DNA of 64,000 bases from Halalkalibacter krulwichiae. GTDB taxonomy: Bacteria; Bacillota; Bacilli; Bacillales; Bacillaceae_D. Below are positions 1 through 64,000 of the stretch, piece by piece. Location: positions 2,441,501-2,505,500 of the forward strand of contig NZ_CP020814.1 of NCBI RefSeq assembly GCF_002109385.1. Direction: 5' to 3'. Every line of letters starts with the position of its first letter. Position 1 is the first letter of the stretch. A program made the position numbers and the translations under genes. The notes beneath the pieces are model-generated. The model was not told the origin of the DNA. It made no database searches and was given only the letters and a program-made list of their open reading frames with translations.

Positions 1-99
1 ATAATCAATACCGATTACATTAACATTTTTCTGTTGAAGAAGTTGTTCACATAAATTTGAACCAATAAATCCAGCTGCACCTGTTACTAATATTTTCAT
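1..99 (-). CDS. NAD-dependent sugar epimerase, N-terminal part (runs off the left edge)
   Basis: Only the first 33 codons lie in the window. They begin MKILVTGAAGFIGSNL, the Rossmann GxxGxxG start of the extended SDR family (UDP-glucuronate or UDP-glucose 4-epimerase type). The start ATG overlaps the stop of the UDP-glucose dehydrogenase gene by four bases (ATGA), so the two are translationally coupled. That pairing suggests conversion of UDP-glucuronate to another sugar nucleotide for a wall or surface polymer, as in the ytcA-ytcB arrangement of B. subtilis. The exact substrate cannot be judged from this fragment. Confidence 0.8.
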   Translation of the reverse strand, partial: MKILVTGAAGFIGSNLCEQLLQQKNVNVIGIDY

Positions 100-1370
100 G
101 ATCTAGCCACCCCTATATATGTTAACCCATGGTGTTTAATAACTCTTGGACTTAAACAATTACGGCAATCTAGTAATAGATCTCCTGCCATTCTATTTGT
201 CACTTGATTCCAATCAGCCTGTAAAAAATGTGGCAAGTCTGTTGCGATGATTAATGCACTTGCATGTTCTACTGATTTATATAGATCGTCATGTAATGTA
301 GCACTTTTAATATGTGTTACAACCGGATCATAGACATGAACTTCTGCTCCTTCTTCTACTAAACGTTCAATTAGTTTCATAGCTGGGGAATGACTATTAT
401 CATCGCTATTTGGATTGAAAGCCGCTCCCCATACCGTTATTTTCGTTGACTTTATTTGTTGTAGTTCTTTTAACTTGTCAAGATATACATCAACTAAACG
501 ATCATTAATTTTTTGGGCTGCTTGAAGGAGATAAGGAGGAGTGCCACGTTCTAAAGACTGGTTTCCAAGTGAAGCTAAGTCTAATGGAAGACAAGAACCA
601 CCATAACCTAAACCAGCTTGTAACAAATGAGGTCCAATTCTTGGGTCTGTCCCTAGTCCAAGGGCAACGTCATTAATATCGACTTTGTACGAATCACTAA
701 TTTGCGCTAGTTCATTAATAAAAGCCAATTTCACTGCTAAAAACGCATTAGATGCATATTTAATCATTTCTGCACCATTTAGATTTGTGATAATCATAGG
801 GGCATCAATTTTCTGGTACAACTTCTGCAGGATCGTAATCGGTTTTGGATTATCGACACCTAATACAATTTTGTCAGGATGTAACATATCAGCAATCGCT
901 GTTCCTTCCCTTACAAATTCCGGGTTCGAAACAACATCGAAATATTCTCTTCCAAGTCCCCCTTCTTCAAACATATTTATCATTTGTTCATTCGTTCCAA
1001 TAGGTACTGTACACTTCGTTAGAATGACTTTATAAGAATCTATTAATGGAATAAGATCTTTTGCTACATCTAAATAAAAAGTTAGGTTTGTACTTTTATC
1101 CATGCCTCGTTCGGTTGTTACCGTGATAAAAACAATTGTACTTTTCTTCACCGCTTCCTTGAAATTTGTCGTAAATTTTAATGTCCCTCGTTCGGTATTT
1201 TTTAAAATAAGCGACTCTAAGCCAGGTTCGTAGATAGAGCTTTTACCATCTAGTAATCTCTTTATCTTTTCATTGTCATAATCTACACAAAACACTTTAT
1301 GTCCAAAGTCGGCTAATACAGCTGAAGTCGTTAATCCAACATAATCTGCGCCAATCACACATACATTCAT
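96..1370 (-). CDS. UDP-glucose 6-dehydrogenase family protein with an altered cofactor site
   Basis: This 424-residue protein has the length and layout of UDP-glucose/GDP-mannose dehydrogenases, which oxidise UDP-glucose to UDP-glucuronate with two NAD. The catalytic set is present: Lys204, Asn208, Cys260 in GYGGSC and Asp264. The cofactor half is unusual. The dinucleotide motif reads GADYVGL, with Asp9 where the family has Gly (GxGYVG), and the usual VGTP loop reads VTTE. FPKD after the catalytic Cys reads LPLD. The gene overlaps the epimerase start by four bases. A neighbouring GalU-type gene on the other strand would supply UDP-glucose. It may be a specialised paralogue like YtcA or a weakened enzyme; activity cannot be assumed. 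Confidence 0.85.
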   Translation of the reverse strand: MNVCVIGADYVGLTTSAVLADFGHKVFCVDYDNEKIKRLLDGKSSIYEPGLESLILKNTERGTLKFTTNFKEAVKKSTIVFITVTTERGMDKSTNLTFYLDVAKDLIPLIDSYKVILTKCTVPIGTNEQMINMFEEGGLGREYFDVVSNPEFVREGTAIADMLHPDKIVLGVDNPKPITILQKLYQKIDAPMIITNLNGAEMIKYASNAFLAVKLAFINELAQISDSYKVDINDVALGLGTDPRIGPHLLQAGLGYGGSCLPLDLASLGNQSLERGTPPYLLQAAQKINDRLVDVYLDKLKELQQIKSTKITVWGAAFNPNSDDNSHSPAMKLIERLVEEGAEVHVYDPVVTHIKSATLHDDLYKSVEHASALIIATDLPHFLQADWNQVTNRMAGDLLLDCRNCLSPRVIKHHGLTYIGVARS

Positions 1371-1554
1371 AGCTTCGACTCCTCACAATAAGATAAAACC
1401 CAATTTTTATATCTTATTAGAAGCCATAAAGATGAGTGTCGGCTAATAGCCTATATGTGTAAACGCCCTTTTAAAAATGGACTACTTCCAAATACTCATT
1501 TAAGAGAATAAGATATCAAGACTAATAAGCACTTTCAAAAAAGGGAGGGGAATC

Positions 1555-2361
1555 ATGCATATTAAGAAGGCCATTATACCTGCTGCTGGTTACGGAACTA
1601 GAAGCCTCCCGATTACAAAAGTAATCCCAAAAGAAATGTTTCCGATTAAAGGAAAACCAGCTATACATTATATCGTCGAAGAAGCGATTACTGCTGGAAT
1701 TGAAGAAATTTTGATTATCGTTTCCCGAAATAAAAATATGATTATTGATTACTTTGACCGATCACTTGAATTAGAATCGTTTCTAGAAAAGAGCAATAAG
1801 CTTCATCTATTAAAAAAGCTCTCCTTACCAAATATTCACATACAATATACACGTCAACCCTTTGCCCGTGGACTTGGTGATGCTATTTCATTAGGTGAGC
1901 CGTTTGTGAACAATGAACCGTTTGCTGTCCTGCTCCCCGATGACATCTTTTTAGGAGCTAGTTTAAATGAACTTATAGATGTATATAAAGAAACCCAAAA
2001 GAGTGTAATTGGAATACAATCTGTTGCTGAATCCGAGCTCCATCAATACGGCGTCATTGCTGGAAAACAACTAGGTACACATTTGTATCAAGTTACAGAT
2101 CTTGTTGAAAAACCACAAACATCTCCTCCTTCGAAATTAGCAGTCGTCGGTCGCTATGTTCTAAATCCTGACATATTTACTTACTTACAAAAAGTAAAAC
2201 CTGGTAGAGGTGGAGAGATTCAACTTACAGATGCATTGCAATTAATGGTTTCTGACCTCGACTGTTATGGCCGTGAATTAAATGGAAAACGCTATGATAT
2301 CGGTAAGGATATTGACTATTTTGAGCTATTAAAAAAGGTATACAATCAGAATAATCATTAA
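1555..2361 (+). CDS. galU: UTP--glucose-1-phosphate uridylyltransferase (GalU/GtaB/YtdA family)
   Basis: The 268-residue cytoplasmic enzyme makes UDP-glucose from UTP and glucose-1-phosphate. The N-terminus carries the nucleotide-binding signature AAGYGTRSLPITK followed by PKEMFPI, and VEKP and GEIQLTDAL motifs follow near residues 182 and 222. The start has a strong ribosome site, GGGAGGGG, seven bases upstream. It is transcribed away from the dehydrogenase gene and ends in a clear terminator. Its length is closer to YtdA than to the longer GtaB. With the dehydrogenase and epimerase it forms a UDP-sugar supply cluster. Confidence 0.92.
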   Translation: MHIKKAIIPAAGYGTRSLPITKVIPKEMFPIKGKPAIHYIVEEAITAGIEEILIIVSRNKNMIIDYFDRSLELESFLEKSNKLHLLKKLSLPNIHIQYTRQPFARGLGDAISLGEPFVNNEPFAVLLPDDIFLGASLNELIDVYKETQKSVIGIQSVAESELHQYGVIAGKQLGTHLYQVTDLVEKPQTSPPSKLAVVGRYVLNPDIFTYLQKVKPGRGGEIQLTDALQLMVSDLDCYGRELNGKRYDIGKDIDYFELLKKVYNQNNH

Positions 2362-2363
2362 AA

Positions 2364-2396
2364 AAACAGGTTCAACCACTTCCGTTGAACCTGTTT
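2364..2396 (+). terminator. Rho-independent terminator of galU
   Basis: A perfect 13-bp stem (AAACAGGTTCAAC with its complement) closes on a 7-nt loop two bases after the galU stop. Its A and T flanks let it also serve the small gene on the opposite strand. Confidence 0.85.
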
Positions 2397-2397
2397 G

Positions 2398-2511
2398 CTA
2401 TAAATTCTCTCGTCGCTTAAGAGTCCTTTTAATAAACTGCCAAGAGAAATATAATGCTATAACCATAAGCAACTTAATCGTAATCGCGAAAATGACCGTT
2501 TCTTTCGTCAC
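2398..2511 (-). CDS. Small single-span membrane protein (37 aa)
   Basis: A short frame starts at GTG and encodes MTKETVIFAITIKLL, a hydrophobic span, then a very basic tail (KRTLKRREN). GAGAGG lies about ten bases upstream of the start. The gene converges on the galU terminator. I do not recognise the family; the topology suggests a small membrane peptide with a positive cytoplasmic tail. The coding call rests on the reading frame, the membrane pattern and a moderate ribosome site only. Confidence 0.4.
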   Translation of the reverse strand: MTKETVIFAITIKLLMVIALYFSWQFIKRTLKRRENL

Positions 2512-2757
2512 TATTTTATCGCCTCTCTTTCTTAATAAGGATTGACGAGCTTTGTTTTTTCTATTCATCTAATAAATAAAAACACTAAAAGCAACAATCA
2601 AGCATAAATTGTCTAATTCTGAATATGATGCTAATTGTCATATACATTTGTTACGTTTACTTTTTTTAAAAATGGTTAAACTAGTAATGGAGGTTTCATT
2701 TACCTTAACATTAACTTAAACAGACACGTCAATATTCCTTTAAAGGAGCTGATTAGT

Positions 2758-2955
2758 ATGAAGAGATTCCATGTTTTCGTAGAATTTATAAGCGGAATAA
2801 AAATTGATTTCACTACTAAGTCAGATATTAGAAAGGAAATGTTTCGCCAAAAGATTGACGGTGAGGATTGTATCGTAACAGATGACAATATTGTCTTAAA
2901 TGTCTCTAAAATAAAGGCCTTAAAGATTCAAAAGGTTAACCGATATACAGCTTAA
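2758..2955 (+). CDS. Conserved-looking small protein of unknown function (65 aa)
   Basis: The frame begins MKRFHVFVEFISGIK and contains a mixed charged region (SDIRKEMFRQKIDGED) and a C-terminal ISK/KALKIQ stretch, compatible with a small beta-rich fold. AAGGAG lies eight bases before the ATG. It stands alone, just outside the left junction of the integrated element, and ends in a strong bidirectional terminator that also served the original queF gene. No motif identifies a function. Confidence 0.7.
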   Translation: MKRFHVFVEFISGIKIDFTTKSDIRKEMFRQKIDGEDCIVTDDNIVLNVSKIKALKIQKVNRYTA

Positions 2956-2961
2956 TAACAA

Positions 2962-2995
2962 AGAAAGGCAGGAATCATTAGATTCCTGCCTTTCT
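2962..2995. terminator. Bidirectional terminator at the host side of the left junction
   Basis: A perfect 15-bp stem (AGAAAGGCAGGAATC with its complement) closes on ATTA. The last bases of the right arm are also the first bases of the 227-bp repeat, so the repeat begins inside the original queF terminator. Confidence 0.85.
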
Positions 2996-3215
2996 ACTTT
3001 TATCTATTATCTACCGTTTCCGGATACAAGTCATGGTTCATCATGCGGTATTCAGCCATTTTTTCATACTTTGTTCCAGGCTTGCCATAATTTGTATAAG
3101 GATCGATGCTAATACCACCACGCGGGGTAAACTTTCCCCATACTTCAATATATCGCGGATCCATTAACTCAATTAAATCATTCATAATAATATTCATACA
3201 ATCTTCGTGGAAATC
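2989..3215. repeat. Left copy (attL side) of the 227-bp perfect direct repeat
   Basis: This block matches 35411-35637 base for base (offset 32,422). It starts at CCTTTCTACTTTT, covers the queF stop codon and the last 71 codons or so of queF, and ends at GGAAATC. Identity stops abruptly on both sides. It marks the left end of the integrated element. Confidence 0.97.
3000..3215 (-). pseudogene. queF 3' remnant left behind by integration
   Basis: The frame encodes the last 71 residues of QueF, from [13 protein letters not shown] to the stop, identical to the end of the full gene at 35422-35919. The frame continues upstream into element DNA ([10 protein letters not shown]) just after the integrase stop, with only a TTG and no ribosome site. 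The catalytic Cys and Asp are absent, so it cannot be active. It is the displaced 3' end of the host gene. Confidence 0.93.
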
Positions 3216-3254
3216 AAAGAACTGCAAACCTAGTTGTATCAACAGATTGAGAAA

Positions 3255-4421
3255 TTACTGATTATGTTGGTTGCTTTTATGGTCACTTAATTTGAACAAA
3301 TCATCAAATTTACTTATCGCTTCACGCTGCATAGATGGCAAAGCGTGGCTATAGACTCCTAGGGTAATATTCACATTTTTATGCCCCAGCCTCTCTTGAA
3401 TTATCTTAGGGTTGACATTCTTAGAAAGTAAGTATGTTGAATGTGTATGCCTTAAATCATGCAATCTAATCTTTGGTAAATTTAATTGTTCAATTGTTAC
3501 CTTAAAAGCCCTCCTGAAATTGTTAGGATGTACCCAATTACCAGTTTGTGTACAAACAACTAAATCATACTTGAGATAAGTATTACCTACAATTTTTATT
3601 TCATTTTCAAGGAACGATTTATGTTGCTTCAAAGACTCTACTAAAGAATCAGAAATATAAATAACTCTAATTGCAGAAGTGGTTTTTCCTTCATCAACAA
3701 AATTATAACTGTTATTATCATTTCTAGCTAATGTTTGTCGAACATATATCATTTTATTTTCAAGGTCAACATCTTTCCATCTTAGTCCAAGAACTTCTGA
3801 CATTCTCATACCTGTTTGAATTGATATACTAAAACCTATGAAATGTCTGGTTATATTGAGAATCTTGTTCGGTGCATCTAAGAATTTATAAATATCTTCT
3901 TCATCCCAAACACGAATCTTTTTAACTTCTCTAGGTAGCGAGATATCTGACAAAACATCTTCCTTTAACAATCCTTTTCTCATTGCCTTTTTAAGCACCT
4001 CAGCAACTACCCCATAAGCTGATCTTATTGTTGCAGGTGCTAACCCTCTTTCTTTATGTAAAGTCATGATATAGCTCTGTATTAGCTCCTCGCCTATGTC
4101 CTTGACTTTGACTTCACCTAAATAAGGGAGAATATTGTAATTTAATTGTTCTTGATAATTCCTAATTGTACTTGGTCTTAATTTTACTTTCTTAGCTTCA
4201 AACCACTTATTAATAAAGGATTCAAGCTTGAAATTATTAGAGTTTACAACGTTATTGTTATTCTCTAAATCTAATTTCAATTTCGATAAAGCAAGTTCAG
4301 CTTCCTTTTTACTACTGAATCCCCTTCGTTTAAGTTGTTTTCTTTTTCCTGTCTCAGGATCTTTGGCTATATTTAATACAAAGTAATACTTTCCACTTTC
4401 ATCTTTTTTTATAGAAGCCAT
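3255..4421 (-). CDS. int: Tyrosine site-specific recombinase (phage integrase)
   Basis: The 388-residue protein has an arm-binding N-terminal domain (YYFVLNI, KRKQLKRRGF), a SAM-like core-binding domain from about residue 65, and a catalytic domain with Arg206 (TGMRMSEVLGLRW), His321 and Arg324 (HDLRH), His347 (LGHKN) and the nucleophile Tyr357 (GVYSH). GAGGTGA precedes the ATG. Its stop is 40 bp from the left repeat, the usual place for an integrase acting on that site. A 15-bp sequence just upstream of its start recurs inverted at the other end of the element and may be an arm site or an autoregulatory site. Confidence 0.96.
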   Translation of the reverse strand: MASIKKDESGKYYFVLNIAKDPETGKRKQLKRRGFSSKKEAELALSKLKLDLENNNNVVNSNNFKLESFINKWFEAKKVKLRPSTIRNYQEQLNYNILPYLGEVKVKDIGEELIQSYIMTLHKERGLAPATIRSAYGVVAEVLKKAMRKGLLKEDVLSDISLPREVKKIRVWDEEDIYKFLDAPNKILNITRHFIGFSISIQTGMRMSEVLGLRWKDVDLENKMIYVRQTLARNDNNSYNFVDEGKTTSAIRVIYISDSLVESLKQHKSFLENEIKIVGNTYLKYDLVVCTQTGNWVHPNNFRRAFKVTIEQLNLPKIRLHDLRHTHSTYLLSKNVNPKIIQERLGHKNVNITLGVYSHALPSMQREAISKFDDLFKLSDHKSNQHNQ

Positions 4422-4436
4422 AACGTCACCTCGAAT

Positions 4437-4451
4437 GAAGTGACCAACTAA
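4437..4451 (-). promoter_or_regulatory. Candidate integrase arm-type site upstream of int
   Basis: GAAGTGACCAACTAA is the exact reverse complement of TTAGTTGGTCACTTC at 35357-35371. In the circular form the two would flank the core on opposite sides, as arm sites do. The inner TGGTCAC also occurs at 3280-3286, 35393-35399 and 35405-35411. Confidence 0.5.
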
Positions 4452-4478
4452 CCGTTACTAATAAATTTTATCAAAATA

Positions 4479-4709
4479 TCAAGCTGAAATATACTCCTCT
4501 AAATAATCAATATCTCCCATAACTTCTTTATAAGGAACATACTCACATCCTACACAATCATATTCCTCTAAAATCTCATCTTTTTTCATTGTTAATTTTA
4601 AAATAAACAACCCTTCTTCTACTTCCACAGCACCTTCAATTGAGTCTGGAAAATTTCTTAAATCCTCAAGTGTGTTAATTCCTTCGATTTTGTAGTTTGT
4701 CTTTTGCAT
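4479..4709 (-). CDS. Small acidic element protein of unknown function (76 aa)
   Basis: The frame starts MQKTNYKIEGINTLED with AGGAGG nine bases upstream. It is strongly acidic and ends DIDYLEEYISA. One CVGC pair near residue 53 hints at a metal site but is isolated. It lies between the integrase and a divergently oriented HTH gene, the position of recombination or lysogeny accessories. I do not recognise a family. Confidence 0.65.
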   Translation of the reverse strand: MQKTNYKIEGINTLEDLRNFPDSIEGAVEVEEGLFILKLTMKKDEILEEYDCVGCEYVPYKEVMGDIDYLEEYISA

Positions 4710-4839
4710 TATTGATTGCCTCCTAGAATGTAATATTTTGATTTCTTAATAAAGAATATAACGGCAGACGATAAACGTCAAGAATTATTTCCCTGTTGAT
4801 AAAAATAATGTATAATATTAATAAAGGATGGGGATATAA

Positions 4840-5076
4840 ATGATTAAATTCAAATTAAGAGAATTATTACATAAGCATGATATCACTAGAAATGCACTTG
4901 CTCGTGAAGCTAAGGTTAGACCAAATCTTATTTATGAAATCTGTGATAACCAAACAAAGCGTATTGAGGTAAAAACATTGAATCAGCTTGTTTCAACCCT
5001 TAGAAAAATGACAAACACAGATATAAATATTACTGACATCTTCGAATATATTGAAGAAAAAACAAAAAACGACTAA
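4840..5076 (+). CDS. Cro/CI-type HTH regulator (78 aa)
   Basis: Residues 5-55 (LRELLHKHDITRNALAREA to KTLNQLVSTL) form a compact lambda-repressor-like helix-turn-helix with no other domain. GGATGGGG precedes the ATG and a TATAAT -10 box lies at 4811-4816; no good -35 is visible. It is divergent from the integrase group, so it may control int or the early switch. Its last codons form one arm of a terminator shared with the lipoprotein gene on the other strand. Confidence 0.85.
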   Translation: MIKFKLRELLHKHDITRNALAREAKVRPNLIYEICDNQTKRIEVKTLNQLVSTLRKMTNTDINITDIFEYIEEKTKND

Positions 5077-5091
5077 ATTATTAGTCGTTTT
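5066..5091. terminator. Bidirectional terminator between convergent genes
   Basis: AAAACGACTAA and its complement TTAGTCGTTTT form an 11-bp stem with a 4-nt loop. The stem covers the last codons of the HTH gene and the last codons of the lipoprotein gene. Confidence 0.75.
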
Positions 5092-5524
5092 GAAAGCGAT
5101 CAGCCGTTATTCTAAAATCTTCTAGTCGTATTAAAGTTTCTGTAAGCTCATCTTCGCCTGTAGACTCAAGCGTGAAGATGTTATTACGAAAAGTCATTAT
5201 GGTACTCATTGTTTGTAGGATTATGATTCTCTCCTCTTGAGTGAAGCTGTCATGTAGTTCGTTTTGAAAAGTTTCTTCATTTACGAAATAAGTGGTTCTA
5301 AAGTGTGCAAAGTGCTCATTCTGCTCCTCTGCAGTATCTTCTTTTTTATCCATCATTTCCTCAATAATGTCAATTATCATATGAGCATCATTCCACAGAT
5401 TTTGATCAATAGTATCAGGTGATGTTCCGTACACACTCTCACTTGTAGAAGTAGCTCCACAGGCTGAGAGAAATAATACAACAATTATTATTAAAGAATA
5501 TACAAACTTAAACTTATTACTCAT
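5081..5524 (-). CDS. Element lipoprotein, copy 1
   Basis: The start is placed at ATG 5524 because GGAGGG lies eight bases upstream; a longer frame overlaps the previous gene. MSNKFKFVYSLI leads into a hydrophobic stretch and the lipobox LSACG, so the mature protein should be anchored outside the membrane through Cys. The rest is helical and acidic, ending RLEDFRITADRFQND. The protein at 10229-10612 has the same layout and a similar pattern (TQEERIIILQTM versus TEKEVAILENLA), so the two look like paralogues. It follows a small membrane protein gene with one base between. Function unknown; surface exposure suggests a lysogenic-conversion or superinfection-exclusion role. Confidence 0.75.
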   Translation of the reverse strand: MSNKFKFVYSLIIIVVLFLSACGATSTSESVYGTSPDTIDQNLWNDAHMIIDIIEEMMDKKEDTAEEQNEHFAHFRTTYFVNEETFQNELHDSFTQEERIIILQTMSTIMTFRNNIFTLESTGEDELTETLIRLEDFRITADRFQND

Positions 5525-5525
5525 C

Positions 5526-5972
5526 TTAAAGACCCTCCTCGAAACCATCGAGCCAGTCCTTAACTTCCGGATAGTCCAATAAGTTCAACTCTAAAACTTG
5601 ATTAGTATTCTCTCTGTCGATTTTTATCAAATGCTCTTTATTTCCTGCAATTACAATAAATTTATATGGGTAAGGAGTTGCAATTATTTCATTTACGTAT
5701 CTTTTCTTTTCCTTAAAAAAGTAGTCATGAATTTTTAATGTATCCTCTGCTTCTAAATCCCAATCAATTTTTCCCTTAGTATCAATTAACTTTGGTTCCC
5801 CTTCCATCTTACTTTCTGTATTATCAGTGGCACCAAATTGCTTATTCGACAATCCCAAAGATTGTTTTAAAAGTTGATTAGTCTCCGTTTGCCTTTCAAT
5901 TAATTCTGCAAAACCAATTAATATCATCCCCCCAACAAAAGCACTAGCAAAAATCAGAAAAAATATCCCCAA
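5526..5972 (-). CDS. Membrane-anchored protein of unknown function (148 aa)
   Basis: The frame starts at TTG inside the end of the preceding small gene, a 19-bp overlap that implies coupled translation. One membrane span (FFLIFASAFVGGMILIGFA) is followed by a short coiled segment (ERQTETNQLLKQSLG) and a soluble domain of about 90 residues with a PYKFIVIAGNKEHLIKI core. The fold is not recognised. It sits in a three-gene cassette: a 49-residue membrane protein, this protein, then a lipoprotein. Confidence 0.6.
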   Translation of the reverse strand: MGIFFLIFASAFVGGMILIGFAELIERQTETNQLLKQSLGLSNKQFGATDNTESKMEGEPKLIDTKGKIDWDLEAEDTLKIHDYFFKEKKRYVNEIIATPYPYKFIVIAGNKEHLIKIDRENTNQVLELNLLDYPEVKDWLDGFEEGL

Positions 5973-6103
5973 GAAACTTCATACCGAGTGGTATAGTACC
6001 CCACATCCACTGTACCGAACACGAATGCTAAAATTAATCCAGCTACCATTTCCCCAATTCCAATAAGGAAAAGTATTTTTGCTATCCTATTTTTATAATC
6101 CAA
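5954..6103 (-). CDS. 49-residue membrane protein, first gene of cassette 1
   Basis: The frame opens at TTG with GGGGTGG eight bases upstream and encodes MDYKNRIAKILFLIGIGEM followed by a hydrophobic span and a Tyr-rich tail ending WGYFF. It overlaps the next gene by 19 bp. Its leader and first codons closely resemble those at 11087 (GTGGTTCTTTTGGA followed by a YKN start), which supports the TTG start in both places. Function unknown. Confidence 0.55.
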   Translation of the reverse strand: MDYKNRIAKILFLIGIGEMVAGLILAFVFGTVDVGYYTTRYEVSWGYFF

Positions 6104-6132
6104 AAGAACCACCCCATATTTATTAATAATAA

Positions 6133-6146
6133 GAAAATTTTACCAT
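6133..6146 (-). promoter_or_regulatory. Shared extended -10 promoter candidate, cassette 1
   Basis: Read leftward the block is ATGGTAAAATTTTC, containing TGGTAAAAT, an extended -10 form. The identical 14 bases occur at 11117-11130 upstream of the second cassette. A -35 element is not convincing in either place. Confidence 0.45.
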
Positions 6147-6183
6147 ATAAACTCAAAAAAAGATTTAGAAAATTGTAAAAAGT

Positions 6184-6214
6184 AAATGGGTGCTTTTTCT
6201 TTAAGCACCCATTT
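6184..6214 (-). terminator. Terminator of the FtsK/Replic_Relax operon
   Basis: AAATGGGTGCT and AGCACCCATTT form an 11-bp stem followed on the minus strand by a T run, just after the 67-residue gene. Confidence 0.85.
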
Positions 6215-6225
6215 AGCAATTCACT

Positions 6226-6429
6226 TTATCCATTTTTCCATACATTCTTTTCCATCCACTCGTTATAGACTTCCTGTATTGTCCGGTTTTCCGTACACTC
6301 CCTCTCGAATACATTATTTTTAATATCATACTCAATCAATCTCTTCACATAGTCGGTAAAGTTATGTTGTAAAGCATGATCAAGTAAATGCTTTTCATTA
6401 TCTTCAAAATGTACATGCTTACGCTTCAT
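6226..6429 (-). CDS. Small charged protein, last gene of the FtsK operon (67 aa)
   Basis: The protein is rich in His, Glu and Lys (MKRKHVHFEDNEKHLLDHAL) and predicted helical, with a DYVKRLIEYDIKNNVFE segment resembling a small DNA-binding or dimerisation unit. Its ATG overlaps the stop of the Replic_Relax gene by four bases, so it is co-translated with it. The operon ends 12 bases later in a terminator. Family not recognised. Confidence 0.65.
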   Translation of the reverse strand: MKRKHVHFEDNEKHLLDHALQHNFTDYVKRLIEYDIKNNVFERECTENRTIQEVYNEWMEKNVWKNG

Positions 6430-7052
6430 GTTGCATCTCTCCTTGTTTGATTCAACATGTTTCTAATTAGATCACTAATACTTTTCACTTGAATAACAGG
6501 AAATTCATCAACCTCAATTTTGTATTTTTTATTTGTAATAATTAATACATAAGGGAAAACAATCTCCCTCCCCTTTTGCCAACTTTCATTGTGCCAATCG
6601 TTACTATTGAAATATTCTTTATATCGCTGTATCTTTGCTTTCATTACCTTCTCAGAGTAAATAGAGTTTTGAATTTCCAAGAAAAATGGATAATGATTAA
6701 ATTCAAAGAAAGCATCCGGCTCAACAGTACCTTTCTTCCCATACTTAGGCTCAGTATGAAACTCTTTTAGTAGTCCAGTAACTTTTAACTCTATATAAGG
6801 ATCAGCAATACTTAAAAAATGATCGACTTTCTGAGAATCCTTTTTCATTCCTGAATTAGCTGGAAAATAAACATATGGCTGTCTGTTTACATTTGCTTTT
6901 ATATACCCTCTATCTCTTAATCGTTTCAAAGCATAATTAGCATTAGTAATCGGATTCTTTAAATGACCATAAAACAGTTTTGCAACCTGATCACGACTTA
7001 AACAACGGAACTCTTCAAGGCTTCTCAAGATGCTTTTGTCTCGTTGCTTCAC
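6426..7052 (-). CDS. Replication-relaxation (Replic_Relax) family protein
   Basis: The 208-residue protein begins with a winged-helix-like segment (DKSILRSLEEFRCLSRDQVAKLFY, ALKRLRDRGYIK) and continues into a beta domain with FFLEIQNS and YPYVLIITNKKY-type strands, the pattern of Replic_Relax proteins found beside FtsK-like genes in Bacillus phages and plasmids. The GTG start shares its G with the TAG stop of the ftsK-like gene, and GGAGGAG lies upstream. Role inferred from context: DNA handling together with the translocase. Confidence 0.75.
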   Translation of the reverse strand: MKQRDKSILRSLEEFRCLSRDQVAKLFYGHLKNPITNANYALKRLRDRGYIKANVNRQPYVYFPANSGMKKDSQKVDHFLSIADPYIELKVTGLLKEFHTEPKYGKKGTVEPDAFFEFNHYPFFLEIQNSIYSEKVMKAKIQRYKEYFNSNDWHNESWQKGREIVFPYVLIITNKKYKIEVDEFPVIQVKSISDLIRNMLNQTRRDAT

Positions 7053-8305
7053 TACTTATCTCCTCCGAATAAGTCATCAATTGTCAATTTCTTAATCACA
7101 GGTTTTGATTGCTCTTTCTTTTCTTCGTTAGATTCAATTATTTCATTACAGTTCGGGAAACTCCATGTAATAGCTTCTCGCTTCACTTCTTCCTCTTTTC
7201 TCTTATATGGCTCCAATAACTTCTCAGCAATCTCTTCTTCTAATAACGGTGCTTGAACTTCCATTGCTTCATCTAATTTAAGAATGAAACGACCTTTATC
7301 TTCCATGCTAATTTTTTCAGATCCGATTGTATTTGTAATACGACTATTGATTAAATCAGCATGACGGAAGCCCATTCTAATAGTAATATTCTGCTTGATT
7401 AATCCGTTCATAACTTGAGCTTCTGCTCTTTGAGTTGCAAGCAATAAGAAGATACCAAATGCTCTACCTTGTGCTGATATGGTTTCGATTAAATTTATAG
7501 AGTCTTTTTTATCTTTTAGTTGTGCAAATTCATCAATTACCAAAAGAACATATGGAATTTTTTTATCATGATATCTGTCATTATATTTTTCAATACCAGT
7601 AAGCTTTTCTTGTTCTCCTATCAGTCTCTTACGATCATCTAATTCCTTCTTTACCGCCTTTATATTGTTATATATATCATCCATTTCACAAGCTATCTTA
7701 CCTTGAACATGCTCGACATCTCCGAATAAATGAAACTCAGTAAACTTTGGATCACAAAGGTATAAATGAAGCTCACTGGACTTTTTAAATTGGATTAATG
7801 TAGCTAAGATTTGCCTAACTCCAGCTGACTTACCTGAACCATTTTCACCGGCTGCTAATAAATGAGGCTTACCATCTGCCATATCCCATACTATATATTC
7901 ACCATCTAGGTTAACTCCACCGAATATAGGTAACTTCATTCCTTCAATCGCAGGTAAGAATTTTTTATAATCGTAAATGAATTTCTTTGGTATTGTTCTA
8001 TTGCTAACTGTTAGCGTATATTTTTTTATAGAGTCAGTTTCAATTTTGAGAGTGCGTCCGAATACTTGATAAAAGGCGTACTCCTTTTTCTTTATCTCTT
8101 TAGGATCTTGACCATTTAACAGTGTAAAAACATACTCAATACGATTTTCATTAAATTTGATTGAATGAATTTTAGGATAGATACGCTTCTTATACTTTTC
8201 GCTTGTGTACTCCATATAAATACCTGATACATCAAACGCTTCAATTAACTTCTTCTGCAACAATTTCTCTTGCTTATCTGCCTTCATCTTCTCCAATAGC
8301 CTCAT
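7052..8305 (-). CDS. FtsK/SpoIIIE-type DNA translocase
   Basis: The 417-residue ATPase has Walker A GENGSGKS at residues 153-160 and Walker B YVLLVIDEF near residue 255, then an ATQR sensor segment. There are no membrane spans and no gamma domain, so it is the short plasmid/phage form. A membrane protein is encoded just upstream and could anchor it. It shares one base with the Replic_Relax gene. In a phage this pair may move or segregate DNA, act in replication, or be a remnant of conjugative transfer; no relaxase is present, so conjugation by itself is unlikely. Confidence 0.9.
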   Translation of the reverse strand: MRLLEKMKADKQEKLLQKKLIEAFDVSGIYMEYTSEKYKKRIYPKIHSIKFNENRIEYVFTLLNGQDPKEIKKKEYAFYQVFGRTLKIETDSIKKYTLTVSNRTIPKKFIYDYKKFLPAIEGMKLPIFGGVNLDGEYIVWDMADGKPHLLAAGENGSGKSAGVRQILATLIQFKKSSELHLYLCDPKFTEFHLFGDVEHVQGKIACEMDDIYNNIKAVKKELDDRKRLIGEQEKLTGIEKYNDRYHDKKIPYVLLVIDEFAQLKDKKDSINLIETISAQGRAFGIFLLLATQRAEAQVMNGLIKQNITIRMGFRHADLINSRITNTIGSEKISMEDKGRFILKLDEAMEVQAPLLEEEIAEKLLEPYKRKEEEVKREAITWSFPNCNEIIESNEEKKEQSKPVIKKLTIDDLFGGDK

Positions 8306-8314
8306 TAAATCACC

Positions 8315-8653
8315 TCAAATTAACGGATTTGTCAACACAAAGAGGATCAATCCACCAACTAACACCCATGGTAAAGCTATCTTTACATAGCCAACGATAT
8401 CTTTTGCTAATTCCTGCTTACGCTCCATAATAAGTAATCGCTCTAATAAAGCGACACCAATCAACACTCCACCGACAATAAAGATCAACCCATAAGCCTG
8501 AGCAATTGGTTCAGGTGGATTTAACATTGAAGAAGGACTAAATATTGTTGAAGCTGGTAAAACAGAGAACAATGTTAACCCAACTGTTTTCTTCTTCTCT
8601 TTGAACGAGCCATCCATAAAATCACGGAAATTTATTCTTTGCTGTTCACTCAT
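8315..8653 (-). CDS. Small membrane protein upstream of the FtsK-like gene (112 aa)
   Basis: Two clear membrane spans flank a basic cytoplasmic loop: AYGLIFIVGGVLIGVALLE near residues 54-72 and WVLVGGLILFVLTNPLI at the C-terminus. A weaker hydrophobic segment lies near residues 25-40. GGAGG precedes the ATG. The gene is nine bases upstream of the translocase, so it may be its membrane partner. A holin role cannot be excluded on topology, but no endolysin gene accompanies it. Confidence 0.65.
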   Translation of the reverse strand: MSEQQRINFRDFMDGSFKEKKKTVGLTLFSVLPASTIFSPSSMLNPPEPIAQAYGLIFIVGGVLIGVALLERLLIMERKQELAKDIVGYVKIALPWVLVGGLILFVLTNPLI

Positions 8654-9105
8654 GTTAGCCTCCTAAAATTCCCATAAATTTTTTCGAAAATGATGTATAA
8701 CCATTTCTAATTTGGGCAAACTAATAAGTTAGACCTCACAGTCAACATTGTTGCTTTTACCCCTCCTTCCTTCCCCTTGCGCTCCCCTTTCCTTCCTCCC
8801 CTCCACTTCGTTCTATTAACAAATCTACAAAACTTGCTACAAAGCCTATTGGACAAAATATTACTTTTGTATCTACTTCTGTTGTAGCAATAAAAGTAAT
8901 TACTTTTGCTGATTTAATAGCTATATCTAGTGGACTAGATTAAATCTACTTTTGTAGTTGCTTTTGTTAAATTCTATTCACATTGCTTGTACACGTTTCA
9001 CCATTTCATAAAATATTTTCTCCTCAAATGGCGAAACCTATTCAAGATTAATAGGAGGATTTAATTAACTACTTGTCTAATTATTTAGCTTAAGGAGTTG
9101 TTAAA
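8654..9105. promoter_or_regulatory. 452-bp intergenic region with repeats and two perfect palindromes
   Basis: No gene is visible here. TACTTTTG occurs three times in the same direction at 8862, 8901 and 8947. AAAAGTAATTACTTTT (8892-8907) is a perfect 16-bp palindrome and ATCTAGTGGACTAGAT (8925-8940) a perfect inverted repeat with a 2-bp centre. A CT-rich tract covers 8761-8812. The region separates the FtsK operon from a divergent HTH gene, so these are candidate operators, or a partition or origin site. Confidence 0.55.
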
Positions 9106-9330
9106 ATGTGGGGATTGAATAAGAAAAGATCTAAGATAGGTAAATTTATAGATGAACATGGTTTTACACAGGAACAATTATGTAAGGCAGCTAACATAGG
9201 AAGAAATACTGCAAGTCGCATTTGTTCTGACCCCGAATATATGCCAAGTACAAATACAATAAAGAAAGTAATGAAAGCCATAAGAGAAATCGAACCTAAT
9301 GCTAAAACTGAAGACTTCTTTGATTTGTAG
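9106..9330 (+). CDS. HTH regulator, divergent from the FtsK operon (74 aa)
   Basis: The frame starts MWGLNKKRSKIGKFIDEHG and contains a Cro-like helix-turn-helix (FTQEQLCKAANIGRNTASRI) with nothing else. AAGGAG lies eight bases upstream. The palindromes and repeats in the intergenic region just upstream are its probable operators, which would let it control both itself and the FtsK operon. A short inverted repeat follows the stop. Confidence 0.82.
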   Translation: MWGLNKKRSKIGKFIDEHGFTQEQLCKAANIGRNTASRICSDPEYMPSTNTIKKVMKAIREIEPNAKTEDFFDL

Positions 9331-9392
9331 TGCGTTACCTATATAGGGTTAACGCTTTTTTATTTGGAGATAATATATATCGGTGATTAAAA

Positions 9393-9800
9393 ATGATTGA
9401 ATATATTGTCTTCTCTTCTCTAATTATTTTCACGATTGTTATTTTCATAAAGCACCTTATAGATACAAGAAATGATAAGCCTGATACCACTGCTAATGAA
9501 TACTCTAAATGCGAGTCTCCAATTGAAAGACGTCTATATAATGCATTGGTCAATAATGGTTATGTTGTTAGAACTCAAGTACCTTGTGGTAAATACAGAA
9601 TTGATTTGGCTTTAATCGGATCTAAATTAGCTATTGAATGCGATGGTAAAGCCTATCATAGTTCTCCAGCGCAGAAAGCCCATGATAGGCGTAAGAATGC
9701 TTTTTTGCGTAAACACGGATGGAAAGTATTAAGGTTCTCCGGAAAGCGTATATATAGGGATCTAAATGGTGTATTAAGGAAGATTGAAAACGAAATATAA
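9393..9800 (+). CDS. Membrane-anchored DUF559-type PD-(D/E)XK nuclease
   Basis: Residues 3-20 form a membrane span (EYIVFSSLIIFTIVIFIKH). The rest matches the DUF559/Vsr-like endonuclease pattern: SPIERRLYNAL with Glu45, GKYRIDLAL with Asp71, IECDGKAYH with Glu82 and Lys86, then HDRRKNAFLRKHGW and VLRFSGKRIYRD. All expected catalytic positions are present. A membrane-tethered nuclease in a prophage suggests cleavage of incoming DNA or superinfection exclusion, but that is inference. It is co-directional with the HTH gene before it and a 49-residue HTH gene after it, and opposite to the structural genes. Confidence 0.82.
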   Translation: MIEYIVFSSLIIFTIVIFIKHLIDTRNDKPDTTANEYSKCESPIERRLYNALVNNGYVVRTQVPCGKYRIDLALIGSKLAIECDGKAYHSSPAQKAHDRRKNAFLRKHGWKVLRFSGKRIYRDLNGVLRKIENEI

Positions 9801-9812
9801 ATGGAGATTTAA

Positions 9813-9962
9813 ATGAATGACATAGAACGCAAAGTGAAACAAATCATACAAAACTTACAGATTACCAAAGGGAGAAATCCTACAATTGAAGAGTTAATGC
9901 AATGGACAGGTAGAAGCAAGAAGGATTTACTGGAGATATTGAAGAGTATCGGATTCAGATGA
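9813..9962 (+). CDS. Small HTH protein resembling sigma region 3 (49 aa)
   Basis: A short frame with GGAG seven bases upstream of its ATG encodes MNDIERKVKQIIQ followed by GRNPTIEELMQWTGRSKKD, which has the spacing of the sigma-70 region 3 helix-turn-helix. It follows the nuclease gene by 12 bases and precedes a terminator. It may be a small regulator working with the nuclease gene. Confidence 0.6.
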   Translation: MNDIERKVKQIIQNLQITKGRNPTIEELMQWTGRSKKDLLEILKSIGFR

Positions 9963-9978
9963 ATTTTCCGGTTCAGTC

Positions 9979-10071
9979 TTAATTAGAAATTAAAAAGACC
10001 TCTAAAAGAGATTGAGGTCTTTTTAATTTCATTTCAAATTCATTAATTAGATTTTCTAATTCTTTTTTCAT
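9979..10071 (-). CDS. Possible 30-residue peptide gene overlapping a terminator
   Basis: MKKELENLINEFEMKLKRP is preceded by AGGAGG eight bases before the ATG. The C-terminal codons run through the terminator at 9992-10024. The first half resembles a short amphipathic helix of the kind seen in Spo0E-like peptides, but the family signature is not complete. Confidence 0.35.
   Translation of the reverse strand: MKKELENLINEFEMKLKRPQSLLEVFLISN
9992..10024 (+). terminator. Terminator of the HTH-nuclease-HTH operon
   Basis: AAAAAGACCTC and GAGGTCTTTTT form a perfect 11-bp stem with a U-rich end. Confidence 0.85.
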
Positions 10072-10208
10072 AGGACATGCCTCCTTTTCTTAATAATAGC
10101 TAAAAAGAGGCAAGTTTCAACAAAATAGCTGATTTTCTGACATGATTTCTATTAGATAGACTTTCACTTGAAATATCACTCCTTTCTAAAGAAATTGAAC
10201 AATAAAAA

Positions 10209-10229
10209 ACACCTATAAGGAATAGGTGT
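10209..10229 (-). terminator. Terminator of the second lipoprotein cassette
   Basis: ACACCTA and TAGGTGT form a 7-bp stem with a 7-nt loop, followed on the minus strand by six T, right at the lipoprotein stop codon. Confidence 0.75.
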
Positions 10230-10612
10230 CAATTGAAGATTTTCTCTAGCTCTTCTCTTTTATTTTCAATGCTTAAAAATATTTCCTCAATTTGATAATT
10301 GTTAACACTGCTTTCTTTGTATGTGTTAATCATAATAAATATATCCGCTAAGTTTTCTAAGATAGCTACTTCTTTTTCTGTTAAGTCATCTGAACCTAGA
10401 TACTTAACATAAAGTTCTTGAAACTGTTGTTGTGCCTCTTCACTTGGAAATTCAGATTCCCCTGAAATGAAATCTTCAAGCGCTCGGTAGGATTCCGAGG
10501 AAACAGTCCAAATCTCACCTCTAACATCTGTAGGCTTCTCACCAGCAGACACCCCACATGCCGACAACAACATCAAGAACACAATTACTATTAAGATGCT
10601 TCTTTTAGACAA
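10229..10612 (-). CDS. Element lipoprotein, copy 2
   Basis: The start is placed at TTG 10612, with AGGGGGA seven bases upstream; an ATG six codons earlier overlaps that ribosome site. A basic n-region (SKRSILIV), a hydrophobic core and the lipobox LSACG mark it as a lipoprotein. The mature part is helical and acidic. It resembles the lipoprotein at 5081-5524 in length, lipobox and C-terminal pattern, so the element carries two related copies. It is the last gene of a two-gene unit behind a leader that resembles cassette 1. Confidence 0.75.
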   Translation of the reverse strand: MSKRSILIVIVFLMLLSACGVSAGEKPTDVRGEIWTVSSESYRALEDFISGESEFPSEEAQQQFQELYVKYLGSDDLTEKEVAILENLADIFIMINTYKESSVNNYQIEEIFLSIENKREELEKIFN

Positions 10613-10631
10613 GTAAATTCCCCCTCTCATA

Positions 10632-11087
10632 CTAATTTTCTACAAGTGTTGAATCAAAAAATTCATAATTAGCAAAGTCCAATTGTGTTATAGACTTCTT
10701 GAAAATCCCTTTTTCATTGGGGTTTAATCCACCACTTCCTGGAATTGGTATTAATGTAGAATCTACTATGCCTCCACTATTGTCATATAAAGCAACTTGA
10801 GCATAACCCATAATTTTTTTACTATGTTTATTTGTTATTTCACCAGTCATTTCATACCAACCGTTTATACTATTTTTACTAACAGTTACATTTTTAAATT
10901 CTAATTGTGAAAATAGATCAACTTCATTTGCGCTTACATTTTCGTATTCATAGGAACTTAACTCTGAGACCCTTTTATCACTTGTGTTACTACATCCAGC
11001 AATCATGAGTAAAGCAAGTAACAAAGTATGTAGTTTCAAAAACATCTTCCTTTTCACCAATATTGCACCTTTATTTTTGTATTCCAA
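10632..11087 (-). CDS. FxLYD-like lipoprotein
   Basis: I choose TTG 11087, because GAAGGAG precedes it and the leader resembles the TTG-started gene at 6103; GTG 11057 is an alternative. The precursor has a basic n-region (LVKRKMFLK), a hydrophobic core and the lipobox IAGC. The mature domain has a beta-sandwich pattern with EITNKHSKKIMGYAQVALYD, which recalls FxLYD domains of Firmicute lipoproteins. It is surface anchored by prediction. The adjacent gene at 10229 is also a lipoprotein. Confidence 0.7.
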   Translation of the reverse strand: MEYKNKGAILVKRKMFLKLHTLLLALLMIAGCSNTSDKRVSELSSYEYENVSANEVDLFSQLEFKNVTVSKNSINGWYEMTGEITNKHSKKIMGYAQVALYDNSGGIVDSTLIPIPGSGGLNPNEKGIFKKSITQLDFANYEFFDSTLVEN

Positions 11088-11116
11088 AAGAACCACTCCT
11101 TCAATTAGCAATATAT

Positions 11117-11130
11117 GAAAATTTTACCAT
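11117..11130 (-). promoter_or_regulatory. Shared extended -10 promoter candidate, cassette 2
   Basis: The 14 bases are identical to 6133-6146. Distance to the TTG start is similar (29 and 29 bp). Confidence 0.45.
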
Positions 11131-11203
11131 AACCCTATATAAAGTAGAACTATTTTACTAGAAATATATAACACCATATTGTAATTAGTCGTTAAAAGAA
11201 AAA

Positions 11204-11250
11204 AGGGTTTACCTCAATAGCTACTCAAAGTAACTAGCAAGGTAAACCCT
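11204..11250. terminator. Terminator downstream of the tail genes
   Basis: AGGGTTTACC and GGTAAACCCT form a perfect 10-bp stem with a 27-nt loop. A or T tracts flank both sides. Confidence 0.7.
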
Positions 11251-11388
11251 CAAAAAAACATGTGTATTTGGTTCGATTCTCCACTTTATAGGTCATATTA
11301 GCAACGAAAATAATCTTCAAGTATAAATACAAGGGTAAACACTTCCCTAACTCACAAGTCCAAATTTTCTGTAATATGGTACATGAAA

Positions 11389-11586
11389 TTATATACGTGC
11401 TAAACGCTGTGCAACTCGTTTTCTCGCAATCGGTAATTTATACTGAAGAGCAATTACCTTACCATCCTTCTCATATGTAGCCATCAAGTGAAAATCATCA
11501 TAATAGCGCTTAATACGATTCATAACATCTTTACTCTCCGTATAAATCACGTAATGATACTGGTCTAACTTCCATGCTTCTGTCAT
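11389..11586 (-). CDS. Small protein after the tape measure gene (65 aa)
   Basis: The protein begins MTEAWKLDQYHYVIYTESKD and ends in a basic segment (KLPIARKRVAQRLARI). AAGGAGGAGGTGA precedes the ATG. It is the last gene of the tail module and lies where a distal tail gene would be expected, but it is far too short for one. Its fold looks small and mixed alpha/beta. No family recognised. Confidence 0.65.
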   Translation of the reverse strand: MTEAWKLDQYHYVIYTESKDVMNRIKRYYDDFHLMATYEKDGKVIALQYKLPIARKRVAQRLARI

Positions 11587-11613
11587 AATATCACCTCCTC
11601 CTTAAACAAAAAA

Positions 11614-11647
11614 GGCTTACCCACTGGAATTTCCCAATGAATAAGCC
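11614..11647 (-). terminator. Terminator after the tape measure gene
   Basis: GGCTTATTC pairs with GGGTAAGCC around an inner stem, and six T follow on the minus strand. Confidence 0.8.
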
Positions 11648-11653
11648 AATAGA

Positions 11654-13792
11654 CTACTTAGAACCAAAGTAGCCACCTTTACTCTTAATTTTATTTACCA
11701 TGCGGTCTATAACTTGATCTGCACCTTGTTTATCTGAGCTGTGAATCGTGTTGTGCATTTCAATGTTAAAATGATATGTATTATTATTTGAGGTTGAATT
11801 ATTCGTATTACTAACGTTATTCCCTTCAATTCTTTCAGCTAACCTTTGATAAACTGCATCTGCAAATGGATCCATTTGTCTACCAACGAGAGGAACGATT
11901 GCCTCTTTTCCCGCTTCACCGAGTCCCGCTATAGTTGGCTCATCAAAGAAACCACCATTTTTATGCCATTGTACGTCAAATGAAGGATATGGTACACCCC
12001 AGCTATTCTTCTTCATATCTACAGATACTTTTGGTATTTTAAGCTCAGGCAAAGACCATTCAAAATCAAAAGCAGACTTTATCCTATCTATTGCTGTTTG
12101 AACTGCCTCTCTTGCTGCTTCTACCGGTGTTATAATTGCTTCTTTGATGTTATTGAAGATTCTTTTCGCTGTAGAATAAATGTTTTCGAAAATATCAGAC
12201 ACTCGCTCTTTCATAGTATTAAAGGTACTTCGGACAGTATCACTAATACCTGAAGTTATCGTTGATACACTTGAAGAGATAGCATTCCAAATATCAGAAA
12301 AAGTCTTTTGAATAGACGATAGAGCAACAGAAATAAGTGTTTTCAATACGTTCATGGCTTGTTTAATTATGCCTTCTAATACCGACATCACTCCACTGGT
12401 AATTTTCTTTATACCCTCGAAGGCTTTATTCCAATCCCCTTGTAAAATTCCTAGCACCGTCTGAACAATTCCTTGAATAACGGATAATACTCCCTGAATC
12501 ACAGTTTGGGCATTTTTCATTGTATTTTGAATGTACGAGAGAATTGCGCTACCATACTTATCCCATAAATCAGATACAATCTCTAATACTGTTTGTGTTA
12601 TCTCACTTATAGTCTGCATGATAGATTCGATCGTGTCTCTCATACCAGAAAAGGAACCATCTGAATTCGAGCGCATTTCTTCGAACTTTGTCTTTGCCCA
12701 ATCAATAATTCTTCCTATAAATTCAAATACTGTATTCATTGCATCTTGAAGCTTAGGAAGTATCTTTTCAGCAAGGTTTATCATGGCTTCACCAATAGGC
12801 ATAAGTCCAACCATTGCATTATTTTTCATGATTTGAAAACGCTCACCAAGCGTTAGAGTATCTTCTCCAGCTTTTTCAATGGTTTCAGAAGAGTTAGCAA
12901 GTGTTTCCTGTAATTCTTCAATAGAAAAAGCTCCTGATTGAATCATTTCAGCCATTTCAGGTCCTGCTTTAGCCCCAAATACCTCCATGGCTTTAGCTGT
13001 AGCTTCCCCAGCATCTTCCATGTTTTCTATCTCATCAATTATCTGTGGCAATACTTCTGCTGGGTCTTTACCATCCTTAGCAATATTAGCTATTCCTTTT
13101 GAGAAAGCTGACATAGCTTTATCAGCATCATAACCCTTAGCCTCAAGATTCCCCATCAAAGTAGCTGCTTCATCGTACCCTAATCCTGCTGTACGCATAG
13201 TAGCACCATGCTTATCCATTTGAGACATGAGGTCTCCCACACCAGCGCCTGTTGTTTGAGCGACATTCCATAAGAGATCCATCTTGTCCATAGACTCTTC
13301 AGCACCAATGCCCCAAGCTTCAAAACCACGACTACCACTTTCAATAAGTTGACTAGAAGCTTCACCAGAAATACGAGATAAATCAAGATAGCTCTTTGAT
13401 AGATCTTCTAATACTCCACCAGTTTCACCAGTACGAGTATTTAAGTCTGCAAGAGCTGTAGCAACTTCCTCTGCATCTTGAGGTACTTCTTTAAAAACAT
13501 TTTTAAAGCTATCCTCTAGATCACTCAGCGCATCACCTGTAGCCCCTGTGCCTTTCCTGATTATGCCTGAAGCTTTTTGAAACTCTTGACCAGCATTAAA
13601 TGAAGCCGTACCTATACCAACTAGCGCTGCACCTAAAGAAGCTACCGCCCCAAGAGCTAGACCTCCAAGGACTTTCCCCATCTTAGAACCTTTTTTTTCT
13701 GTCTCTTTTTCTGCATTAGCTAACCCTTTTTCAAGTGAAGAACTATCAACAGAAATTTTTGCTTGATATTCCCCTAAATTATATGTACTCAT
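11654..13792 (-). CDS. Phage tail tape measure protein (TP901 type)
   Basis: The 712-residue protein starts with a short head, then hydrophobic segments (VLGGLALGAVASLGAALVG) and the TP901 tape-measure core (EEVATALADLNTRTGETGG, DLMSQMDKHG, ATLMGNLEAKGYDA). Long amphipathic repeats with regularly spaced hydrophobic residues fill residues 340-560. At this length the tail would be about 100 nm, within the siphophage range. It follows the tail chaperones with one base of overlap. Normally distal tail and receptor-binding genes come next, and here they are absent. Confidence 0.93.
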   Translation of the reverse strand: MSTYNLGEYQAKISVDSSSLEKGLANAEKETEKKGSKMGKVLGGLALGAVASLGAALVGIGTASFNAGQEFQKASGIIRKGTGATGDALSDLEDSFKNVFKEVPQDAEEVATALADLNTRTGETGGVLEDLSKSYLDLSRISGEASSQLIESGSRGFEAWGIGAEESMDKMDLLWNVAQTTGAGVGDLMSQMDKHGATMRTAGLGYDEAATLMGNLEAKGYDADKAMSAFSKGIANIAKDGKDPAEVLPQIIDEIENMEDAGEATAKAMEVFGAKAGPEMAEMIQSGAFSIEELQETLANSSETIEKAGEDTLTLGERFQIMKNNAMVGLMPIGEAMINLAEKILPKLQDAMNTVFEFIGRIIDWAKTKFEEMRSNSDGSFSGMRDTIESIMQTISEITQTVLEIVSDLWDKYGSAILSYIQNTMKNAQTVIQGVLSVIQGIVQTVLGILQGDWNKAFEGIKKITSGVMSVLEGIIKQAMNVLKTLISVALSSIQKTFSDIWNAISSSVSTITSGISDTVRSTFNTMKERVSDIFENIYSTAKRIFNNIKEAIITPVEAAREAVQTAIDRIKSAFDFEWSLPELKIPKVSVDMKKNSWGVPYPSFDVQWHKNGGFFDEPTIAGLGEAGKEAIVPLVGRQMDPFADAVYQRLAERIEGNNVSNTNNSTSNNNTYHFNIEMHNTIHSSDKQGADQVIDRMVNKIKSKGGYFGSK

Positions 13793-14100
13793 TAGTTATC
13801 ACCTCCTCCAGTTTTTGAAGTGGTGTAACCTGTGATTGCTCTAATAGCAGATAGATCAGCATCTTTTCTTGGATTCATATATCTACGTGCTTTGTCTAAA
13901 TACTCTCTACCTTCTTCTGACTTCTTTAACTCTTTAACATGGCATTGTTTGATATATGCGAGAAAATGACTGTGAGGCATTTGTAGGATGTATTCATGAG
14001 AGAAGTTGTAGTAAGAGGCTAATAGAGCGAAGTCGCTGAACAATTCATACTCATCATTAAAAGAAGCCGTATCCCCTTTATCTGAAGGAAGATACGGCAC
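13792..14100 (-). CDS. Tail assembly chaperone, T part (made mainly by -1 frameshift)
   Basis: This 102-codon frame lies just after the G-type chaperone and is open upstream in the -1 frame exactly to the slippery site A AAA AAC. The fused product would have 215 residues: 111 from the first frame, then Leu-Lys, then this frame. A weak independent GTG exists, but no ribosome site precedes it. In lambda-like and Gram-positive siphophages the equivalent gpGT fusion recruits tail protein to the tape measure. The position just before the tape measure fits. Confidence 0.82.
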   Translation of the reverse strand: MPYLPSDKGDTASFNDEYELFSDFALLASYYNFSHEYILQMPHSHFLAYIKQCHVKELKKSEEGREYLDKARRYMNPRKDADLSAIRAITGYTTSKTGGGDN

Positions 14101-14102
14101 TT

Positions 14103-14438
14103 TTAGTTTTTTGATTCAGCATTTTCAACTACTTTAGATTGATAAATTTGTACAATACGTCTCATTTGAGAAACACTAACATTTTTCTCAACAAATTCCT
14201 CTGTTACGTCTTTAGACTCATCCTGACTTAAAATCAAAGTAACCATTTTTACGAACGATCCAAACTGTGCTTTATTCGTTTTGGCTTTTAAAGCCTTGTC
14301 TTCAAAATCTAAAAGTTGATTTACAAGATGTACACTAGGCTCAGGTGGTATAGTAAATTGATTGTCCTCAGCAAATTTTAAAATAAGTGGTTCTTGTGTT
14401 AGTAATGAAAGATCAATAATATTTGACATAAAATACAC
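14103..14438 (-). CDS. Tail assembly chaperone, G part
   Basis: The 111-residue protein lies between the major tail protein and tape measure genes, the standard place for the gpG-like chaperone. It is mostly helical with a Lys-rich middle (FEDKALKAKTNKAQ). The ribosome site AAGGAG is nine bases upstream. The final codons TCA AAA AAC TAA place a canonical slippery heptamer immediately before the stop. Confidence 0.85.
   Translation of the reverse strand: MYFMSNIIDLSLLTQEPLILKFAEDNQFTIPPEPSVHLVNQLLDFEDKALKAKTNKAQFGSFVKMVTLILSQDESKDVTEEFVEKNVSVSQMRRIVQIYQSKVVENAESKN
14106..14112 (-). promoter_or_regulatory. Programmed -1 ribosomal frameshift site
   Basis: Read on the minus strand the heptamer is A AAA AAC, in phase with TCA AAA AAC TAA of the G frame. 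Slipping back one base enters the open frame of the T part through CTA AAA GTG. Confidence 0.85.
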
Positions 14439-14467
14439 TCCTTATGATTGTTTTTCATAAATAAAAA

Positions 14468-14486
14468 AGAAGGGTTTCCCCTCCTT
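14468..14486 (-). terminator. Terminator after the major tail protein gene
   Basis: A GC-rich stem of AAGGAGGGG with CCCTTCTT and six T follows the stop codon, and may set the level of tail protein above that of the chaperones. Confidence 0.7.
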
Positions 14487-15036
14487 AGATTTCTTCTACA
14501 ATTTTTACAATGTTACCGTCTTTACGGTTTGGATCAGCAAGTAATCTAAACTCAAAAGTAAAGACTGATTCAGACTCAGGATTAAATGTAAATTGAAGTC
14601 CTGATCTATTTTGCGCCTTATACATTTTTAGCTTCAGTTTCTTCCCATCTTGTCGCTTAGTATGTACGAATAGGAGTTGTTTTGCTGGCACGGTAAGTTT
14701 ACCACCAATACCAAGAGTACGCTTTGTTGCATCCTCACTATAGTAAGTGGATGAAATTTCGTTCAATACTTTTAAATCTAGCGTACAAACACCAGCGTTA
14801 AAAAGAACTTCTTCCGAAGTCACAAAACTAGCTATTGTTTGGTTAAGTTTCCCCCCATTTACATCGTACCAGTTTTGAGTATAATTTAACGTTGATTCAC
14901 CAGAACTTTCCCCTATTTTAAGCATATCTGCTTCAATTTCTTCATCTGTACTTTCGTCAATATCAACACTTTCAGGGAGGATAAAAAGCTCTCCCGCTCC
15001 AAAAAGAATTGAATTATTATTTGTATTATCTGACAT
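14485..15036 (-). CDS. Major tail tube protein
   Basis: The 183-residue protein has the size, position and beta-rich pattern of siphophage tail tube proteins (TLGIGGKLTVPAKQLLFVH, FTFEFRLLADPNRKDG near the C-terminus). It follows the head-tail joining genes, precedes the chaperones, and is followed by its own terminator. No Ig-like extension is visible. The assignment rests mainly on synteny and fold pattern. Confidence 0.78.
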   Translation of the reverse strand: MSDNTNNNSILFGAGELFILPESVDIDESTDEEIEADMLKIGESSGESTLNYTQNWYDVNGGKLNQTIASFVTSEEVLFNAGVCTLDLKVLNEISSTYYSEDATKRTLGIGGKLTVPAKQLLFVHTKRQDGKKLKLKMYKAQNRSGLQFTFNPESESVFTFEFRLLADPNRKDGNIVKIVEEI

Positions 15037-15043
15037 TAATTAG

Positions 15044-15487
15044 TCATCCTTTCAGTGTAATTAAGTAATATTGATTTTGTTCAAACACTTTTTCATTTTC
15101 ATGAAACAAAAAAGACCCACCTGTCATAAGCTGGGAGTTTAAAATTATTTGATTGTTTACTATGTTAGATGGACGATCATTAACTTTCTTTTTGAAATCA
15201 AGTAGCTCAATTAATCGACTAGTAATATCGTTTAATTGTTGCTCATCGGCTGTCACAAGCGTAACTTGTACTCTATGCTCATTTGCTACTTCCCTTTGAG
15301 ATAAAGGTACAACGTTATAGACAATGTAAGGATAATCAATAAAACTTCCTTTTTCATTTAGTTGCTCCTTACTAAATGCTTGAGGTCGACCGAAGAAGAT
15401 CTTTAACTTATACTCAAAAGGATAATGATCAAGCAACTCACTAAGTTTTTCATCAGAAGTTAGATACTGAAAGAAGGTAATATTCAT
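15044..15487 (-). CDS. Tail terminator / completion protein
   Basis: The 147-residue protein carries FIDYPYIVYNVVPL and EHRVQVTLVTADEQQLNDI segments, the pattern of SPP1 gp17-like tail completion proteins that cap the tail at the head joint. Its start overlaps the upstream gene by four bases. It directly precedes the tail tube gene, as expected. Confidence 0.72.
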   Translation of the reverse strand: MNITFFQYLTSDEKLSELLDHYPFEYKLKIFFGRPQAFSKEQLNEKGSFIDYPYIVYNVVPLSQREVANEHRVQVTLVTADEQQLNDITSRLIELLDFKKKVNDRPSNIVNNQIILNSQLMTGGSFLFHENEKVFEQNQYYLITLKG

Positions 15488-15819
15488 TTGGGACTCATCC
15501 CCTTAGCAATAATCTGTTGCATATTGCTTTGATTCTGCTCAATTGCATCACGTATGTATGGTTGTCCAGTAATATTACGAACAACACTGCCCTCATGTAC
15601 AACTTCAGCATATTCAACATTATTAGTACCAACTTCAACATCTGAAGAGTCTTCATTATGTTTAACTTCTGAACCTGTGCTTCTCCTAAGATGACCAGTC
15701 TCACCAACTGGTGCTCTCATCTTACTTTCACGTTCCATCAACATACCAATCTCATTAGCTACCTTTTCACGTTTGCTTCTTACGTCTTTAATAGCTTGCT
15801 GAAATTTTAAGTTTTTCAT
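15484..15819 (-). CDS. HK97 gp10-like head-tail joining protein
   Basis: The 111-residue protein has a helical N-terminus with many Lys and Glu and the typical gp10 signature APVGETGHLRRST, followed by VEVGTNNVEYAEVVHEG and a C-terminal helix. It overlaps the preceding gene by one base and the next by four, so the joining cluster is tightly coupled. Confidence 0.82.
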   Translation of the reverse strand: MKNLKFQQAIKDVRSKREKVANEIGMLMERESKMRAPVGETGHLRRSTGSEVKHNEDSSDVEVGTNNVEYAEVVHEGSVVRNITGQPYIRDAIEQNQSNMQQIIAKGMSPK

Positions 15820-16139
15820 TAGTTAGCCCCCTTTCTAATAAGGACTTCATAATGCTTATCATATTTCATAATTTCAGTAACCTTATAAGACTCCTCTAGA
15901 TACTCAATATCTGAAAGAATTTTCAAATCCTCATTTGGTTTACAGAATACACGATTTGTAACTTCAACAAACACACCATAAGTACGTTCTGCTAAAGTAT
16001 TAGAATATGGTTCAACTTCACCCTTAAATGGAGACTTAATTGTTTCAGGATCACCATAGATTGGACGACCAAAAGGATCATAATCAATTACTTGACCATT
16101 TTCTTCAGTAACGATATACAAAGTTTTAGTAAGTCTCAT
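15819..16139 (-). CDS. Head closure protein (SPP1 gp16-like)
   Basis: The 106-residue protein is beta-rich (TLYIVTEENGQVIDYDPFGR, TYGVFVEVTNRVFC) and lies between the connector and the gp10-like gene, the position of the stopper that seals the filled head. It overlaps its neighbours by one and four bases. Assigned by order and size. Confidence 0.68.
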   Translation of the reverse strand: MRLTKTLYIVTEENGQVIDYDPFGRPIYGDPETIKSPFKGEVEPYSNTLAERTYGVFVEVTNRVFCKPNEDLKILSDIEYLEESYKVTEIMKYDKHYEVLIRKGAN

Positions 16140-16441
16140 ACAAATCTCATCCTTCTATTTTCATTTAATCTACGAATAATATCAGGAGGAAGATCATCTC
16201 TATAAGATTCACTTAAACTACCCTTACCTTCTGAAACAATATTTTCAACACCTTTATTTCGATAGTTGAAAACTGCAATATCCTCAGCTAATTCCTCAAG
16301 GGAAGAATTTAGCTCTTTTACATTACAATACGTTAAGACATGATTAGTAGCCCTTGTTAGATAGATCAGAAGAACATTATCTTCACTATTATCATTATCT
16401 TTTAAGTCTAACAGGGCTTTTATATTAGCTATAGAAGGCAT
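16136..16441 (-). CDS. Head-tail connector (gp6/gp15-like adaptor)
   Basis: The 101-residue helical protein begins MPSIANIKALLDLKDNDN and has the pattern of adaptor proteins that bind the portal ring (LLIYLTRATNHVLTYCNV, DIAVFNYRNKG). GGGG precedes the start. It follows the small capsid-associated gene and leads the joining cluster. Confidence 0.78.
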   Translation of the reverse strand: MPSIANIKALLDLKDNDNSEDNVLLIYLTRATNHVLTYCNVKELNSSLEELAEDIAVFNYRNKGVENIVSEGKGSLSESYRDDLPPDIIRRLNENRRMRFV

Positions 16442-16452
16442 AATTTAACCCC

Positions 16453-16617
16453 CTATTCCTTAGGCTTCGTTTTAGTAACTCGCTTAGTAGTTGCTGCTTT
16501 GCTTGTAGACTTAACTTCCCTTACCTCTTCATAATTAGCATCTTTTTTACAACGCTTAATATGATCAGGATCTACTACTTCCCAAACGAGACCAGTTAGT
16601 TTATTTTTAAATTTCAA
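16453..16617 (-). CDS. Small basic protein between capsid and connector genes (54 aa)
   Basis: The frame starts at TTG with AAGGAGTGA eight bases upstream. The N-terminal part (MKFKNKLTGLVWEVVDPDH) looks like a small beta domain, and the C-terminus is a Lys/Thr-rich tail (SKAATTKRVTKTKPKE). Short genes of this type commonly sit between the capsid and connector genes of Bacillus siphophages. Function unknown; the basic tail could contact DNA or capsid. Confidence 0.7.
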   Translation of the reverse strand: MKFKNKLTGLVWEVVDPDHIKRCKKDANYEEVREVKSTSKAATTKRVTKTKPKE

Positions 16618-16642
16618 TTACATCACTCCTTACTATTAAAAA

Positions 16643-16667
16643 AGAGATAGAGCAAAGCCCTATCCCT
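16643..16667 (-). terminator. Terminator after the major capsid gene
   Basis: AGGGATAGGGC pairs with GCTCTATCTCT around TTT and is followed by a T run on the minus strand. Confidence 0.8.
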
Positions 16668-16678
16668 CATGTATTTGA

Positions 16679-17497
16679 TTATTGATTAGTAATAGTAGCC
16701 GTAAGAACCGCTAAAGCTTCTGGACGAATTACTTCAGCACCGTATACAAATAAACCACGAACACCATCAGCAAAGCTATTTTCTAAGCGCATTGCCTCTG
16801 TCTTCTCAATCTGCTTACCATAACCAATAGCTTGCTTATTTAGTGCCATAATTTTTAACTTACCGTTAGTATTTGGCAATTCTTCAGATACAACAACTTG
16901 CATGCCGTTTATCTTCTGCCCTTCAACTACACCATTTTCAAGAACAGTAGGATTCTTTGTGAAACGATCATCTTTGGATAATAGTCCCAACACTTCTGAT
17001 TCAATAATGACAAAGCGATTAGCTTTAGGTACTTTCTTTTTTGAAAGCTTAGTACCAAGATCAACAATCTTGTCATAAACATTAAGTTTATCTAGTGCGA
17101 CCGGTTCAGCATCACTTCCAATAACATTATCTTCATGAGCACCAGTGTATAGACCGAGAACAAATGTATCAATTTTTTCTTTTGCATTATCCGCTTCTTG
17201 TTCTGTATAAGCGCTTAACACATCCCCTTTTGCTTGAACCGCATCCACGTCATCACAAGTAATAGCAAAGTATTTCTTTTGATCCATGTGTAGTTCAACA
17301 GGAGTTGTACTTACTGAATTCCAATCAATAGAACCTTCATAATCTTTAAGTTCCGAAGCTCCAATACGGTTAAATATAATTTTATTACCTTCAATTCGTA
17401 CTGGTGGAGTAGTAATAACCTCCGCTACTGAAGCCTTTGTATAATTTGCTAATAAACGAGAGTCCCATACTGCTGGAATAAATGATTGTACTGACAT
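16679..17497 (-). CDS. Major capsid protein
   Basis: The 272-residue protein begins MSVQSFIPAVWDSRLLANY and shows the features of P22/HK97-fold coat proteins: EGNKIIFNRIGASELKDYEG, DCDDVDAVQ-like middle, TFVLGLYTGAHED, and NRFVIIESEVLGLL. It lies between scaffold and connector genes and has its own terminator, consistent with high expression. Confidence 0.88.
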   Translation of the reverse strand: MSVQSFIPAVWDSRLLANYTKASVAEVITTPPVRIEGNKIIFNRIGASELKDYEGSIDWNSVSTTPVELHMDQKKYFAITCDDVDAVQAKGDVLSAYTEQEADNAKEKIDTFVLGLYTGAHEDNVIGSDAEPVALDKLNVYDKIVDLGTKLSKKKVPKANRFVIIESEVLGLLSKDDRFTKNPTVLENGVVEGQKINGMQVVVSEELPNTNGKLKIMALNKQAIGYGKQIEKTEAMRLENSFADGVRGLFVYGAEVIRPEALAVLTATITNQ

Positions 17498-17567
17498 ATT
17501 AATATCACCTTTACCTTTTCTAATTTATGTATAGTGCTTATTTAACGTCTAGCCCGAAAGACAATTA

Positions 17568-18209
17568 TTATTGTGCTAATGCTTCATCAACTAATGATTG
17601 ATCAAGCTTGCTAATTTCTTCTACTGACATTGATTGAAGTTGTTCACGAGTAATTGTTGTTGGTTTATCTCCATCTTTTGGAGTAAAACCATTAGACTTT
17701 AATTTCTCATTCACAACTGTTTGAAGATGACTAGACCAAACATCTTTTAAACTTGCCAAGTTAGCCTCTGTTGCCTCTTTACTCTTTGTACCTTTTTCAT
17801 CATCTTCACTTTCTATTTTGATAAAATAGTCTATAAGATCCGTAGGCAATGAATTGTCTGAAGCAAATTTAAAAGCTGAATTACGAAGAGTCTCACGTAA
17901 TTTATCCTGTTCTAACTTTTGAAATTTTCGTTCTAATTCTTCATATCTCAAATCTTTATCATCTTTATTACTAGTTCGCTTAGTTAACTCATCAGTAATA
18001 ATTTTTTCAAGGTTGTTGCTTTTCCATGATTCCAATCCACGACTAAAGTAACTATCTAAACGTGGTTGTAAAAGCTTCTTCCCATCCTCTGTATCAAGAA
18101 AAGTTGTTACTCCCTCAGGTGTTACTTGAGATAACCCCTCAAGGTATGCTTTCACTTCTTCTTGATCTTTGTTTTCTTCTAAAAACTTCTTAATTTCTTC
18201 TAATGTCAT
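17568..18209 (-). CDS. Capsid scaffolding protein (DUF4355-like)
   Basis: The start is placed at ATG 18209, with AGGAGG seven bases upstream, giving 213 residues. The protein is highly charged and helical with a coiled coil near residues 75-115 (RYEELERKFQKLEQDKLRE). A C-terminal acidic helix could hold the capsid-binding part. It lies directly upstream of the capsid gene, the usual scaffold position. Confidence 0.8.
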   Translation of the reverse strand: MTLEEIKKFLEENKDQEEVKAYLEGLSQVTPEGVTTFLDTEDGKKLLQPRLDSYFSRGLESWKSNNLEKIITDELTKRTSNKDDKDLRYEELERKFQKLEQDKLRETLRNSAFKFASDNSLPTDLIDYFIKIESEDDEKGTKSKEATEANLASLKDVWSSHLQTVVNEKLKSNGFTPKDGDKPTTITREQLQSMSVEEISKLDQSLVDEALAQ

Positions 18210-18309
18210 AATTAGCCTCCTACCCTTTATGTCCGAAGCCATAAAGTGCAACATTTTTGTTTTTCACGCTGTTCTTTTACGTCTGCAACATGAAAAAAGA
18301 CATAATAAA

Positions 18310-18334
18310 AAAGCTAACCAAATTGATTAGCTTT
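18310..18334 (-). terminator. Terminator overlapping the end of the head morphogenesis gene
   Basis: AAAGCTAA and TTAGCTTT form an 8-bp stem followed by T on the minus strand. The first arm lies in the last codons of the gene. Confidence 0.75.
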
Positions 18335-19180
18335 TGCCCATTCCTCATACGTTTGATAAGGAATGTTTTCCCTTGTTTCATTGTCTCTTCTGATATTTGT
18401 ACCACCTTCAATAACTGGGACAATATCGCATTTACAATTTGGATGATACGGAACAACAGGACGAATTGAATCATTAAGATCAAAGATTTGCCCATCTAAG
18501 TCGGCACAATCAGCACATGTATTAGCTTCAAGAGTAGCCAACCATTGAACCTGTTGAATTCCATTCTCTTCATAGACCTTTTCTCTTGATTCAGTGATTA
18601 TATGCGCTGTTTCAGTACGTACTAACCTTTGAGACTGATAAGCCTTGCTATCAAACTGCTCATCAAACACTTTTGCAATCTTTTCTAGCTTATGACCTTC
18701 TCTAATTCCCCTTTCAAGGTTAGTAGATAAAGCCTCTTTTAATGCTTGCTGATTTCTCCAAATACGCTCGGAGAAGTGCGCACCTGACCAATCTTGATTA
18801 ATAAAACTATCAAGAACAGATTGATTTTCTCGTTCAAAATTAATACCAACACCTATATTTTGCTCTAGAGTGTAAGCACTTCTATAATACGATTCAGTGA
18901 ACGCTGCACCTAGAATAGCTGTAATAGTAACAACTTCAAAAGTTGAAATAGTATTTAATTCTTGATCAAGTTGCTCTTCAAATTGAGACATAACACCAGT
19001 AAGATAGACTTGGTTATAGTCAATCACTCCATCCTCTGCATAGTCCATATATAATGAAGCAAGTAGTTGTTTGACCTTCTCTTTACTACCTTTATACTGA
19101 TTTAAGACAACATCATAATCATTATCAGATTGCTCCAATAACTCTTCTAGGATTTTTAATAAATCATCATTCAGCGCCAT
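18314..19180 (-). CDS. Minor head / head morphogenesis protein (SPP1 gp7, Mu F type)
   Basis: The 288-residue protein ends in the signature of this family: RTETAHIITESREKVYEENG, CADCADLDGQIF with two paired Cys, and PYHPNCKCDIVPV. The N-terminal half is helical. It overlaps the portal gene by 14 bp, typical of portal plus gp7 pairs. Family members enter the procapsid through the portal and influence DNA ejection. Confidence 0.9.
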   Translation of the reverse strand: MALNDDLLKILEELLEQSDNDYDVVLNQYKGSKEKVKQLLASLYMDYAEDGVIDYNQVYLTGVMSQFEEQLDQELNTISTFEVVTITAILGAAFTESYYRSAYTLEQNIGVGINFERENQSVLDSFINQDWSGAHFSERIWRNQQALKEALSTNLERGIREGHKLEKIAKVFDEQFDSKAYQSQRLVRTETAHIITESREKVYEENGIQQVQWLATLEANTCADCADLDGQIFDLNDSIRPVVPYHPNCKCDIVPVIEGGTNIRRDNETRENIPYQTYEEWAKANQFG

Positions 19181-20489
19181 TGTTACTACCTAATATTTGT
19201 TGGTTACGATTTCTTAAATCTGCATCTAATCCAGTAGAATCAAGTCCATTTTTGAGTTTCTTAATTTCAAGCGAAGGTTCTTGGATTTTTGGATGCCAAC
19301 TAAGGAGCGTTTCTAGGGGGACTATATTTACTAATTTAGCAATTTGATCTGTGATTGCTGCTTCATCTGCAGGAATATCCCTCGAAAACTTGAACGAAAT
19401 GTCTGAAGGCTCATAATCCTTACCTTGTTTATTTAACATAGTAACAATCATGCGAATACGCTTTCTAAGTGCTTTCTCCATCTTACGTTCTTTCATACTA
19501 CTTTTAGTTTCGAGTCCGAAAAGGTGAAATTTAAGTGCCTGACCTGACAAATTACTGGAGAATTTAGAAGATGTTAAACGAGGAGTATCTGATTGCTCAT
19601 GAATTAAATGATCAAGTGTTTCGTATAAATTATTTTGAAACTCTGCATTAGCATCTTTCGTTAAAAACTTGGCTTGCCCAACGTCATCTAACAAAAGAAC
19701 TCCATCTTGTTTCATTTTCTCAATATCTTCTTTTTCTGTGGCTTTATACCCTGCTAAGATTAAATACGCATTTACAAAACTTTCATTGCTATTAATCGCA
19801 TCTGAAAGTAAAGTGTTTATTGCATCTACTTGAGTAATAATTTCCTCAAAATCGCCTTGTTCTTCTTCATTATTTAGGTAAATCGTAATTGGCACTTCAC
19901 CAAAATAATGCTCAAGATCATTTTCATTATTATCTGAAACGTATGTATTCCCACCATCACTAGAAATAAAGTGATATATTCCATTTTCATCATATACTTC
20001 TACCTTTATTTCCTTTGAATTATCATCTTTTTTCAATTCCCAATAACGTAAACCAAAGAGAATATTATTTTTACTATCTCTTTCAATGTACATTTCAAGT
20101 GGACTGTAATGATTAAATCGTATGTTTCCATTCCTATCAATAAAGTAAAGCTCATAGCATTTACCGTATATCGAGAAAGTCTTAATGATTTCAGCGTTTG
20201 TATCTTCTTCATTATTAAGATAATTAATCATCTTTATGTCATTCAAGAAATTTTGATTTCCTGATTGTGATACATAAGCTAATGGCATAGAAGCAAAATA
20301 GCCTAACATGGTATTGATAATCTTCTTTGGATAAAGTGTAACTACCTTATTGTTCGGCTTATGTTTGTCCGGCAATTTCCGTGACAAGATTTTATGCTTG
20401 CCTATATAATAATCAAATAACTTTTGATACCTGGGTAATTCAAGCTTATGCTTCTTAATAGCTTCTTTAATTTGATTGCTTGTAACCAA
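19167..20489 (-). CDS. Phage portal protein (SPP1 gp6 type)
   Basis: The 440-residue protein forms the ring through which DNA is packaged. It has the usual N-terminal wing (IINTMLGYFASMPLAYVS), the EGDFEEIITQVDAINTLLSD region with the family NDxxD-like pattern, and the LSGQALKFHLFGLETKSS segment that marks SPP1-like portals. It lies between terminase and head genes and overlaps the next gene. Confidence 0.92.
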   Translation of the reverse strand: MVTSNQIKEAIKKHKLELPRYQKLFDYYIGKHKILSRKLPDKHKPNNKVVTLYPKKIINTMLGYFASMPLAYVSQSGNQNFLNDIKMINYLNNEEDTNAEIIKTFSIYGKCYELYFIDRNGNIRFNHYSPLEMYIERDSKNNILFGLRYWELKKDDNSKEIKVEVYDENGIYHFISSDGGNTYVSDNNENDLEHYFGEVPITIYLNNEEEQGDFEEIITQVDAINTLLSDAINSNESFVNAYLILAGYKATEKEDIEKMKQDGVLLLDDVGQAKFLTKDANAEFQNNLYETLDHLIHEQSDTPRLTSSKFSSNLSGQALKFHLFGLETKSSMKERKMEKALRKRIRMIVTMLNKQGKDYEPSDISFKFSRDIPADEAAITDQIAKLVNIVPLETLLSWHPKIQEPSLEIKKLKNGLDSTGLDADLRNRNQQILGSNNGAE

Positions 20490-20500
20490 TGCCTAACCTC

Positions 20501-22105
20501 CTATATTCCTAACATTTTTCTATCTATCGTTTGAATGCGTTTATTCCCTTTTAGCATCTGAACAGCACCAAATAAGCTATCTGGACAATCATCAAATTTG
20601 GATTTAGAAGAATAATCCTTTATTTGAGTGTTGTACGTATGATTATCAGAATTGAAAAGAATGTCACCTGAGTTCACTTCCGGCTGTAATGATTCAATTC
20701 TAGATTCTTTCTTTCCTTTTGAATGCACACCAATAATAGGAAGGTACAAACTTTCCTTCCATAGCGCTTCTTCAAATTTTTGTTTCATGTATGACTGTGC
20801 TTGAATCGTTTCAAATCCAATACGATCAACAGGAAACGTATGTATTTTCTTCGCTGCTATTTTGAATAGTTCATCAGGTAAGACTTTGTGCATAGAACCA
20901 TCAAGAATATATTTTTGTTTCGTTTTCGTATGTTCTCCAAGAATGGTTATTGCGCTAAAGTCATTCCTTTTACCAGCTTTAATGGCTGGATCTATATACA
21001 TAACAATATCTAATTCATTTAACTCAGGTAGAGACTTCCAATATTGAATCTTTTGGAATATGTATTCACCTGCAGATTTAGGTTGATTCATTAACTCTTT
21101 CCAAAATGATATCTCACCATCATCTATTTTCTTTTTCATTAAGTCATAGTAAGTCCAACGTTCATTCCATAAAACTTGAGTACCTTTTAACATTTCCTCT
21201 TTATGCTCATTGAAATAAGAAAAAGCTGTTTCTTCCCTATCCTCATCTTCCCTATTTGTATAGAGTGATTCCCAATGGCTCCATAAATCTAACGCATCAC
21301 TAAAAGTAATGACCGCTTGCTTTCTAACCTTTTTCCAACCAGTAGTATCAGGATCAAGAATGTCTGAAATTAAATCATCTTCTGATAAAGTTGTCCCTAC
21401 TAGGAGATAGTTAGAATAAGAATCACCTAAATTAAGAACCGATTCTTTGAATAAGTTTTTAACCTTTTCATTCTTAGATTCAGATTCAACCATTCCATCA
21501 GTAACCATATCATCACAAAGACAAAGCTGTGGTCTAAGACCTTTCCATTTGATCCCCCTGAGAGTTCCAAGGATACCTCTAGCCATGATACATGAATCAT
21601 TCTTTAGCCATATCTCTTGCGCTGACCACTTTTCACTAGACTTTAATTCTCCAAAGTCTTCAATAATTGCTTCATTAGAAGTTACCTCAGCCTTAATATC
21701 ATTCATTAATGCTACTGCTAAATCATCTGAAGCAGAAAGTAATAAAATGAATCGAATACGCTTGAAAAGGATTAAATGAAGAGGTGTAAGGAAGGAAACT
21801 ATAGTGGATTTTCCGTGATTACGTGGGACTGCGTAGATTAAACGTTGTCCTTCTTTATGGAGAAGATCATCTAACTCTAATAATAGTTCACGTTGAAACT
21901 CACCAAATTCTCTCCAGAACACTTTAGGAAAGTAAGCTAATGCAAAGTACTCAGCATCTATTTGTGCGAGCTTTTTCCGTAAACCATTCTGACCAATGAG
22001 ATTATTTTTGTGTGAAATGAGGAGTTGTTCTATTTCAGAAGGAGAGAAATGTTTTTGAAGATATGTGAGAAGAAGTTGTTTTTCATTTGTGCTTAATGTG
22101 CTCAA
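20501..22105 (-). CDS. terL: Terminase large subunit
   Basis: The start is TTG 22105 because GGAGGTGA lies upstream; a longer frame has no ribosome site. The 534-residue protein has Walker A PRNHGKST at residues 94-101, Walker B LCLCDD at 194-199 and a C-terminal RNase H-like nuclease domain whose first Asp is in MYIDPAIKAGKRNDF. It packages DNA into proheads with the portal and small terminase. Uniquely here a serine recombinase gene separates it from terS. Confidence 0.93.
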   Translation of the reverse strand: MSTLSTNEKQLLLTYLQKHFSPSEIEQLLISHKNNLIGQNGLRKKLAQIDAEYFALAYFPKVFWREFGEFQRELLLELDDLLHKEGQRLIYAVPRNHGKSTIVSFLTPLHLILFKRIRFILLLSASDDLAVALMNDIKAEVTSNEAIIEDFGELKSSEKWSAQEIWLKNDSCIMARGILGTLRGIKWKGLRPQLCLCDDMVTDGMVESESKNEKVKNLFKESVLNLGDSYSNYLLVGTTLSEDDLISDILDPDTTGWKKVRKQAVITFSDALDLWSHWESLYTNREDEDREETAFSYFNEHKEEMLKGTQVLWNERWTYYDLMKKKIDDGEISFWKELMNQPKSAGEYIFQKIQYWKSLPELNELDIVMYIDPAIKAGKRNDFSAITILGEHTKTKQKYILDGSMHKVLPDELFKIAAKKIHTFPVDRIGFETIQAQSYMKQKFEEALWKESLYLPIIGVHSKGKKESRIESLQPEVNSGDILFNSDNHTYNTQIKDYSSKSKFDDCPDSLFGAVQMLKGNKRIQTIDRKMLGI

Positions 22106-22230
22106 GCGTTCACCTCCAATTTTTAAGGGTAGAAAATACCACAAATTTTCTTAATGTGACTGTTGCAGGGATATTTGACTCAAGAATAGAATACCCCTAC
22201 CTCTATTAATTTGAACAAAAAGAAAAGCCA

Positions 22231-22791
22231 TCACTTATCTGTGACCGCCTTCTTCTTGGCTCTAATTAATGTACTTTTACTAATTCCTGTTCTTTCTTCT
22301 ACTTGCTTATAAGAGTTAGTTTCTAATAGCTCTAGAGCGTGCTCTATTTGCTTCTTACTATACTTGTTTGGTCTTCCTTCTCTGAAGTCCTCACGCTGCT
22401 TAGCAATAGCCTTACCTTCTTGTGTACGTTCCACTATCATATCACGCTCAAACTCAGCAAATGAACTCATAATGTTAAAGATAAGTCTACCTGTTGGTGT
22501 ATCTTCCACTAGCCCCATATTAAGCACATGAACCTTTACACCCTTTTCAAATAACCTTTTAACTGTTTGAATAGCATCTACTGTGGAACGTGCAAAGCGG
22601 TCTAATTTAGTTACAACAAGAGTATCACCTTTACTTAATTTAGAAAGCAACTCCTGAAATTGTGGTCTATCTGATTTAGTACCAGTAAACTTTTCATCAT
22701 AGATAATTTCACAACCTTCATTCTTTAAAGAATTGATCTGCGATTCTAAATCTTGACCAACTGTTGATACTCTTGCGTAACCATATTTCAT
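22231..22791 (-). CDS. Serine recombinase (resolvase/invertase family)
   Basis: The 186-residue protein has the catalytic serine in YARVSTVGQ, the conserved arginines in KLDRFARS and [14 protein letters not shown], and a C-terminal HTH ([21 protein letters not shown]). That is the size of Tn3-type resolvases and Hin-type invertases. It sits between terS and terL with no transposase or obvious invertible segment nearby. Repeated TGACAC boxes upstream could be its res site. Phage-plasmids use such enzymes to resolve dimers. Confidence 0.93.
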
Positions 22792-22819
22792 TTAAAGCAC
22801 CGCCTTATCAGCATATATT

Positions 22820-22905
22820 TATGACACTAAGTAATGACACCTTTGTATATACTGATACTACTACACTGAATTGTCAGTGTCAATACCTTTAAGTTATGAC
22901 ACCGA
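22820..22905. promoter_or_regulatory. Candidate res site of the serine recombinase
   Basis: TGACAC occurs at 22822, 22835 and 22897 and as GTGTCA at 22877, in an 85-bp stretch just upstream of the recombinase gene. Paired, partly inverted boxes beside the gene are typical of resolvase sites, and would also allow autoregulation. Confidence 0.5.
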
Positions 22906-22921
22906 TAAGAACAAAAAAATA

Positions 22922-23329
22922 TTACTCTTCTTCCTTCTTATCCTTCAACATATCCATAAGCTCATTGTAATCTTCGTCATTGCTTTTCTTATCTTCAATG
23001 ATTAAAGTCTTACTGTTAAGCCCAGCCTTCTCCAAGATTGACTGAATAGCTTGTAAACGTGCATAGACTGTTTTGTTATCCTTAATCTCACCATTTGCCA
23101 TTTTAACAAGTTCTTTAGACAGTTTCTTACTTGATACCTTAAATGTATTAAGAGCATCATGTAATGATTCAGTTGCTAAAGAATCTATGTATTCTTGTGC
23201 CTCCGGTTTCTTCAAAAGATTATAAATTGATTTACGATCAGCATAGCCACACTCCTCAGCAATCTGTTGTACAGTGTGCATACCTTCATAATACATTCTG
23301 ATAGCTTTTAATTGATTATCTTTTAACAT
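22922..23329 (-). CDS. terS: Terminase small subunit
   Basis: The 135-residue protein starts with a DNA-binding HTH (LKAIRMYYEGMHTVQQIAEE, DRKSIYNLLKKPEAQEY) and continues with an oligomerisation helix bundle and an acidic tail, the layout of small terminases. It recognises the pac or cos site, not identified here. It is the first gene of the packaging module and follows an intergenic promoter region shared with the divergent HEPN gene. Confidence 0.85.
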   Translation of the reverse strand: MLKDNQLKAIRMYYEGMHTVQQIAEECGYADRKSIYNLLKKPEAQEYIDSLATESLHDALNTFKVSSKKLSKELVKMANGEIKDNKTVYARLQAIQSILEKAGLNSKTLIIEDKKSNDEDYNELMDMLKDKKEEE

Positions 23330-23383
23330 ACCCTCACCCCCTATATTGTGTAAAATCGAGAACCTATTTGCCCTATATTTATC

Positions 23384-23411
23384 TTAAACTCAAATCAATT
23401 CATGCTATAAT
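23384..23411 (+). promoter_or_regulatory. SigA-type promoter of the HEPN gene
   Basis: TTAAAC (23384-23389) and TATAAT (23406-23411) are separated by 16 bp, 18 bp upstream of the start codon. Confidence 0.6.
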
Positions 23412-23428
23412 TGTACTGAGGTGATTGA

Positions 23429-24070
23429 ATGTCTTCATACGTTATTATGACTAATAGACAAATGGATAAAAAGCTCACCATTTACTATCCTATAGAACAA
23501 TATAAAGAATACGCAGAACTAATTGAAACTCACTTATCAAAAAAGTCTCAATGGTTTGCAGATGAAGCTAAAAAATTATCACCAGAAGAATATGAAGAAT
23601 TTGAGACTTTTTATTCTGATGATTGGTACAACCATAGATTTGTTTATTCTCAAACGCACCGTAAATCTTTATTTAATACCATATACTCATTCCTTGAAAA
23701 GACACTTCTTAATATTTGTCAGAAACAGGACAAGTCTAATAAGTCTCTAGTTAAATATAGCGATATTAATGGTAAAGGAATAGATAAATCCAGAACATAC
23801 TTAACAAAAGTAATAGGTATCAATATCCCTCAAACAGACTGGGAAATACTAAAATCTTATCAATCAATAAGAAATTCACTCGCTCACAATGATGGGGAAA
23901 ATATTAGTCAGAATGATAAAATCCCTCCAGCAATTCGTAAAGTTGAATCGATTCGTATCGAAAACGACAGAATTAAATTAGATCCAGAAGCTTGTGAGAA
24001 ATTTCTAGATAAGATTGAAAACTTTCTTAGTAACATCCATGACCAATGCTACAGCACAGAAAAGGAGTAA
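23429..24070 (+). CDS. HEPN-like protein, opposite to the phage operon
   Basis: The 213-residue protein is mainly helical and contains IRNSLAHND, an R-x4-H motif (Arg148, His153) typical of HEPN domains, many of which are RNases in defence or toxin systems. It has its own promoter, the ribosome site GAGGTGATTG and a terminator, and points against its neighbours between the early genes and terS. That is a common position for superinfection-defence cargo. No antitoxin partner is adjacent, and the RNase activity is not proven by the motif alone. Confidence 0.7.
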   Translation: MSSYVIMTNRQMDKKLTIYYPIEQYKEYAELIETHLSKKSQWFADEAKKLSPEEYEEFETFYSDDWYNHRFVYSQTHRKSLFNTIYSFLEKTLLNICQKQDKSNKSLVKYSDINGKGIDKSRTYLTKVIGINIPQTDWEILKSYQSIRNSLAHNDGENISQNDKIPPAIRKVESIRIENDRIKLDPEACEKFLDKIENFLSNIHDQCYSTEKE

Positions 24071-24087
24071 CCTCAATTACCCTTTTC
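24059..24087 (+). terminator. Terminator of the HEPN gene
   Basis: GAAAAGG and GTAA pair with TTAC and CCTTTTC around CCTCAA, followed by a T-rich stretch. It overlaps the stop codon. Confidence 0.8.
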
Positions 24088-24088
24088 T

Positions 24089-24250
24089 TCATTTTTCCTC
24101 ACCTATCCGCTTATCCATCTTCTTATCAATCATCCTAAACAAACTCCTCATCACTATCTTCTTTCCCTCTTCATCAGAGCTATCATGAATCCTTACTAAC
24201 TCTCTAATCTGTTGTTCAAATAAATCTGACATATTCTTATATTCACTCAT
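24089..24250 (-). CDS. Small charged element protein (53 aa)
   Basis: The start is ATG 24250 (MSEYKNMSDLFEQQIREL) with AAGGAA eight bases upstream. The protein is helical, highly charged and ends RMIDKKMDKRIGEEK. It follows a terminator and converges on the HEPN gene. Function unknown. Confidence 0.6.
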   Translation of the reverse strand: MSEYKNMSDLFEQQIRELVRIHDSSDEEGKKIVMRSLFRMIDKKMDKRIGEEK

Positions 24251-24274
24251 GTTTAATTCCTTCCATATAAAAAA

Positions 24275-24291
24275 GCACCCCAAACGGATGC
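24275..24291 (-). terminator. Terminator after the DUF4177-like gene
   Basis: GCATCC and GGGTGC form a 6-bp stem, followed by six T on the minus strand. Confidence 0.6.
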
Positions 24292-24298
24292 CGATTTT

Positions 24299-24484
24299 CT
24301 AACTATCATCTCTTTCAAAAATAGCAATATTAACATCTGTATTTCCCTCATTAATTTGAGGAATAAAGCTATGCAATCTCCAACCACCTTTAGTGTGATC
24401 ATTTAACTCAAATTCAAGGTCTCTAAATGACTTCTTACTCTCTACAGGGTTCAATTTTACCGTTTTATACTCCAAGTTATTCAT
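24299..24484 (-). CDS. DUF4177-like small protein (61 aa)
   Basis: The protein reads MNNLEYKTVKLNP, then LEFELNDHTKGGWRLHSF and a terminal AIFERDD, the pattern of DUF4177 proteins, which are short beta-alpha-beta units of unknown role. AAAGGG precedes the start. A TGGTAAACT stretch upstream resembles the promoter boxes of the lipoprotein cassettes. Confidence 0.75.
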   Translation of the reverse strand: MNNLEYKTVKLNPVESKKSFRDLEFELNDHTKGGWRLHSFIPQINEGNTDVNIAIFERDDS

Positions 24485-24542
24485 CCCTTTCCAAAAACCT
24501 TATGGAAAAGTTTACCACAAAATAACTTATAATCCTAATTAC

Positions 24543-24758
24543 TTATTCTCCTACAACTTCAATAGATGAAATATGACTCGGATTAATCATAATGGTTTCC
24601 TCTTCATCTAAGAATAAAAAGGTATTCTTCAACACTCTAACTTTCCCACCCATAGGCACACCATTTTCATTATAGAAGCTCTTCAAAAGTCCTGAATGAC
24701 TCTCAATATTGTTTACTATGTATTCTTTGCCACTGTCCATAATTATCTTATATCTCAT
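24543..24758 (-). CDS. Small beta-rich element protein (71 aa)
   Basis: The protein begins MRYKIIMDSGKEYIV, continues with alternating hydrophobic residues (FLFLDEEETIMINPSHISSIEV) and looks like a small SH3- or beta-barrel-like fold. AAGGAGATGA precedes the ATG. Small early genes surround it. Function unknown. Confidence 0.65.
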   Translation of the reverse strand: MRYKIIMDSGKEYIVNNIESHSGLLKSFYNENGVPMGGKVRVLKNTFLFLDEEETIMINPSHISSIEVVGE

Positions 24759-24804
24759 ACAATCATCTCCTTATTAATAACTTTCCTACATATTGTCCAA
24801 ACGC

Positions 24805-24957
24805 TCACCCTACCCAAAAACCAAAACACATAGCACCAATACTAGCTATAGTAATAGCTGTAAAGTTAATTCGTCTATCCTTATCGGTCTCACCAATTGC
24901 ACCTAAACCGAACAATATCATAAATATAAACAACAATACCTGAAACGTTAACAGCAT
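24805..24957 (-). CDS. Small two-span membrane protein (50 aa)
   Basis: The frame begins MLLTFQVLLFIFMILFGLG, has a charged turn (GETDKDRRIN) and a second hydrophobic span ending FGFWVG. Its ATG overlaps the previous stop as TAATG, a sign of coupled translation. Likely cytoplasmic-membrane hairpin; function unknown. Confidence 0.6.
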   Translation of the reverse strand: MLLTFQVLLFIFMILFGLGAIGETDKDRRINFTAITIASIGAMCFGFWVG

Positions 24958-25217
24958 TATAAATATGCTCCAATCCAGTTAAACTCTATACCCTCATCTA
25001 CTACTACAAAGCTCTGTAATGGTTGGTCTTCCTCATCCATATTAAATCCTTGATTAGCCTGCAAGAAAATTAATTCCTTACCATTAATCATCACTTGTGT
25101 ATCTGCTCTATTCAAGAAGCTAAATTTGTATAAACGCTTACGCTCTGGTATTACCTCTTGATTTGCTGTACTTGTTTCTAGTCGCTCACTACCCAAATAA
25201 CCTATTCCAATTCTCAT
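24957..25217 (-). CDS. Element protein of unknown function (86 aa)
   Basis: The protein starts MRIGIGYLGSERLE and continues with a beta-rich C-terminal half (QSFVVVDEGIEFNWIGAYL). AAGGAGCTG precedes the ATG. It lies just downstream of the tRNA and is coupled to a small membrane protein gene. I do not recognise a family. Confidence 0.65.
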   Translation of the reverse strand: MRIGIGYLGSERLETSTANQEVIPERKRLYKFSFLNRADTQVMINGKELIFLQANQGFNMDEEDQPLQSFVVVDEGIEFNWIGAYL

Positions 25218-25256
25218 TTATAACAGCTCCTTAGTTTGATTCATACTATTATTAAG

Positions 25257-25330
25257 TGGACTTTACAGGATTCGAACCTGTGACCTATCGCTTATGAGGC
25301 GACTGCTCTGACCAACTGAGCTAAAAGTCC
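25257..25330 (-). tRNA. tRNA-Ile2 (anticodon CAU, probable lysidine-modified reader of AUA)
   Basis: The 74-nt cloverleaf is complete: acceptor GGACTTT with AAAGTCC, D arm GCTC/GAGC with AGTTGGTCA loop, anticodon loop CTCATAA, T arm ACAGG/CCTGT with TTCGAAT loop, discriminator A, and no encoded CCA. The CAU anticodon alone could be Met. The start GGACTTTTAGCTCAGTTGG and the CTCATAA loop resemble bacterial tRNA-Ile2, not elongator tRNA-Met. TilS of the host would convert C34 to lysidine. A phage copy would help translation of AUA codons, frequent in these AT-rich genes. Confidence 0.88.
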
Positions 25331-25341
25331 AAAAAGAAAAA

Positions 25342-25357
25342 AGCTAATCACTTAGCT
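25342..25357 (-). terminator. Terminator between the 54-residue gene and the tRNA
   Basis: AGCTAA and TTAGCT form a 6-bp stem with a 4-nt loop and a following T run on the minus strand. Confidence 0.65.
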
Positions 25358-25521
25358 CAATCATCATCATCTTCAAATTCTTCATCATTACACTGGGCAT
25401 ACCAGTAATCAAGAATATTTATTCTATCTTCATCGCTTAACAATTGATCCTTCTCAAGCTCTTCAGCTAACTCTTCGAAGGCACTAGCTTTCAATACTGA
25501 ATAACTCTCTTTATTCACCAT
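25357..25521 (-). CDS. Small acidic protein (54 aa)
   Basis: The frame MVNKESYSVLKASAFEELAE ends in an acidic tail FEDDDD. It overlaps the end of the zinc-ribbon gene by 11 bases, and AAGGGG lies eight bases upstream. A terminator follows at once. Function unknown. Confidence 0.6.
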   Translation of the reverse strand: MVNKESYSVLKASAFEELAEELEKDQLLSDEDRINILDYWYAQCNDEEFEDDDD

Positions 25522-25759
25522 TCAAAATACCCCTTATCGCTTCTCGTTCTTCTTCCTTTAATCGCTCCATTTTATCAATTAAATTGGCAAATACCTCTAA
25601 GCTTTCAAGGAATTGTTCTTTTTGACCTTGACTCAATGTTAGGGTTTTCACTTTATCTAGTGATTTCCAATCATCCAAACCACTACATTGACCACATTCC
25701 CAGTCATATAATTCATCATCTGTAATCTTTAAGTTACATACGTTACACTTGTAGCTCAT
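25511..25759 (-). CDS. Zinc-ribbon protein (82 aa)
   Basis: The N-terminus has two Cys pairs, CNVC at residues 5-8 and CGQC at 22-25, a compact zinc ribbon. The C-terminal part is a coiled helix (FLESLEVFANLIDKMERLKE). Such small proteins often bind nucleic acid or a polymerase. It overlaps the following small gene. Confidence 0.65.
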   Translation of the reverse strand: MSYKCNVCNLKITDDELYDWECGQCSGLDDWKSLDKVKTLTLSQGQKEQFLESLEVFANLIDKMERLKEEEREAIRGILNGE

Positions 25760-25762
25760 TAT

Positions 25763-25900
25763 TCAATCTCTCTCCCTTGCTCCACTTTGTATGTTTATTA
25801 AAATTCGTTTGATTCCCTCATTGCATTTATCACAATTATCAGTAATGCACATACAACGACTACAATAATTAATGAAGGACTGTAAATTCTTCTGTTCCAT
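25763..25900 (-). CDS. Cys-rich small protein overlapping two neighbours (45 aa)
   Basis: The frame begins MEQKNLQSFINYCSRCMC and continues CITDNCDKCNEG, five Cys in 13 residues, then a basic helix. It starts inside the end of the upstream gene in another frame and stops five bases before the zinc-ribbon start. The Cys spacing suggests zinc binding. The ribosome site is weak. Confidence 0.5.
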   Translation of the reverse strand: MEQKNLQSFINYCSRCMCITDNCDKCNEGIKRILINIQSGARERD

Positions 25901-26141
25901 CTATCTCAGCTACTTTCCTAATTTCTAATTTCAACCATTCACCATTTTTGATTTCTGCAAGTGCTATTTGATAATAATTACCTTTGATTGGCTCATAATT
26001 TTCTCTAAAAGATTCATTAACACTTTCAATCTTAGCTACTTCTTCAATACATCGCTCTTCATTTTCAGCCACAAATAAACGAACGTCATCAACAGTATCT
26101 AAATGTTTAGGAGTAACAAGATACAAGTATTTCTTATTCAT
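25869..26141 (-). CDS. Element protein of unknown function (90 aa)
   Basis: The frame starts MNKKYLYLVTPKHLDTVDDV and looks like a small alpha/beta protein with an acidic centre (AENEERCIEEVAKIES). Its ATG overlaps the stop of the upstream gene. No known motif is visible. Confidence 0.65.
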   Translation of the reverse strand: MNKKYLYLVTPKHLDTVDDVRLFVAENEERCIEEVAKIESVNESFRENYEPIKGNYYQIALAEIKNGEWLKLEIRKVAEIDGTEEFTVLH

Positions 26142-26551
26142 TATCCCAACTCCTTAACTCTCAACTTCGGTGTGTACTTCTTTTTAAATCTCTTCTGCTC
26201 TTTTTCAGTCTTATCTAAATATCGTTTAACAGCTTCAAGCTCTTCAGCGCTCGGCTCTTCGTAGACTTCTTCTGGAGATGTCCCTCTAGGTTGTTTAACC
26301 TTTTCAGTAGCATCAACTTCAATGCTCACAGGTGCGACAAGAGGCTTATCTGAGTTTTGAATATATGCCTTTATGTAATCCAATTCTTCTAAGATCTTCT
26401 CATTTTCATCCATTAGCCTACTTATAAAAGGGAATATACCGCCAAATAAATTGTTATTTGCTTCATTTACCTTTTTATACAATAATCTGTCAAGCTCATA
26501 AAAACTCATTGCTGAAACTTTATATTCTCTGTCTGATTTTCTCATCATCAT
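26141..26551 (-). CDS. Helical element protein of unknown function (136 aa)
   Basis: The protein begins MMMRKSDREYKVSAMSFYEL, has a coiled segment near residues 50-65 (ENEKILEELDYIKAYI), a Pro/Glu-rich linker and a basic C-terminus (QKRFKKKYTPKLRVKEL). GAAAGGAT precedes the start. It is the first of a run of short early genes. The role is unknown. Confidence 0.6.
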   Translation of the reverse strand: MMMRKSDREYKVSAMSFYELDRLLYKKVNEANNNLFGGIFPFISRLMDENEKILEELDYIKAYIQNSDKPLVAPVSIEVDATEKVKQPRGTSPEEVYEEPSAEELEAVKRYLDKTEKEQKRFKKKYTPKLRVKELG

Positions 26552-26808
26552 CTATCCTTTCGGCTCAAATTTAAATTTATAAAACTAAGAGGATTTTGTT
26601 TCGAGGAACACACGAACAGAGCTAGATACAAATGACCTAGCTCACTGTCTCTCATGTGCTATAAAAAATAAAAATAACATTATTTGGAGGAATAAATAAT
26701 GAAATCGTAGCAGATTCTCTCTATTTATTCGTTTGCTCATCGTTTTATTTAATGTCGGACGATAGCAGGGGCGCACTGTAATAAAACCAGCCGATACCGA
26801 CAAGAAGC
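26552..26808. other. Intergenic region, 257 bp, with hairpins but no convincing gene
   Basis: GAGCTAG and CTAGCTC (about 26616-26641) form a 7-bp inverted repeat, and GTCGG/CCGAC arms lie near 26755-26803. On the + strand GGAGG precedes a four-codon frame at 26700 that stops at once. A small RNA is possible, but nothing identifies one. Confidence 0.4.
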
Positions 26809-27027
26809 CTAATTAACTTTCACACGTTTCATTACAAATTGATCCGCTTGCTCAATAATGTCTTTAATTTTATTTTCATTGCTAATAGATAGCCTTGTTT
26901 TATTCCGAAAAAACTGTGATACTGCTGCTTGTGAAATCCCTAATGAATCAGCAATTGTTTTATTTTTTATCTCCTTCTTCATCGCTAGGAAACGTAATTC
27001 CTCTATCTCTTCAATCGAAAGTCTCAA
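26809..27027 (-). CDS. HTH regulator (72 aa)
   Basis: The start is TTG 27027 with AAAGGAGGG upstream. Residues 18-45 form a Cro-type helix-turn-helix (KNKTIADSLGISQAAVSQFF). The protein has nothing else apart from a basic C-terminus. Two TTAARCGTAAA boxes 33 bp apart lie just upstream and are its likely operators. It stands between the RNA polymerase-like gene and the short early genes. Confidence 0.82.
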   Translation of the reverse strand: MRLSIEEIEELRFLAMKKEIKNKTIADSLGISQAAVSQFFRNKTRLSISNENKIKDIIEQADQFVMKRVKVN

Positions 27028-27041
27028 CTCAACTCCCTCCT

Positions 27042-27085
27042 TTAAACGTAAATTTTATATTTTAACTTTACTTATTAAGCGTAAA
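27042..27085. promoter_or_regulatory. Paired operator-like boxes upstream of the HTH gene
   Basis: TTAAACGTAAA (27042-27052) and TTAAGCGTAAA (27075-27085) are direct repeats 33 bp apart, three helical turns, in an AT-rich promoter region. Confidence 0.5.
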
Positions 27086-27267
27086 AAAGAGAACAGGAGG
27101 AGACGTTACTAAACCTGTTCTTCTAAAGACTTAGTAAGCTGGCATACTTACTAAAGTTATAATCGTTACATGGAAATGGGGGAAACCAACTTAAAGCTTT
27201 ACATCTGAAATTATATATAGTACAGTATAATTACGAGGTAAGTTTAATGTTATTTAATTAACAAAAA

Positions 27268-27311
27268 AAGAAGAGTAGTACTACACATCGTATAGACTAT
27301 CATACCACTCT
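27268..27311 (-). terminator. Second terminator after the RNA polymerase-like gene
   Basis: AGAGTGGTA and TACTACTCT form a 9-bp stem with one mismatch and a long loop, followed by seven T on the minus strand. Confidence 0.6.
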
Positions 27312-27340
27312 TTCCATATAGGGAACTTTTTTCAATCAAA

Positions 27341-27383
27341 AAAACCTCAAAAATCTAGCTTAAACACTAGGTTTTTTGAGGTT
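27341..27383 (-). terminator. First terminator after the RNA polymerase-like gene
   Basis: A long A/T-rich stem (AACCTCAAAAA...CTAG with CTAGGTTTTTTGAGGTT, read in sections) closes on a short loop just after the stop codon. Confidence 0.75.
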
Positions 27384-27390
27384 CCATTTT

Positions 27391-30096
27391 TTAAAGGTGT
27401 GAATTTTTCGGCTTGAAGGCATTCAAGAATACCTCTTTTTGTGTTGAATGCAACACATTTAGCAATCTTATAGCATCTTCACTGTTATCTTTAACCATTC
27501 GCATTAAGATGGCACACATCGTATCTTCCTTTACATGGAGTTTTTCTACATGAAAATTGTAATATTTAACAATATTTTTTATACGATTGTTCCGCTCATC
27601 CTCATCATTAATACTACTATACACACTTTTTATATCGCTACTGTATTTCTTGACATTATCTCTAATCTTTTTTTGCTGGTGGCGATTTGCTTGTTTCACT
27701 TTATGTATCACTAACAAACTTCTAAAATCAATATCTTCTCGCTTAGTTGCATATTTAAGATAACTTAATTCTTTGACAAGATAATCCATCGGGCAATCGT
27801 AATAGCTAATCCTATTCCCTATTGTGTTACTTTCGCTTATGAATTGCCAAAACTTAGGCTTCCTTTCAGCTAATTCGGGTAACTCTTCAATATGTTCGAT
27901 CTCATCTTGTATGTTTATTTTATATAACTTTTTACTTAAATCGATAGCCACTCCTGACAAAACCGTTAAAACACCCGTCTTCTGTAGCAGTCTTTCCAAC
28001 TTTCTACCTTTAAGACCTTTTGATTTCAAATGCCAATATGTAGACAAACAAAATTGACCCAAATTAACAACATCCCCTATTTTTTTTGAGCTTTTAGCTA
28101 ATATATTGTCAATCTCACTCATGCTCAGTTTATTTAGTTTGTATTCCTTCTTTTCACTTTGTAACTTGTTAATACAAACTCGATATTCCTTTTTACACGC
28201 TTGAGCAATGATTTTTAACTTTTCGCTATCAATTAAAAGCACCGTATCAGAGTCATAATCACTACCGGATAACGTATCCTGCAAAGGAAATTCCCATGCA
28301 TTTACGGCAACAATATTTTTACTGAAATTAAAATACTCTTCAATCTCTTTATTATATGTATTCTTAGCTAATAGAACGTTACTAGGGCTAGTATTAGGGT
28401 TTCTGAAGCCAACTAGATCAACTCCAAAGTCAAACATTGTTGTAAATATTTGATTACCTCGAAGGGATAACTCAGGATTTTTAACATTAAACTTACCAAT
28501 GCTATGCAATAACATTTCATAAGGATTTCCGATCATAACGCAATAGTCTGCTTTAGGAATACGCACTTTCCCACTTTTGACTTTCTTTCCATAGTCATAA
28601 ATTTCTTTAGAGCGGAACTCCCTAAAAATTTCTGTATGTACAATATCGTTATTTCGTCTATATAAATCAATTAACATTTGATGACTATTCATTTCATTAG
28701 TGTTCTTTTCAAGATGCTCAATAAAATGCTCATCACTTTCTTTAAGGTTCATTATGTATTCTTTTTCATAGCCTGCTAATTGAGCAACATCATCTTTATT
28801 TAACGGTAAGCAATTTACCATTTGATAAGAAAGGGATTGAAGGATATTTCCCTTTTCATCTGTTCCATGTTTTGATTTCTTTTCATGCTTACAAACCCCA
28901 AAAATAATACCTTCTGAGCTTACTAAGCCCTTCCAATGAGAAAACATTGCATTATTTAATCTTCTCATAACTTCTTTGTCCTTTAGGTTTTCACCTTCTT
29001 CAGCAAAAACATTACTGAATTTAAGACATTTCAGACTAGAAGGAGTTGTTATCATATGCACGTCTTTAGCAAGGATCTCATTACCAAACATGTCTGTAAG
29101 CTTCCATTCATTATATGGAGTATCATCTGGACATTTATCCTCAAGAAACTTTTGTATCTTAGTATTGAACGCTGCAGATTTAAAGAAATGGTGACGTAAC
29201 AACTTCATTGAACCAGCGTGATCAAAATACTGTTCATCAAGTAATGATTGTCCATCGAATAGACTGTTGCTAACCTTAACATTTTCCTTGAAGCTGTCTA
29301 GTAACCCTGTCTTCTTATCGGTTCTTACAACATTGCAAATCTCATCAAATTCACTATTGATATCATCTACAACAAGAATGTTTTCAGGGTTTATCTTGAT
29401 CGTCCCTTCTATGGATGAACCAACAAGAGACTCATAAGAAAGCAAACTAGCTAAATCAATTGGTTGATTATCCTGAAAAGGTAGGTACATCCTAGACCAA
29501 TTTATCATTTCATTATAAAGTTCTTCACGAATTGCTAATACTTGACCAGTTCTACTTTTAGAACTAGATCGTTTGTACACCTTATAAGTGATTACCTCAA
29601 TTTTATTAGTCTTTATATTTTTAAACTTCAATGTGAATCCATTCTCATAAAGATGCTCCCTTAACTCATCATTCTTAAGTTCTTTCCACTTCTCTTTGTA
29701 GGTTTGAGGATCTTCCTTCTCTTCAGAAATATGTTTAATAAATCCCTTTAGTTTCTCCTTGTATCCTTCCAACTTTTCTTTCTTTTCTTCTGTTTCAGCT
29801 TCAGCAATCTTTTTATCTAGCTTTCTCATTTTACTTTTACAAGCTTTAATAATCTGGTCGCCCGATTTAACTTTCTGTTTGAATTTTACATTGATTATGT
29901 CATTGCTAATTTCTTTATCACTCGTTTTAACAGTCATCGTTGATAAACCTTCTTGCTTCAATTTAATCAACTCAAGACTATGAGGTATCATACCAACGTA
30001 ATTAAGATCAATTTCTTTATCTCTAATCATATTGCCGTAAATGTCGTTCGCTTCAAGTGAAAGTATGTAAACTTGCTTGTTGTTGTTTTCTGCCAT
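27391..30096 (-). CDS. YonO-like single-chain RNA polymerase (DxDxD protein)
   Basis: The start is ATG 30096 with AGAAGGAG eight bases upstream, not the TTG eight codons earlier; this gives 901 residues, close to SP-beta YonO (about 905). GSDYDSDTVLLID at residues 611-623 is a DxDxD motif with Asp613, 615 and 617, the metal-binding core of the two-barrel RNA polymerases shared by the cellular beta' subunit, YonO and eukaryotic RdRPs. Upstream conserved-type blocks are GNPYEMLLHSIG (about 520) and GFRNPNTSPSNVLLAKN (about 555). A charged coiled coil lies near residues 85-150. YonO transcribes late genes of SP-beta as a DNA-dependent polymerase; by analogy this could serve the element. It lies beside the predicted origin and has two terminators. 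Confidence 0.75.
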   Translation of the reverse strand: MAENNNKQVYILSLEANDIYGNMIRDKEIDLNYVGMIPHSLELIKLKQEGLSTMTVKTSDKEISNDIINVKFKQKVKSGDQIIKACKSKMRKLDKKIAEAETEEKKEKLEGYKEKLKGFIKHISEEKEDPQTYKEKWKELKNDELREHLYENGFTLKFKNIKTNKIEVITYKVYKRSSSKSRTGQVLAIREELYNEMINWSRMYLPFQDNQPIDLASLLSYESLVGSSIEGTIKINPENILVVDDINSEFDEICNVVRTDKKTGLLDSFKENVKVSNSLFDGQSLLDEQYFDHAGSMKLLRHHFFKSAAFNTKIQKFLEDKCPDDTPYNEWKLTDMFGNEILAKDVHMITTPSSLKCLKFSNVFAEEGENLKDKEVMRRLNNAMFSHWKGLVSSEGIIFGVCKHEKKSKHGTDEKGNILQSLSYQMVNCLPLNKDDVAQLAGYEKEYIMNLKESDEHFIEHLEKNTNEMNSHQMLIDLYRRNNDIVHTEIFREFRSKEIYDYGKKVKSGKVRIPKADYCVMIGNPYEMLLHSIGKFNVKNPELSLRGNQIFTTMFDFGVDLVGFRNPNTSPSNVLLAKNTYNKEIEEYFNFSKNIVAVNAWEFPLQDTLSGSDYDSDTVLLIDSEKLKIIAQACKKEYRVCINKLQSEKKEYKLNKLSMSEIDNILAKSSKKIGDVVNLGQFCLSTYWHLKSKGLKGRKLERLLQKTGVLTVLSGVAIDLSKKLYKINIQDEIEHIEELPELAERKPKFWQFISESNTIGNRISYYDCPMDYLVKELSYLKYATKREDIDFRSLLVIHKVKQANRHQQKKIRDNVKKYSSDIKSVYSSINDEDERNNRIKNIVKYYNFHVEKLHVKEDTMCAILMRMVKDNSEDAIRLLNVLHSTQKEVFLNAFKPKNSHL

Positions 30097-30170
30097 TAAG
30101 TCGACTCCTTCTATTTTCAATTGATTAAATTATGTATGTAAAAAGAACACTTCAAAATACCTCTCACAAT

Positions 30171-30197
30171 TGTCCAAGCGTGCCCTTCGCGCGGACA
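30171..30197. repeat. GC-rich imperfect hairpin at the origin edge
   Basis: TGTCC and GGACA pair outside, GCG and CGC inside, around a TGCCCTT loop. It is the only GC-rich patch in the region. Confidence 0.5.
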
Positions 30198-30219
30198 CAT
30201 TGAGTACTGATTATTATAT

Positions 30220-30261
30220 TGGTTATGGATTGGTTATAGATTGGTTATTATTACTGGTTAT
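30220..30261 (+). repeat. 11-bp AT-rich tandem repeats (GGTTAT units)
   Basis: GGTTAT starts at 30221, 30232, 30243 and 30256. The first three units follow the 11-bp pattern ATTGGTTATRG, one helical turn apart. The region is very AT-rich, as a DNA unwinding element would be. Confidence 0.8.
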
Positions 30262-30307
30262 ACATTTAACTCTTACTAGTGTTAAAACCATGCTGCAAAG
30301 TTTTTTC

Positions 30308-30381
30308 GTAAGATGCATTTCAAAATATGTAAGATGCAAAAGTTAAACATGTAAGATGCATTTATTAATTCGTAAGATGCA
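30308..30381 (+). repeat. Iterons: four GTAAGATGCA repeats, probable replication origin
   Basis: GTAAGATGCA starts at 30308, 30329, 30351 and 30372, with spacings of 21, 22 and 21 bp, two helical turns. A partial inverted copy (CATCTTA) follows inside the end of the neighbouring rep-like gene. Direct repeats at this spacing beside a winged-helix gene are typical of iteron replicons. Confidence 0.8.
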
Positions 30382-30394
30382 TAAGTTGAACATC

Positions 30395-31450
30395 TTATGC
30401 CCCAAGGGATTCAAGCTTCCATTTATCAGCTTTTTCAGCAATCTTGTCATCATGTACGAAATACTTATTATTCCATCGAATAAATGTCTCAATCTCTTTG
30501 CCTTTATCAGTAACATCGATACCATTTGACTCTAAGTAATTTCTTTGTACTTTCATCAAGTTCACTTTATCTAGTATTTTTATATATTTAATAATCGTTG
30601 TTCGGCTATTTCCTGTGTCTTCTGCAATTAATTCCTCAGATGGATATGCATAATGATCCCAAAGAAACTTTGTTCTATCTATGTAACTCTCTAAGTAATA
30701 CATGATTCTGACACCTGTATAGCCAATCTTATCTAACACGTATCTATCAATTAATCTATGTGTAAGTTGAGTAAATTTAATAGGATTTTCCTTTTTTCTA
30801 GGTATGTATTCAGGATTAATTCTTACTGGTAATGGGTGAGTCTTGGGTAAATTCTTGATCTCATTACGAATAAGACCTCTCTTATGTAAGCTATTCCAGC
30901 ATTTTTTAAATGTCCTATTATCTTTGAATTTTAAGAAGTGCATTAACTGCTCGTATTCTTTAATAACATACTCCTCTCGCTGTCCATGCCTTTGGTATAA
31001 TTGCACCAATTTAACATACAGGACAAATTCTTTGTCGTTAATCGTCTTATCTCTAACAACCTCAGAAGCTATCTGAATCTTAAATGCATTAGCCTTCTGA
31101 CCATCAGATTTCTTAGGTGGAGTAACAGGTGTGATATCTTTAGGTGGATTTTCTCTAAGATATTCCTCTTCAGATTCTAGCCATACAGTATATTGTTCAG
31201 CTAACATACGTTGATATTCAGGATCATTGTGTAATTGTTCTTGTTGCTCTATCCAGTGTGCTTCCGCCTCTTCTAACTCACGTATCTCAACTTCCCATAA
31301 TCTATATAATTCTTTATCTAAAATGCTGTTATGTATCATTCGGTAATAGCCTTCATGCTCATACTCAAGTAAGTATTCTGTCTCTTGCCAATCAATACGA
31401 TATTTCATGCCTTCTTTTTTGTTGAATTTCATTGTTTGAGATTCCGTCAA
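30395..31450 (-). CDS. Winged-helix replication initiator-like protein
   Basis: The 351-residue protein starts at TTG with GGAGGTAA upstream. An acidic helical N-terminal part (residues 30-110) leads to two winged-helix-like units: KEFVLYVKLVQLYQRHG to FKKCWNSLHKRGLIRNE, and LIAEDTGNSRTTIIKYIKILDKVNLM. Dual winged helices are the layout of plasmid Rep proteins that bind iterons. Iterons begin 14 bp after its stop codon. It could equally be a phage replication-loader of the DnaD type. No helicase or polymerase accompanies it. Confidence 0.65.
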   Translation of the reverse strand: MTESQTMKFNKKEGMKYRIDWQETEYLLEYEHEGYYRMIHNSILDKELYRLWEVEIRELEEAEAHWIEQQEQLHNDPEYQRMLAEQYTVWLESEEEYLRENPPKDITPVTPPKKSDGQKANAFKIQIASEVVRDKTINDKEFVLYVKLVQLYQRHGQREEYVIKEYEQLMHFLKFKDNRTFKKCWNSLHKRGLIRNEIKNLPKTHPLPVRINPEYIPRKKENPIKFTQLTHRLIDRYVLDKIGYTGVRIMYYLESYIDRTKFLWDHYAYPSEELIAEDTGNSRTTIIKYIKILDKVNLMKVQRNYLESNGIDVTDKGKEIETFIRWNNKYFVHDDKIAEKADKWKLESLGA

Positions 31451-31471
31451 TTGATTACCTCCAATTTTAGA

Positions 31472-31648
31472 TTATTTATTGTTTTTATATTGATCTAATA
31501 CTCGTTGCAAACACTCTGATTTAACAAATAACGAGAACATCTTATTTGTTGTCGGATGTAAGCCAGTAGTAATTGAGTAAATACCATTTTCCTTAAGATA
31601 CTTTGCCACGTTTTTGTTATAGACAAATACAAAATCTGACTTATTCAT
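31472..31648 (-). CDS. Small DUF5659-like protein (58 aa)
   Basis: The frame MNKSDFVFVYNKNVAKYLKE continues GIYSITTGLHPTTNKMFSLF and VLDQYKNNK. That is the pattern of short phage proteins often annotated DUF5659. GGAGGAATTGA precedes the ATG. It precedes the rep-like gene by 22 bp and is probably co-transcribed. Confidence 0.65.
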   Translation of the reverse strand: MNKSDFVFVYNKNVAKYLKENGIYSITTGLHPTTNKMFSLFVKSECLQRVLDQYKNNK

Positions 31649-31715
31649 TCAATTCCTCCATTCGTAATCATTGTTAGTTGTGATTAGAGGGCGAGTTAGC
31701 CCCCTTGTTATGTAT

Positions 31716-31913
31716 TCAAACCAGCTTCTTTCTTAAACGTTCCTTCACATCAACAATAGTTTCACAAGTTTTTTTCAAATCTTCCTTACTCATAACCTTT
31801 TCATCGTGAAAATCATCAATAATTTTCAATTCTGCTTTTGATAAATTCAACATGTCATTTAAGATATTTACATTTCTCTCTAGTTTCTTTAATTGTTCAT
31901 ACTTATTTTTCAT
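31716..31913 (-). CDS. Helical early protein (65 aa)
   Basis: The start is ATG 31913 (MKNKYEQLKKLERNVNIL), preceded by GGGGGAG and overlapping the upstream stop as TAATG. The protein is a continuous coiled helix with a basic C-terminus (RLRKKLV). Function unknown. Confidence 0.6.
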   Translation of the reverse strand: MKNKYEQLKKLERNVNILNDMLNLSKAELKIIDDFHDEKVMSKEDLKKTCETIVDVKERLRKKLV

Positions 31914-32260
31914 TATCGAACTCCCCCATTCATCATTTTCATTTCTTCCTCTAACCATTTTTCTGTTTGTTCGTCGGCTCCAAATTCTACAAGACATGTC
32001 TCAATTTCACCTAAGCAATCCTGAAAGTTCGAATCCACTTTTAACCCCTTTAAATGGGTTACATAAGAATCATGTAAATCTTCATTTTTTTCAAGAAACT
32101 CATTAAAAATTGCATAGTCCCTCTGAAGACTCTCCTTCTGTTTAATCAGCATTTTAATAAATCCTGACTGCATACCTACTAACTCCATTAATTGATCCTC
32201 ATTCGTCATTTCTCTTTCCACTTGTTCCATATTCGTTGAATCTGCGTTATAAATTTTCAT
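31913..32260 (-). CDS. Acidic early protein (115 aa)
   Basis: The protein begins MKIYNADSTNMEQVEREM, is helical and acidic, and ends with Met-rich EEEMKMMNGGVR. GGGGG precedes the start. It is coupled to the next small gene. No family recognised. Confidence 0.6.
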   Translation of the reverse strand: MKIYNADSTNMEQVEREMTNEDQLMELVGMQSGFIKMLIKQKESLQRDYAIFNEFLEKNEDLHDSYVTHLKGLKVDSNFQDCLGEIETCLVEFGADEQTEKWLEEEMKMMNGGVR

Positions 32261-32332
32261 TCTGTATTACCCCCAAATTTTATTTTTAGTTTTATGTACT
32301 GTACATTTTCTCTGAACAAACTCACGTACAAC

Positions 32333-32359
32333 TTAAGACGAATCAATTTTAAAACCCAT
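32333..32359 (-). other. Eight-codon frame with a perfect Shine-Dalgarno sequence
   Basis: MGFKIDSS is preceded by AAGGAGGTGAT, an 11-nt complement to the 16S rRNA end, at ideal spacing. It may be a leader peptide or merely a fortuitous site. The rest of 32261-32645 has no gene; a CCTAAG/CTTAGG hairpin lies at 32499-32519. Confidence 0.35.
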
Positions 32360-32645
32360 GAAATCACCTCCTTAACTTAGTAAAATTAATTCATTAACAG
32401 ATAATAATATTATCCTGTTAATCTATTGCATTTTAGGGCGACCTGATGTATATTATTAGTACAAACAAATACAACATTTACACAACGAGCTTATCCTACC
32501 TAAGGTTTTGAATCTTAGGGGTTAGTTTGAAGTTATCAAAGATCAACTTTTCGAGAAAATAAATATAGTTAAAATTGTCTAGTTATGAAATAATATACAC
32601 TAGTATATTTGTGTTTGTCAATAAAAAATATAAAGTTTGATAGAT

Positions 32646-32789
32646 TCATAATAAAAATTGCTCTACATATGCCTCTTCTGTTTCCAATGTATTATCGTAT
32701 TCCTCTGTTAGATCGTTTAATGCTTCGAGATCTGATTCAGTTAGAGCTTGATATGCTAGTGCAAGTTGTGCTGTGATTGATTGAGACAA
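32646..32789 (-). CDS. Small acidic protein (47 aa)
   Basis: The frame starts at TTG with AAAGGAGGTGAT upstream and encodes MSQSITAQLALAYQALTESD, then an acidic helix ending YVEQFLL. It lies 21 bp after the 136-residue gene. The strong ribosome site supports it. Function unknown. Confidence 0.6.
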   Translation of the reverse strand: MSQSITAQLALAYQALTESDLEALNDLTEEYDNTLETEEAYVEQFLL

Positions 32790-32810
32790 AGTAGTATCAC
32801 CTCCTTTACC

Positions 32811-33218
32811 CTAAACTTGTACTACTTCAAATGAGTTAAATGTTTCTCTGATACCATCTACAATTCGTTGCTTGTTCTCTTCTCTTGATTGCATCAACGC
32901 AGAAGTGTAAGAAACGCTCAACTCTCGTATAATCTCTAGAAAACTGCTTAGAGAATGCTCTTGATATAGTTCATAAATATCTTTAATAATCCTATAGGAT
33001 TGAATCGGTGATAATAAATCATCCCAATACATTGTAAAGTCTTCAGCATCTAAATCGTTTAAGTGTTCCACAGAGATAATTGTTTCGACATTATCATCTA
33101 TTGTCATAAAAGTATTTTCCTTAATTACAACCTTATCATTTAACATTTGTTCACTGTAATAGTAATAAGTCTCTTCCTCTTCATTAAAACTTCTGTTCAT
33201 TTCTCCAATTTTCAACAT
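32811..33218 (-). CDS. Acidic early protein of unknown function (135 aa)
   Basis: The start is ATG 33218 (MLKIGEMNRSFNEEEETYY), with TTGGAGGAA eight bases upstream. The N-terminal part looks beta-rich and the C-terminal half helical (DIYELYQEHSLSSFLEII). It is one of a string of small genes between the repressor and the rep-like gene. No family recognised. Confidence 0.65.
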   Translation of the reverse strand: MLKIGEMNRSFNEEEETYYYYSEQMLNDKVVIKENTFMTIDDNVETIISVEHLNDLDAEDFTMYWDDLLSPIQSYRIIKDIYELYQEHSLSSFLEIIRELSVSYTSALMQSREENKQRIVDGIRETFNSFEVVQV

Positions 33219-33232
33219 TATAATTCCTCCAA

Positions 33233-33384
33233 TTAAATAATTTTGTGTTTTTTTAATACAATGAATAGATCTTTCCATAGTTCATCTTCATTTTCATCTA
33301 TATTTGATTGCCAAGAACTATCTCTTAAGTACAGCAAGTTAAGAAACCTTCTTAATGTATATATTTTTTTGAAATCATGATCAT
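33233..33384 (-). CDS. Small gene whose frame is split at a run of seven A
   Basis: ATG 33384 has AAAGGAGGTGG upstream and opens a 10-residue frame (MIMISKKYIH). The heptamer A AAA AAA within it would shift a ribosome by -1 into a frame that stays open to 33233 (IYTLRRFLNLLYLRD ... LKKHKII), ending 15 bases before the next start. Either -1 slippage gives a 50-residue protein, or a separate frame begins at an internal TTG with AGAAGG upstream, or the run has lost or gained a base. Confidence 0.45.
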
Positions 33385-33415
33385 GCTTAAACCACCTCCT
33401 TTAGTTGTTGAATGT

Positions 33416-34096
33416 TTATTTCTTACTCTTAATTGGTATTGTAACTCCATGCTCCATGAGTAGTTCTCTCATATCATCGGCTAACTTTTTTAATTTTGAA
33501 TTATTAGCAATTGAAGGTTTATTTCCAAATATACAAAGAGCTTCCATCATCACTTGTAATACCTCTATATGCTCCAATTCACCTTTTTCAAAAACCCTGT
33601 TAAAATGCTCTAAAATTTCCATGTAAGATGCATTTCGAATTACACTCATTAATTCATTTAAATTTTCATTGTCATCATTATTTACTTCGACTGGCTTGAA
33701 TAACATATTTTCAGTTTGTAATAATAACTCTTCTTTTACCCTCTTGTACCTTAAATATTTCCTTTCTGTTTCATAAGGATCAATTGTTACTTCATAGTAA
33801 AAATGCTCTTCTTCTTCATAATCAAACCCTGTTTCAGTTATCGTTTGCATTTCTTCTTTAGAAAGCTTGTCATAGTACGCTAGTTCAACATCAATTATTT
33901 CGACTCTATTTAATTCTTTTTGAAAATAACTAGAAGGCAAGTTAAAAATTTGAGAAAGTTGTTCCAATCTTTCTTTAGGTATTTTCTTTTTACCTTTTAC
34001 CCAATAATTCATACTCGCGGGACTAACTCCTAGTTCTTCTGCCAATTCTTTATATTTCATTTTAAATGTTCTTGGTATATATTCAATTCCAAGCAA
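33416..34096 (-). CDS. HTH repressor-like regulator (226 aa)
   Basis: The start is TTG with GAGGG upstream. Residues 13-55 form a Cro/CI helix-turn-helix (MKYKELAEELGVSPASMNYW). The remainder is helical and acidic with no protease-like LexA domain, so control by RecA-driven self-cleavage is not indicated. It is the largest regulator in the element and a candidate lysogeny repressor, although it points the same way as the early genes. A 16-nt sequence within it (33620-33635) is identical to one origin iteron. Confidence 0.75.
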   Translation of the reverse strand: MLGIEYIPRTFKMKYKELAEELGVSPASMNYWVKGKKKIPKERLEQLSQIFNLPSSYFQKELNRVEIIDVELAYYDKLSKEEMQTITETGFDYEEEEHFYYEVTIDPYETERKYLRYKRVKEELLLQTENMLFKPVEVNNDDNENLNELMSVIRNASYMEILEHFNRVFEKGELEHIEVLQVMMEALCIFGNKPSIANNSKLKKLADDMRELLMEHGVTIPIKSKK

Positions 34097-34208
34097 AGAC
34101 TCACCCTCTAATCAAGCTTTTTTTCTAACTTAAATAGATTGTAATATAGATGGAGAATAAATGCAATACTTTTTAAGTTAATTTTTTAACCTTTTATATT
34201 AATCTAAT

Positions 34209-34319
34209 TCAAATCTGCATTGTGGTATACCAGCTTCCCCATTCCATAATAACAATACTGAACACAAAACAAAGCACGATAACACTGCTTACGACAATAA
34301 ATAACTCAGTTGAATCCAT
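34209..34319 (-). CDS. Possible 36-residue membrane peptide
   Basis: MDSTELFIVVSSVIVLCFVF is a membrane span followed by EWGSWYTTMQI. No clear ribosome site is visible. It lies after the right-hand rep-like gene. The hydrophobic pattern is the only support. Confidence 0.3.
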   Translation of the reverse strand: MDSTELFIVVSSVIVLCFVFSIVIMEWGSWYTTMQI

Positions 34320-34345
34320 ACGTTTGAAACAAGCTCGTATCAGCC

Positions 34346-35140
34346 TCATACAGCATTCACCAACCAACTAGGAGGATTGCTAACTTCTCTCCTTCTCTGC
34401 TCAATCATAGCCCTCTCAAACGCAGAATACACATAGCCTACAAAGTCCTTTTTGATTCTGTTTCGTTTCTTGTAAAACACACACCCTTTGAACGTGGTAA
34501 TAATAGTGCTAAGACTACCTAGAACATCATGTGTGCCTGTTTTATCTGCTGCAAGCAATACCTTTCCCCATAGTTTGAATATCATGTCAGCACCGTAGAA
34601 TGGCTTTGTAGCTTTAACAAATTCACTTGGAATATGATTCGGAACAAATGATTCATTTAATTGCTCAAGTTTCGGTTCTGCTTTACGTATTGGTTTGGAA
34701 GTATTAGATTGTTTTTGAGTTTTAATTAAGCTAGTCTTTCTGTCATCCCCTTTTTCACTTTCACTTTTTACGTTGGCACAAGGTAATATAATGAAGATAT
34801 TAGCTCCCTGTTTAGCTCTGTTTGATTTGGTAAGGGTATAGGTCTCAACCACTTGAAGAACTCCCAGATCAACTAATTTAGCCGTATATCGTGAAATCGA
34901 ACGCTCAGATAGTTCAAGTTCATTTGCTAGCTCTGATACCTTTCTCCAACAAGCACCAGTATGAGTATCAAAAGTTGAGTATTGAGACAATAATCGAAGG
35001 AATTGACGCTCATTACGGTTGAGTGATGGATTTTTACAATGTGCGTTAAGATGCTTGTTCATATCTGATACATTAGTAAACTGTTTGAACTGACGTAGTT
35101 TTTGAAACTCATTTTGTTTGATCATGATTCTTTTTTGCAT
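34346..35140 (-). CDS. HTH replication-type protein at the right end
   Basis: The start is ATG 35140 with AGGAGGGC upstream, giving 264 residues. The N-terminal half carries a winged helix (RKVSELANELELSERSISRY, TAKLVDLGVLQVVETYTL), the central part is a basic low-complexity linker and the C-terminal part has KLWGKVLLAADKTG and GYVYSAFERAMIEQ. Such proteins in Bacillus plasmids and phages are usually replication or copy-control proteins. A 72-bp palindromic structure lies just upstream. Confidence 0.6.
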   Translation of the reverse strand: MQKRIMIKQNEFQKLRQFKQFTNVSDMNKHLNAHCKNPSLNRNERQFLRLLSQYSTFDTHTGACWRKVSELANELELSERSISRYTAKLVDLGVLQVVETYTLTKSNRAKQGANIFIILPCANVKSESEKGDDRKTSLIKTQKQSNTSKPIRKAEPKLEQLNESFVPNHIPSEFVKATKPFYGADMIFKLWGKVLLAADKTGTHDVLGSLSTIITTFKGCVFYKKRNRIKKDFVGYVYSAFERAMIEQRRREVSNPPSWLVNAV

Positions 35141-35181
35141 GACAAATAGCCCTCCTGTATTGGTAGTTTTCAAAATTAGCA

Positions 35182-35253
35182 ATACGAGCAGAACTTGACC
35201 TTAAGATTATAGTTTTATAATATAAGGTTAGTTATTTTTGTGTCTGCTCGTAT
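35182..35253. repeat. 72-bp multi-stem imperfect palindrome
   Basis: The outer arms ATACGAGCAGA and TCTGCTCGTAT are perfect. Inside them ACCTTA pairs with TAAGGT (35198-35203, 35223-35228) and ATTATA with TATAAT (35206-35211, 35216-35221). It covers the promoter region of the rep-like gene. Confidence 0.7.
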
Positions 35254-35263
35254 GCAGATGTAC

Positions 35264-35300
35264 GACAGTTTGAGTTGCAGCTCAAGCTGTCTTTTTTTTT
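35264..35300 (+). terminator. Strong + strand terminator near the right end
   Basis: An 11-bp stem (GACAGTTTGAG with CTCAAGCTGTC) is followed by ten T. No + strand gene precedes it, so it may end a short RNA or insulate the element from the queF side. Confidence 0.8.
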
Positions 35301-35313
35301 GAGGAAAATAAAA

Positions 35314-35346
35314 AAGAGCACCCTTTACATTGTAAAAGGTACTCTT
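35314..35346 (-). terminator. Element-supplied terminator for queF
   Basis: AAGAGTACCTTTTACA and its near complement form a 16-bp stem with T on the minus strand, about 75 bp after the queF stop. It replaces the host terminator left at 2962-2995. Confidence 0.8.
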
Positions 35347-35361
35347 ATCACGGTATTTAGT

Positions 35362-35411
35362 TGGTCACTTCTTTTTCATTTTAATATTTTACTGGTCACC
35401 CAAATGGTCAC
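35362..35411 (+). promoter_or_regulatory. TGGTCAC repeats beside the right junction (candidate arm sites)
   Basis: TGGTCAC occurs at 35362-35368, 35393-35399 and 35405-35411, directly beside the repeat. The first is part of the 15-bp sequence inverted at 4437-4451. Confidence 0.5.
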
Positions 35412-35637
35412 CTTTCTACTTTTATCTATTATCTACCGTTTCCGGATACAAGTCATGGTTCATCATGCGGTATTCAGCCATTTTTTCATACTTTGTTCCA
35501 GGCTTGCCATAATTTGTATAAGGATCGATGCTAATACCACCACGCGGGGTAAACTTTCCCCATACTTCAATATATCGCGGATCCATTAACTCAATTAAAT
35601 CATTCATAATAATATTCATACAATCTTCGTGGAAATC
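35411..35637. repeat. Right copy (attR side) of the 227-bp perfect direct repeat
   Basis: Identical to 2989-3215. It contains the stop codon and last 71 codons of the functional queF. Confidence 0.97.
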
Positions 35638-35919
35638 TCCGTGGTTACGAAAACTGAATAAATATAGCTTTAACGACTTGCTTTCAACCATTTTGATATC
35701 AGGAATATAACTTATATAAATCGTTGCAAAATCCGGTTGATTTGTCTTCGGACATAAGGATGTAAATTCAGGACAATTAAACTTTACAAAGTAATCGCGA
35801 TTTGGATGGTTGTTTTCAAATACTTCTAATACTGATGGATTATATGAGAAGTCATAATTTGTCCCTTGATTTCCTAGTAGTGTTACACCTTGTAAATCTT
35901 CATCTTTTCTACCGCTCAT
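35422..35919 (-). CDS. queF: NADPH-dependent 7-cyano-7-deazaguanine (preQ0) reductase
   Basis: The start is ATG 35919, with AGGAGGTG upstream, giving 165 residues as in B. subtilis QueF. The enzyme reduces the nitrile of preQ0 to preQ1 for queuosine. Cys56 and Asp63 of the catalytic site and the family motif [21 protein letters not shown] are present. The C-terminal 71 codons lie in the 227-bp repeat and were brought by the integrated element, so the protein is restored. It is the last gene of the queCDEF operon. Confidence 0.96.
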
Positions 35920-35936
35920 AAGTGGCACCTCCTATT

Positions 35937-36644
35937 TTATACGCCGCGCTTATTCCCCCAAAGAAGGGTATGAAGCTGTGGCAATACTCGAGCATTATTC
36001 ATACTCACTGATTCAGTTGTTTTTTCTATCAACCATTCATAACGATTCAACAAATTTGATAAGAGTGTTTCATTGTCATCCGTCTCAACCGAATTATTTC
36101 CAATTTGTAAGAAAAAAGGGACCGACGGATAACGCTTGTGAATCATTTTGGCATAAGTGAAGTCTTGATCATTAAACACAACTACTTTTAAACTCACATT
36201 GTGACCAGTTAATTGTTCAATATAATAATCTAGCTTTTCAAAATCCGTTTCCATGTTTGAACTGGGCGGCTTAGGCGAAATTGTGACATCATCAACGAGC
36301 ATCATCCAATTCTGCCAAATCGACCCTTGTGTTTCAATTGCTACTTTCCAGCCTTTTTGATGACACGCTTCTACTAGCTCTCCTATGCCTTTATGAAGAG
36401 CTGGATTTCCACCAGATATCGTTACATGAGAGAAACGCTCTCCACCAACCTCTTCAAGTTTACGAATAATTTCATTTACATTCATTAATTGGCTTCTTAG
36501 CGTACCATCCCAAGTAAAGCTTGAATCACACCATGAACAAGAATAGTCACATCCTCCTGTTCTGACAAACATTGTCTTTTGACCAATAACCATACCTTCA
36601 CCTTGAATGGTCGGCCCAAAAACCTCCATAACCGGAACTTTCAT
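35937..36644 (-). CDS. queE: 7-carboxy-7-deazaguanine synthase (radical SAM)
   Basis: The 235-residue enzyme converts CPH4 to CDG in queuosine synthesis. The radical-SAM cysteines are in CDYSCSWC (C-x3-C-x2-C), and VTISGGNPALHKG follows as the GGxP-type SAM site. The start ATG overlaps the queD stop by one base, and the gene precedes queF by 17 bp. Confidence 0.95.
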   Translation of the reverse strand: MKVPVMEVFGPTIQGEGMVIGQKTMFVRTGGCDYSCSWCDSSFTWDGTLRSQLMNVNEIIRKLEEVGGERFSHVTISGGNPALHKGIGELVEACHQKGWKVAIETQGSIWQNWMMLVDDVTISPKPPSSNMETDFEKLDYYIEQLTGHNVSLKVVVFNDQDFTYAKMIHKRYPSVPFFLQIGNNSVETDDNETLLSNLLNRYEWLIEKTTESVSMNNARVLPQLHTLLWGNKRGV

Positions 36645-37066
36645 TATAACTCCTCCGGCTTAGGACGATACACAACATAACTTGTCGGTGTTTCACGAAC
36701 GACTACCTGCAAACACTTAGGTTGGTGAGGCAATTGTTTTAATTCGGTTTGAATCGCTGTCCAAATTTGCTCTGCTACTCTTTCAGTAGTTGGATAAACC
36801 TCTTTATATTCAGGATGATCATTTAAGACGCTATGATCATATCTTTTGTGTACGATATCTTTAATTCTTTTAAAGTTAATTAAAAAGCCTAATTCATCTA
36901 AAGCATCGCCCACAACCGTAATATTAATAAAGTACGTATGACCATGCGTATGTTGACATTGACCAGCAGCATCGTCTGAAATAAAATGAGCCGCTGCTAA
37001 ATGCATGTCTTTATTTAATTCATATCGATAATGATGGTGAATTTGAGGATAAAATTGCTGCATCAT
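36644..37066 (-). CDS. queD: 6-carboxy-tetrahydropterin synthase
   Basis: The 140-residue enzyme makes CPH4 from 7,8-dihydroneopterin triphosphate. The zinc histidines lie in AAAHFI and HTHGHTY, and the catalytic Cys in GQCQHTHGH. The start overlaps the queC stop by four bases. Confidence 0.95.
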
Positions 37067-37731
37067 AGCTTTGTCCCTCCTTGTTTCTTTTCAAGATAAG
37101 ATTCTAAGCCTTTTTTTCGTAAATCACAGGCAGGACAATTGCCGCAACCATCACCGCGAATTCCATGATAACAAGTTAACGTCTTCTCTCTAACAAAGTC
37201 TAGAGCATTGAGCTCGTCTGCTAACTTCCATGTCTCCGCCTTATTCAACCACATTAACGGTGTATGAATGACAAATTGCTCATCCATTGCTAAATTTAAC
37301 GTAACATTTAATGATTTGACAAAACTATCACGGCAATCTGGATAACCGCTAAAATCAGTTTCACAAACTCCTGTAATGATGTGACGCGCTCCAATCGTTT
37401 GAGCATAAACAGCAGCGAAAGATAGGAATAGGTGGTTTCGACCAGGAACAAACGTTGAAGGCAGTTCTCCCTCTTCTCCTGCTGTCACTTCAATATCCTT
37501 ACGAGTTAGAGCATTAGCTGATAATTGGTTAATCAACTTCATATCTAGTACATGAAAGGACACACCTAATTCTTCCGCAATTTCACGTGCACAATTAATT
37601 TCATCAAGATGGCGTTGTCCATAATCAAAAGTAACCGTAGCTACTTCTTTGAATTGATCAAGCGCCCATAATAGGCAAGTCGTACTATCTTGGCCACCAC
37701 TAAATACGACTACTGCCTTCTCATTTCTCAT
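37063..37731 (-). CDS. queC: 7-cyano-7-deazaguanine synthase
   Basis: The 222-residue enzyme uses ATP and ammonia to convert CDG to preQ0. It has the PP-loop SGGQDST near residues 11-17 and a C-terminal zinc site [20 protein letters not shown] precedes the start. It leads the operon behind a preQ1-I riboswitch 190 bp upstream. Confidence 0.96.
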
Positions 37732-37924
37732 GTCTCATTTCTCCTTTTTAGTTCGTTCTGAACTGATTCTTGAAGAAAAAGCATTCGATCACTCCTAATG
37801 GGTATATTCATCCTTCTTCAACATATTATTCTTATAAAGGAGAATACTAAATGCAGGAAGGATAAACATTGTCTTTCTCTTTGGAACGACAAGAAAACCG
37901 TACTCAGCACGTACAGTTAGCACC

Positions 37925-37958
37925 TTAGTTTTTTTATAGAGGGAGTTCGCGAACCTCT
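37925..37958 (-). promoter_or_regulatory. preQ1-I riboswitch of queCDEF
   Basis: Read leftward the aptamer is AGAGGTTCGCGAACTCCCTC, then TATAAAAAAACTAA. This fits the class-I preQ1 consensus: the AGAGGTTC stem, a C-rich loop, and the A-rich tail with CTAA. It lies 194 bp from the queC start. The rest of 37732-38081 holds the expression platform and the divergent promoter region, with no gene. Confidence 0.92.
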
Positions 37959-38081
37959 TTTCTTATTTCCATATAGTATCATAGCATAAGCTTAACTAAA
38001 CCGCTATTCTTTTCACTTGCTTATAATATTGATAAAATATAATTGGTAAATCATCTACATAATAGAAATGAGGAATGTTTC

Positions 38082-39308
38082 ATGAGCAATTTCCAAGAAA
38101 AATTAGAGAAATACGCCGAGCTTGCAGTCAAGGTTGGAGTTAATATTCAAAAAGGACAAACACTTTGTGTTCGTACTCCTATTTCAGCGGCAGAGTTCGT
38201 ACGAATGGTTGCAAAAAAAGCCTATGAAGCAGGAGCAAAGCATGTTCATGTTGAGTGGAGTGATGAAGAGCTGACAAAAACGAAATTTGAGATAGCTCCA
38301 GACGAAGCTTTTCATGAAGTACAAGAATGGGTCGCAAAGGGCTATGAAGAAATGGCAGAAAACGGAGCTGCCTTCCTTAGTATTACAGGATCTGATCCCG
38401 ATTTATTAAAAGACGTCGATCCTGAACGTGTATCAAATGCGAATAAAGCAAGTGGTAAAGCAATGCAAGGCTTTCGCTCTTATATTATGTCTGATAAAAT
38501 CAGCTGGTCCATTGTTGCTGTTCCTTCAGAAGGATGGGCAAAAAAGGTATTCCCTGATGCAAATGATGCAGTAGAGCAACTCTGGGAGGCCATTTTCTCA
38601 GCTACCAGAGTAAATGAAGCTGACCCTGTTGCAGCATGGCAAGCCCACCTAGACCTTTTAGATGAAAAAATGAATACATTAAATGAAAAGCATTTTCATG
38701 CTCTTCATTACACGGCAGAAGGAACCGATTTAGTAATTGAGCTTCCAGAAACTCATCTATGGGTTAGCGGCGGCAGTGTCAACAAAGAAGGAATTGCTTT
38801 TGTTGCCAACATGCCAACAGAAGAAGTATTTACTTCGGCAAAGAAAACGGGTGTAAATGGAACGGTATTAAGCACAAAGCCTCTTAATTACGGCGGGACA
38901 CTTATTAACAACTTCTCTTTAACATTTAAAGACGGTAAGGTTATTGACTACAAAGCAGAGGAAGGGTACGAAACGTTAAAACGTTTATTGAGTACTGATG
39001 AAGGATCAAGTTTTATTGGTGAAGTAGCCCTTGTTCCGCATAAATCACCAATTTCAGATACAAATATTCTTTTCTACAATACATTATTTGACGAGAATGC
39101 CTCAAACCACCTCGCCCTAGGTTCTGCCTACGCATTCTGCATCGAAGGCGGAAAAGAAATGTCAAAAGAAGAACTCGAGAAAAACGGCTTAAACACAAGC
39201 TTAACGCATGTTGACTTCATGATGGGTTCAGCGGATATGAACATCGACGGGGTGTACGAAGACGGGAAACGTGAGCCGATCTTCCGTGATGGGAACTGGG
39301 CTATTTAA
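38082..39308 (+). CDS. Aminopeptidase, M29 family (AmpS type)
   Basis: The start is ATG 38082, with GAGGAA upstream, giving 408 residues. M29 metallopeptidases remove N-terminal residues and use a cobalt or zinc pair. Expected metal ligands are visible in the C-terminal half (FIGEVALVPHKSPIS, FYNTLFDENASNHLALG, HVDFMMGSADMNIDG). It is cytoplasmic, monocistronic, and divergent from the queuosine operon. Confidence 0.93.
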   Translation: MSNFQEKLEKYAELAVKVGVNIQKGQTLCVRTPISAAEFVRMVAKKAYEAGAKHVHVEWSDEELTKTKFEIAPDEAFHEVQEWVAKGYEEMAENGAAFLSITGSDPDLLKDVDPERVSNANKASGKAMQGFRSYIMSDKISWSIVAVPSEGWAKKVFPDANDAVEQLWEAIFSATRVNEADPVAAWQAHLDLLDEKMNTLNEKHFHALHYTAEGTDLVIELPETHLWVSGGSVNKEGIAFVANMPTEEVFTSAKKTGVNGTVLSTKPLNYGGTLINNFSLTFKDGKVIDYKAEEGYETLKRLLSTDEGSSFIGEVALVPHKSPISDTNILFYNTLFDENASNHLALGSAYAFCIEGGKEMSKEELEKNGLNTSLTHVDFMMGSADMNIDGVYEDGKREPIFRDGNWAI

Positions 39309-39439
39309 ATAATAGTGATAGGAAGCTGATTAGCATAATCTCTCAGCTTCCTTTTCTTTGTATACAGATATTTATTTCCCTACATTTACCATTATGTTTC
39401 CTCTTTTTTTGGGAAACTTACAAAAAAGGAGGAATTTAC

Positions 39440-39682
39440 ATAGCTGAACCTTATTTATGTCCTAATTGTAAGACAAATCGTTCTCGTTTTAATTTGATCC
39501 AGCAAGTTGTTACTCCCGTAAAAATTGATTCGAAGAGTGGTGACGTTCTAGAGCAATATCAAAACAATGAAGAAGGACCACTGCACATGCCGTATCGTGG
39601 ACCTGAACTTCGTGTTCAATGTGCAACATGCGGATTAATTGAAGACGAGAGAATGTTCATTAAGAGAGCACAACAACAATAA
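39440..39682 (+). CDS. Zinc-ribbon protein with an apparent ATA start (80 aa)
   Basis: AAGGAGG lies seven bases before ATA at 39440, and the frame reads AEPYLCPNCKTNRSRFN immediately after it. No ATG, GTG or TTG occurs before TTG 39494, which would delete the first Cys pair. A second pair (CATC) near residue 62 completes a zinc ribbon. The gene stops inside a perfect palindromic terminator. If the ATA is real, the gene uses a very rare start codon; a mutated ATG is the alternative. Confidence 0.7.
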   Translation: MAEPYLCPNCKTNRSRFNLIQQVVTPVKIDSKSGDVLEQYQNNEEGPLHMPYRGPELRVQCATCGLIEDERMFIKRAQQQ

Positions 39683-39720
39683 GGATCCCTAAAAGGTCAT
39701 ATGACCTTTTAGGGATCCTT
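39681..39720. terminator. Perfect 40-bp palindrome, bidirectional terminator
   Basis: Each arm is 20 bp around the central CATATG (AAGGATCCCTAAAAGGTC and complement). It ends the zinc-ribbon gene and the convergent hydrolase gene. Confidence 0.9.
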
Positions 39721-39734
39721 TATATTTCGTTCTA

Positions 39735-40901
39735 CTATTGTCCAAATAATGCAATTGCTTGTTTTCCTAATAAAAAGCTACCTATTGCGTAGGCTTCAAC
39801 TTGATCTCTTACTTTTAACGTACTCGTTGTCGTCCCATCGTAAACTTGTAATTGATATGACTCATACGTTGGTTCTTCTGCAAAAGCTGTACGTAAAAAT
39901 CTAGACGTCTCAGCAAGACCATGGTTACCACGATACATCACTTCATAAAAGGATATAAACCCATGCATTACACCATTATAACGGATGGCCTCAACAGGTA
40001 CTCCATGCTCAAATAATTTCTCAGCATAAGCTTCTCCTTCATCCCTTAATGGATCAAATTCAGCGGTAATTACGATTGCGGGTGGTAATCCGTACAAATT
40101 AGATGCATCTAAAGGTGAAGTATATTCATGGATCCACATTGATTCATCAGGAGTATAAGTTTCACGAGCTCTGAGCATCACGTTTCGAGATAATAAATAA
40201 TAGCCACTATCATATTTCAGTCTAGAGTCAAATTCAATATCTTGAAATGTTGTTAATGGGTACAACAATGCCTGAGCTTTAATATTTGGGCCATTCCGGT
40301 CTCTTGCCATCAACGTTACTACTGTAGCAATATTGCCTCCAGCACTATCACCCGCAACAGCAATATTTTCCACATCACCACCAAGCTCCTCCGCTTGATT
40401 ATACGCCCAAACGAGCGCATCATAACTATCTTCTATCGCAGCTGGAAAAGGATGAGCAGGTGCTACTCTGTATCCAACGGCGATCACTATACTATTAGTT
40501 CTAGCTGCTAACGAGCGAACGATATTGTCATGAGTATGAATATTTCCATACCCTTCCATGAATGCCCCGCCGTGATAATAAAGAATGATCGGATGTGGGC
40601 CTTCTGCTTTAGGTTTGTATATTTTTGAATCAATACTACTTCCATCAGATACTGGAATTTCAATCATCTCACTTGTAAACTTTGAAGTTCCTCTTGAAGA
40701 AAAGAATTTAGGAGCTTTCATGTCAGGAGTTACTAAATTGTGGTGAATTGCATGAAGTAATACCGCAGTTTTAGGCGGTACCTTCCCAGCTTCCGTATGA
40801 GCCAAATAATGAACATAAAGCACAACAAGTAATGAGCTCATAATTAGGCCAAGTGACGCAACCATCATCCATATTCTAAGCTTTTGACATATCCTCTTCA
40901 C
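39735..40901 (-). CDS. Membrane-anchored alpha/beta hydrolase (HSL-type esterase)
   Basis: The 388-residue protein has an N-terminal membrane span, the oxyanion motif YHGGAFMEG and the nucleophile elbow GDSAGGN, which place it in the hormone-sensitive lipase family. Asp in FDPLRDEG and His in GVMHGF complete the triad. GGGGGTGG precedes the GTG start. Its location outside the membrane suggests hydrolysis of small esters. Confidence 0.9.
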   Translation of the reverse strand: MKRICQKLRIWMMVASLGLIMSSLLVVLYVHYLAHTEAGKVPPKTAVLLHAIHHNLVTPDMKAPKFFSSRGTSKFTSEMIEIPVSDGSSIDSKIYKPKAEGPHPIILYYHGGAFMEGYGNIHTHDNIVRSLAARTNSIVIAVGYRVAPAHPFPAAIEDSYDALVWAYNQAEELGGDVENIAVAGDSAGGNIATVVTLMARDRNGPNIKAQALLYPLTTFQDIEFDSRLKYDSGYYLLSRNVMLRARETYTPDESMWIHEYTSPLDASNLYGLPPAIVITAEFDPLRDEGEAYAEKLFEHGVPVEAIRYNGVMHGFISFYEVMYRGNHGLAETSRFLRTAFAEEPTYESYQLQVYDGTTTSTLKVRDQVEAYAIGSFLLGKQAIALFGQ

Positions 40902-41038
40902 TGCGCCACCCCCTTGGTTTTTATTATATCAAAAAAGGATTAGACACGTAAGAGATTCTATCAATATTTTCTGCATTTTTACATAATTCGTATGATTATT
41001 GTATTCACTTGAACCTTTATCGTGATCATGACAACCGT

Positions 41039-41569
41039 TTACTTCCAGTTAGATGAAATAAATTCATCCCTCCCTGATTGTAACCGTTCTTCCTTATATT
41101 CAGTTGGACTTTTTTTATAGAAGTCTTGATGATACTCTTCAGCAATATAGAATGGCTCAGCCTTCCTAATTTCTGTGACAATCGGTTTGTTAAATCGGCC
41201 ACTTTCTTCAACTTGTCTTTTTGAATGTTCTGCAGCTTTTTTTTGCTCATCATTATGGTAAAAGATCGCTGTACGATACTGTGATCCGCGATCATGAAAT
41301 TGACCATCAGGATCTGTTGGATCAATTTGCGGCCAATATAATGATAGAAGTTTTTCGTAAGAGAACTGAGACGGATCGTATGTAATTTGAACTACTTCTA
41401 GATGATCACTTTCTCCGCTTTTAACGTCTTCATAAGTTGGATTTGGAATATGTCCACCCATGTAACCGGATCTCACTTTGATAATACCAGGTTGCTGATC
41501 AAAAGGCTGAACCATACACCAAAAACAACCTCCTGCAAATGTAGCTTTCTCATATTTAGTCTCCTCCAT
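41039..41569 (-). CDS. msrA: Peptide-methionine (S)-S-oxide reductase
   Basis: The start is ATG 41569, with GAAGGG upstream, giving 176 residues. The catalytic Cys15 is in AGGCFWC and the substrate loop GGHIPNPTYEDV and GDHLEVVQI segments follow. It repairs oxidised methionine in the cytoplasm and stands alone. Confidence 0.95.
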   Translation of the reverse strand: MEETKYEKATFAGGCFWCMVQPFDQQPGIIKVRSGYMGGHIPNPTYEDVKSGESDHLEVVQITYDPSQFSYEKLLSLYWPQIDPTDPDGQFHDRGSQYRTAIFYHNDEQKKAAEHSKRQVEESGRFNKPIVTEIRKAEPFYIAEEYHQDFYKKSPTEYKEERLQSGRDEFISSNWK

Positions 41570-41834
41570 ATTCAGCCCTTCTTTCATAATTGGTTACAAA
41601 AGTATATCACAATAAAAATCGTTCTGTCCTAAATTGAGTACTCATTAAAAACATCATTTCAATTAGAATGACAGTAAACCTTTGTAAACTACCAATTCCT
41701 TGTACTTACTCTCTCCTGTTACTAAAGATCCATTCTTCAATTGTTAATTTTTTATAACTAGGTTATCGCCCAAACGATGTGTCGGCAGATGCATAGTATA
41801 ACAGTGGATTTTGATATATAAGGAGGTCATTTAA

Positions 41835-42077
41835 ATGCAACACCAGCCAGCAAGCCATGGGGATGCTACAGCTCGTCCTCAGATGATTTCTAGTGTGGAT
41901 CCTTTTGTGTTTCAAACTCTCCAATCCGTAATGGGTTGCCACATCGTCATTCAAACGACAAAAGGGATCGTCCGGGGTACTGTAACTGATGTTAAACCGG
42001 ACCACGTTGTGATATCAGCACATCACCATACTTTTTTCGTTCGAATTCAAGAAATTGTTTGGATTATGCCTTCATAG
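41835..42077 (+). CDS. DUF2642 family protein (80 aa)
   Basis: The frame starts after AAGGAGG and encodes a Gly/Pro/His-rich head followed by the LQSVMGCHIVIQTTKGIVRG and DVKPDHVVISAH pattern of DUF2642 proteins of spore formers. This C-terminal part looks like a small Sm-like beta barrel. The function of the family is unknown. Confidence 0.85.
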   Translation: MQHQPASHGDATARPQMISSVDPFVFQTLQSVMGCHIVIQTTKGIVRGTVTDVKPDHVVISAHHHTFFVRIQEIVWIMPS

Positions 42078-42083
42078 TAAATA

Positions 42084-42143
42084 AAAAGAGACTGATCCGT
42101 AAGGTGTTTTGTTTACATGTACCTTTTGGAACCAGTCTCTTTT
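42084..42143. terminator. Bidirectional terminator
   Basis: AAAAGAGACTG and CAGTCTCTTTT form an 11-bp stem with a long loop between the convergent DUF2642 and HesB-like genes. Confidence 0.75.
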
Positions 42144-42169
42144 ATTTTGAAAACACTGAATGAACTTAC

Positions 42170-42472
42170 TTATTCCCCTTCATAAACAAATTCAATTTCA
42201 TCATTTTTTCGGCTATATTTCACTTTCAGATCATACCCTTTGAAATACCAAATATCTTCTTCAGAAATATAGAAATGGATTCCATCCACGACCTCTTCCA
42301 CGCCAATATCAGAAGGAATTTCTGTATCATGACTAATTCCTAAAGAAAACCCACTTTGTATCGAACCACAACCACCATATCTTGCAAAAAAGCGGATGTA
42401 CTCTGTTTTTTCATTTAGATTAAACTCTTCTTTAAACCACTGAATTGCCGGTTTTGTAATGTGTATATTCAA
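42170..42472 (-). CDS. HesB/YneR family protein with normal Cys
   Basis: The 100-residue protein belongs to the HesB/IscA-like fold. GGCGSIQSGFSLGISHD is the equivalent of the Cys loop found in A-type carriers, here with one Cys in a GGCG context. YneR-type proteins lack the C-terminal CGC pair of true carriers, as here. It is the standard Cys relative of the two UGA-containing genes at 45.0 and 47.2 kb. Confidence 0.85.
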   Translation of the reverse strand: MNIHITKPAIQWFKEEFNLNEKTEYIRFFARYGGCGSIQSGFSLGISHDTEIPSDIGVEEVVDGIHFYISEEDIWYFKGYDLKVKYSRKNDEIEFVYEGE

Positions 42473-42692
42473 TGAGCTTCACTCCTTTAATCCTCTATAT
42501 GATACCAATTTTAATAAGCATTTGTCTATGTAGAAGAAGGTTTCTCGTTAATAGAGAGCCTATTTAATTACGAATTAAGAAAGCGACGTTCAATATCATA
42601 ACTTCACTCTCCACCATTGCCCCAAAAAAGTTTCTCTCTGTCAACTTTTTTATATCAACGCATACCATATAAAAAAGAGAGGAGTACACAAC

Positions 42693-42800
42693 ATGAGTAT
42701 CGAAAAAAAGACAATCTATTACGCTCAATTGTTTAAAAAGATGGGAATTCTTACAGAAGAACAGAAGAAAGAATTGGTAAAAGCATTAAATGAGAAGTAG
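42693..42800 (+). CDS. Small protein of unknown function (35 aa)
   Basis: MSIEKKTIYYAQLFKKMGIL is followed by a Lys-rich amphipathic helix. AGAGGAG precedes the ATG and a strong hairpin follows the stop. It has the look of a short regulatory peptide such as a Fur- or stress-regulated small protein, but the family is not recognised. Confidence 0.6.
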   Translation: MSIEKKTIYYAQLFKKMGILTEEQKKELVKALNEK

Positions 42801-42803
42801 GAA

Positions 42804-42861
42804 AAGCCTGACCTAATGCATAAAAGACCACCCATCGATCTATAAATATTAGGTCAGGCTT
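42804..42861. terminator. Bidirectional terminator with a 14-bp stem
   Basis: AAGCCTGACCTAAT and its complement flank a 30-nt loop between the 35-residue gene and cheV. Confidence 0.8.
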
Positions 42862-42868
42862 AAGGATA

Positions 42869-43774
42869 CTACAGCAGATAACGATCAATCATTTCTATCA
42901 ATTTCACAATTTCAGGCTTACTAATTTGAACATCCGCACCTACCTTTTCACCTTTATGATATAGATCACTTGTAATTAGAGATGAAAAGATAAAAACAGG
43001 TATATGATTTAGCAATTGATTTTCTTTTATTTTCAACGTTAAATGATGTCCGTCCATTTGAGGCATTTCGATATCAGAGATAATTAAGTCGACATATTGT
43101 TTTACATCTTTCCCCTCTTGTACAAGTTCATTTAAAAAGGTCCAGGCAGCTTTCCCGTTTTCAAAGAATTGTAAGTTGTTATAGCCAGCTTCTGATAATG
43201 TATCTTTTAGTAATTTACGTAAAGTTATTGAATCTTCAGCAATTAATAAACGTTTATCGGAACGTTCACGTGTACCAAGTGACTTTACTTGTTCAACGGA
43301 CAAGCCAGATTCAGGATGAATATCAACAACAATTTTCTCAAAGTCCAAGAGCAGGGCCAAGGTGTCATCAAGCTTAACAATTCCTATTGTTTCCCCAGCC
43401 TCGCCTTGAGATAGCTCAGATGGCTTCTCGATCTGTTCCCACGAAATACGATGAATACGGGATACACTATGTACATGAAAGGCTACTTTTATTTGATTTA
43501 ATTCAGCAATAATAAACTTGTCCTGTTCTGGATACATAGACTTAGGTAAATTAAGAACTTTTGCTAAATCAACGACTGGAATTACTTCCTGACGCAGACG
43601 TATAATACCTTCGACATTTTTGTGAGTGTTAGGTGTAGCTGTAACAGCTATTGGATTAATAATTTCCCTTACTTTCAAAACGTTTATACCAAACGTACTC
43701 TGACCAACTGTAAACATGACAATTTCAAGTTCGTTCGTACCACTATCTAATAGGATGTTGTTTTGTTCCAACAT
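42869..43774 (-). CDS. cheV: Chemotaxis coupling protein CheV
   Basis: The 301-residue protein has a CheW domain at residues 15-155 (EIVMFTVGQSTFGINVLKVREI, GIIRLRQEVIPVVDLAK) and a receiver domain from about 175, with the phosphorylated Asp in LIISDIEMPQMDG and Lys in SKPE. It couples receptors to CheA and takes part in adaptation. It is monocistronic. Confidence 0.95.
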   Translation of the reverse strand: MLEQNNILLDSGTNELEIVMFTVGQSTFGINVLKVREIINPIAVTATPNTHKNVEGIIRLRQEVIPVVDLAKVLNLPKSMYPEQDKFIIAELNQIKVAFHVHSVSRIHRISWEQIEKPSELSQGEAGETIGIVKLDDTLALLLDFEKIVVDIHPESGLSVEQVKSLGTRERSDKRLLIAEDSITLRKLLKDTLSEAGYNNLQFFENGKAAWTFLNELVQEGKDVKQYVDLIISDIEMPQMDGHHLTLKIKENQLLNHIPVFIFSSLITSDLYHKGEKVGADVQISKPEIVKLIEMIDRYLL

Positions 43775-43880
43775 ATTTACCTCCGAAGAATTGATTACCC
43801 TTAACTATTACGAATTACCTATAATTTTATATTTAGCTGTTTAAATCAGCAAGTAGGTTTTTAGGCATAAAATTGACAGA

Positions 43881-43928
43881 ATAAAGGCTACTGATAAAAG
43901 CATTAAAGCCTTTATCAGTAGCCTTTAT
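43881..43928. terminator. Bidirectional terminator
   Basis: An 18-bp perfect stem (ATAAAGGCTACTGATAAA and complement) lies before the SurA-like lipoprotein stop. Confidence 0.85.
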
Positions 43929-43938
43929 TGAAAATTGA

Positions 43939-44694
43939 TTAAATATGAATAGTAATCTCACTATCTTCACGGAGGTTCTCTAATAACTCAACCGTTTGCT
44001 CTTGCTCTCTGTCTCTTACTAAATTGTATTCTAGTTCATCTTTATAATCTTCAAAATCTGGTACTTCTGTTTCTTCATCGACCATAGCTACCCTCTCATC
44101 ATAAGCAGATTGTAACTCCTCTTCAGATGGTGAAGTTACATTAATGTTGGTCTCAATATATTTATCTCGTTTAATGAAATCAATGACATCAGCTCTAAGC
44201 TCTTCCATCGTCACACCTTGCTCGTCCAACAACTCTTGAAGCTGTTCTTCTGTTTCCATTCCCATTTGACCGATAAGTTGCTCAATTTCTTTATCAATTT
44301 CTTCATCCGTTACTTGGATATCTTCTTCATTTGCTGCTTGAATAATGAGTCTTTCATTAATAATTTGTTGAATCAAGCTATCTTCAACCATCTGTAAATA
44401 ACTAGCTCCCTCTTCGCTTTCTAAGTCAAATCCCTGCATCGCAAGCTGAGATGCTTGTTGCTCGAGGTTTGCAACATAAATGTCTTTATTTATATCTTCA
44501 CCGTTTACTGTTGCAATCACATCCGGAATATTTTCTGTATCAAGGATTGCTTCAATATCTTGCTCTGTTGCCACTCCTTCTTCGGGTGCAACAGTCTCTT
44601 CTGTTTGATCTGAATCATCTCCACCACAAGCAGCTAGTCCAAAAGCTAGTGCAATTATACTGACAACCTTTGTCATTTTCTTCAATCTTCTCAA
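43939..44694 (-). CDS. SurA-N-domain lipoprotein (chaperone-like)
   Basis: The 251-residue precursor has a basic head, a short hydrophobic core and the lipobox LAACG. The mature part has an acidic linker, then a SurA N-terminal-like helical domain (VIATVNGEDINKDIYVANLE, IQQIINERLIIQAANEEDI, DEEIDKEIEQLIGQMG). The parvulin PPIase domain of PrsA and SurA is missing, so it is a chaperone-only form. The start is uncertain between two TTG and one ATG within 18 bases. Confidence 0.85.
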   Translation of the reverse strand: MRRLKKMTKVVSIIALAFGLAACGGDDSDQTEETVAPEEGVATEQDIEAILDTENIPDVIATVNGEDINKDIYVANLEQQASQLAMQGFDLESEEGASYLQMVEDSLIQQIINERLIIQAANEEDIQVTDEEIDKEIEQLIGQMGMETEEQLQELLDEQGVTMEELRADVIDFIKRDKYIETNINVTSPSEEELQSAYDERVAMVDEETEVPDFEDYKDELEYNLVRDREQEQTVELLENLREDSEITIHI

Positions 44695-44944
44695 TCCCCT
44701 TTCTTATCTCTAAAACCTGTAGCTATTGTATCACAAACAAAATTGGATTTCAGGTTGGACTATGTCTTAAAGCCTATGGATTTAATAGAAATGACTTAAT
44801 TATGAAAACTTGTGGAAGTGCCTTCTCTTTCAAATGCTTGCTACAAAAGAACCTTAGACAACTAGTAACTCAAGATATCAAAAACTTTGTAATTATCTCG
44901 TTTGACAAAGTCTAGTCAACGAATATTTAGCGTTTATAAAGAAA

Positions 44945-44984
44945 TAGGATGACAGAAAGATTTTTTAACCTTACCGTCATCCTA
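44945..44984 (-). terminator. Terminator of the first HesB-like gene
   Basis: TAGGATGAC and GTCATCCTA form a 9-bp stem followed by T-rich sequence, 13 bp after the HesB-like stop. The stretch 44695-44944 upstream holds no gene. Confidence 0.7.
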
Positions 44985-44997
44985 TCTTCTTATAACC

Positions 44998-45282
44998 TTA
45001 GCAACAATCTTGGCCACCGCCACGCATTACTAGCCCTGCTTGACCATTTTCTTCTTCATAGTCTAAAGTTAGATTTTCTACATGGGGAACTACATCTTTT
45101 TCTATCGCTACCTTAATGCCATTAATAACTTCTTGTTGATCCGATTCTGCCGGCTCATCCAGAGCTAGCCCTAGTTTCGGACCACCTCAACCCATACCGG
45201 CAAATACTACACGAACTGTTTTAAGTCCGTGTTCATTCATCGTCTCTTCAAGAAATGTCTTGGCGCGATCTGTAATGTTCAT
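44998..45282 (-). CDS. HesB-like selenoprotein candidate 1 (in-frame UGA at codon 32)
   Basis: From ATG 45282 (GAGGTGA seven bases upstream) the frame is open for 94 residues except TGA at 45189-45187. It reads MNITDRAKTFLEE, then VVFAGMG, UGA, GGPKLGLALDEP, and a C-terminal GGGQDCC. HesB/IscA-type proteins have Cys at the UGA position (GCGGPKLGLALDEP type). A bSECIS-like hairpin begins 17 nt after the UGA. Downstream codons, length and ribosome site are those of an intact gene. Selenocysteine is therefore the best reading; HesB-like selenoproteins (TIGR01911 type) are an established family. A nonsense mutation is the alternative. Confidence 0.85.
45149..45169 (-). promoter_or_regulatory. Candidate bacterial SECIS hairpin 1
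   Basis: In RNA, GCUAGCUC pairs with GAGCCGGC (one A-C mismatch) around the loop UGGAU. The loop starts 25 nt after the UGA and has a G among its first two bases, matching the bacterial SECIS rules (16-37 nt). Confidence 0.75.
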
Positions 45283-45334
45283 ATCATCACCTCATTTCTT
45301 ACTCACCCTATTATAACGAATTCTTCCAAAAATA

Positions 45335-46267
45335 TCATTTAAGTCGCTCAATTAATTTTTTGAAATTGCCTTTCAAAAACTGATTTAATTGAGTAGATGA
45401 ATAATACTTAGCTAATTCATTTACAAGGTGCTCATACTCCCCACTATGAGATAAATAGGGAATCTTGTCTGTAATTCCATCAAAATCTGAACCAAAGCCA
45501 ATGATATCTTGAGCTCCTAGTGAGCAAAGATGATCGATATGACTCAACACATCTGATATACTAGCATGTTCTTCTTTAACAAAACTAGGACAAAATACAA
45601 CTCCTATATAGCCTTGTTTCTTTATTAATGCCATGATTTGATCATCATTAAGGTTTCTAGGATGATCACATAGCGATCTAGCATTAGAATGAGAAGCGAT
45701 TGGAAATCTAGCTAGCTCCATTACATCCCAAAAGCCTTTGATGCTAAGATGGGATACATCGGTAAGTACACGATTTTTATTATTCAAGCGCACGAGCTCT
45801 TTACCTAGTAGTGTAAGACCAGCTCCTCGTGGTTCTCCTACTCCATCTGCACATAGGTTTGCTTGATTCCAGGTTAACCCCACTGATATCACACCTAATT
45901 GATGCAGAATTTCAAGTTTTGTAAGGTCATCTCCTATTGCATCTACCCCTTCTAGCGTCAGTACTGCTCCTATTTCATCTTCTTTTAATTGCTCCAATTC
46001 GGACCATTGTTTAATATGATGTATTTTCGTACTTGCTCCCAGAACCTTCTTATGAAAAAGTTCGATTTGTTCTAAAACTACTTGGAATTTTTGATCCTGT
46101 TTAATAAATGGTTCTACGAAAATAGCGAATAACTGAACTTTCACATTACCAGTTTTAAGCCTATTTAGATTCGTGTCTAATTCAGGTGATTCAAAATTAC
46201 GACTAGGATCTTCCCAAAGCTTCAATAATGCATCACAATGCGTATCGATAATCCCTAGGTTCATCAT
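45335..46267 (-). CDS. Membrane dipeptidase, M19 family
   Basis: The 310-residue enzyme has the metal motif IDTHCD near residue 8, the Glu in TLEGVDA and histidines in TDVSHLS and ASHSNARSLCDHPRN. M19 dipeptidases cleave dipeptides with D-residues as well as L-residues. No signal peptide is present, so it is cytoplasmic here. AAAGGAGG precedes the start. Confidence 0.92.
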   Translation of the reverse strand: MMNLGIIDTHCDALLKLWEDPSRNFESPELDTNLNRLKTGNVKVQLFAIFVEPFIKQDQKFQVVLEQIELFHKKVLGASTKIHHIKQWSELEQLKEDEIGAVLTLEGVDAIGDDLTKLEILHQLGVISVGLTWNQANLCADGVGEPRGAGLTLLGKELVRLNNKNRVLTDVSHLSIKGFWDVMELARFPIASHSNARSLCDHPRNLNDDQIMALIKKQGYIGVVFCPSFVKEEHASISDVLSHIDHLCSLGAQDIIGFGSDFDGITDKIPYLSHSGEYEHLVNELAKYYSSTQLNQFLKGNFKKLIERLK

Positions 46268-46364
46268 CGTTTCCTCCTTTGAAAATGAGTATTAGACCTT
46301 GCACACTTACTCTCTATCTTCATACATATATACTAATTAATGAATGACAAAGAGGTGACACTGT

Positions 46365-46799
46365 ATGTCTGATCAACAACCTTGGTCAAAAAAACTTCCT
46401 CAAGGATATCAAGACATATTAAAAACAATAGACAGTTTTTTTCAGCAAACATATGAAAACATTCAAGATAACCCTTTGTTCCAGACACCCATTCCAGTCC
46501 ACGTGTTTGAAGACAAAGATAATTACATTATTGAAGCTGAATTACCAGGAGTTGAAAAAAGACAAATAAGTTTAGATATTTATAGGCAAGCCATACGAAT
46601 TCAAGTAACTGAGGATGAACGGACTGAGATTATAGATGAGAAAACAGGGATGCTTGAACGAAGAGGAAGAACTCAAATTAGGCAACGTGTCATCCCAGTT
46701 CCCTTTAATATACAGGAACAAGATGTCAAAGCCTTATACAAAAATGGCTTACTGCGCATTACAATTCCAAACAAGCGCAAAAGAATTCCTATCGAGTAA
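46365..46799 (+). CDS. Hsp20 small heat-shock protein (CotM-like)
   Basis: The 144-residue protein has an alpha-crystallin domain from about residue 45 (PVHVFEDKDNYIIEAELPGV to NGLLRITIPNK), ending in the IPIE/IxI-like tail. The N-terminal part is short. Related proteins occur in spore coats (CotM). It forms a small operon with the YppG-like gene 15 bp downstream. Confidence 0.9.
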   Translation: MSDQQPWSKKLPQGYQDILKTIDSFFQQTYENIQDNPLFQTPIPVHVFEDKDNYIIEAELPGVEKRQISLDIYRQAIRIQVTEDERTEIIDEKTGMLERRGRTQIRQRVIPVPFNIQEQDVKALYKNGLLRITIPNKRKRIPIE

Positions 46800-46813
46800 G
46801 GAGGCAAATAACA

Positions 46814-47155
46814 ATGTTTCAACCAAATTATCAAAGACCTATGAACCCACACTATCCACACCCTCAAAGCTCTTTTCAACAACGACATTACGTAAATCAG
46901 CGCCCTACACAAATGCAAAGGTTCCTACCACAACAGCAGCAGAAACCTTTGCAAACACCTAACAGGCACATGGGCCCACAGCAATTCCAAGGCTATAAGC
47001 CAAGTAAAGCTTCTTTTCTAAAAGCTGCCTTCACAAATGAAAATGGCACCTTTGATATGAATAAAACAGTTAATACTGTTGATCAAGTGATGAAAGCAGT
47101 CAACCAAGTATCACCAATCGTTAAACAAGTTAGTAGTTTCTTTACGAAGAAATAA
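46814..47155 (+). CDS. YppG family protein
   Basis: The 113-residue protein has a Gln/Pro/His-rich head and the C-terminal SKASFLKAAFTNENGTFDMN and VDQVMKAVNQVSPIVKQVSS pattern of the YppG family, which is confined to spore formers. AAGGAGG precedes the start. Probably spore related; the role is not known. Confidence 0.88.
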   Translation: MFQPNYQRPMNPHYPHPQSSFQQRHYVNQRPTQMQRFLPQQQQKPLQTPNRHMGPQQFQGYKPSKASFLKAAFTNENGTFDMNKTVNTVDQVMKAVNQVSPIVKQVSSFFTKK

Positions 47156-47464
47156 TTAGACTCGCTTCATCTGTAACGCATATGCTAAAGTTTGATTTGC
47201 GTTAAGTAGCTTAAGCCCTTGGGATGGTACAAAATCGATCTTTATAAACTGACCAACTTCATCACTAGCTTTTTGATCATAAATAAATAATACACTTTCC
47301 ACTTCGACACGTGCATCTGTTTCCCTCGGCTCATCCAGAGCGAGGTCGTACTCAATCATCGTACTTCATTCAAACGTATCAATCGCTCGAATGCGAATGG
47401 CCTTTTCCATAAGGTCTAATTGATTTAAATACTCAAGGCCGCGATCTGTCACTATTACTTCCAT
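47156..47464 (-). CDS. HesB-like selenoprotein candidate 2 (in-frame UGA at codon 33)
   Basis: From ATG 47464 the frame reads MEVIVTDRGLEYLNQLD, IRIRAIDTFE, UGA at 47368-47366, then STMIEYDLALDEPRETD and a beta-rich tail, 102 residues in all. It aligns with candidate 1 at the start (VTDR/ITDR), at the UGA within one codon, and at LALDEP. A SECIS-like hairpin with the same UGGAU loop follows. The part after the UGA alone (from ATG 47359) has no ribosome site. It may belong to the related CC/Se-motif group rather than to HesB carriers. It is convergent with the yppG-like gene. Confidence 0.8.
47324..47345 (-). promoter_or_regulatory. Candidate bacterial SECIS hairpin 2
   Basis: In RNA, CCUCGCUC pairs with GAGCCGAGG (one bulged C) around UGGAU, and the loop starts 28 nt after the UGA. 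Fifteen bases, GCTCTGGATGAGCCG, are identical to hairpin 1. Confidence 0.78.
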
Positions 47465-47653
47465 TGTAACCCTACCTTTCTTTCAATCTCTCGTATTCTA
47501 GTAATGCGAGAGATTGTTTCATATTCTATTTTCTTTTTTTCTAAAGTCCATACTTTATTCCAAGAGAACACTTGCCTCAAGTGTAATGCTTCCCGACCTT
47601 TTTCGTAAATGTAAATTGGCCTAGTTAAAGTTGGAACTCCAATTTTAACAGAC

Positions 47654-48871
47654 CTATAACAGTCCTTCTTGTTCAAAAAGATATTCATATGGAATGTCAA
47701 GAAATAAATATAATTGATCCGAAATCGGATAGGAATAAGTCCGAATACGCTCATCCCGTTCAATATCTGTATATAGGTCAGACAAGAAGCCTCTTTTTTC
47801 AATATTCATACGTACAATATTCTCAAGAAAATACGGACGCCAACTCCAGTTTTTCATTCTGCCTTCTTTTTTAAGCTTCCAGTGACTTCCATGTTCTTTT
47901 TCAATATTTGAGGATTGTTGGAACCCCTCAGCATCGCATATGTAGATACGGAAAGCAAAACGGTCCATTTCATTAGCTATTTTTTGAATCATTTCATCAT
48001 ACGGGTCTTCTGGCTGTATTTGTTTCATTGACTGTTTAATGGAAGTACTAAGTTCATTTGAAAGAGCGAATTGAGCTTCCATTTTTTTTCGTTCATATAC
48101 GATAAAATGGTGAAATAGTTTTTGCATTTTTTCTTTGCAACAATTCACGTCAACAAAGTTCGGATGTGGGGCATGCAAATAGAAACCTTGATAATAACGG
48201 CCACCATTTCTCCAAGAATAATTTAGTTGATTGAAATTAGATACAGATTCAAATAATAATGTCGCTCCTAATTTACGAGAAAGCATCGAGAGCGGTTGAT
48301 GTACCTCAGCATAGAGATGAGGTAGCTCCTCATCTTCCATAAATGTTAAATCGACTTTTATAATATTCGGTTTTAACTTTGCAATTAAATCTAAATTATT
48401 GCCATTATGACGAACTCCATCAATAGCTAATTTAATACCCAAGCTTTGAATGTAGTAAAATAAATGTTTATGCCCATCTATTTCCTCCATCAAATCGTCT
48501 TCTTTAAATTCTAGTACAATTTGTTGGTTATCGAGTCCGAGTTTGTTATAAGCTTCAAGTCGCTGTATAAATGTTTCTCCATTATCTTTTACAAAAAGAG
48601 TCGCATCGTAGTTGAAAAATAAAATAGCTGTCTGATCTGTTCCAAGATACATATCAAGGGCAAGCTTTTGTACATGATCATCCATTTCCAAGCGATACTC
48701 ATCCGGAATGCTATTATCTTGGAAGAACGAACCTAGACTCTGAACGCCATCGGCTGTCTGAATTCGCGCTAGTACTTCATATCCAACGACAAGTTGTTTA
48801 TCTGCACTAAATATTGGCTGAAAGTATGGAATGACTTTATCTTTATTCATAAGTACATCTAAGGGGTCCAT
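47654..48871 (-). CDS. ykuI: EAL-domain protein YkuI
   Basis: The start is ATG 48871, with AGGAGGTG upstream, giving 405 residues, close to B. subtilis YkuI (407). The EAL domain fills residues 1-250, with the signature EVLAR in place of EALxR and EFKEDD, KVDLTF and SVSNF motifs. The C-terminal YkuI-type PAS-like domain follows. YkuI binds c-di-GMP but had no detected hydrolysis, so a receptor role is likely. Confidence 0.92.
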   Translation of the reverse strand: MDPLDVLMNKDKVIPYFQPIFSADKQLVVGYEVLARIQTADGVQSLGSFFQDNSIPDEYRLEMDDHVQKLALDMYLGTDQTAILFFNYDATLFVKDNGETFIQRLEAYNKLGLDNQQIVLEFKEDDLMEEIDGHKHLFYYIQSLGIKLAIDGVRHNGNNLDLIAKLKPNIIKVDLTFMEDEELPHLYAEVHQPLSMLSRKLGATLLFESVSNFNQLNYSWRNGGRYYQGFYLHAPHPNFVDVNCCKEKMQKLFHHFIVYERKKMEAQFALSNELSTSIKQSMKQIQPEDPYDEMIQKIANEMDRFAFRIYICDAEGFQQSSNIEKEHGSHWKLKKEGRMKNWSWRPYFLENIVRMNIEKRGFLSDLYTDIERDERIRTYSYPISDQLYLFLDIPYEYLFEQEGLL

Positions 48872-49030
48872 TTTCCCACCTCCTACTGACAAAGACATTG
48901 CTTGTTCACAATAGCAATCAAACGTTTAACGCATCTATTATATCATAGCTTTCAATGATTGGTGAGAAACAAGGTTCGGTTGGCATTCTTAACTCTTTTT
49001 ATCTTTACGTTTACAGCCACTAATAAAAAT

Positions 49031-49059
49031 CGATTGAGTTATGAAAATGAACTCAATCG
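49031..49059 (-). terminator. Terminator of metAA
   Basis: CGATTGAGTT and AACTCAATCG form a 10-bp stem followed by TTTTTA on the minus strand. Confidence 0.85.
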
Positions 49060-49067
49060 ACATGTCT

Positions 49068-49991
49068 TTAACGCTTTACGTAATTGCCAAGGTCATATGG
49101 CGTTTCTTGATAAACATAATAGTTTAACCAATTTGTAAACAGTAAGTTCGAATGGGCTCTCCATCTTAATCTTGGAGGCAATTTATCATTATCTTGTGGA
49201 AAATAATTATGTGGCAGATCAATTTTTAAACCTTTCTCAAGGTCTCGTTCATATTCTTCTTGAAGAGTAGTTACATCATATTCTGAATGACCCGTCACAA
49301 AAATTTGTTTGCCATTTTTCGAAGCGACGATATAAACACCAGCCTCGTCAGAAACACTTAAAACTTCAAGATCATTCACTTGTTCAATGTCCTCTCTTCG
49401 AACATCTGTGTGACGAGAATGCGGCGCTAAAAATTCATCGTCAAAGCCTCTAAGCAACTTAACGTTTTGTTTTTCAACCGTATGATCAAAAACACCGAAA
49501 AGCTTCTGATCCAATCTGTACTTATTTATACCATAATGATGGTACAGTCCGGCTTGCGCTCCCCAACAAATATGCAATGTCGATGTTACATTATCAACAC
49601 TCCAATTCATTATCTCTCTTAGTTCCTCCCAATAAGTTACTGCTTCAAATTCCAACTTCTCAATTGGAGCACCAGTTATGATCATTCCGTCAAACTTTTG
49701 ATTCTTCACTTCGTCAAACGTTTTATAAAAGGCATGTAAGTGCTCATGCGATGTATTTTTTGATACATGAGTATTAGGGTACAACAACGACACTTCTACT
49801 TGTAGAGGACTATTACCAAGCAAGCGGAGAAGCTGTGTTTCCGTTATCTCTTTAATTGGCATCAAGTTTAAAATGACAATCTTTAATGGTCTAATATCTT
49901 GTGAATAAGCACGACTTTCATCCATGACAAAGATATTTTCTTCATTTAGAATTTCTTTAGCTGGTAAGTGATCTGGAATTTTTATAGGCAT
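49068..49991 (-). CDS. metAA: Homoserine O-acetyltransferase (MetA fold)
   Basis: The 307-residue enzyme activates homoserine for methionine synthesis. It has the nucleophile Cys142 in HICWGAQA and the Glu in GHSEYD. Residue 111 is Glu (TGAPIE), the residue that selects acetyl-CoA over succinyl-CoA in this family. No S-box riboswitch is visible upstream; a TCAAACT/AGTTTGA inverted repeat is. Confidence 0.92.
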
Positions 49992-50015
49992 TTTTCAAAA
50001 CTCCTTTTACGAGGT

Positions 50016-50045
50016 TCAAACTATTTTTGTATGTAAAAAGTTTGA
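50016..50045. promoter_or_regulatory. Operator-like inverted repeat upstream of metAA
   Basis: TCAAACT (50016-50022) and AGTTTGA (50039-50045) are perfect inverted arms around an A/T spacer, 25 bp from the start codon. Confidence 0.4.
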
Positions 50046-50167
50046 TCTAATCATACTAATTTATGATACGATCAGATTACACTAAAAAAAACATAACATT
50101 TCGATAATTTAACTTATCATGAAACAAGAATTTCTGCAATTATTTTGCCATAAAAAGGATGTTGATG

Positions 50168-50827
50168 ATGAAAATCAGATTAGAGTGGCAGTACCAAGTT
50201 CTAAAAACGAAGCAGTCTTTTTCTATGAAATCGGATTGGATGCCAGTCGTGCATGCACTCATGCTTAGTGATGACCTAGAAAGAACTGGACGTTTAAAAT
50301 CAATTGATTACTTTGACGATCGGGATACTAGATGGACTAAAAAAGAATTAGTAAAATTTTTGAAGCAATTTGAAACAGAGCCTCATGATGTGAAAGCATA
50401 TATTGACGGCGGTTTTGATAGAATAACTAAAGCTGCGGGCGTTGGTATTGCGATCTACTACAATCAAAATCATAAAAACTGGCGTTTACGGTTCAATGAC
50501 ACTTTAGAATTATTAGAAGATAATAATGAAGCAGAATATGCAGCCTTATATCTATTACTCCGCCAACTTGAAGAGCTTGGCGTGCACCATCAAACTATAT
50601 CCGTTTATTCCGATTCTATGGTTGTCGTTAATCAAGCTTCAGGTGAATGGCCATGCTATGAAGAACATTATGTAAATTGGTTAGAAAAAATTGAACAACT
50701 CGCAACGAAGTTAGGCTTAAACATTCAGTACGAATTAATTGAGCGAAACTTAAATAAAGAAGCAGACCAATTGGCTACACAAGCGCTAGAAGGAACCATG
50801 ATTGAAAGCACAATCGAAAAACAATAA
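50168..50827 (+). CDS. RNase H-like protein (YpeP type)
   Basis: The start is ATG 50168 with AAGGA upstream, giving 219 residues. The N-terminal third is a separate small domain. The RNase H fold begins near residue 75, with acidic residues in AYIDGGFD, NNEAEYAAL, YSDSMVV and NKEADQLA. That is a full set of four. It may cut RNA in hybrids, as its homologues are thought to do. Confidence 0.85.
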   Translation: MKIRLEWQYQVLKTKQSFSMKSDWMPVVHALMLSDDLERTGRLKSIDYFDDRDTRWTKKELVKFLKQFETEPHDVKAYIDGGFDRITKAAGVGIAIYYNQNHKNWRLRFNDTLELLEDNNEAEYAALYLLLRQLEELGVHHQTISVYSDSMVVVNQASGEWPCYEEHYVNWLEKIEQLATKLGLNIQYELIERNLNKEADQLATQALEGTMIESTIEKQ

Positions 50828-50854
50828 TTTTCATCAACTACAATGCAAGTAGAA

Positions 50855-50890
50855 AACCCTGCTAGAGATTAATGAACTCATAGCAGGGTT
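50855..50890. terminator. Bidirectional terminator
   Basis: AACCCTGCTA and TAGCAGGGTT form a 10-bp stem between convergent genes. Confidence 0.75.
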
Positions 50891-50918
50891 GGATTAGCTT
50901 TTCAATAAAGGTTAACCA

Positions 50919-51410
50919 TTAACGATAGTTAATGAATTGAACATCGATTGACAAATCTGCTCCTCTGATTGCAGCAATAATCTTTTGTAATTCATCACGA
51001 CTTTTTCCCGTTACTCGAATTTGATCATCTTGAATTTGACTTTTGACTTTTACACCACTATTTTTAATAATCGTATTAATCTTTTTTGCTTGCTCCTTGT
51101 CAATTCCTTGAATTAACTTTGCACGTTGACGGACAGTACCACCAGAAGCCCCTTCAATCTTACCGTAATCTAAGTTTTTTATCGAAACATCACGCTTTAT
51201 TAACTTACTAATTAAAACATCTTTTAATTGATCTAACTTATATTCATCATCTGAGATTAATACAAGCTCTTCATTATCTAATGAAATGCTGCTTTTACTT
51301 CCTTTAAAATCATAACGATTTGTAATTTCTTTCGTAGCCATCGTAACAGCATTTGTAACTTCAGCCATGTCAATTTTTGATACAATATCAAAAGAACTGT
51401 CTTTTGCCAT
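50919..51410 (-). CDS. YajQ family nucleotide-binding protein
   Basis: The 163-residue protein reads [51 protein letters not shown] and [20 protein letters not shown]. These are the family marks of YajQ, two ferredoxin-like units that bind nucleotides (c-di-GMP in some bacteria). The start is after GGGGG; a second ATG is three bases upstream. Confidence 0.95.
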
Positions 51411-51531
51411 CATGAATCCCCCTGGTTATTATTTCCTTAATTATAAGGAAATCAGAAAAGTTCTTCAACTAAACAACTTCCCTGATTTTCCGGTAATTAT
51501 TTTTATAAACTATTTCACAACAATATTATCC

Positions 51532-52404
51532 TTAACCAAGATTGTCCAGCTTAAACAAACGTTCAGCCAAATGATTAGAAAGTCTACTCATTCCTAATGG
51601 TTCGCGCACGCGGCCATATTCCTCATGGTGAAAATCAGATCCGCCGGTTCGATAAAGCTTTAATCCTAGTTTTAAATCAATGTCATTCGCAAGTTGTTCA
51701 TAACGCTTGACGGCTTTCTCATCATGATCACGGTGATATACTTCGATACCATCAAGACCCCAATCCCGTACCCAGTCGATAAGGTCCTCATCTACTCCAT
51801 AATAATCAGGATGAGCAACAATCGCGATTCCATTTGTCCTATGGATCCAATCAATCGCTTCTTTAACAGTCATTTCTTTGTCCTTCTCTACATAGCCTGG
51901 CTTTCCCTCCGCTAAATAGTATTCGAAAGCTTCTGCAACATCTTTTACATACCCCGCTTCAATTAAAGCTTTTGCAACATGTGGGCGTCCGATGCTACCA
52001 CCATCTGTGTGTTTGAGGACTTGTTCCGGAGTGATCATTATATCGACTCGAGCTAATTTATCGACGATTTGATCCAAACGCTTTCTTCTTAACTGCTTCT
52101 GTTCTGATAACATTGATTGTAACTCTTCATTCTTGTAATTAAATTGGTAGCCTAATATATGTACACTCTTCCCTTTATACTTTGTTGAGAATTCAATCCC
52201 TGGTATAACTTGAAGACCTAATTCTTTCCCTTTACTAATAGCTTCATCAATTCCATCTACACTATCATGGTCCGTTAAAGATACGATTTCAAGGTTCACT
52301 TTTTTGCACTTTACCATTAATTCAGACGGCTTATAACCACCGTCTGAAGCTGTTGAGTGCATATGAAGATCACTGTTTTGACTGGTCATCATTCTATTTC
52401 TCAT
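51532..52404 (-). CDS. PHP-domain phosphoesterase
   Basis: The 290-residue protein has the PHP metal motif DLHMHSTASDG, the second in SLTDHDSVDG, EFSTKY and VAHPDYYG, and the last in GGSDFHHEEYG. This is the pattern of the YciV/RNase AM family, which removes phosphates from nucleotides or trims RNA ends. The start may be ATG 52404 or the ATG pair 9-12 bases later. It is three bases from the preceding gene. Confidence 0.9.
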   Translation of the reverse strand: MRNRMMTSQNSDLHMHSTASDGGYKPSELMVKCKKVNLEIVSLTDHDSVDGIDEAISKGKELGLQVIPGIEFSTKYKGKSVHILGYQFNYKNEELQSMLSEQKQLRRKRLDQIVDKLARVDIMITPEQVLKHTDGGSIGRPHVAKALIEAGYVKDVAEAFEYYLAEGKPGYVEKDKEMTVKEAIDWIHRTNGIAIVAHPDYYGVDEDLIDWVRDWGLDGIEVYHRDHDEKAVKRYEQLANDIDLKLGLKLYRTGGSDFHHEEYGRVREPLGMSRLSNHLAERLFKLDNLG

Positions 52405-52407
52405 CCC

Positions 52408-52890
52408 TTATTTTTCTACTGATACTTCCCATATAACTTGTCCTGTACGTAAATGATCTGTGTAAACTAATTCAAATTGTTCACCATTTGGAACAACAAA
52501 TGCTAACTCTCCCCTTGTTGACCTTCCTGGATGCAACTGTCCGCCAATTATACCTTTCGTCTCAATTGATGTGTCAATGCTATGAGCAAACCCTTCCTCA
52601 TCAACTAACGTTATGTTATAGGAGGAAAACTCATGTACCGTTTCTTTAACATTATTAAAAGTTAAATCAACAATGACAAATTGGTGCTCAGGATCTTCTT
52701 CAACTGATTCAACTCGAGCTTCATTCAGACTAATTTCTAATCCATTTATTTCACGTAACTCCCCTTCAGTTTCAGGAGTATTTTTAGCTTCTGATGTTTC
52801 CGTATCAAAATAAGTAATGACACTATAACCAGCTAGAACAGCTAAACATGAAATTAATCCAAAAAGAAGAACTACTTTCCCTTTCATCAC
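52408..52890 (-). CDS. DUF4352 membrane-anchored protein
   Basis: The 160-residue protein has an N-terminal membrane anchor (KVVLLFGLISCLAVLAGYSVI) and an outer beta-sandwich domain (VIVDLTFNNVKETVHEFSS, GELAFVVPNGEQFELVY) that fits DUF4352. No lipobox is present. It probably forms an operon with the PHP gene. Confidence 0.85.
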   Translation of the reverse strand: MMKGKVVLLFGLISCLAVLAGYSVITYFDTETSEAKNTPETEGELREINGLEISLNEARVESVEEDPEHQFVIVDLTFNNVKETVHEFSSYNITLVDEEGFAHSIDTSIETKGIIGGQLHPGRSTRGELAFVVPNGEQFELVYTDHLRTGQVIWEVSVEK

Positions 52891-52987
52891 TTTCTCTCCT
52901 TACCCATTCATTCAATATGTGTCTTCGTACTATAACAGACACTCGAACTAAAAATATGATGAGAAGAGCACAATTATGACAACTACT

Positions 52988-53821
52988 TTATTCCTTCCAC
53001 CATGAATCAAACATAGTTACAGGTGTTTGACGCTTATGCTCAGTTAGCACATAGCGCTTTTCAATTTTTTCTGCTATCTCACTTGCAACCTCTTTTCCTT
53101 CCAAGTAATCATCAAGTTGATCATAGGTCATTCCAAGAGCCACTTCATCTGGTAAGCCAGGCTTATCATCCTCTAAATCAGCGGTTGGAGCTTTTTTAAA
53201 CAAGTGCTCAGGAGCACCTAATTCAATTAATAATGATTGACCTTGTCTTTTCGTCAATCCAAATAAAGGGGTTAAATCACACGCCCCATCTCCGTGCTTT
53301 GTAAAAAATCCTGTAATGGCCTCTGCAGCATGATCTGTTCCAATAACAAGACAACCATAATGCGCAGCTAAGTCATATTGTACCTTCATACGCTCACGAG
53401 CTTTTGTATTTCCTTTATTAAAATCTGAAAGCAACTCCCCACCAGTCGCCTTGCTGAACGCTTCAACAGAAGCATCAACGGCTTCTTTTATGTTAACGGT
53501 TATGGCTTTCGTTGGTTCAATAAAGCGAATCGCATCTTGAGCATCCTCTTCATCCTGCTGTGTACCGTAAGGAAGTCTAACAGCATAAAAGGAATACAGT
53601 TCCTCTTTCTGATCACTATTTAATTCGTTAATTGCTATTTGTGCTAATTTCCCCGCTAACGTTGAATCCTGCCCACCAGATATTCCTAGAACATAGCCAT
53701 TAGCACCAGTATGTAATAAGTAATCTTTTAAAAAAGAAACACGTTTTCTAATCTCTACCTTAGGGTCAATTGAAGGTATTGCTTTTAAATCAGAGATGAT
53801 CTTCGCTTGGTTTATTGACAT
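52988..53821 (-). CDS. nadE: NH3-dependent NAD synthetase
   Basis: The start is ATG 53821 with AGGAGGGA upstream, giving 277 residues. The enzyme amidates deamido-NAD with ammonia. The PP-loop is [13 protein letters not shown], and [22 protein letters not shown] and [19 protein letters not shown] match the family. No glutaminase domain is present. The ATG lies 45 bp from the YneQ-like gene. Confidence 0.95.
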
Positions 53822-53865
53822 AATATTCCCTCCTATCAATACAATACATTTATTATAACAAGTTC

Positions 53866-54180
53866 TTATTCATTGGTCGAAGGATTGCCTAAATTTAAAA
53901 GTTGCTCTAATTTCCCTTCTTTTTTTAAGATGTCTTTCTGTCTTTCCCCTAATAAATCAAAATGAGGATACCCCTCTCTCTTATGAATCCACTCGGGTTT
54001 GAGTCCATATTGTTTGCCCCACTTTATAAGTTTATCAAGGTCAGAGCTAGCAACTTTGGTTACCGTTGTGCATCCTGGAAATCGGTCATCCAGCCAAAAG
54101 TGTGTTAGAAAGGCTATCTCTCCTTGCTCTGCATGTTGCTTCCATTGTTTAAGGATAGCCTTATTGATCCCAAATGCCAT
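53866..54180 (-). CDS. YneQ-like conserved protein (104 aa)
   Basis: The protein begins [20 protein letters not shown] and carries [16 protein letters not shown] and [15 protein letters not shown]. It is short, soluble and conserved in appearance. In B. subtilis yneQ follows tlp and yneP, and the same order occurs here, which supports the assignment. Function unknown. Confidence 0.75.
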
Positions 54181-54262
54181 TTAAATCACCCAATAAAATC
54201 ATTTGTTAAATTATAGCACAGGTTAAGTCCCCATTACATTTAACAGCATTTCATATAAAAAA

Positions 54263-54287
54263 GAGGTTGTCATCGATATGACAACCT
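54263..54287 (-). terminator. Terminator after tlp
   Basis: AGGTTGTCAT and ATGACAACCT form a 10-bp stem followed by T on the minus strand. Confidence 0.85.
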
Positions 54288-54316
54288 TGAAGAATGACTC
54301 CTAAAAATTTAAATAA

Positions 54317-54553
54317 TTATTTATCATCTTGATATCCATTTTTTCGTGCTTGCATCTCGTCAGCTATTTCAGCTTCAAACCCACGAATGCTTTCTATTCG
54401 ACGTTGATTCTTTTCTTTAATTGATTGCTTTTGTTCCTCTTTCATCTCCGTATGAGCAAGAGATTCTTCAGCTGCTTCGATGTTATGTTCCGTGTTCTCT
54501 TTCATTTGTTGCAATTTCTCTACATTATCATTTCGATTATCTGGTTTTGCCAT
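54317..54553 (-). CDS. tlp: Small acid-soluble spore protein Tlp
   Basis: The 78-residue protein starts MAKPDNRNDNVEKLQQM and continues with the NTEHNIEAAEESLA and QKQSIKEKNQRRIESIRGFE pattern of Tlp, a minor spore core protein expressed in the forespore. AGGGGTAACC precedes the start. It lies beside yneP, as in B. subtilis. Confidence 0.95.
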   Translation of the reverse strand: MAKPDNRNDNVEKLQQMKENTEHNIEAAEESLAHTEMKEEQKQSIKEKNQRRIESIRGFEAEIADEMQARKNGYQDDK

Positions 54554-54632
54554 GATCGGTTACCCCTTTTCAAATTAGATTGCTTTCGCAAGCTTAGTAT
54601 GGATAACCGGAACATGCTTATACACATTATCA

Positions 54633-55049
54633 TTATTTTTTTATTTCTTCATATTTTTGAAACCATTCAGGAAATGCCTTCTTAAATGCAGTTGGCTTAA
54701 ACGATTCTTTTTTCACAATAATATGAGTTGTTGAGCCTTCCGCACAAACCTCATTATTGCCATTAACAATTTCATAACCATAAATAGTTTTGATTCCATC
54801 GTTTAACTCGACCCAAGTTCTAACAAATGCTTTATCTCCATAACGGATTGGCTTTTTATATGTGGCTTGCACATCATATACTGGTGCATAATATCCCGCT
54901 TTTTCCATTTCGATGTAACTATATCCTACATCTTCAATAAAACCGCCTCTACCAAGCTCAAAATACTTTAGATAATTGGCATGATAAATGACCCCCATCA
55001 TATCCGTATCTGCATATAAAATTTGAATCTCTCTTTCAGAAATAAACAT
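54633..55049 (-). CDS. yneP: Acyl-CoA thioesterase, 4HBT family (YneP)
   Basis: The 138-residue hotdog-fold protein has the family motif YADTDMMGVIYHANYLKYFE, in which Asp17 is the likely catalytic residue. It hydrolyses acyl-CoA. GAGGAAAT precedes the start. The gene lies 11 bp after the AAA ATPase gene and before tlp. Confidence 0.9.
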   Translation of the reverse strand: MFISEREIQILYADTDMMGVIYHANYLKYFELGRGGFIEDVGYSYIEMEKAGYYAPVYDVQATYKKPIRYGDKAFVRTWVELNDGIKTIYGYEIVNGNNEVCAEGSTTHIIVKKESFKPTAFKKAFPEWFQKYEEIKK

Positions 55050-55060
55050 TATTTCCTCTC

Positions 55061-57403
55061 CTATCCTTCAATATCAGTAAGCGATAATTGGTCAATATCT
55101 ACCTTTTCAATCTCTGCCAATTGTTTATCGTTCAACTCATGTTCTATTGTGACTAATCGCAATGATTGAATTTGCGCCAATTGATCAAAAATATCTGCTG
55201 CAAAGCGACCATTTGCTGGATGTCCTTTTTCAGGAAACACTTTTGTTAAATGCTCTTTCGCTCCATCTGCAAAATAATAACCGTGCTGTGCAGCTCTCTT
55301 TTCAATGATTCCAAGTAATTCTTTTTTTGTATAATCAGGAAAAGCAATATGCTTTTTAAAACGTGAAACGAGGCCAGGGTTGCTATTTAATAATTGATTC
55401 ATTTCGTTGGCGTAACCAGCTAAAATGACCACAAGATTTTCTTCGTGTTCAGTCATTTCCTGTACTAACGTATTAATCACTTCTTTTCCAAAGTCACTTT
55501 CTCCTCTGGAAAATAACGAATATGCCTCATCAATAAATAATACACCGCCAAGAGCGTCTTTTATCTTTTCCTTTGTTTTTTCTGCAGTTTGTCCAACATA
55601 TCCTGCTACTAAATCTGCTCGGCTGGCAACGATTAGATGGCCTCTTTTTAACAGTCCAATTTCTTTCAAAGACTTAGCAAATAGCTTTGCAACTGTTGTT
55701 TTACCGGTACCCGGGTTACCAGTAAATACAGAATGGACTTGAAGCGGGAGTGCTTGCAATCCTTTGTCACGTCTTAACTGCTGGATTTGCACAAAAGATG
55801 TTAATTGTTGTATTTCTTTTTTCACTTGTTCAAGGCCAATTAATTTATGAAGATCTTCAATCGCATGTTCTTCTTTCCTGCTCGTTGTTAATTCTTTAAA
55901 ATCTTCTGCTTGCAATAAAACAAAATCTTCTAATTTGTTTTGATCAAGTACTACATTTGCCCCTTTTTCAAATATGGCATCTAAGATAATATTTTTTGCT
56001 GTTCTAGCATTGCCAAAGGAATCATCTACTTGCGTAAGCTCTAATCTTTTTTTGAATTCTTTCTTTGCCATTGAGGTTAATAAGAAATCATTCTCAATAG
56101 CTACCAATTCACCAATCTCAAGTAACTCATCAAGCGTATAATTATGAATCTCAATGTGATTAAAATCTGGAAAGCGGCTTCTTAGTCCAGGATTAGCACG
56201 TAGAAACTTTCTCATTTCTGCGGGATAACCCGCTAAGAAGACTGCAAAATGACCCTCATGTTGTTCATTAGTCATAGCGGAAACAAGTGTATCAATCGCA
56301 ACCTGCCCATAATCATTGCCACTAGCTCCCTCTCTTCGTAAGCTATAAGCTTCATCGATAAACAATACGCCGCCCTTTGCTCTTTCAATTGCTTTCATTG
56401 TATTTTCCTCTGTCTGACCAACAAACGCTCCAACAAGTTGGGAACGATCAACTTCATATACTTCATCACGCTCTAATAACCCGAGCTCGTAATAAATTTT
56501 GGCGATTAAGCGAGCTAAATGAGTCTTGCCTGTACCTGGATTCCCTTGGAGTATCATATGTAAATTGATTCCATCCTTTGTATGAAATCCTTGTTTCATT
56601 CGCTCTTTTTGATAATGAAGAAACTGATAGAGCTTTTTAATCCGATCCTTTACATCTTCAAGACCGATCATATATTGAAGTTCATCTAAAGCATTTTTTT
56701 CCTGTTTTGTTTTAGTGAACTCAGTTAATTCTTCATTCCAATTACATAATAATTGCTCAATCTCTCTTGTAGCCTTTGTAATTTCTCCAAATTGTGAAGC
56801 TGAGTAATAGACTCCTGTTAAAGAATTAGCATAATCCCTTGCCGATGTTAAAATCGTTTGGAATGGTCCTTGCAATTGCTGCATAAGCCTTGTTGTTTCC
56901 TTAATCTTTGTCTCTTTCGCTGAATGGTGTGCATAAGCGATTGATGGTTGTATTTGTGCCAAAAATCGTTCGTGTTCTTTTGAAAATTGAAAGAAACACT
57001 CTGCAATCTTTTCATACTCTCTCGCTGTTTTCTTTTTGGCCGAACCATGATCTGTTTCTCGTATCTGCGGAAATTTATTAGGTATAGGGATCTGCTTAAG
57101 GAATTCAATAAATTGATCAACCTTTAATTCATGGGCTAATATATTTTCGTTATCTTCACGAATGGCCTCTTTTGTCCAACGCTCGATTAAATGATCTATT
57201 TTCCCAATCCTATTTAAACGTGCTTCTGCTAATTTCGAAAGAAGTACCGATTTGAAATGTTTACGTTTCTTTTCTTCAAATTGGCTCTGTTCCAGTAGTT
57301 CGAGAAGTTCCCATGCTTTTCCTTCATGAAAGCGTTCCTTACCTAGATAAACTTGTTCGATCCATGATCGTATCATCTCATCTGTCCAGTTTTCCTGCAG
57401 CAT
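55061..57403 (-). CDS. T t tandem AAA ATPase, SpoVK/CbbX type
   Basis: The 780-residue protein has an N-terminal helical part of about 240 residues and two AAA modules. The first has GNPGTGKTHLAR and GGVLFIDEAYSLRREG, the second GNPGTGKTTVAK and GGVLFIDEAYSLFSRG. Each module has the CbbX/SpoVK pattern, and single-module SpoVK is about 322 residues, so this is a doubled form. Its substrate is unknown. AAAGGAAG precedes the ATG. It may be co-transcribed with yneP. Confidence 0.9.
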   Translation of the reverse strand: MLQENWTDEMIRSWIEQVYLGKERFHEGKAWELLELLEQSQFEEKKRKHFKSVLLSKLAEARLNRIGKIDHLIERWTKEAIREDNENILAHELKVDQFIEFLKQIPIPNKFPQIRETDHGSAKKKTAREYEKIAECFFQFSKEHERFLAQIQPSIAYAHHSAKETKIKETTRLMQQLQGPFQTILTSARDYANSLTGVYYSASQFGEITKATREIEQLLCNWNEELTEFTKTKQEKNALDELQYMIGLEDVKDRIKKLYQFLHYQKERMKQGFHTKDGINLHMILQGNPGTGKTHLARLIAKIYYELGLLERDEVYEVDRSQLVGAFVGQTEENTMKAIERAKGGVLFIDEAYSLRREGASGNDYGQVAIDTLVSAMTNEQHEGHFAVFLAGYPAEMRKFLRANPGLRSRFPDFNHIEIHNYTLDELLEIGELVAIENDFLLTSMAKKEFKKRLELTQVDDSFGNARTAKNIILDAIFEKGANVVLDQNKLEDFVLLQAEDFKELTTSRKEEHAIEDLHKLIGLEQVKKEIQQLTSFVQIQQLRRDKGLQALPLQVHSVFTGNPGTGKTTVAKLFAKSLKEIGLLKRGHLIVASRADLVAGYVGQTAEKTKEKIKDALGGVLFIDEAYSLFSRGESDFGKEVINTLVQEMTEHEENLVVILAGYANEMNQLLNSNPGLVSRFKKHIAFPDYTKKELLGIIEKRAAQHGYYFADGAKEHLTKVFPEKGHPANGRFAADIFDQLAQIQSLRLVTIEHELNDKQLAEIEKVDIDQLSLTDIEG

Positions 57404-57449
57404 GCTTTTCTTCCTTTCTACTAAATCATGTTCCTTATCTTACCATGAT

Positions 57450-58379
57450 TTATCCAGTGTTTACATGTTCGTGTTGTGGTTTCTTTTCACGCTTAATTGA
57501 AGTACCGACATATACTCCCGTCACCACCAAAGTTGCTCCAATTACCGTTGTAACGGTTAATTCCTCTCCCAAGAAAATAGCCGCCATCATAACAGCAGAA
57601 ACAGGCATTACATTGATAAAGATCGCTGCCTTGCTAGCACCAATCTGTTGTATTCCATAATAGTACAAGATAAACCCGATAACCGTTACAAACAGACTCA
57701 TATAAGCAATCGCGAACCATGAAGCAGGTGTGCTTGTTGCCATGTGCGTCCAAGGTTTTTCGAATAAAGAAAACGGCAATAAAAATATGGTTCCAAATGC
57801 AACAGCATAAGTTGTTGAAACAATGGAACTAAATTTCCGTAACACAATTCTTCCTAACACACTATAAACGGCCCATGTGATAACTGCAAACAATAGGATT
57901 AAATCAATCCACTCGAATTCAAACAAAAGGATTACTGACATCTTTCCTTCTGTAATTACAATAATGACCCCTAAAAAAGCAAGAAATAACCCAGCGACAT
58001 TCCTTTTTGTTATGACCTCTTTTAAGAAAAGACCAGATAACAGCATAATAAGCATCGGATTCGTTCCTATAAACAAAGAGCTCTTAATGACCGGTGCGTA
58101 TTTACTCGCTAAGAAAAAACAAATATTATAAATCGCAATACCTGTCAGCCCTAAAAGAGCAAATAATAACCAATCCTTTCTCGTTATCTTAGGGATGTTC
58201 TTCTCAACTAACCACATAATCGGAAACAAGAAAAGGGCCGCCCCCAAAAAACGTAAAAAAGCAATTGTTGCAGGCTCGAAACTCTCAATTGCCACCTTTC
58301 CTGCTATAAAGCCACTCCCCCATGTACTTGTTGCAAAAATTAATAATGCATAAATTAGCCAACGTTTCTTTTTTGTCAT
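57450..58379 (-). CDS. EamA/DMT family transporter
   Basis: The start is ATG 58379 with GGAGGA upstream, giving 309 residues. Ten membrane spans in two EamA repeats are visible (IYALLIFATSTWGSGFIAG; LILLFAVITWAVYSVLGRI). The substrate is not predictable; members export metabolites or amino acids. A His-rich short C-terminal tail (QHEHVNTG) is present. Confidence 0.92.
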   Translation of the reverse strand: MTKKKRWLIYALLIFATSTWGSGFIAGKVAIESFEPATIAFLRFLGAALFLFPIMWLVEKNIPKITRKDWLLFALLGLTGIAIYNICFFLASKYAPVIKSSLFIGTNPMLIMLLSGLFLKEVITKRNVAGLFLAFLGVIIVITEGKMSVILLFEFEWIDLILLFAVITWAVYSVLGRIVLRKFSSIVSTTYAVAFGTIFLLPFSLFEKPWTHMATSTPASWFAIAYMSLFVTVIGFILYYYGIQQIGASKAAIFINVMPVSAVMMAAIFLGEELTVTTVIGATLVVTGVYVGTSIKREKKPQHEHVNTG

Positions 58380-58438
58380 GCAATCCTCCATTATTTCCAA
58401 AACCGAAAGATTTCTCAACTGTAAAGGAGTGCCCTACA

Positions 58439-60040
58439 CTAATGGCAGTACACTCCCTCTTCCATAATATTTCTAGCATATGTTTCAATTAGTTGTCCGT
58501 CACTAGCTAAAAAGTCAATTGGATGTTGATCAGCCCAGTCTTCATTTGTTGACACTACATTTATAAATACATTTTGTTCAAGTTCAGCTATATATGAACC
58601 ACCTTCATAATGAATTTGTACACGTGCTATTTCGCTAGGCTTCCGTATCATCCCAAAAGTAACATACGTAAAAGTATTTGAGCCGTTGTGCCAATTCCCA
58701 CTACGTACACGGAACGTACGAATTTTTTGATCTTCTTCAATAACAGCTGTTCCACCAATTGTTAGCATTGCATTCGGCAGGCGGTTATAACCTCCTTCTG
58801 TTGAAAGGAGCTTTTCAGCCACCAAGTCAGATTCGTCTACCATATAGATGACGTAGACTTCCTCATCTACGTATTCAGAATGTAACACGTCAATATGCGT
58901 ATCGGCCCCATAGGTTTGTTCGACGGCTTCTTCAATGCTCCCATAAACCGTGAGATCTCTCTCACCTTCACTAACATCAACACTCCCCATCAGTCCTACA
59001 TAAATGAAAACAATGCTTATTAAAAAAAATGAAGTAGCTTTCCTATATTGGTAAGAGCGAATTAAACTATAGCTTGCATACGTAAATAGCCCGACAGCAA
59101 TCGCCAATAGAACAAACGTAGCTGCCGTCATGACAATTTGAACCATTTGTACATTCAAGGATTGTTCAAGAAATATGTTCATCAAGAAAGAAACTGATTC
59201 TGTTTGTAGTACTTGAGCAACCTCATGGGGAGGGGTTTGCTCTGTCATAATAGCTGACAGTAGAAAAATGACGAAAGCAAAGAGTGATTCAATTCGAAAA
59301 GACTTAATCTGATTTGTCGAAGGCCCCACTCTCACTCTTAAACCAAGTATAAGATGATGTAGTCCAAACAGAAGTAAAGGCAAAAACAATAAATGCTTAA
59401 TGAATAATATTTGTCCATATGAAAGGAGCCAAGATTGAACATATTGAGGTACAATGGCTGCCATTAATAAGAAACCAGATCCAATAAGAACAATAACCGC
59501 GAAAACCGCAGTTACCGAAAACCACCTATAAAAGGACTGGTGCTGCTCCCATTCTCGAGCAAACCATGCCACGATAGCCAAAACCCCAATCCAAATACTC
59601 ACTGCTAATAAATGCAAAGCGTTCCCAATAAAACCCACCCAACCAGCAACGGCTGATCCATGACTTGACCAACTGGCTGCAAGGACGAGACCAACTACAA
59701 GAAACACCGAAAAACGGCTCCACTTTTCAACCGGTGTTGAAAAGATGATTGCCACCGTTAAAAAAATTGAGACAAGAAAAGCCTGGCCTGCTGAATACTC
59801 AAATACCACAGTTGCAATTGACTCCAAAAGAGGAATGGAAAATTGAACGTATAATGTTTCAATTAATCTAATTACTGGCACAAATAATAAGACAGGAACA
59901 GCAGCAGCCACTCCTTTAATAAGTCGAACAGACATATGAATGGAAGGACGTTGATTTTCAGGGACTGATTTTAATAGAAAGTACCCCATCAATAAAGAAA
60001 AACAAAGATATAACAAAAAATTAACCAACGAAACAACCAT
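58439..60040 (-). CDS. CopD-domain membrane protein
   Basis: The 533-residue protein has about nine membrane spans with the CopD pattern (WVGFIGNALHLLAVSIWIGV, FIKHLLFLPLLLFGLHHLI) and an extracellular C-terminal domain of about 150 residues (GSIEEAVEQTYGADTHIDV). The start overlaps the CopC-like gene stop by one base. In B. subtilis YcnJ these two domains are fused; here they are separate genes. Copper uptake is the likely role. Confidence 0.88.
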   Translation of the reverse strand: MVVSLVNFLLYLCFSLLMGYFLLKSVPENQRPSIHMSVRLIKGVAAAVPVLLFVPVIRLIETLYVQFSIPLLESIATVVFEYSAGQAFLVSIFLTVAIIFSTPVEKWSRFSVFLVVGLVLAASWSSHGSAVAGWVGFIGNALHLLAVSIWIGVLAIVAWFAREWEQHQSFYRWFSVTAVFAVIVLIGSGFLLMAAIVPQYVQSWLLSYGQILFIKHLLFLPLLLFGLHHLILGLRVRVGPSTNQIKSFRIESLFAFVIFLLSAIMTEQTPPHEVAQVLQTESVSFLMNIFLEQSLNVQMVQIVMTAATFVLLAIAVGLFTYASYSLIRSYQYRKATSFFLISIVFIYVGLMGSVDVSEGERDLTVYGSIEEAVEQTYGADTHIDVLHSEYVDEEVYVIYMVDESDLVAEKLLSTEGGYNRLPNAMLTIGGTAVIEEDQKIRTFRVRSGNWHNGSNTFTYVTFGMIRKPSEIARVQIHYEGGSYIAELEQNVFINVVSTNEDWADQHPIDFLASDGQLIETYARNIMEEGVYCH

Positions 60041-60609
60041 TAGAACATCCTCTTAATGATAAATCTGCCCACAAAAATCAGAGCAATCACACCCGTAATA
60101 ATAAGCGGCCATAACATACGACCTAACGAGGATTCTACTTCCTCTTGTTGATCGATCGCTATTTCAGTGTTATCTTCATTAACAATATTTTCTTGATTGA
60201 TTTCGTCTACAGATTCATTGAATTCTTCAACCTCTTCTTCCGGAGCGGCCTGCTCAAATGGTAACACTTCAAAAGAAAATTCTCCTTCTGTTTGATGGGT
60301 ATCTTCCCCAAGTGCTCTCCATTCAACTAAATAAGTACCTGGAGCTAACGGATCATTTAATGACAAAGTTAAAAAAGGACTCTCAACATTAATATTAGCT
60401 ATCTCAACTTCTTGACCCTCTTCATTAAAAACAGATGCCGTACTAACGGACTCAATTCCAGCATTAAAGACCAACTCAATCTCTTTTATTGGCTCGGCTA
60501 TCTCCTCTTGATCTTCCGGGTAAGACTCAGTCACGTACGAGTGAGCACCAACTTGAATGGGTAACAATAGTAAAAAAATAAGTAAAAAGATCAACACTAC
60601 TTTTTTCAT
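60040..60609 (-). CDS. CopC-domain protein
   Basis: The 189-residue precursor has a signal peptide ending near AHSYV, a CopC beta-sandwich (VTESYPEDQEEI, IELVFNAGIES, GTYLVEWRALGEDTHQTEGEF) with the N-terminal and DTH histidines that bind copper, an acidic linker, and a C-terminal membrane anchor (WPLIITGVIALIFVGRFII). It is one base before the CopD-type gene. Confidence 0.88.
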   Translation of the reverse strand: MKKVVLIFLLIFLLLLPIQVGAHSYVTESYPEDQEEIAEPIKEIELVFNAGIESVSTASVFNEEGQEVEIANINVESPFLTLSLNDPLAPGTYLVEWRALGEDTHQTEGEFSFEVLPFEQAAPEEEVEEFNESVDEINQENIVNEDNTEIAIDQQEEVESSLGRMLWPLIITGVIALIFVGRFIIKRMF

Positions 60610-60753
60610 CGAATCACCTTCCCTAGTAAACCTATTAGTTTTAAATATTTTAACAGATAACCGTAGTTACGCAAAGTCTAACCATTAAGTTACCGGAGGA
60701 CAAGCCTTGCATTTTATGAGAAAATAAGAAGGTAGAAAGGAAGGCGTTTTTTG

Positions 60754-61380
60754 ATGAGGAAAGGTTTCGTACTATTTACTTATTTGTTCATTGCATTAGT
60801 CATGTACTTATATGGAGAAGATTTATTACATTGGATTCAACAAGGCGGGGCTGAGTATATGCTTATAACTGCATTACTCGCAACTTTCTTTTCGCTATTT
60901 CCCATTATTCCTTATCCGATTATTGGCGGAGTTCTTGGAGCAGCATATGGGCCTATTGCAGGTAGTACCGTTACTTGGATAGGTTCGTCTCTTGCTTCTA
61001 TTTTAATGTTTGCATTTGTCCGTTATGGTTATCAAGATTGGGGCAAGAAATGGCTTTATAAGTATCAGCGTCTCTCAAAAGTTACTATTATGTTTGAACG
61101 TAATGCATTTATGACAATCTTCTTAACAAGATTGATTCCTGTTATTCCCTCAATCATTGTTAACATCTACTCCGCTTTAAGCAGAGTTTCATTTTTACGT
61201 TATGCACTCGCCTCATCGCTTGGCAAAGTCCCTTCGATGATCTTGTTTGCAACAGTTGGTAACTCGATCGTCAACAACCCTAGCGATTTGATTTTTGTTA
61301 CACTCTTTTATGGAACATTCCTATTAATTGTTTACATCTCATTTAAACTATTTAACCGCCATTATTCATTGAGAGGATAA
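60754..61380 (+). CDS. TVP38/TMEM64 family membrane protein
   Basis: The start is ATG 60754 with AAAGGAAGG upstream, giving 208 residues. About six membrane spans and the VTT-domain marks GAAYGPIAGSTVTWIGSSLAS and RNAFMTIFLTRLIPVIPS are present. DedA-like relatives move lipids or maintain membrane potential. The substrate is unknown. Confidence 0.9.
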   Translation: MRKGFVLFTYLFIALVMYLYGEDLLHWIQQGGAEYMLITALLATFFSLFPIIPYPIIGGVLGAAYGPIAGSTVTWIGSSLASILMFAFVRYGYQDWGKKWLYKYQRLSKVTIMFERNAFMTIFLTRLIPVIPSIIVNIYSALSRVSFLRYALASSLGKVPSMILFATVGNSIVNNPSDLIFVTLFYGTFLLIVYISFKLFNRHYSLRG

Positions 61381-61390
61381 CAATATGGAA

Positions 61391-61425
61391 GGCAATGTTA
61401 AGGGATTTGAAATCCCAACATTGCC
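61391..61425 (+). terminator. Terminator after the TVP38-type gene
   Basis: GGCAATGTT and AACATTGCC form the outer stem, with an inner GGGATTT/AAATCCC stem, followed by five T. Confidence 0.85.
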
Positions 61426-61467
61426 TTTTTACCTTTTTATATTCTAAACTTCAAATTATACGGACAG

Positions 61468-61926
61468 TTACGTACGTATATAAACAACCCGTCTTTTGAG
61501 CCACAGTACAATATAAAACACCATGTATCCAATTGTCGCACCTAATGTATTCAAAATCACATCATCGATGTTAGCCACTCGATGCGTGAAAAGAAATTGA
61601 CTTACTTCTATAAGAAGAGAAGTAAGAAAAGCGAGTAGCACGACTAAAGAAAGCCTACGTAACTTCTTCGAAATGAACGGTAACAAAAAACCCATTGGCA
61701 AAAATAAAACAATATTCCCAACTAATATTCGAATAGGGTCCATAATTGTCGGGCTGAAAACAGCAATTCTATATATGCTTCGAAACGGAATTATATTGTA
61801 ATTTCTTCCTCCGGGACCTGTCGGGCCAAGAGAAGCTCCGTAATTCCAAGCTAACAACGTAACATAAAATAAGGCCATTAAATACGTGCATAACAACAAT
61901 TTACGTATGAATTGTTGCTGTCTCAT
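61468..61926 (-). CDS. VanZ-like membrane protein
   Basis: The 152-residue protein has four spans and the VanZ pattern (RNYNIIPFRSIYRI, NIVLFLPMGFLLPF, LTSLLIEVSQFLFTHR, DIDDVILNTLGA-type end). VanZ relatives alter resistance to lipoglycopeptides, but most have no proven role. Confidence 0.88.
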   Translation of the reverse strand: MRQQQFIRKLLLCTYLMALFYVTLLAWNYGASLGPTGPGGRNYNIIPFRSIYRIAVFSPTIMDPIRILVGNIVLFLPMGFLLPFISKKLRRLSLVVLLAFLTSLLIEVSQFLFTHRVANIDDVILNTLGATIGYMVFYIVLWLKRRVVYIRT

Positions 61927-61975
61927 GAATCCTCGTCCCCCTCATGTATGACATCACTTCTTTTCATTATTCCGG

Positions 61976-62206
61976 TTATTCTTTGGATTGACAAGCATTT
62001 TTCATCGACAACTTTTTAAAAAACACGAAAGAAAACCCCGAAGTATAAACTCCAGGGTTTTTCGTATTATCCTTTTGGGGAATATAATCAGGTTGCTCAT
62101 TACTTTTTTGGGCCATTTTCTTTCCGTTATTTGCCTTTGATTTGACAGGTTGCATTCCAAGATGATCTGGACGGAATTGTGCGAAATGTGACTTTGTACT
62201 TTTCAT
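61976..62206 (-). CDS. sspN: Small acid-soluble spore protein N with a shifted, elongated C-terminus
   Basis: The start is ATG 62206 with GGGAGGGG upstream. Residues 1-45 match SspN (FAQFRPDHLGMQPVKS, NNGKKMAQKSNEQPDYIP), but the frame then continues 30 residues through its own terminator. One more C in the CCCC run at 62077-62080 would give YIPPKG and a TAA stop. A 1-nt loss is the likely cause. The N-terminal core could still work, with an added hydrophobic tail. Confidence 0.75.
   Translation of the reverse strand: MKSTKSHFAQFRPDHLGMQPVKSKANNGKKMAQKSNEQPDYIPQKDNTKNPGVYTSGFSFVFFKKLSMKNACQSKE
62034..62061 (-). terminator. Terminator of sspN, now read through
   Basis: AAACCCTGGAG pairs with the CGGGGTTTT arm around TTTATACTT-type sequence. 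It lies inside the elongated sspN frame. Confidence 0.7.
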
Positions 62207-62254
62207 AAGTAACCCCTCCCTCAATAATAGGTTACCTCTAAAAAGCCATCTTAT

Positions 62255-62395
62255 TCATAGCTCAATTTGTTTTACTGCAGAACGTCTTTTTTCCCACCGT
62301 TCTTCGATGCGATCCAGTGCTTCTTTATCATTCATTAACTTCTCCCGATTTTCTCTAACTAATTCCTCAAATGACAATTTTCTGACTCTTCTCAA
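62255..62395 (-). CDS. FbpB-like small basic protein (46 aa)
   Basis: The frame starts at TTG with AAGGAG upstream and reads MRRVRKLSFEELVRENREKL, then MNDKEALDRIEERWEKR. That is the pattern of Fur-regulated basic protein B, a chaperone-like helper of iron-sparing small RNA. No Fur box was searched for successfully. Confidence 0.75.
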   Translation of the reverse strand: MRRVRKLSFEELVRENREKLMNDKEALDRIEERWEKRRSAVKQIEL

Positions 62396-62452
62396 GACAA
62401 ACACTCCTTTGTTTTTATACAATTATTGACGAAAAGGAGTGTTTTTATACAA

Positions 62453-63154
62453 TTATTTTGGGCTGACGTAAATTTGACCAGATTCGTCTATCGTCATTAA
62501 GAAAATCTGTTTAGGATTAGCAAAACCTCGTTGATGAACTTGTTCTCGTAACCAATCGAGTGTGCCAAATTTCTTCACATTAGCCTCTATGATTTGTCCA
62601 TCTTCAATCAACACAGATGTGTACCCTTTAGAGGGCACATTTTTTTGCATGTCATTTAAAGTTACTGTTTCATAACTTGATTTCTTAATAACACTTATTG
62701 CTCCGTTCATTTCTAAAATTGCATAATCGACTTCAGATAGATCGCTCGCACTATTTTGACGTAGATCCATTAAAAAAGCTTCCAGCGTTATTTTGGCTTT
62801 TCTTAGTTCCTTATGCAATATTTTTCCATGCTTCATTAGAATGATCGGTTCATCCTCTATGATACGGCGGAAACGTGGTGTTTTAAGAGCCAAAACTGAC
62901 AAAGAAAGATGTAGACCGGCTGTCATTGCAGCCGCAGCTGCAGGACCAGCAAGAGGCAATTCACCATCCGTTAATGGTTCACCTAAAATGTCTCCAATTA
63001 CAACTCCAAATATAAAATCTAAAGCATCAATGGAACTCATCGAACGCTGACCTAACACTTTCACAATTAAAAATATATAAACATATACAATCGTAGCACG
63101 AATCATGAATGCATAAACTGGTAAATTTTCAGCCCCTTGCCAAAAATCAAACAA
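62453..63154 (-). CDS. YetF-type DUF421 membrane protein
   Basis: The 233-residue protein has three N-terminal spans (FMIRATIVYVYIFLIVKVLG) and the DUF421 marks LGQRSMSSIDALDFIFGVVIGD and GKILHKELRKAKITLEAFL, and the cytoplasmic YetF domain (MDLRQ, DVDYAILE-type). Function unknown; relatives act in spore membrane proteins such as YetF/YkjA and in stress. Confidence 0.9.
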   Translation of the reverse strand: MFDFWQGAENLPVYAFMIRATIVYVYIFLIVKVLGQRSMSSIDALDFIFGVVIGDILGEPLTDGELPLAGPAAAAAMTAGLHLSLSVLALKTPRFRRIIEDEPIILMKHGKILHKELRKAKITLEAFLMDLRQNSASDLSEVDYAILEMNGAISVIKKSSYETVTLNDMQKNVPSKGYTSVLIEDGQIIEANVKKFGTLDWLREQVHQRGFANPKQIFLMTIDESGQIYVSPK

Positions 63155-63265
63155 TTGGACTTCCTCCTCTTATAAATTCTTAAAACAACGACCAGAAGAG
63201 TGAGTATAAAGAATCATTTACTCACCCTGTCTTTTCGTACACATTCTGGTGTTGATTATTTAATG

Positions 63266-63409
63266 TTAGGAGTGATTATTTCGATTCATTTTTTCAGCTT
63301 CACGCTCAGCATAAGATTCAAATTCAGTTTCTGGATGATTTGTTTTACCATATTTTTTTGCATTGTTATTACGTTGAGCATTTGCATTTCCCTTTTTTTG
63401 TCGTCCCAT
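63266..63409 (-). CDS. Small Asn-rich basic protein (47 aa)
   Basis: MGRQKKGNANAQRNNNAKKY is followed by a charged helix ending EAEKMNRNNHS. GAGAGGG precedes the ATG. It lies directly downstream of acnA, where spore-protein genes occur in B. subtilis, and its composition is spore-protein-like, but it does not match SspO or SspP. Family not recognised. Confidence 0.65.
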   Translation of the reverse strand: MGRQKKGNANAQRNNNAKKYGKTNHPETEFESYAEREAEKMNRNNHS

Positions 63410-63518
63410 TTAATTTCCCTCTCTTTCCTAAATTATCTTTTCTAGAATGTGTACCTTTATCAGTTATATAAGTGAGAGTTAATGGAAATATGGTATGTGA
63501 AATTATTATTTGAAATGC

Positions 63519-63557
63519 AAAAGAGGTCTTCTTTCTTTAAGAAAGAAGACCTCTTTT
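63519..63557 (-). terminator. Terminator of acnA
   Basis: A perfect 19-bp stem (AAAAGAGGTCTTCTTTCTT and complement) closes on A just after the aconitase stop. Confidence 0.9.
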
Positions 63558-63563
63558 CGTATA

Positions 63564-64000
63564 TTAATTAGCAAGCTTATTACGAAGTACCATTTGTAAG
63601 ATACCACCGTGACGGTAGTAATCCATTTCAACTTCACTATCAAAGCGAGCGATAACTTCAAATTCTGTTTGCTTACCATCTTTATCAGTTGCAGTTACTT
63701 TAACAAGATCACGTGGCTTCACATCGTCTGTAATAGCAACAGAGATTGACTCTTCACCCGTTAATCCAAGAGATTCAGCGCTATCGCCTTCCTTGAATTG
63801 AAGTGGAAGAACACCCATAAGAACAAGGTTACTACGGTGAATACGCTCATAACTTTCAGCGATAACTGTTTTAATGCCAAGAAGGTTTGTTCCTTTAGCT
63901 GCCCAGTCACGCGAGCTTCCCATACCGTAATCTTTACCTGCTAGAATTGCTAAGCCTGTATCTTGCTCTTTGTATTTCATTGCAGCATCGTAAATAGACA
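63564..64000 (-). CDS. acnA: Aconitate hydratase, C-terminal part (runs off the right edge)
   Basis: The frame is open to the window end and covers the last 145 codons or so. It includes [20 protein letters not shown] and [22 protein letters not shown], the swivel domain of aconitase A, with the SRDWAAKG substrate-binding motif. It isomerises citrate to isocitrate in the TCA cycle, and binds iron-responsive mRNAs in B. subtilis. The stop is followed by a strong terminator. Confidence 0.95.

Follow-up and report, generated by a model that had tools for sequence, protein, structure and literature searches.

A compact prophage of Halalkalibacter krulwichiae carries a gene for a large single-chain protein reminiscent of YonO, the RNA polymerase of phage SPbeta, and the locus raises the question of what this protein is, which genes it would transcribe and from which site. 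The window, meaning the whole 64,000-nucleotide stretch analysed here, contains the element in full. A first-pass annotation had described it as 32 kb long, and its borders are now fixed by a perfect 227-bp direct repeat enclosing a 32.4-kb prophage. The right copy of the repeat overlaps the 3' end of a gene that is probably queF in a que operon, because a preQ1 riboswitch lies upstream of it (37919-37963). The features of the element are as follows.

2989-3215: left copy of the att repeat, 100% identical to 35411-35637
3255-4421, minus strand: tyrosine integrase (Pfam: Arm-DNA-bind_4, Phage_integrase)
11654-22144, minus strand: structural block (PHROGs)
11654-13792, minus strand: tape measure (PHROG)
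14485-15036, minus strand: Ig-domain protein (PHROG)
15044-15487, minus strand: tail terminator-like protein (PHROG)
16679-17497, minus strand: major head protein (PHROG)
17568-18254, minus strand: scaffold (PHROG)
18314-19180, minus strand: minor head protein (PHROG)
19167-20489, minus strand: portal (PHROG)
20501-22144, minus strand: terminase large subunit (PHROG)
22922-23329, minus strand: terminase small subunit, close to the head of the structural block (PHROG)
26809-27027, minus strand: 72-aa HTH-like protein whose gene recurs behind that of the polymerase (matches in seven loci)
27391-30096, minus strand: YonO-superfamily single-chain RNA polymerase, 901 aa (open reading frame with Shine-Dalgarno sequence, AlphaFold model, fold matches, profile match)
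30308-30393: four iteron-like repeats GTAAGATGCA(T/A), about 21 nt apart
30395-31450, minus strand: replication initiator-like protein, 351 aa (HTH_36; weak RepL and DnaD-like matches)
35411-35637: right copy of the att repeat
35422-35928: queF-like gene (PHROG: GTP cyclohydrolase), whose 3' end is the insertion site

The left arm (3255-8305) encodes, besides the integrase, a Replic_Relax/nicking-type replication protein and an FtsK/SpoIIIE-like protein, the latter matched weakly in one of six related virus records. A serine recombinase/invertase gene (22231-22791) lies between the small and large terminase genes; copies beside the large terminase gene in two related loci (L064 and L070) are 83-86% identical. 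A phage-borne tRNA-Met (CAT, 25256-25330) is located between the polymerase and terminase genes. None of the element proteins scanned was recognised as a distal-tail or receptor-binding protein, a holin or an endolysin, and the element may therefore be a mosaic of phage and mobilisable island, or a satellite.

The polymerase gene is an open frame with an ATG start and a GGAG 8 nt upstream; an alternative in-frame TTG would lengthen it to position 30120 (909 aa). The 901-residue frame and its DYDSD motif, both noted at first pass, are real: the motif occupies residues 613-617, and none of the 61 aligned relatives departs from D613, D615 and D617, with the tyrosine and serine nearly as constant. 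Family databases say little, since the best PHROG match (PHROG_8308, 3.5e-164) is a family of 'unknown function', no Pfam family rose above noise, and a sequence search of the PDB matched no chain. Structure is far more informative. The AlphaFold (AF2) model has a pLDDT of 89.6 and contains two double-psi beta-barrels in one chain, the feature by which the YonO-like assignment was to be checked, and all 18 PDB matches at E<=0.001 in Foldseek are QDE-1 or RDR2. These are eukaryotic silencing enzymes, RNA-dependent RNA polymerases of the cell type, with about 11% identity to the window protein. A profile comparison by hhalign with SPbeta YonO and three relatives gave 99.6% (E 9e-25, 601 columns). 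Fold model, profile match and aspartate triad together confirm the protein as a two-barrel single-chain polymerase of the YonO superfamily, and thus as a further member of an already known polymerase class.

Within this class, the protein stands well apart from its namesake. A single pairwise comparison with SPbeta YonO gave 21% identity over 291 aa (E 3e-4), and the window motif DYDSD corresponds to DNDGD in SPbeta. Identities to phage P32 gp64, P74 gp62, crAss-like phi14:2 and P23-45 gp96, which belong to other phage groups, are 8-12%. At least 468 relatives were found at E<=0.001 when 8000 candidates were scored; among the matches listed, their hosts are mostly Bacillaceae, Paenibacillus and Clostridium. 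The element itself, at 32.4 kb against 134 kb for SPbeta, falls outside Spbetavirus, whose members have genomes of about 125-134 kb with SPbeta-like sequence, and tblastn of the polymerase against phages (1e-5) matched three records with no SPbeta-type phage among them. The remark that such polymerases are best known from far larger phages needs qualifying accordingly: a first viral scan yielded 44 related polymerase loci, many on contigs of 27-40 kb, and members of the close branch are thus frequent on smaller records.

Some relatives, among the matches listed, are named 'RNA dependent RNA polymerase' or carry the corresponding Pfam call (PF05183), and the closest solved folds are those of RDR2 and QDE-1, which would fit an enzyme copying RNA. 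However, passages of Forrest et al. (PMC5467207) describe SPbeta YonO as DNA-dependent, with a strong preference for DNA templates, and the window gene lies in a tailed-phage setting with no RNA-replication partner among the genes scanned. We regard RNA-dependent synthesis as very unlikely.

A second proposal concerns the replication genes next door. The four iteron-like repeats (a fifth copy lies at 33623, making five in 64 kb) and the adjoining initiator-like gene make an origin of the element's own plausible, which is as far as the first-pass claim of an origin can be carried. The polymerase gene adjoins both, and a primase-like role at this origin had been suggested. The comparison of relatives speaks against it: replication neighbours, like the other genes around the polymerase, vary between loci, whereas the downstream element described below recurs, and so do packaging genes, which lie on the same strand at a distance of 6-9 kb downstream. 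With flanks of at most 10 kb, 26 of 68 loci have the commonest terminase family there. Moreover, SPbeta YonO is a processive enzyme required for late genes according to passages of the same paper (PMC5467207). A primase-like function is therefore extremely improbable. The 72-aa HTH-like protein is matched downstream of the polymerase in L021, L022, L024, L028, L032, L060 and L064, and the L021 copy shows a weak match to phage regulators. A second well-conserved non-coding stretch, by comparison with L028, lies at 26560-26700 and precedes a 136-aa gene.

If the polymerase serves the late genes, as gene order suggests, a site for it might be sought directly behind its own gene. Lists of strand-biased exact words contained CCATATGATAG and AAGTAGGTGACT, which pointed to an element there; the words TAATACATA, GTGTCTTTTTAT and CTTTTTATTTTG from such lists had an apparent strand bias, proved to be scattered sites, partly coding or terminator-like, and were dropped. 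In many of 52 dereplicated loci, the 300 nt past the polymerase stop contain a CATATGG-like word and, behind it, a compact RNA. De novo motif discovery in these loci returned the single-copy motif nCCATATGGAAGGGG, with a T-tract upstream, at a log-likelihood ratio of 183.9, compared with 48.6-58.0 in block-shuffled sets, of which there were only six. The motif reaches 10 bits in 31 of the 52 loci, starting 26-101 nt past the stop with T at -2 in 94%. At 13 bits or more, there are 23 matches within 175 nt after the gene versus 29 in the remaining DNA (both strands, 1.07 Mb), counted in the same loci on which the matrix was trained. Across 37 motif-aligned sequences, the T-tract occupies -22 to -19 (70-81% T), with G at -24 in 57%. 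A terminator-like hairpin separates stop and motif in 8 of the 31 loci (1.0 in shuffled sequence); where a terminator precedes the motif, the T-tract coincides with its T-run, and the T-tract may in part be no more than such a T-run.

The corresponding features of the window, all on the minus strand, are these.

27338-27381, minus strand: terminator-like hairpin and T-run (CCTCAAAAA...TTTTTGAGG TTTTTTT), directly after the polymerase gene, read from the sequence
27308-27322, minus strand: candidate promoter core CCTATATGGAAAGAG (de novo motif, scan, spacing)
27263-27315, minus strand: short leader RNA (P1/P4-like stem, P5-like top, TTTTTTT end), from folding; it has no P2 arm

The window motif scores 15.3 bits and is the top minus-strand match, with unrelated sites at 14.8 bits (minus) and 14.9 bits (plus); GGTTTT lies upstream of the core at 27341-27346. 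The window hairpin escaped the hairpin scan, which had a loop limit of 8, and stands outside the count of 8 in 31. Transcription would start at the G at 27315, judging from the motif. Folding does not fix the start: when upstream bases are included, pairing in 34 loci begins at positions ranging from 6 nt upstream to 7 nt downstream of the first G (median -1). T7-type promoters are likewise compact and start at a G-run after an A/T stretch; their polymerase is unrelated. Unlike them, the candidate promoter has the extra upstream T-tract and, in the stretches scanned, is essentially limited to a single site next to the polymerase gene.

In 29 of the 52 loci, the motif opens an RNA of about 80 nt whose paired positions covary. 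Its architecture is three-way, with a stem P1, an arm P2 ending in a self-complementary loop, and an arm P4/P5 in which AGUA, invariant in 29 of 29 rows of alignment A2, stands opposite GAA. The AGUA/GAA pair presumably forms an internal loop of the bulged-G (sarcin-ricin) type, which it resembles. A2 leaves out six of the 35 marked loci (the window, L028, L046, L061, L062 and L063). RNAalifold on this MAFFT alignment recovered only P2 and P5 (7 pairs); the complete structure comes from manual drawing on the basis of single sequences, and its pairs were counted afterwards. In the 15-sequence alignment A4, made by MAFFT without structure, 84.3% of cells are paired against 63.5% when shuffled. 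The covariation score is 0.698 against 0.302, with slid versions of the structure at 0.302 or below, a margin that is partly expected because the structure was drawn from the same sequences. A4 drops 14 of the A2 rows as misaligned or carrying a different internal loop (L014, L017, L018, L023, L025, L026, L027, L030, L032, L038, L056, L058, L065 and L070); an 18-row version, A3, was set aside.

Searching 71 sources (1.49 Mb) with a covariance model built from the 15 A4 rows gave 35 matches, every one on the plus strand and after the polymerase. These matches (29 distinct; alignment A5) show double changes in 20 of 20 pairs and a covariation score of 0.731 against 0.294 shuffled, a value that leans toward the structure because A5 was fitted to it. 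A second covariance model, R2, marked 40 of the 71 sources, always at 32-108 nt past the polymerase stop and nowhere else; it had been trained on 35 of these 40, and near-identical copies occur among the sources. Folding of single sequences is weak evidence: the z values of seven elements span -3.3 to +1.0 (+0.3 in L025, +1.0 in L033), and the minimum-energy fold of L070 deviates from the consensus. The shortened leader of the window folds at -15.1 kcal/mol (z -2.7); L028 has a similar one, and R2 scores neither. Six loci (L012, L037, L007, L008, L050 and L009) have the motif with no R2 match, and motif and RNA are therefore separable. Because the two share the GG, constraint on the RNA could account for some of the conservation of the motif.

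None of the 4227 Rfam models matched the new RNA in the 12 of 40 R2-positive sources scanned, at gathering thresholds (L005, L006, L011, L018, L023, L033, L041, L014, L016) or at E<=0.1 (L025, L029, L033, L048). The skipping-rope RNA (RF02924) occurs in the same leader region in L006, L037 and, below gathering, SPbeta; it is a separate element, further downstream than the new RNA. Its copies in L006 (13251-13333) and L037 (13139-13241) lie 0.5-0.6 kb after the polymerase. The SPbeta copy (L074:10720-10829, with a DUF3800-VIII RNA at 9410-9475) follows directly on yonN: the yonN-yonK gap holds a DUF3800-VIII RNA at 47.5 bits and the skipping-rope RNA at 29.6, against a gathering threshold of 36.7. 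A Pistol ribozyme match (38.8 bits, minus strand) was seen in a Paenibacillus locus at L012:127-194.

The P2 loop is the most telling part of the RNA. In A2 columns 35-55, Watson-Crick self-complementary stretches of at least 6 nt are present in 24 of 29 rows (5.3 in shuffled loops) and of at least 8 nt in 15 of 29 (1.2); the maxima over 5000 shuffles were 13 and 7. With G-U pairs counted, 21 of 29 rows reach 8 nt (5.8 shuffled) and all 29 reach 6 nt, a count made without shuffle control. The rows are related, and they are therefore not 29 independent events. The stretches nevertheless comprise 21 distinct sequences, some with a common core, that differ between phages, and five rows keep their self-complementarity by G-U pairing only. 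A sequence that varies while its self-complementarity is kept argues for RNA-RNA pairing and not for a DNA operator bound by a protein. Since a palindrome of such length cannot fold on itself, the leader RNA would form homodimers through P2. That the window RNA has no P2 arm counts against this reading.

Two more viral scans added 47 loci on contigs absent from the first, without dereplication. At 13 bits or more, these loci have 7 motif matches near the gene and 26 elsewhere (1.27 Mb strand-bases). The motif reaches 10 bits in 10 of 17 loci with polymerases of 30-44% identity, as against 2.8% of random windows, and in only 2 of 30 more distant ones (27-32% identity). The element is therefore a feature of the nearer branch that the distant one mostly lacks, and the 28 distant relatives that fall below 10 bits count against the late-promoter and dimer reading. 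R2 found four clear copies (L093, L109, L126 and L122) and one at E 3.5. By eye, their loops are again self-complementary: GUGCAC in L093, GACUAGUC in L109, GGUUAACC in L126 and GGUACC in L122. In L126, the RNA follows the polymerase at a distance of 3.8 kb, with a motif-like word ahead of it. Four records came out of pattern searches for the RNA, namely L043 and the contig of L033 (both known), L206, a chance match inside a coding gene, and L205, which is real and new. There, motif and RNA (6885-6963) precede an HNH/terminase block, and the loop AGCCGGCU is self-complementary by eye. No polymerase gene was found on this 38-kb phage record, which may be a fragment; perhaps the RNA is served in trans, the polymerase was lost, or its gene lies on a missing piece. 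The distance in L126 and the case of L205 mean that the element is not merely the 3' end of the polymerase gene, and that their linkage is not absolute. In 299 genomes of the host class, R2 had no match, a result that says little because A1 matched only five of these genomes (the own genome and four weak ones).

L205 also bears on a different reading, in which host RNA polymerase makes a small RNA acting in trans, for example on the phage polymerase in the manner of 6S RNA or in packaging, and the motif is simply the 5' end of that RNA. The discrete fold, the U-run that follows the stem in both the window RNA and that of L028, and the presence of the RNA on a record with no polymerase gene found are all consistent with it. 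On the other side, a strict consensus scan of the minus strand from 27254 to 27820 gave no sigma-A-like site, the T-tract keeps a constant spacing upstream, and six loci have the motif with no R2 match. A small RNA of this sort is, in our judgement, unlikely.

How far the arrangement extends toward SPbeta itself is a separate matter. The two systems share a single-chain two-barrel enzyme with an aspartate triad, located upstream of a late operon (passages of PMC5467207). In some relatives, HU and exonuclease genes lie downstream as in SPbeta, with single copies 55% identical to yonN and 26% to yonJ. Directly after yonO, SPbeta, phi3T and Perkons have CATAAGGGAG or TATTAAGGGAG followed by a GGGA stem with changed pairs (by eye, GGGAGAC/GTTTCCC, GGGAGA/TCTCCC and GGGAGTA/TATTCCC); in SPbeta this look-alike sits between yonO and yonN, a similarity of layout again judged by eye. 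By eye, a motif-like word can be made out in BUCT082 but not in TR-TP1. The motif and RNA models do not pick out SPbeta: the post-yonO site is not among the top motif scores and has no R2 match, and the motif scores highest at other places of the SPbeta stretch, with 11.9 bits on the opposite strand and 10.4 bits on the strand of yonO. Passages of Forrest et al. (PMC5467207) place a YonO start upstream of yonK together with an unannotated ncRNA. The given start, 2225998, could not be placed on the phage record, and a search of 397 genomes returned no B. subtilis 168 coordinates; that the mapped SPbeta start could not be matched counts against the late-promoter and dimer reading. That YonO-type polymerases at large use a dedicated bipartite promoter and a new class of structured leader RNA, with a drifting self-complementary kissing loop whose dimer acts on the polymerase, and that a divergent version follows immediately on yonO in SPbeta, phi3T and Perkons, is a proposition we hold only tentatively, at somewhat short of even chances.

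For the nearer branch, a likely account is that the polymerase transcribes the late genes from the adjacent promoter and that the leader RNA homodimerises. The enzyme, predicted to be DNA-dependent, would be made alongside early and replication genes and would recognise a single dedicated promoter located directly behind its own gene, with a T-tract, about 17 nt, then TYnCCATATGGAARGGG, and a start predicted at the GG. Transcription would continue through small genes into those for terminase, head and tail, while host-type terminators would insulate the late block before induction. The 5' part of the transcript would be the folded leader, a three-way RNA that may dimerise through P2 in 29 of 52 loci and a shortened P1-P4-P5 hairpin in the window. 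One possible effect of the RNA dimer is that the polymerase that has just made it becomes resistant to termination through the late operon. The minimal dedicated transcription system imagined at first pass has in this way gained a candidate cognate late promoter and a leader RNA beside the gene, with use of that promoter by the enzyme suggested by gene order and motif.

What is new here is the promoter-like motif and the self-pairing RNA. Titles and abstract openings of open-licence papers describe neither a YonO promoter nor such an RNA. According to passages of the 2017 paper (PMC5467207), the YonO promoter, and whether the enzyme recognises it alone, were left open. An essentially single-copy conserved motif beside the gene in 31 of 52 loci makes the promoter question testable with one protein. 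If the proposed account is true, a self-pairing leader RNA tied to a phage polymerase would represent a new kind of phage regulatory RNA.
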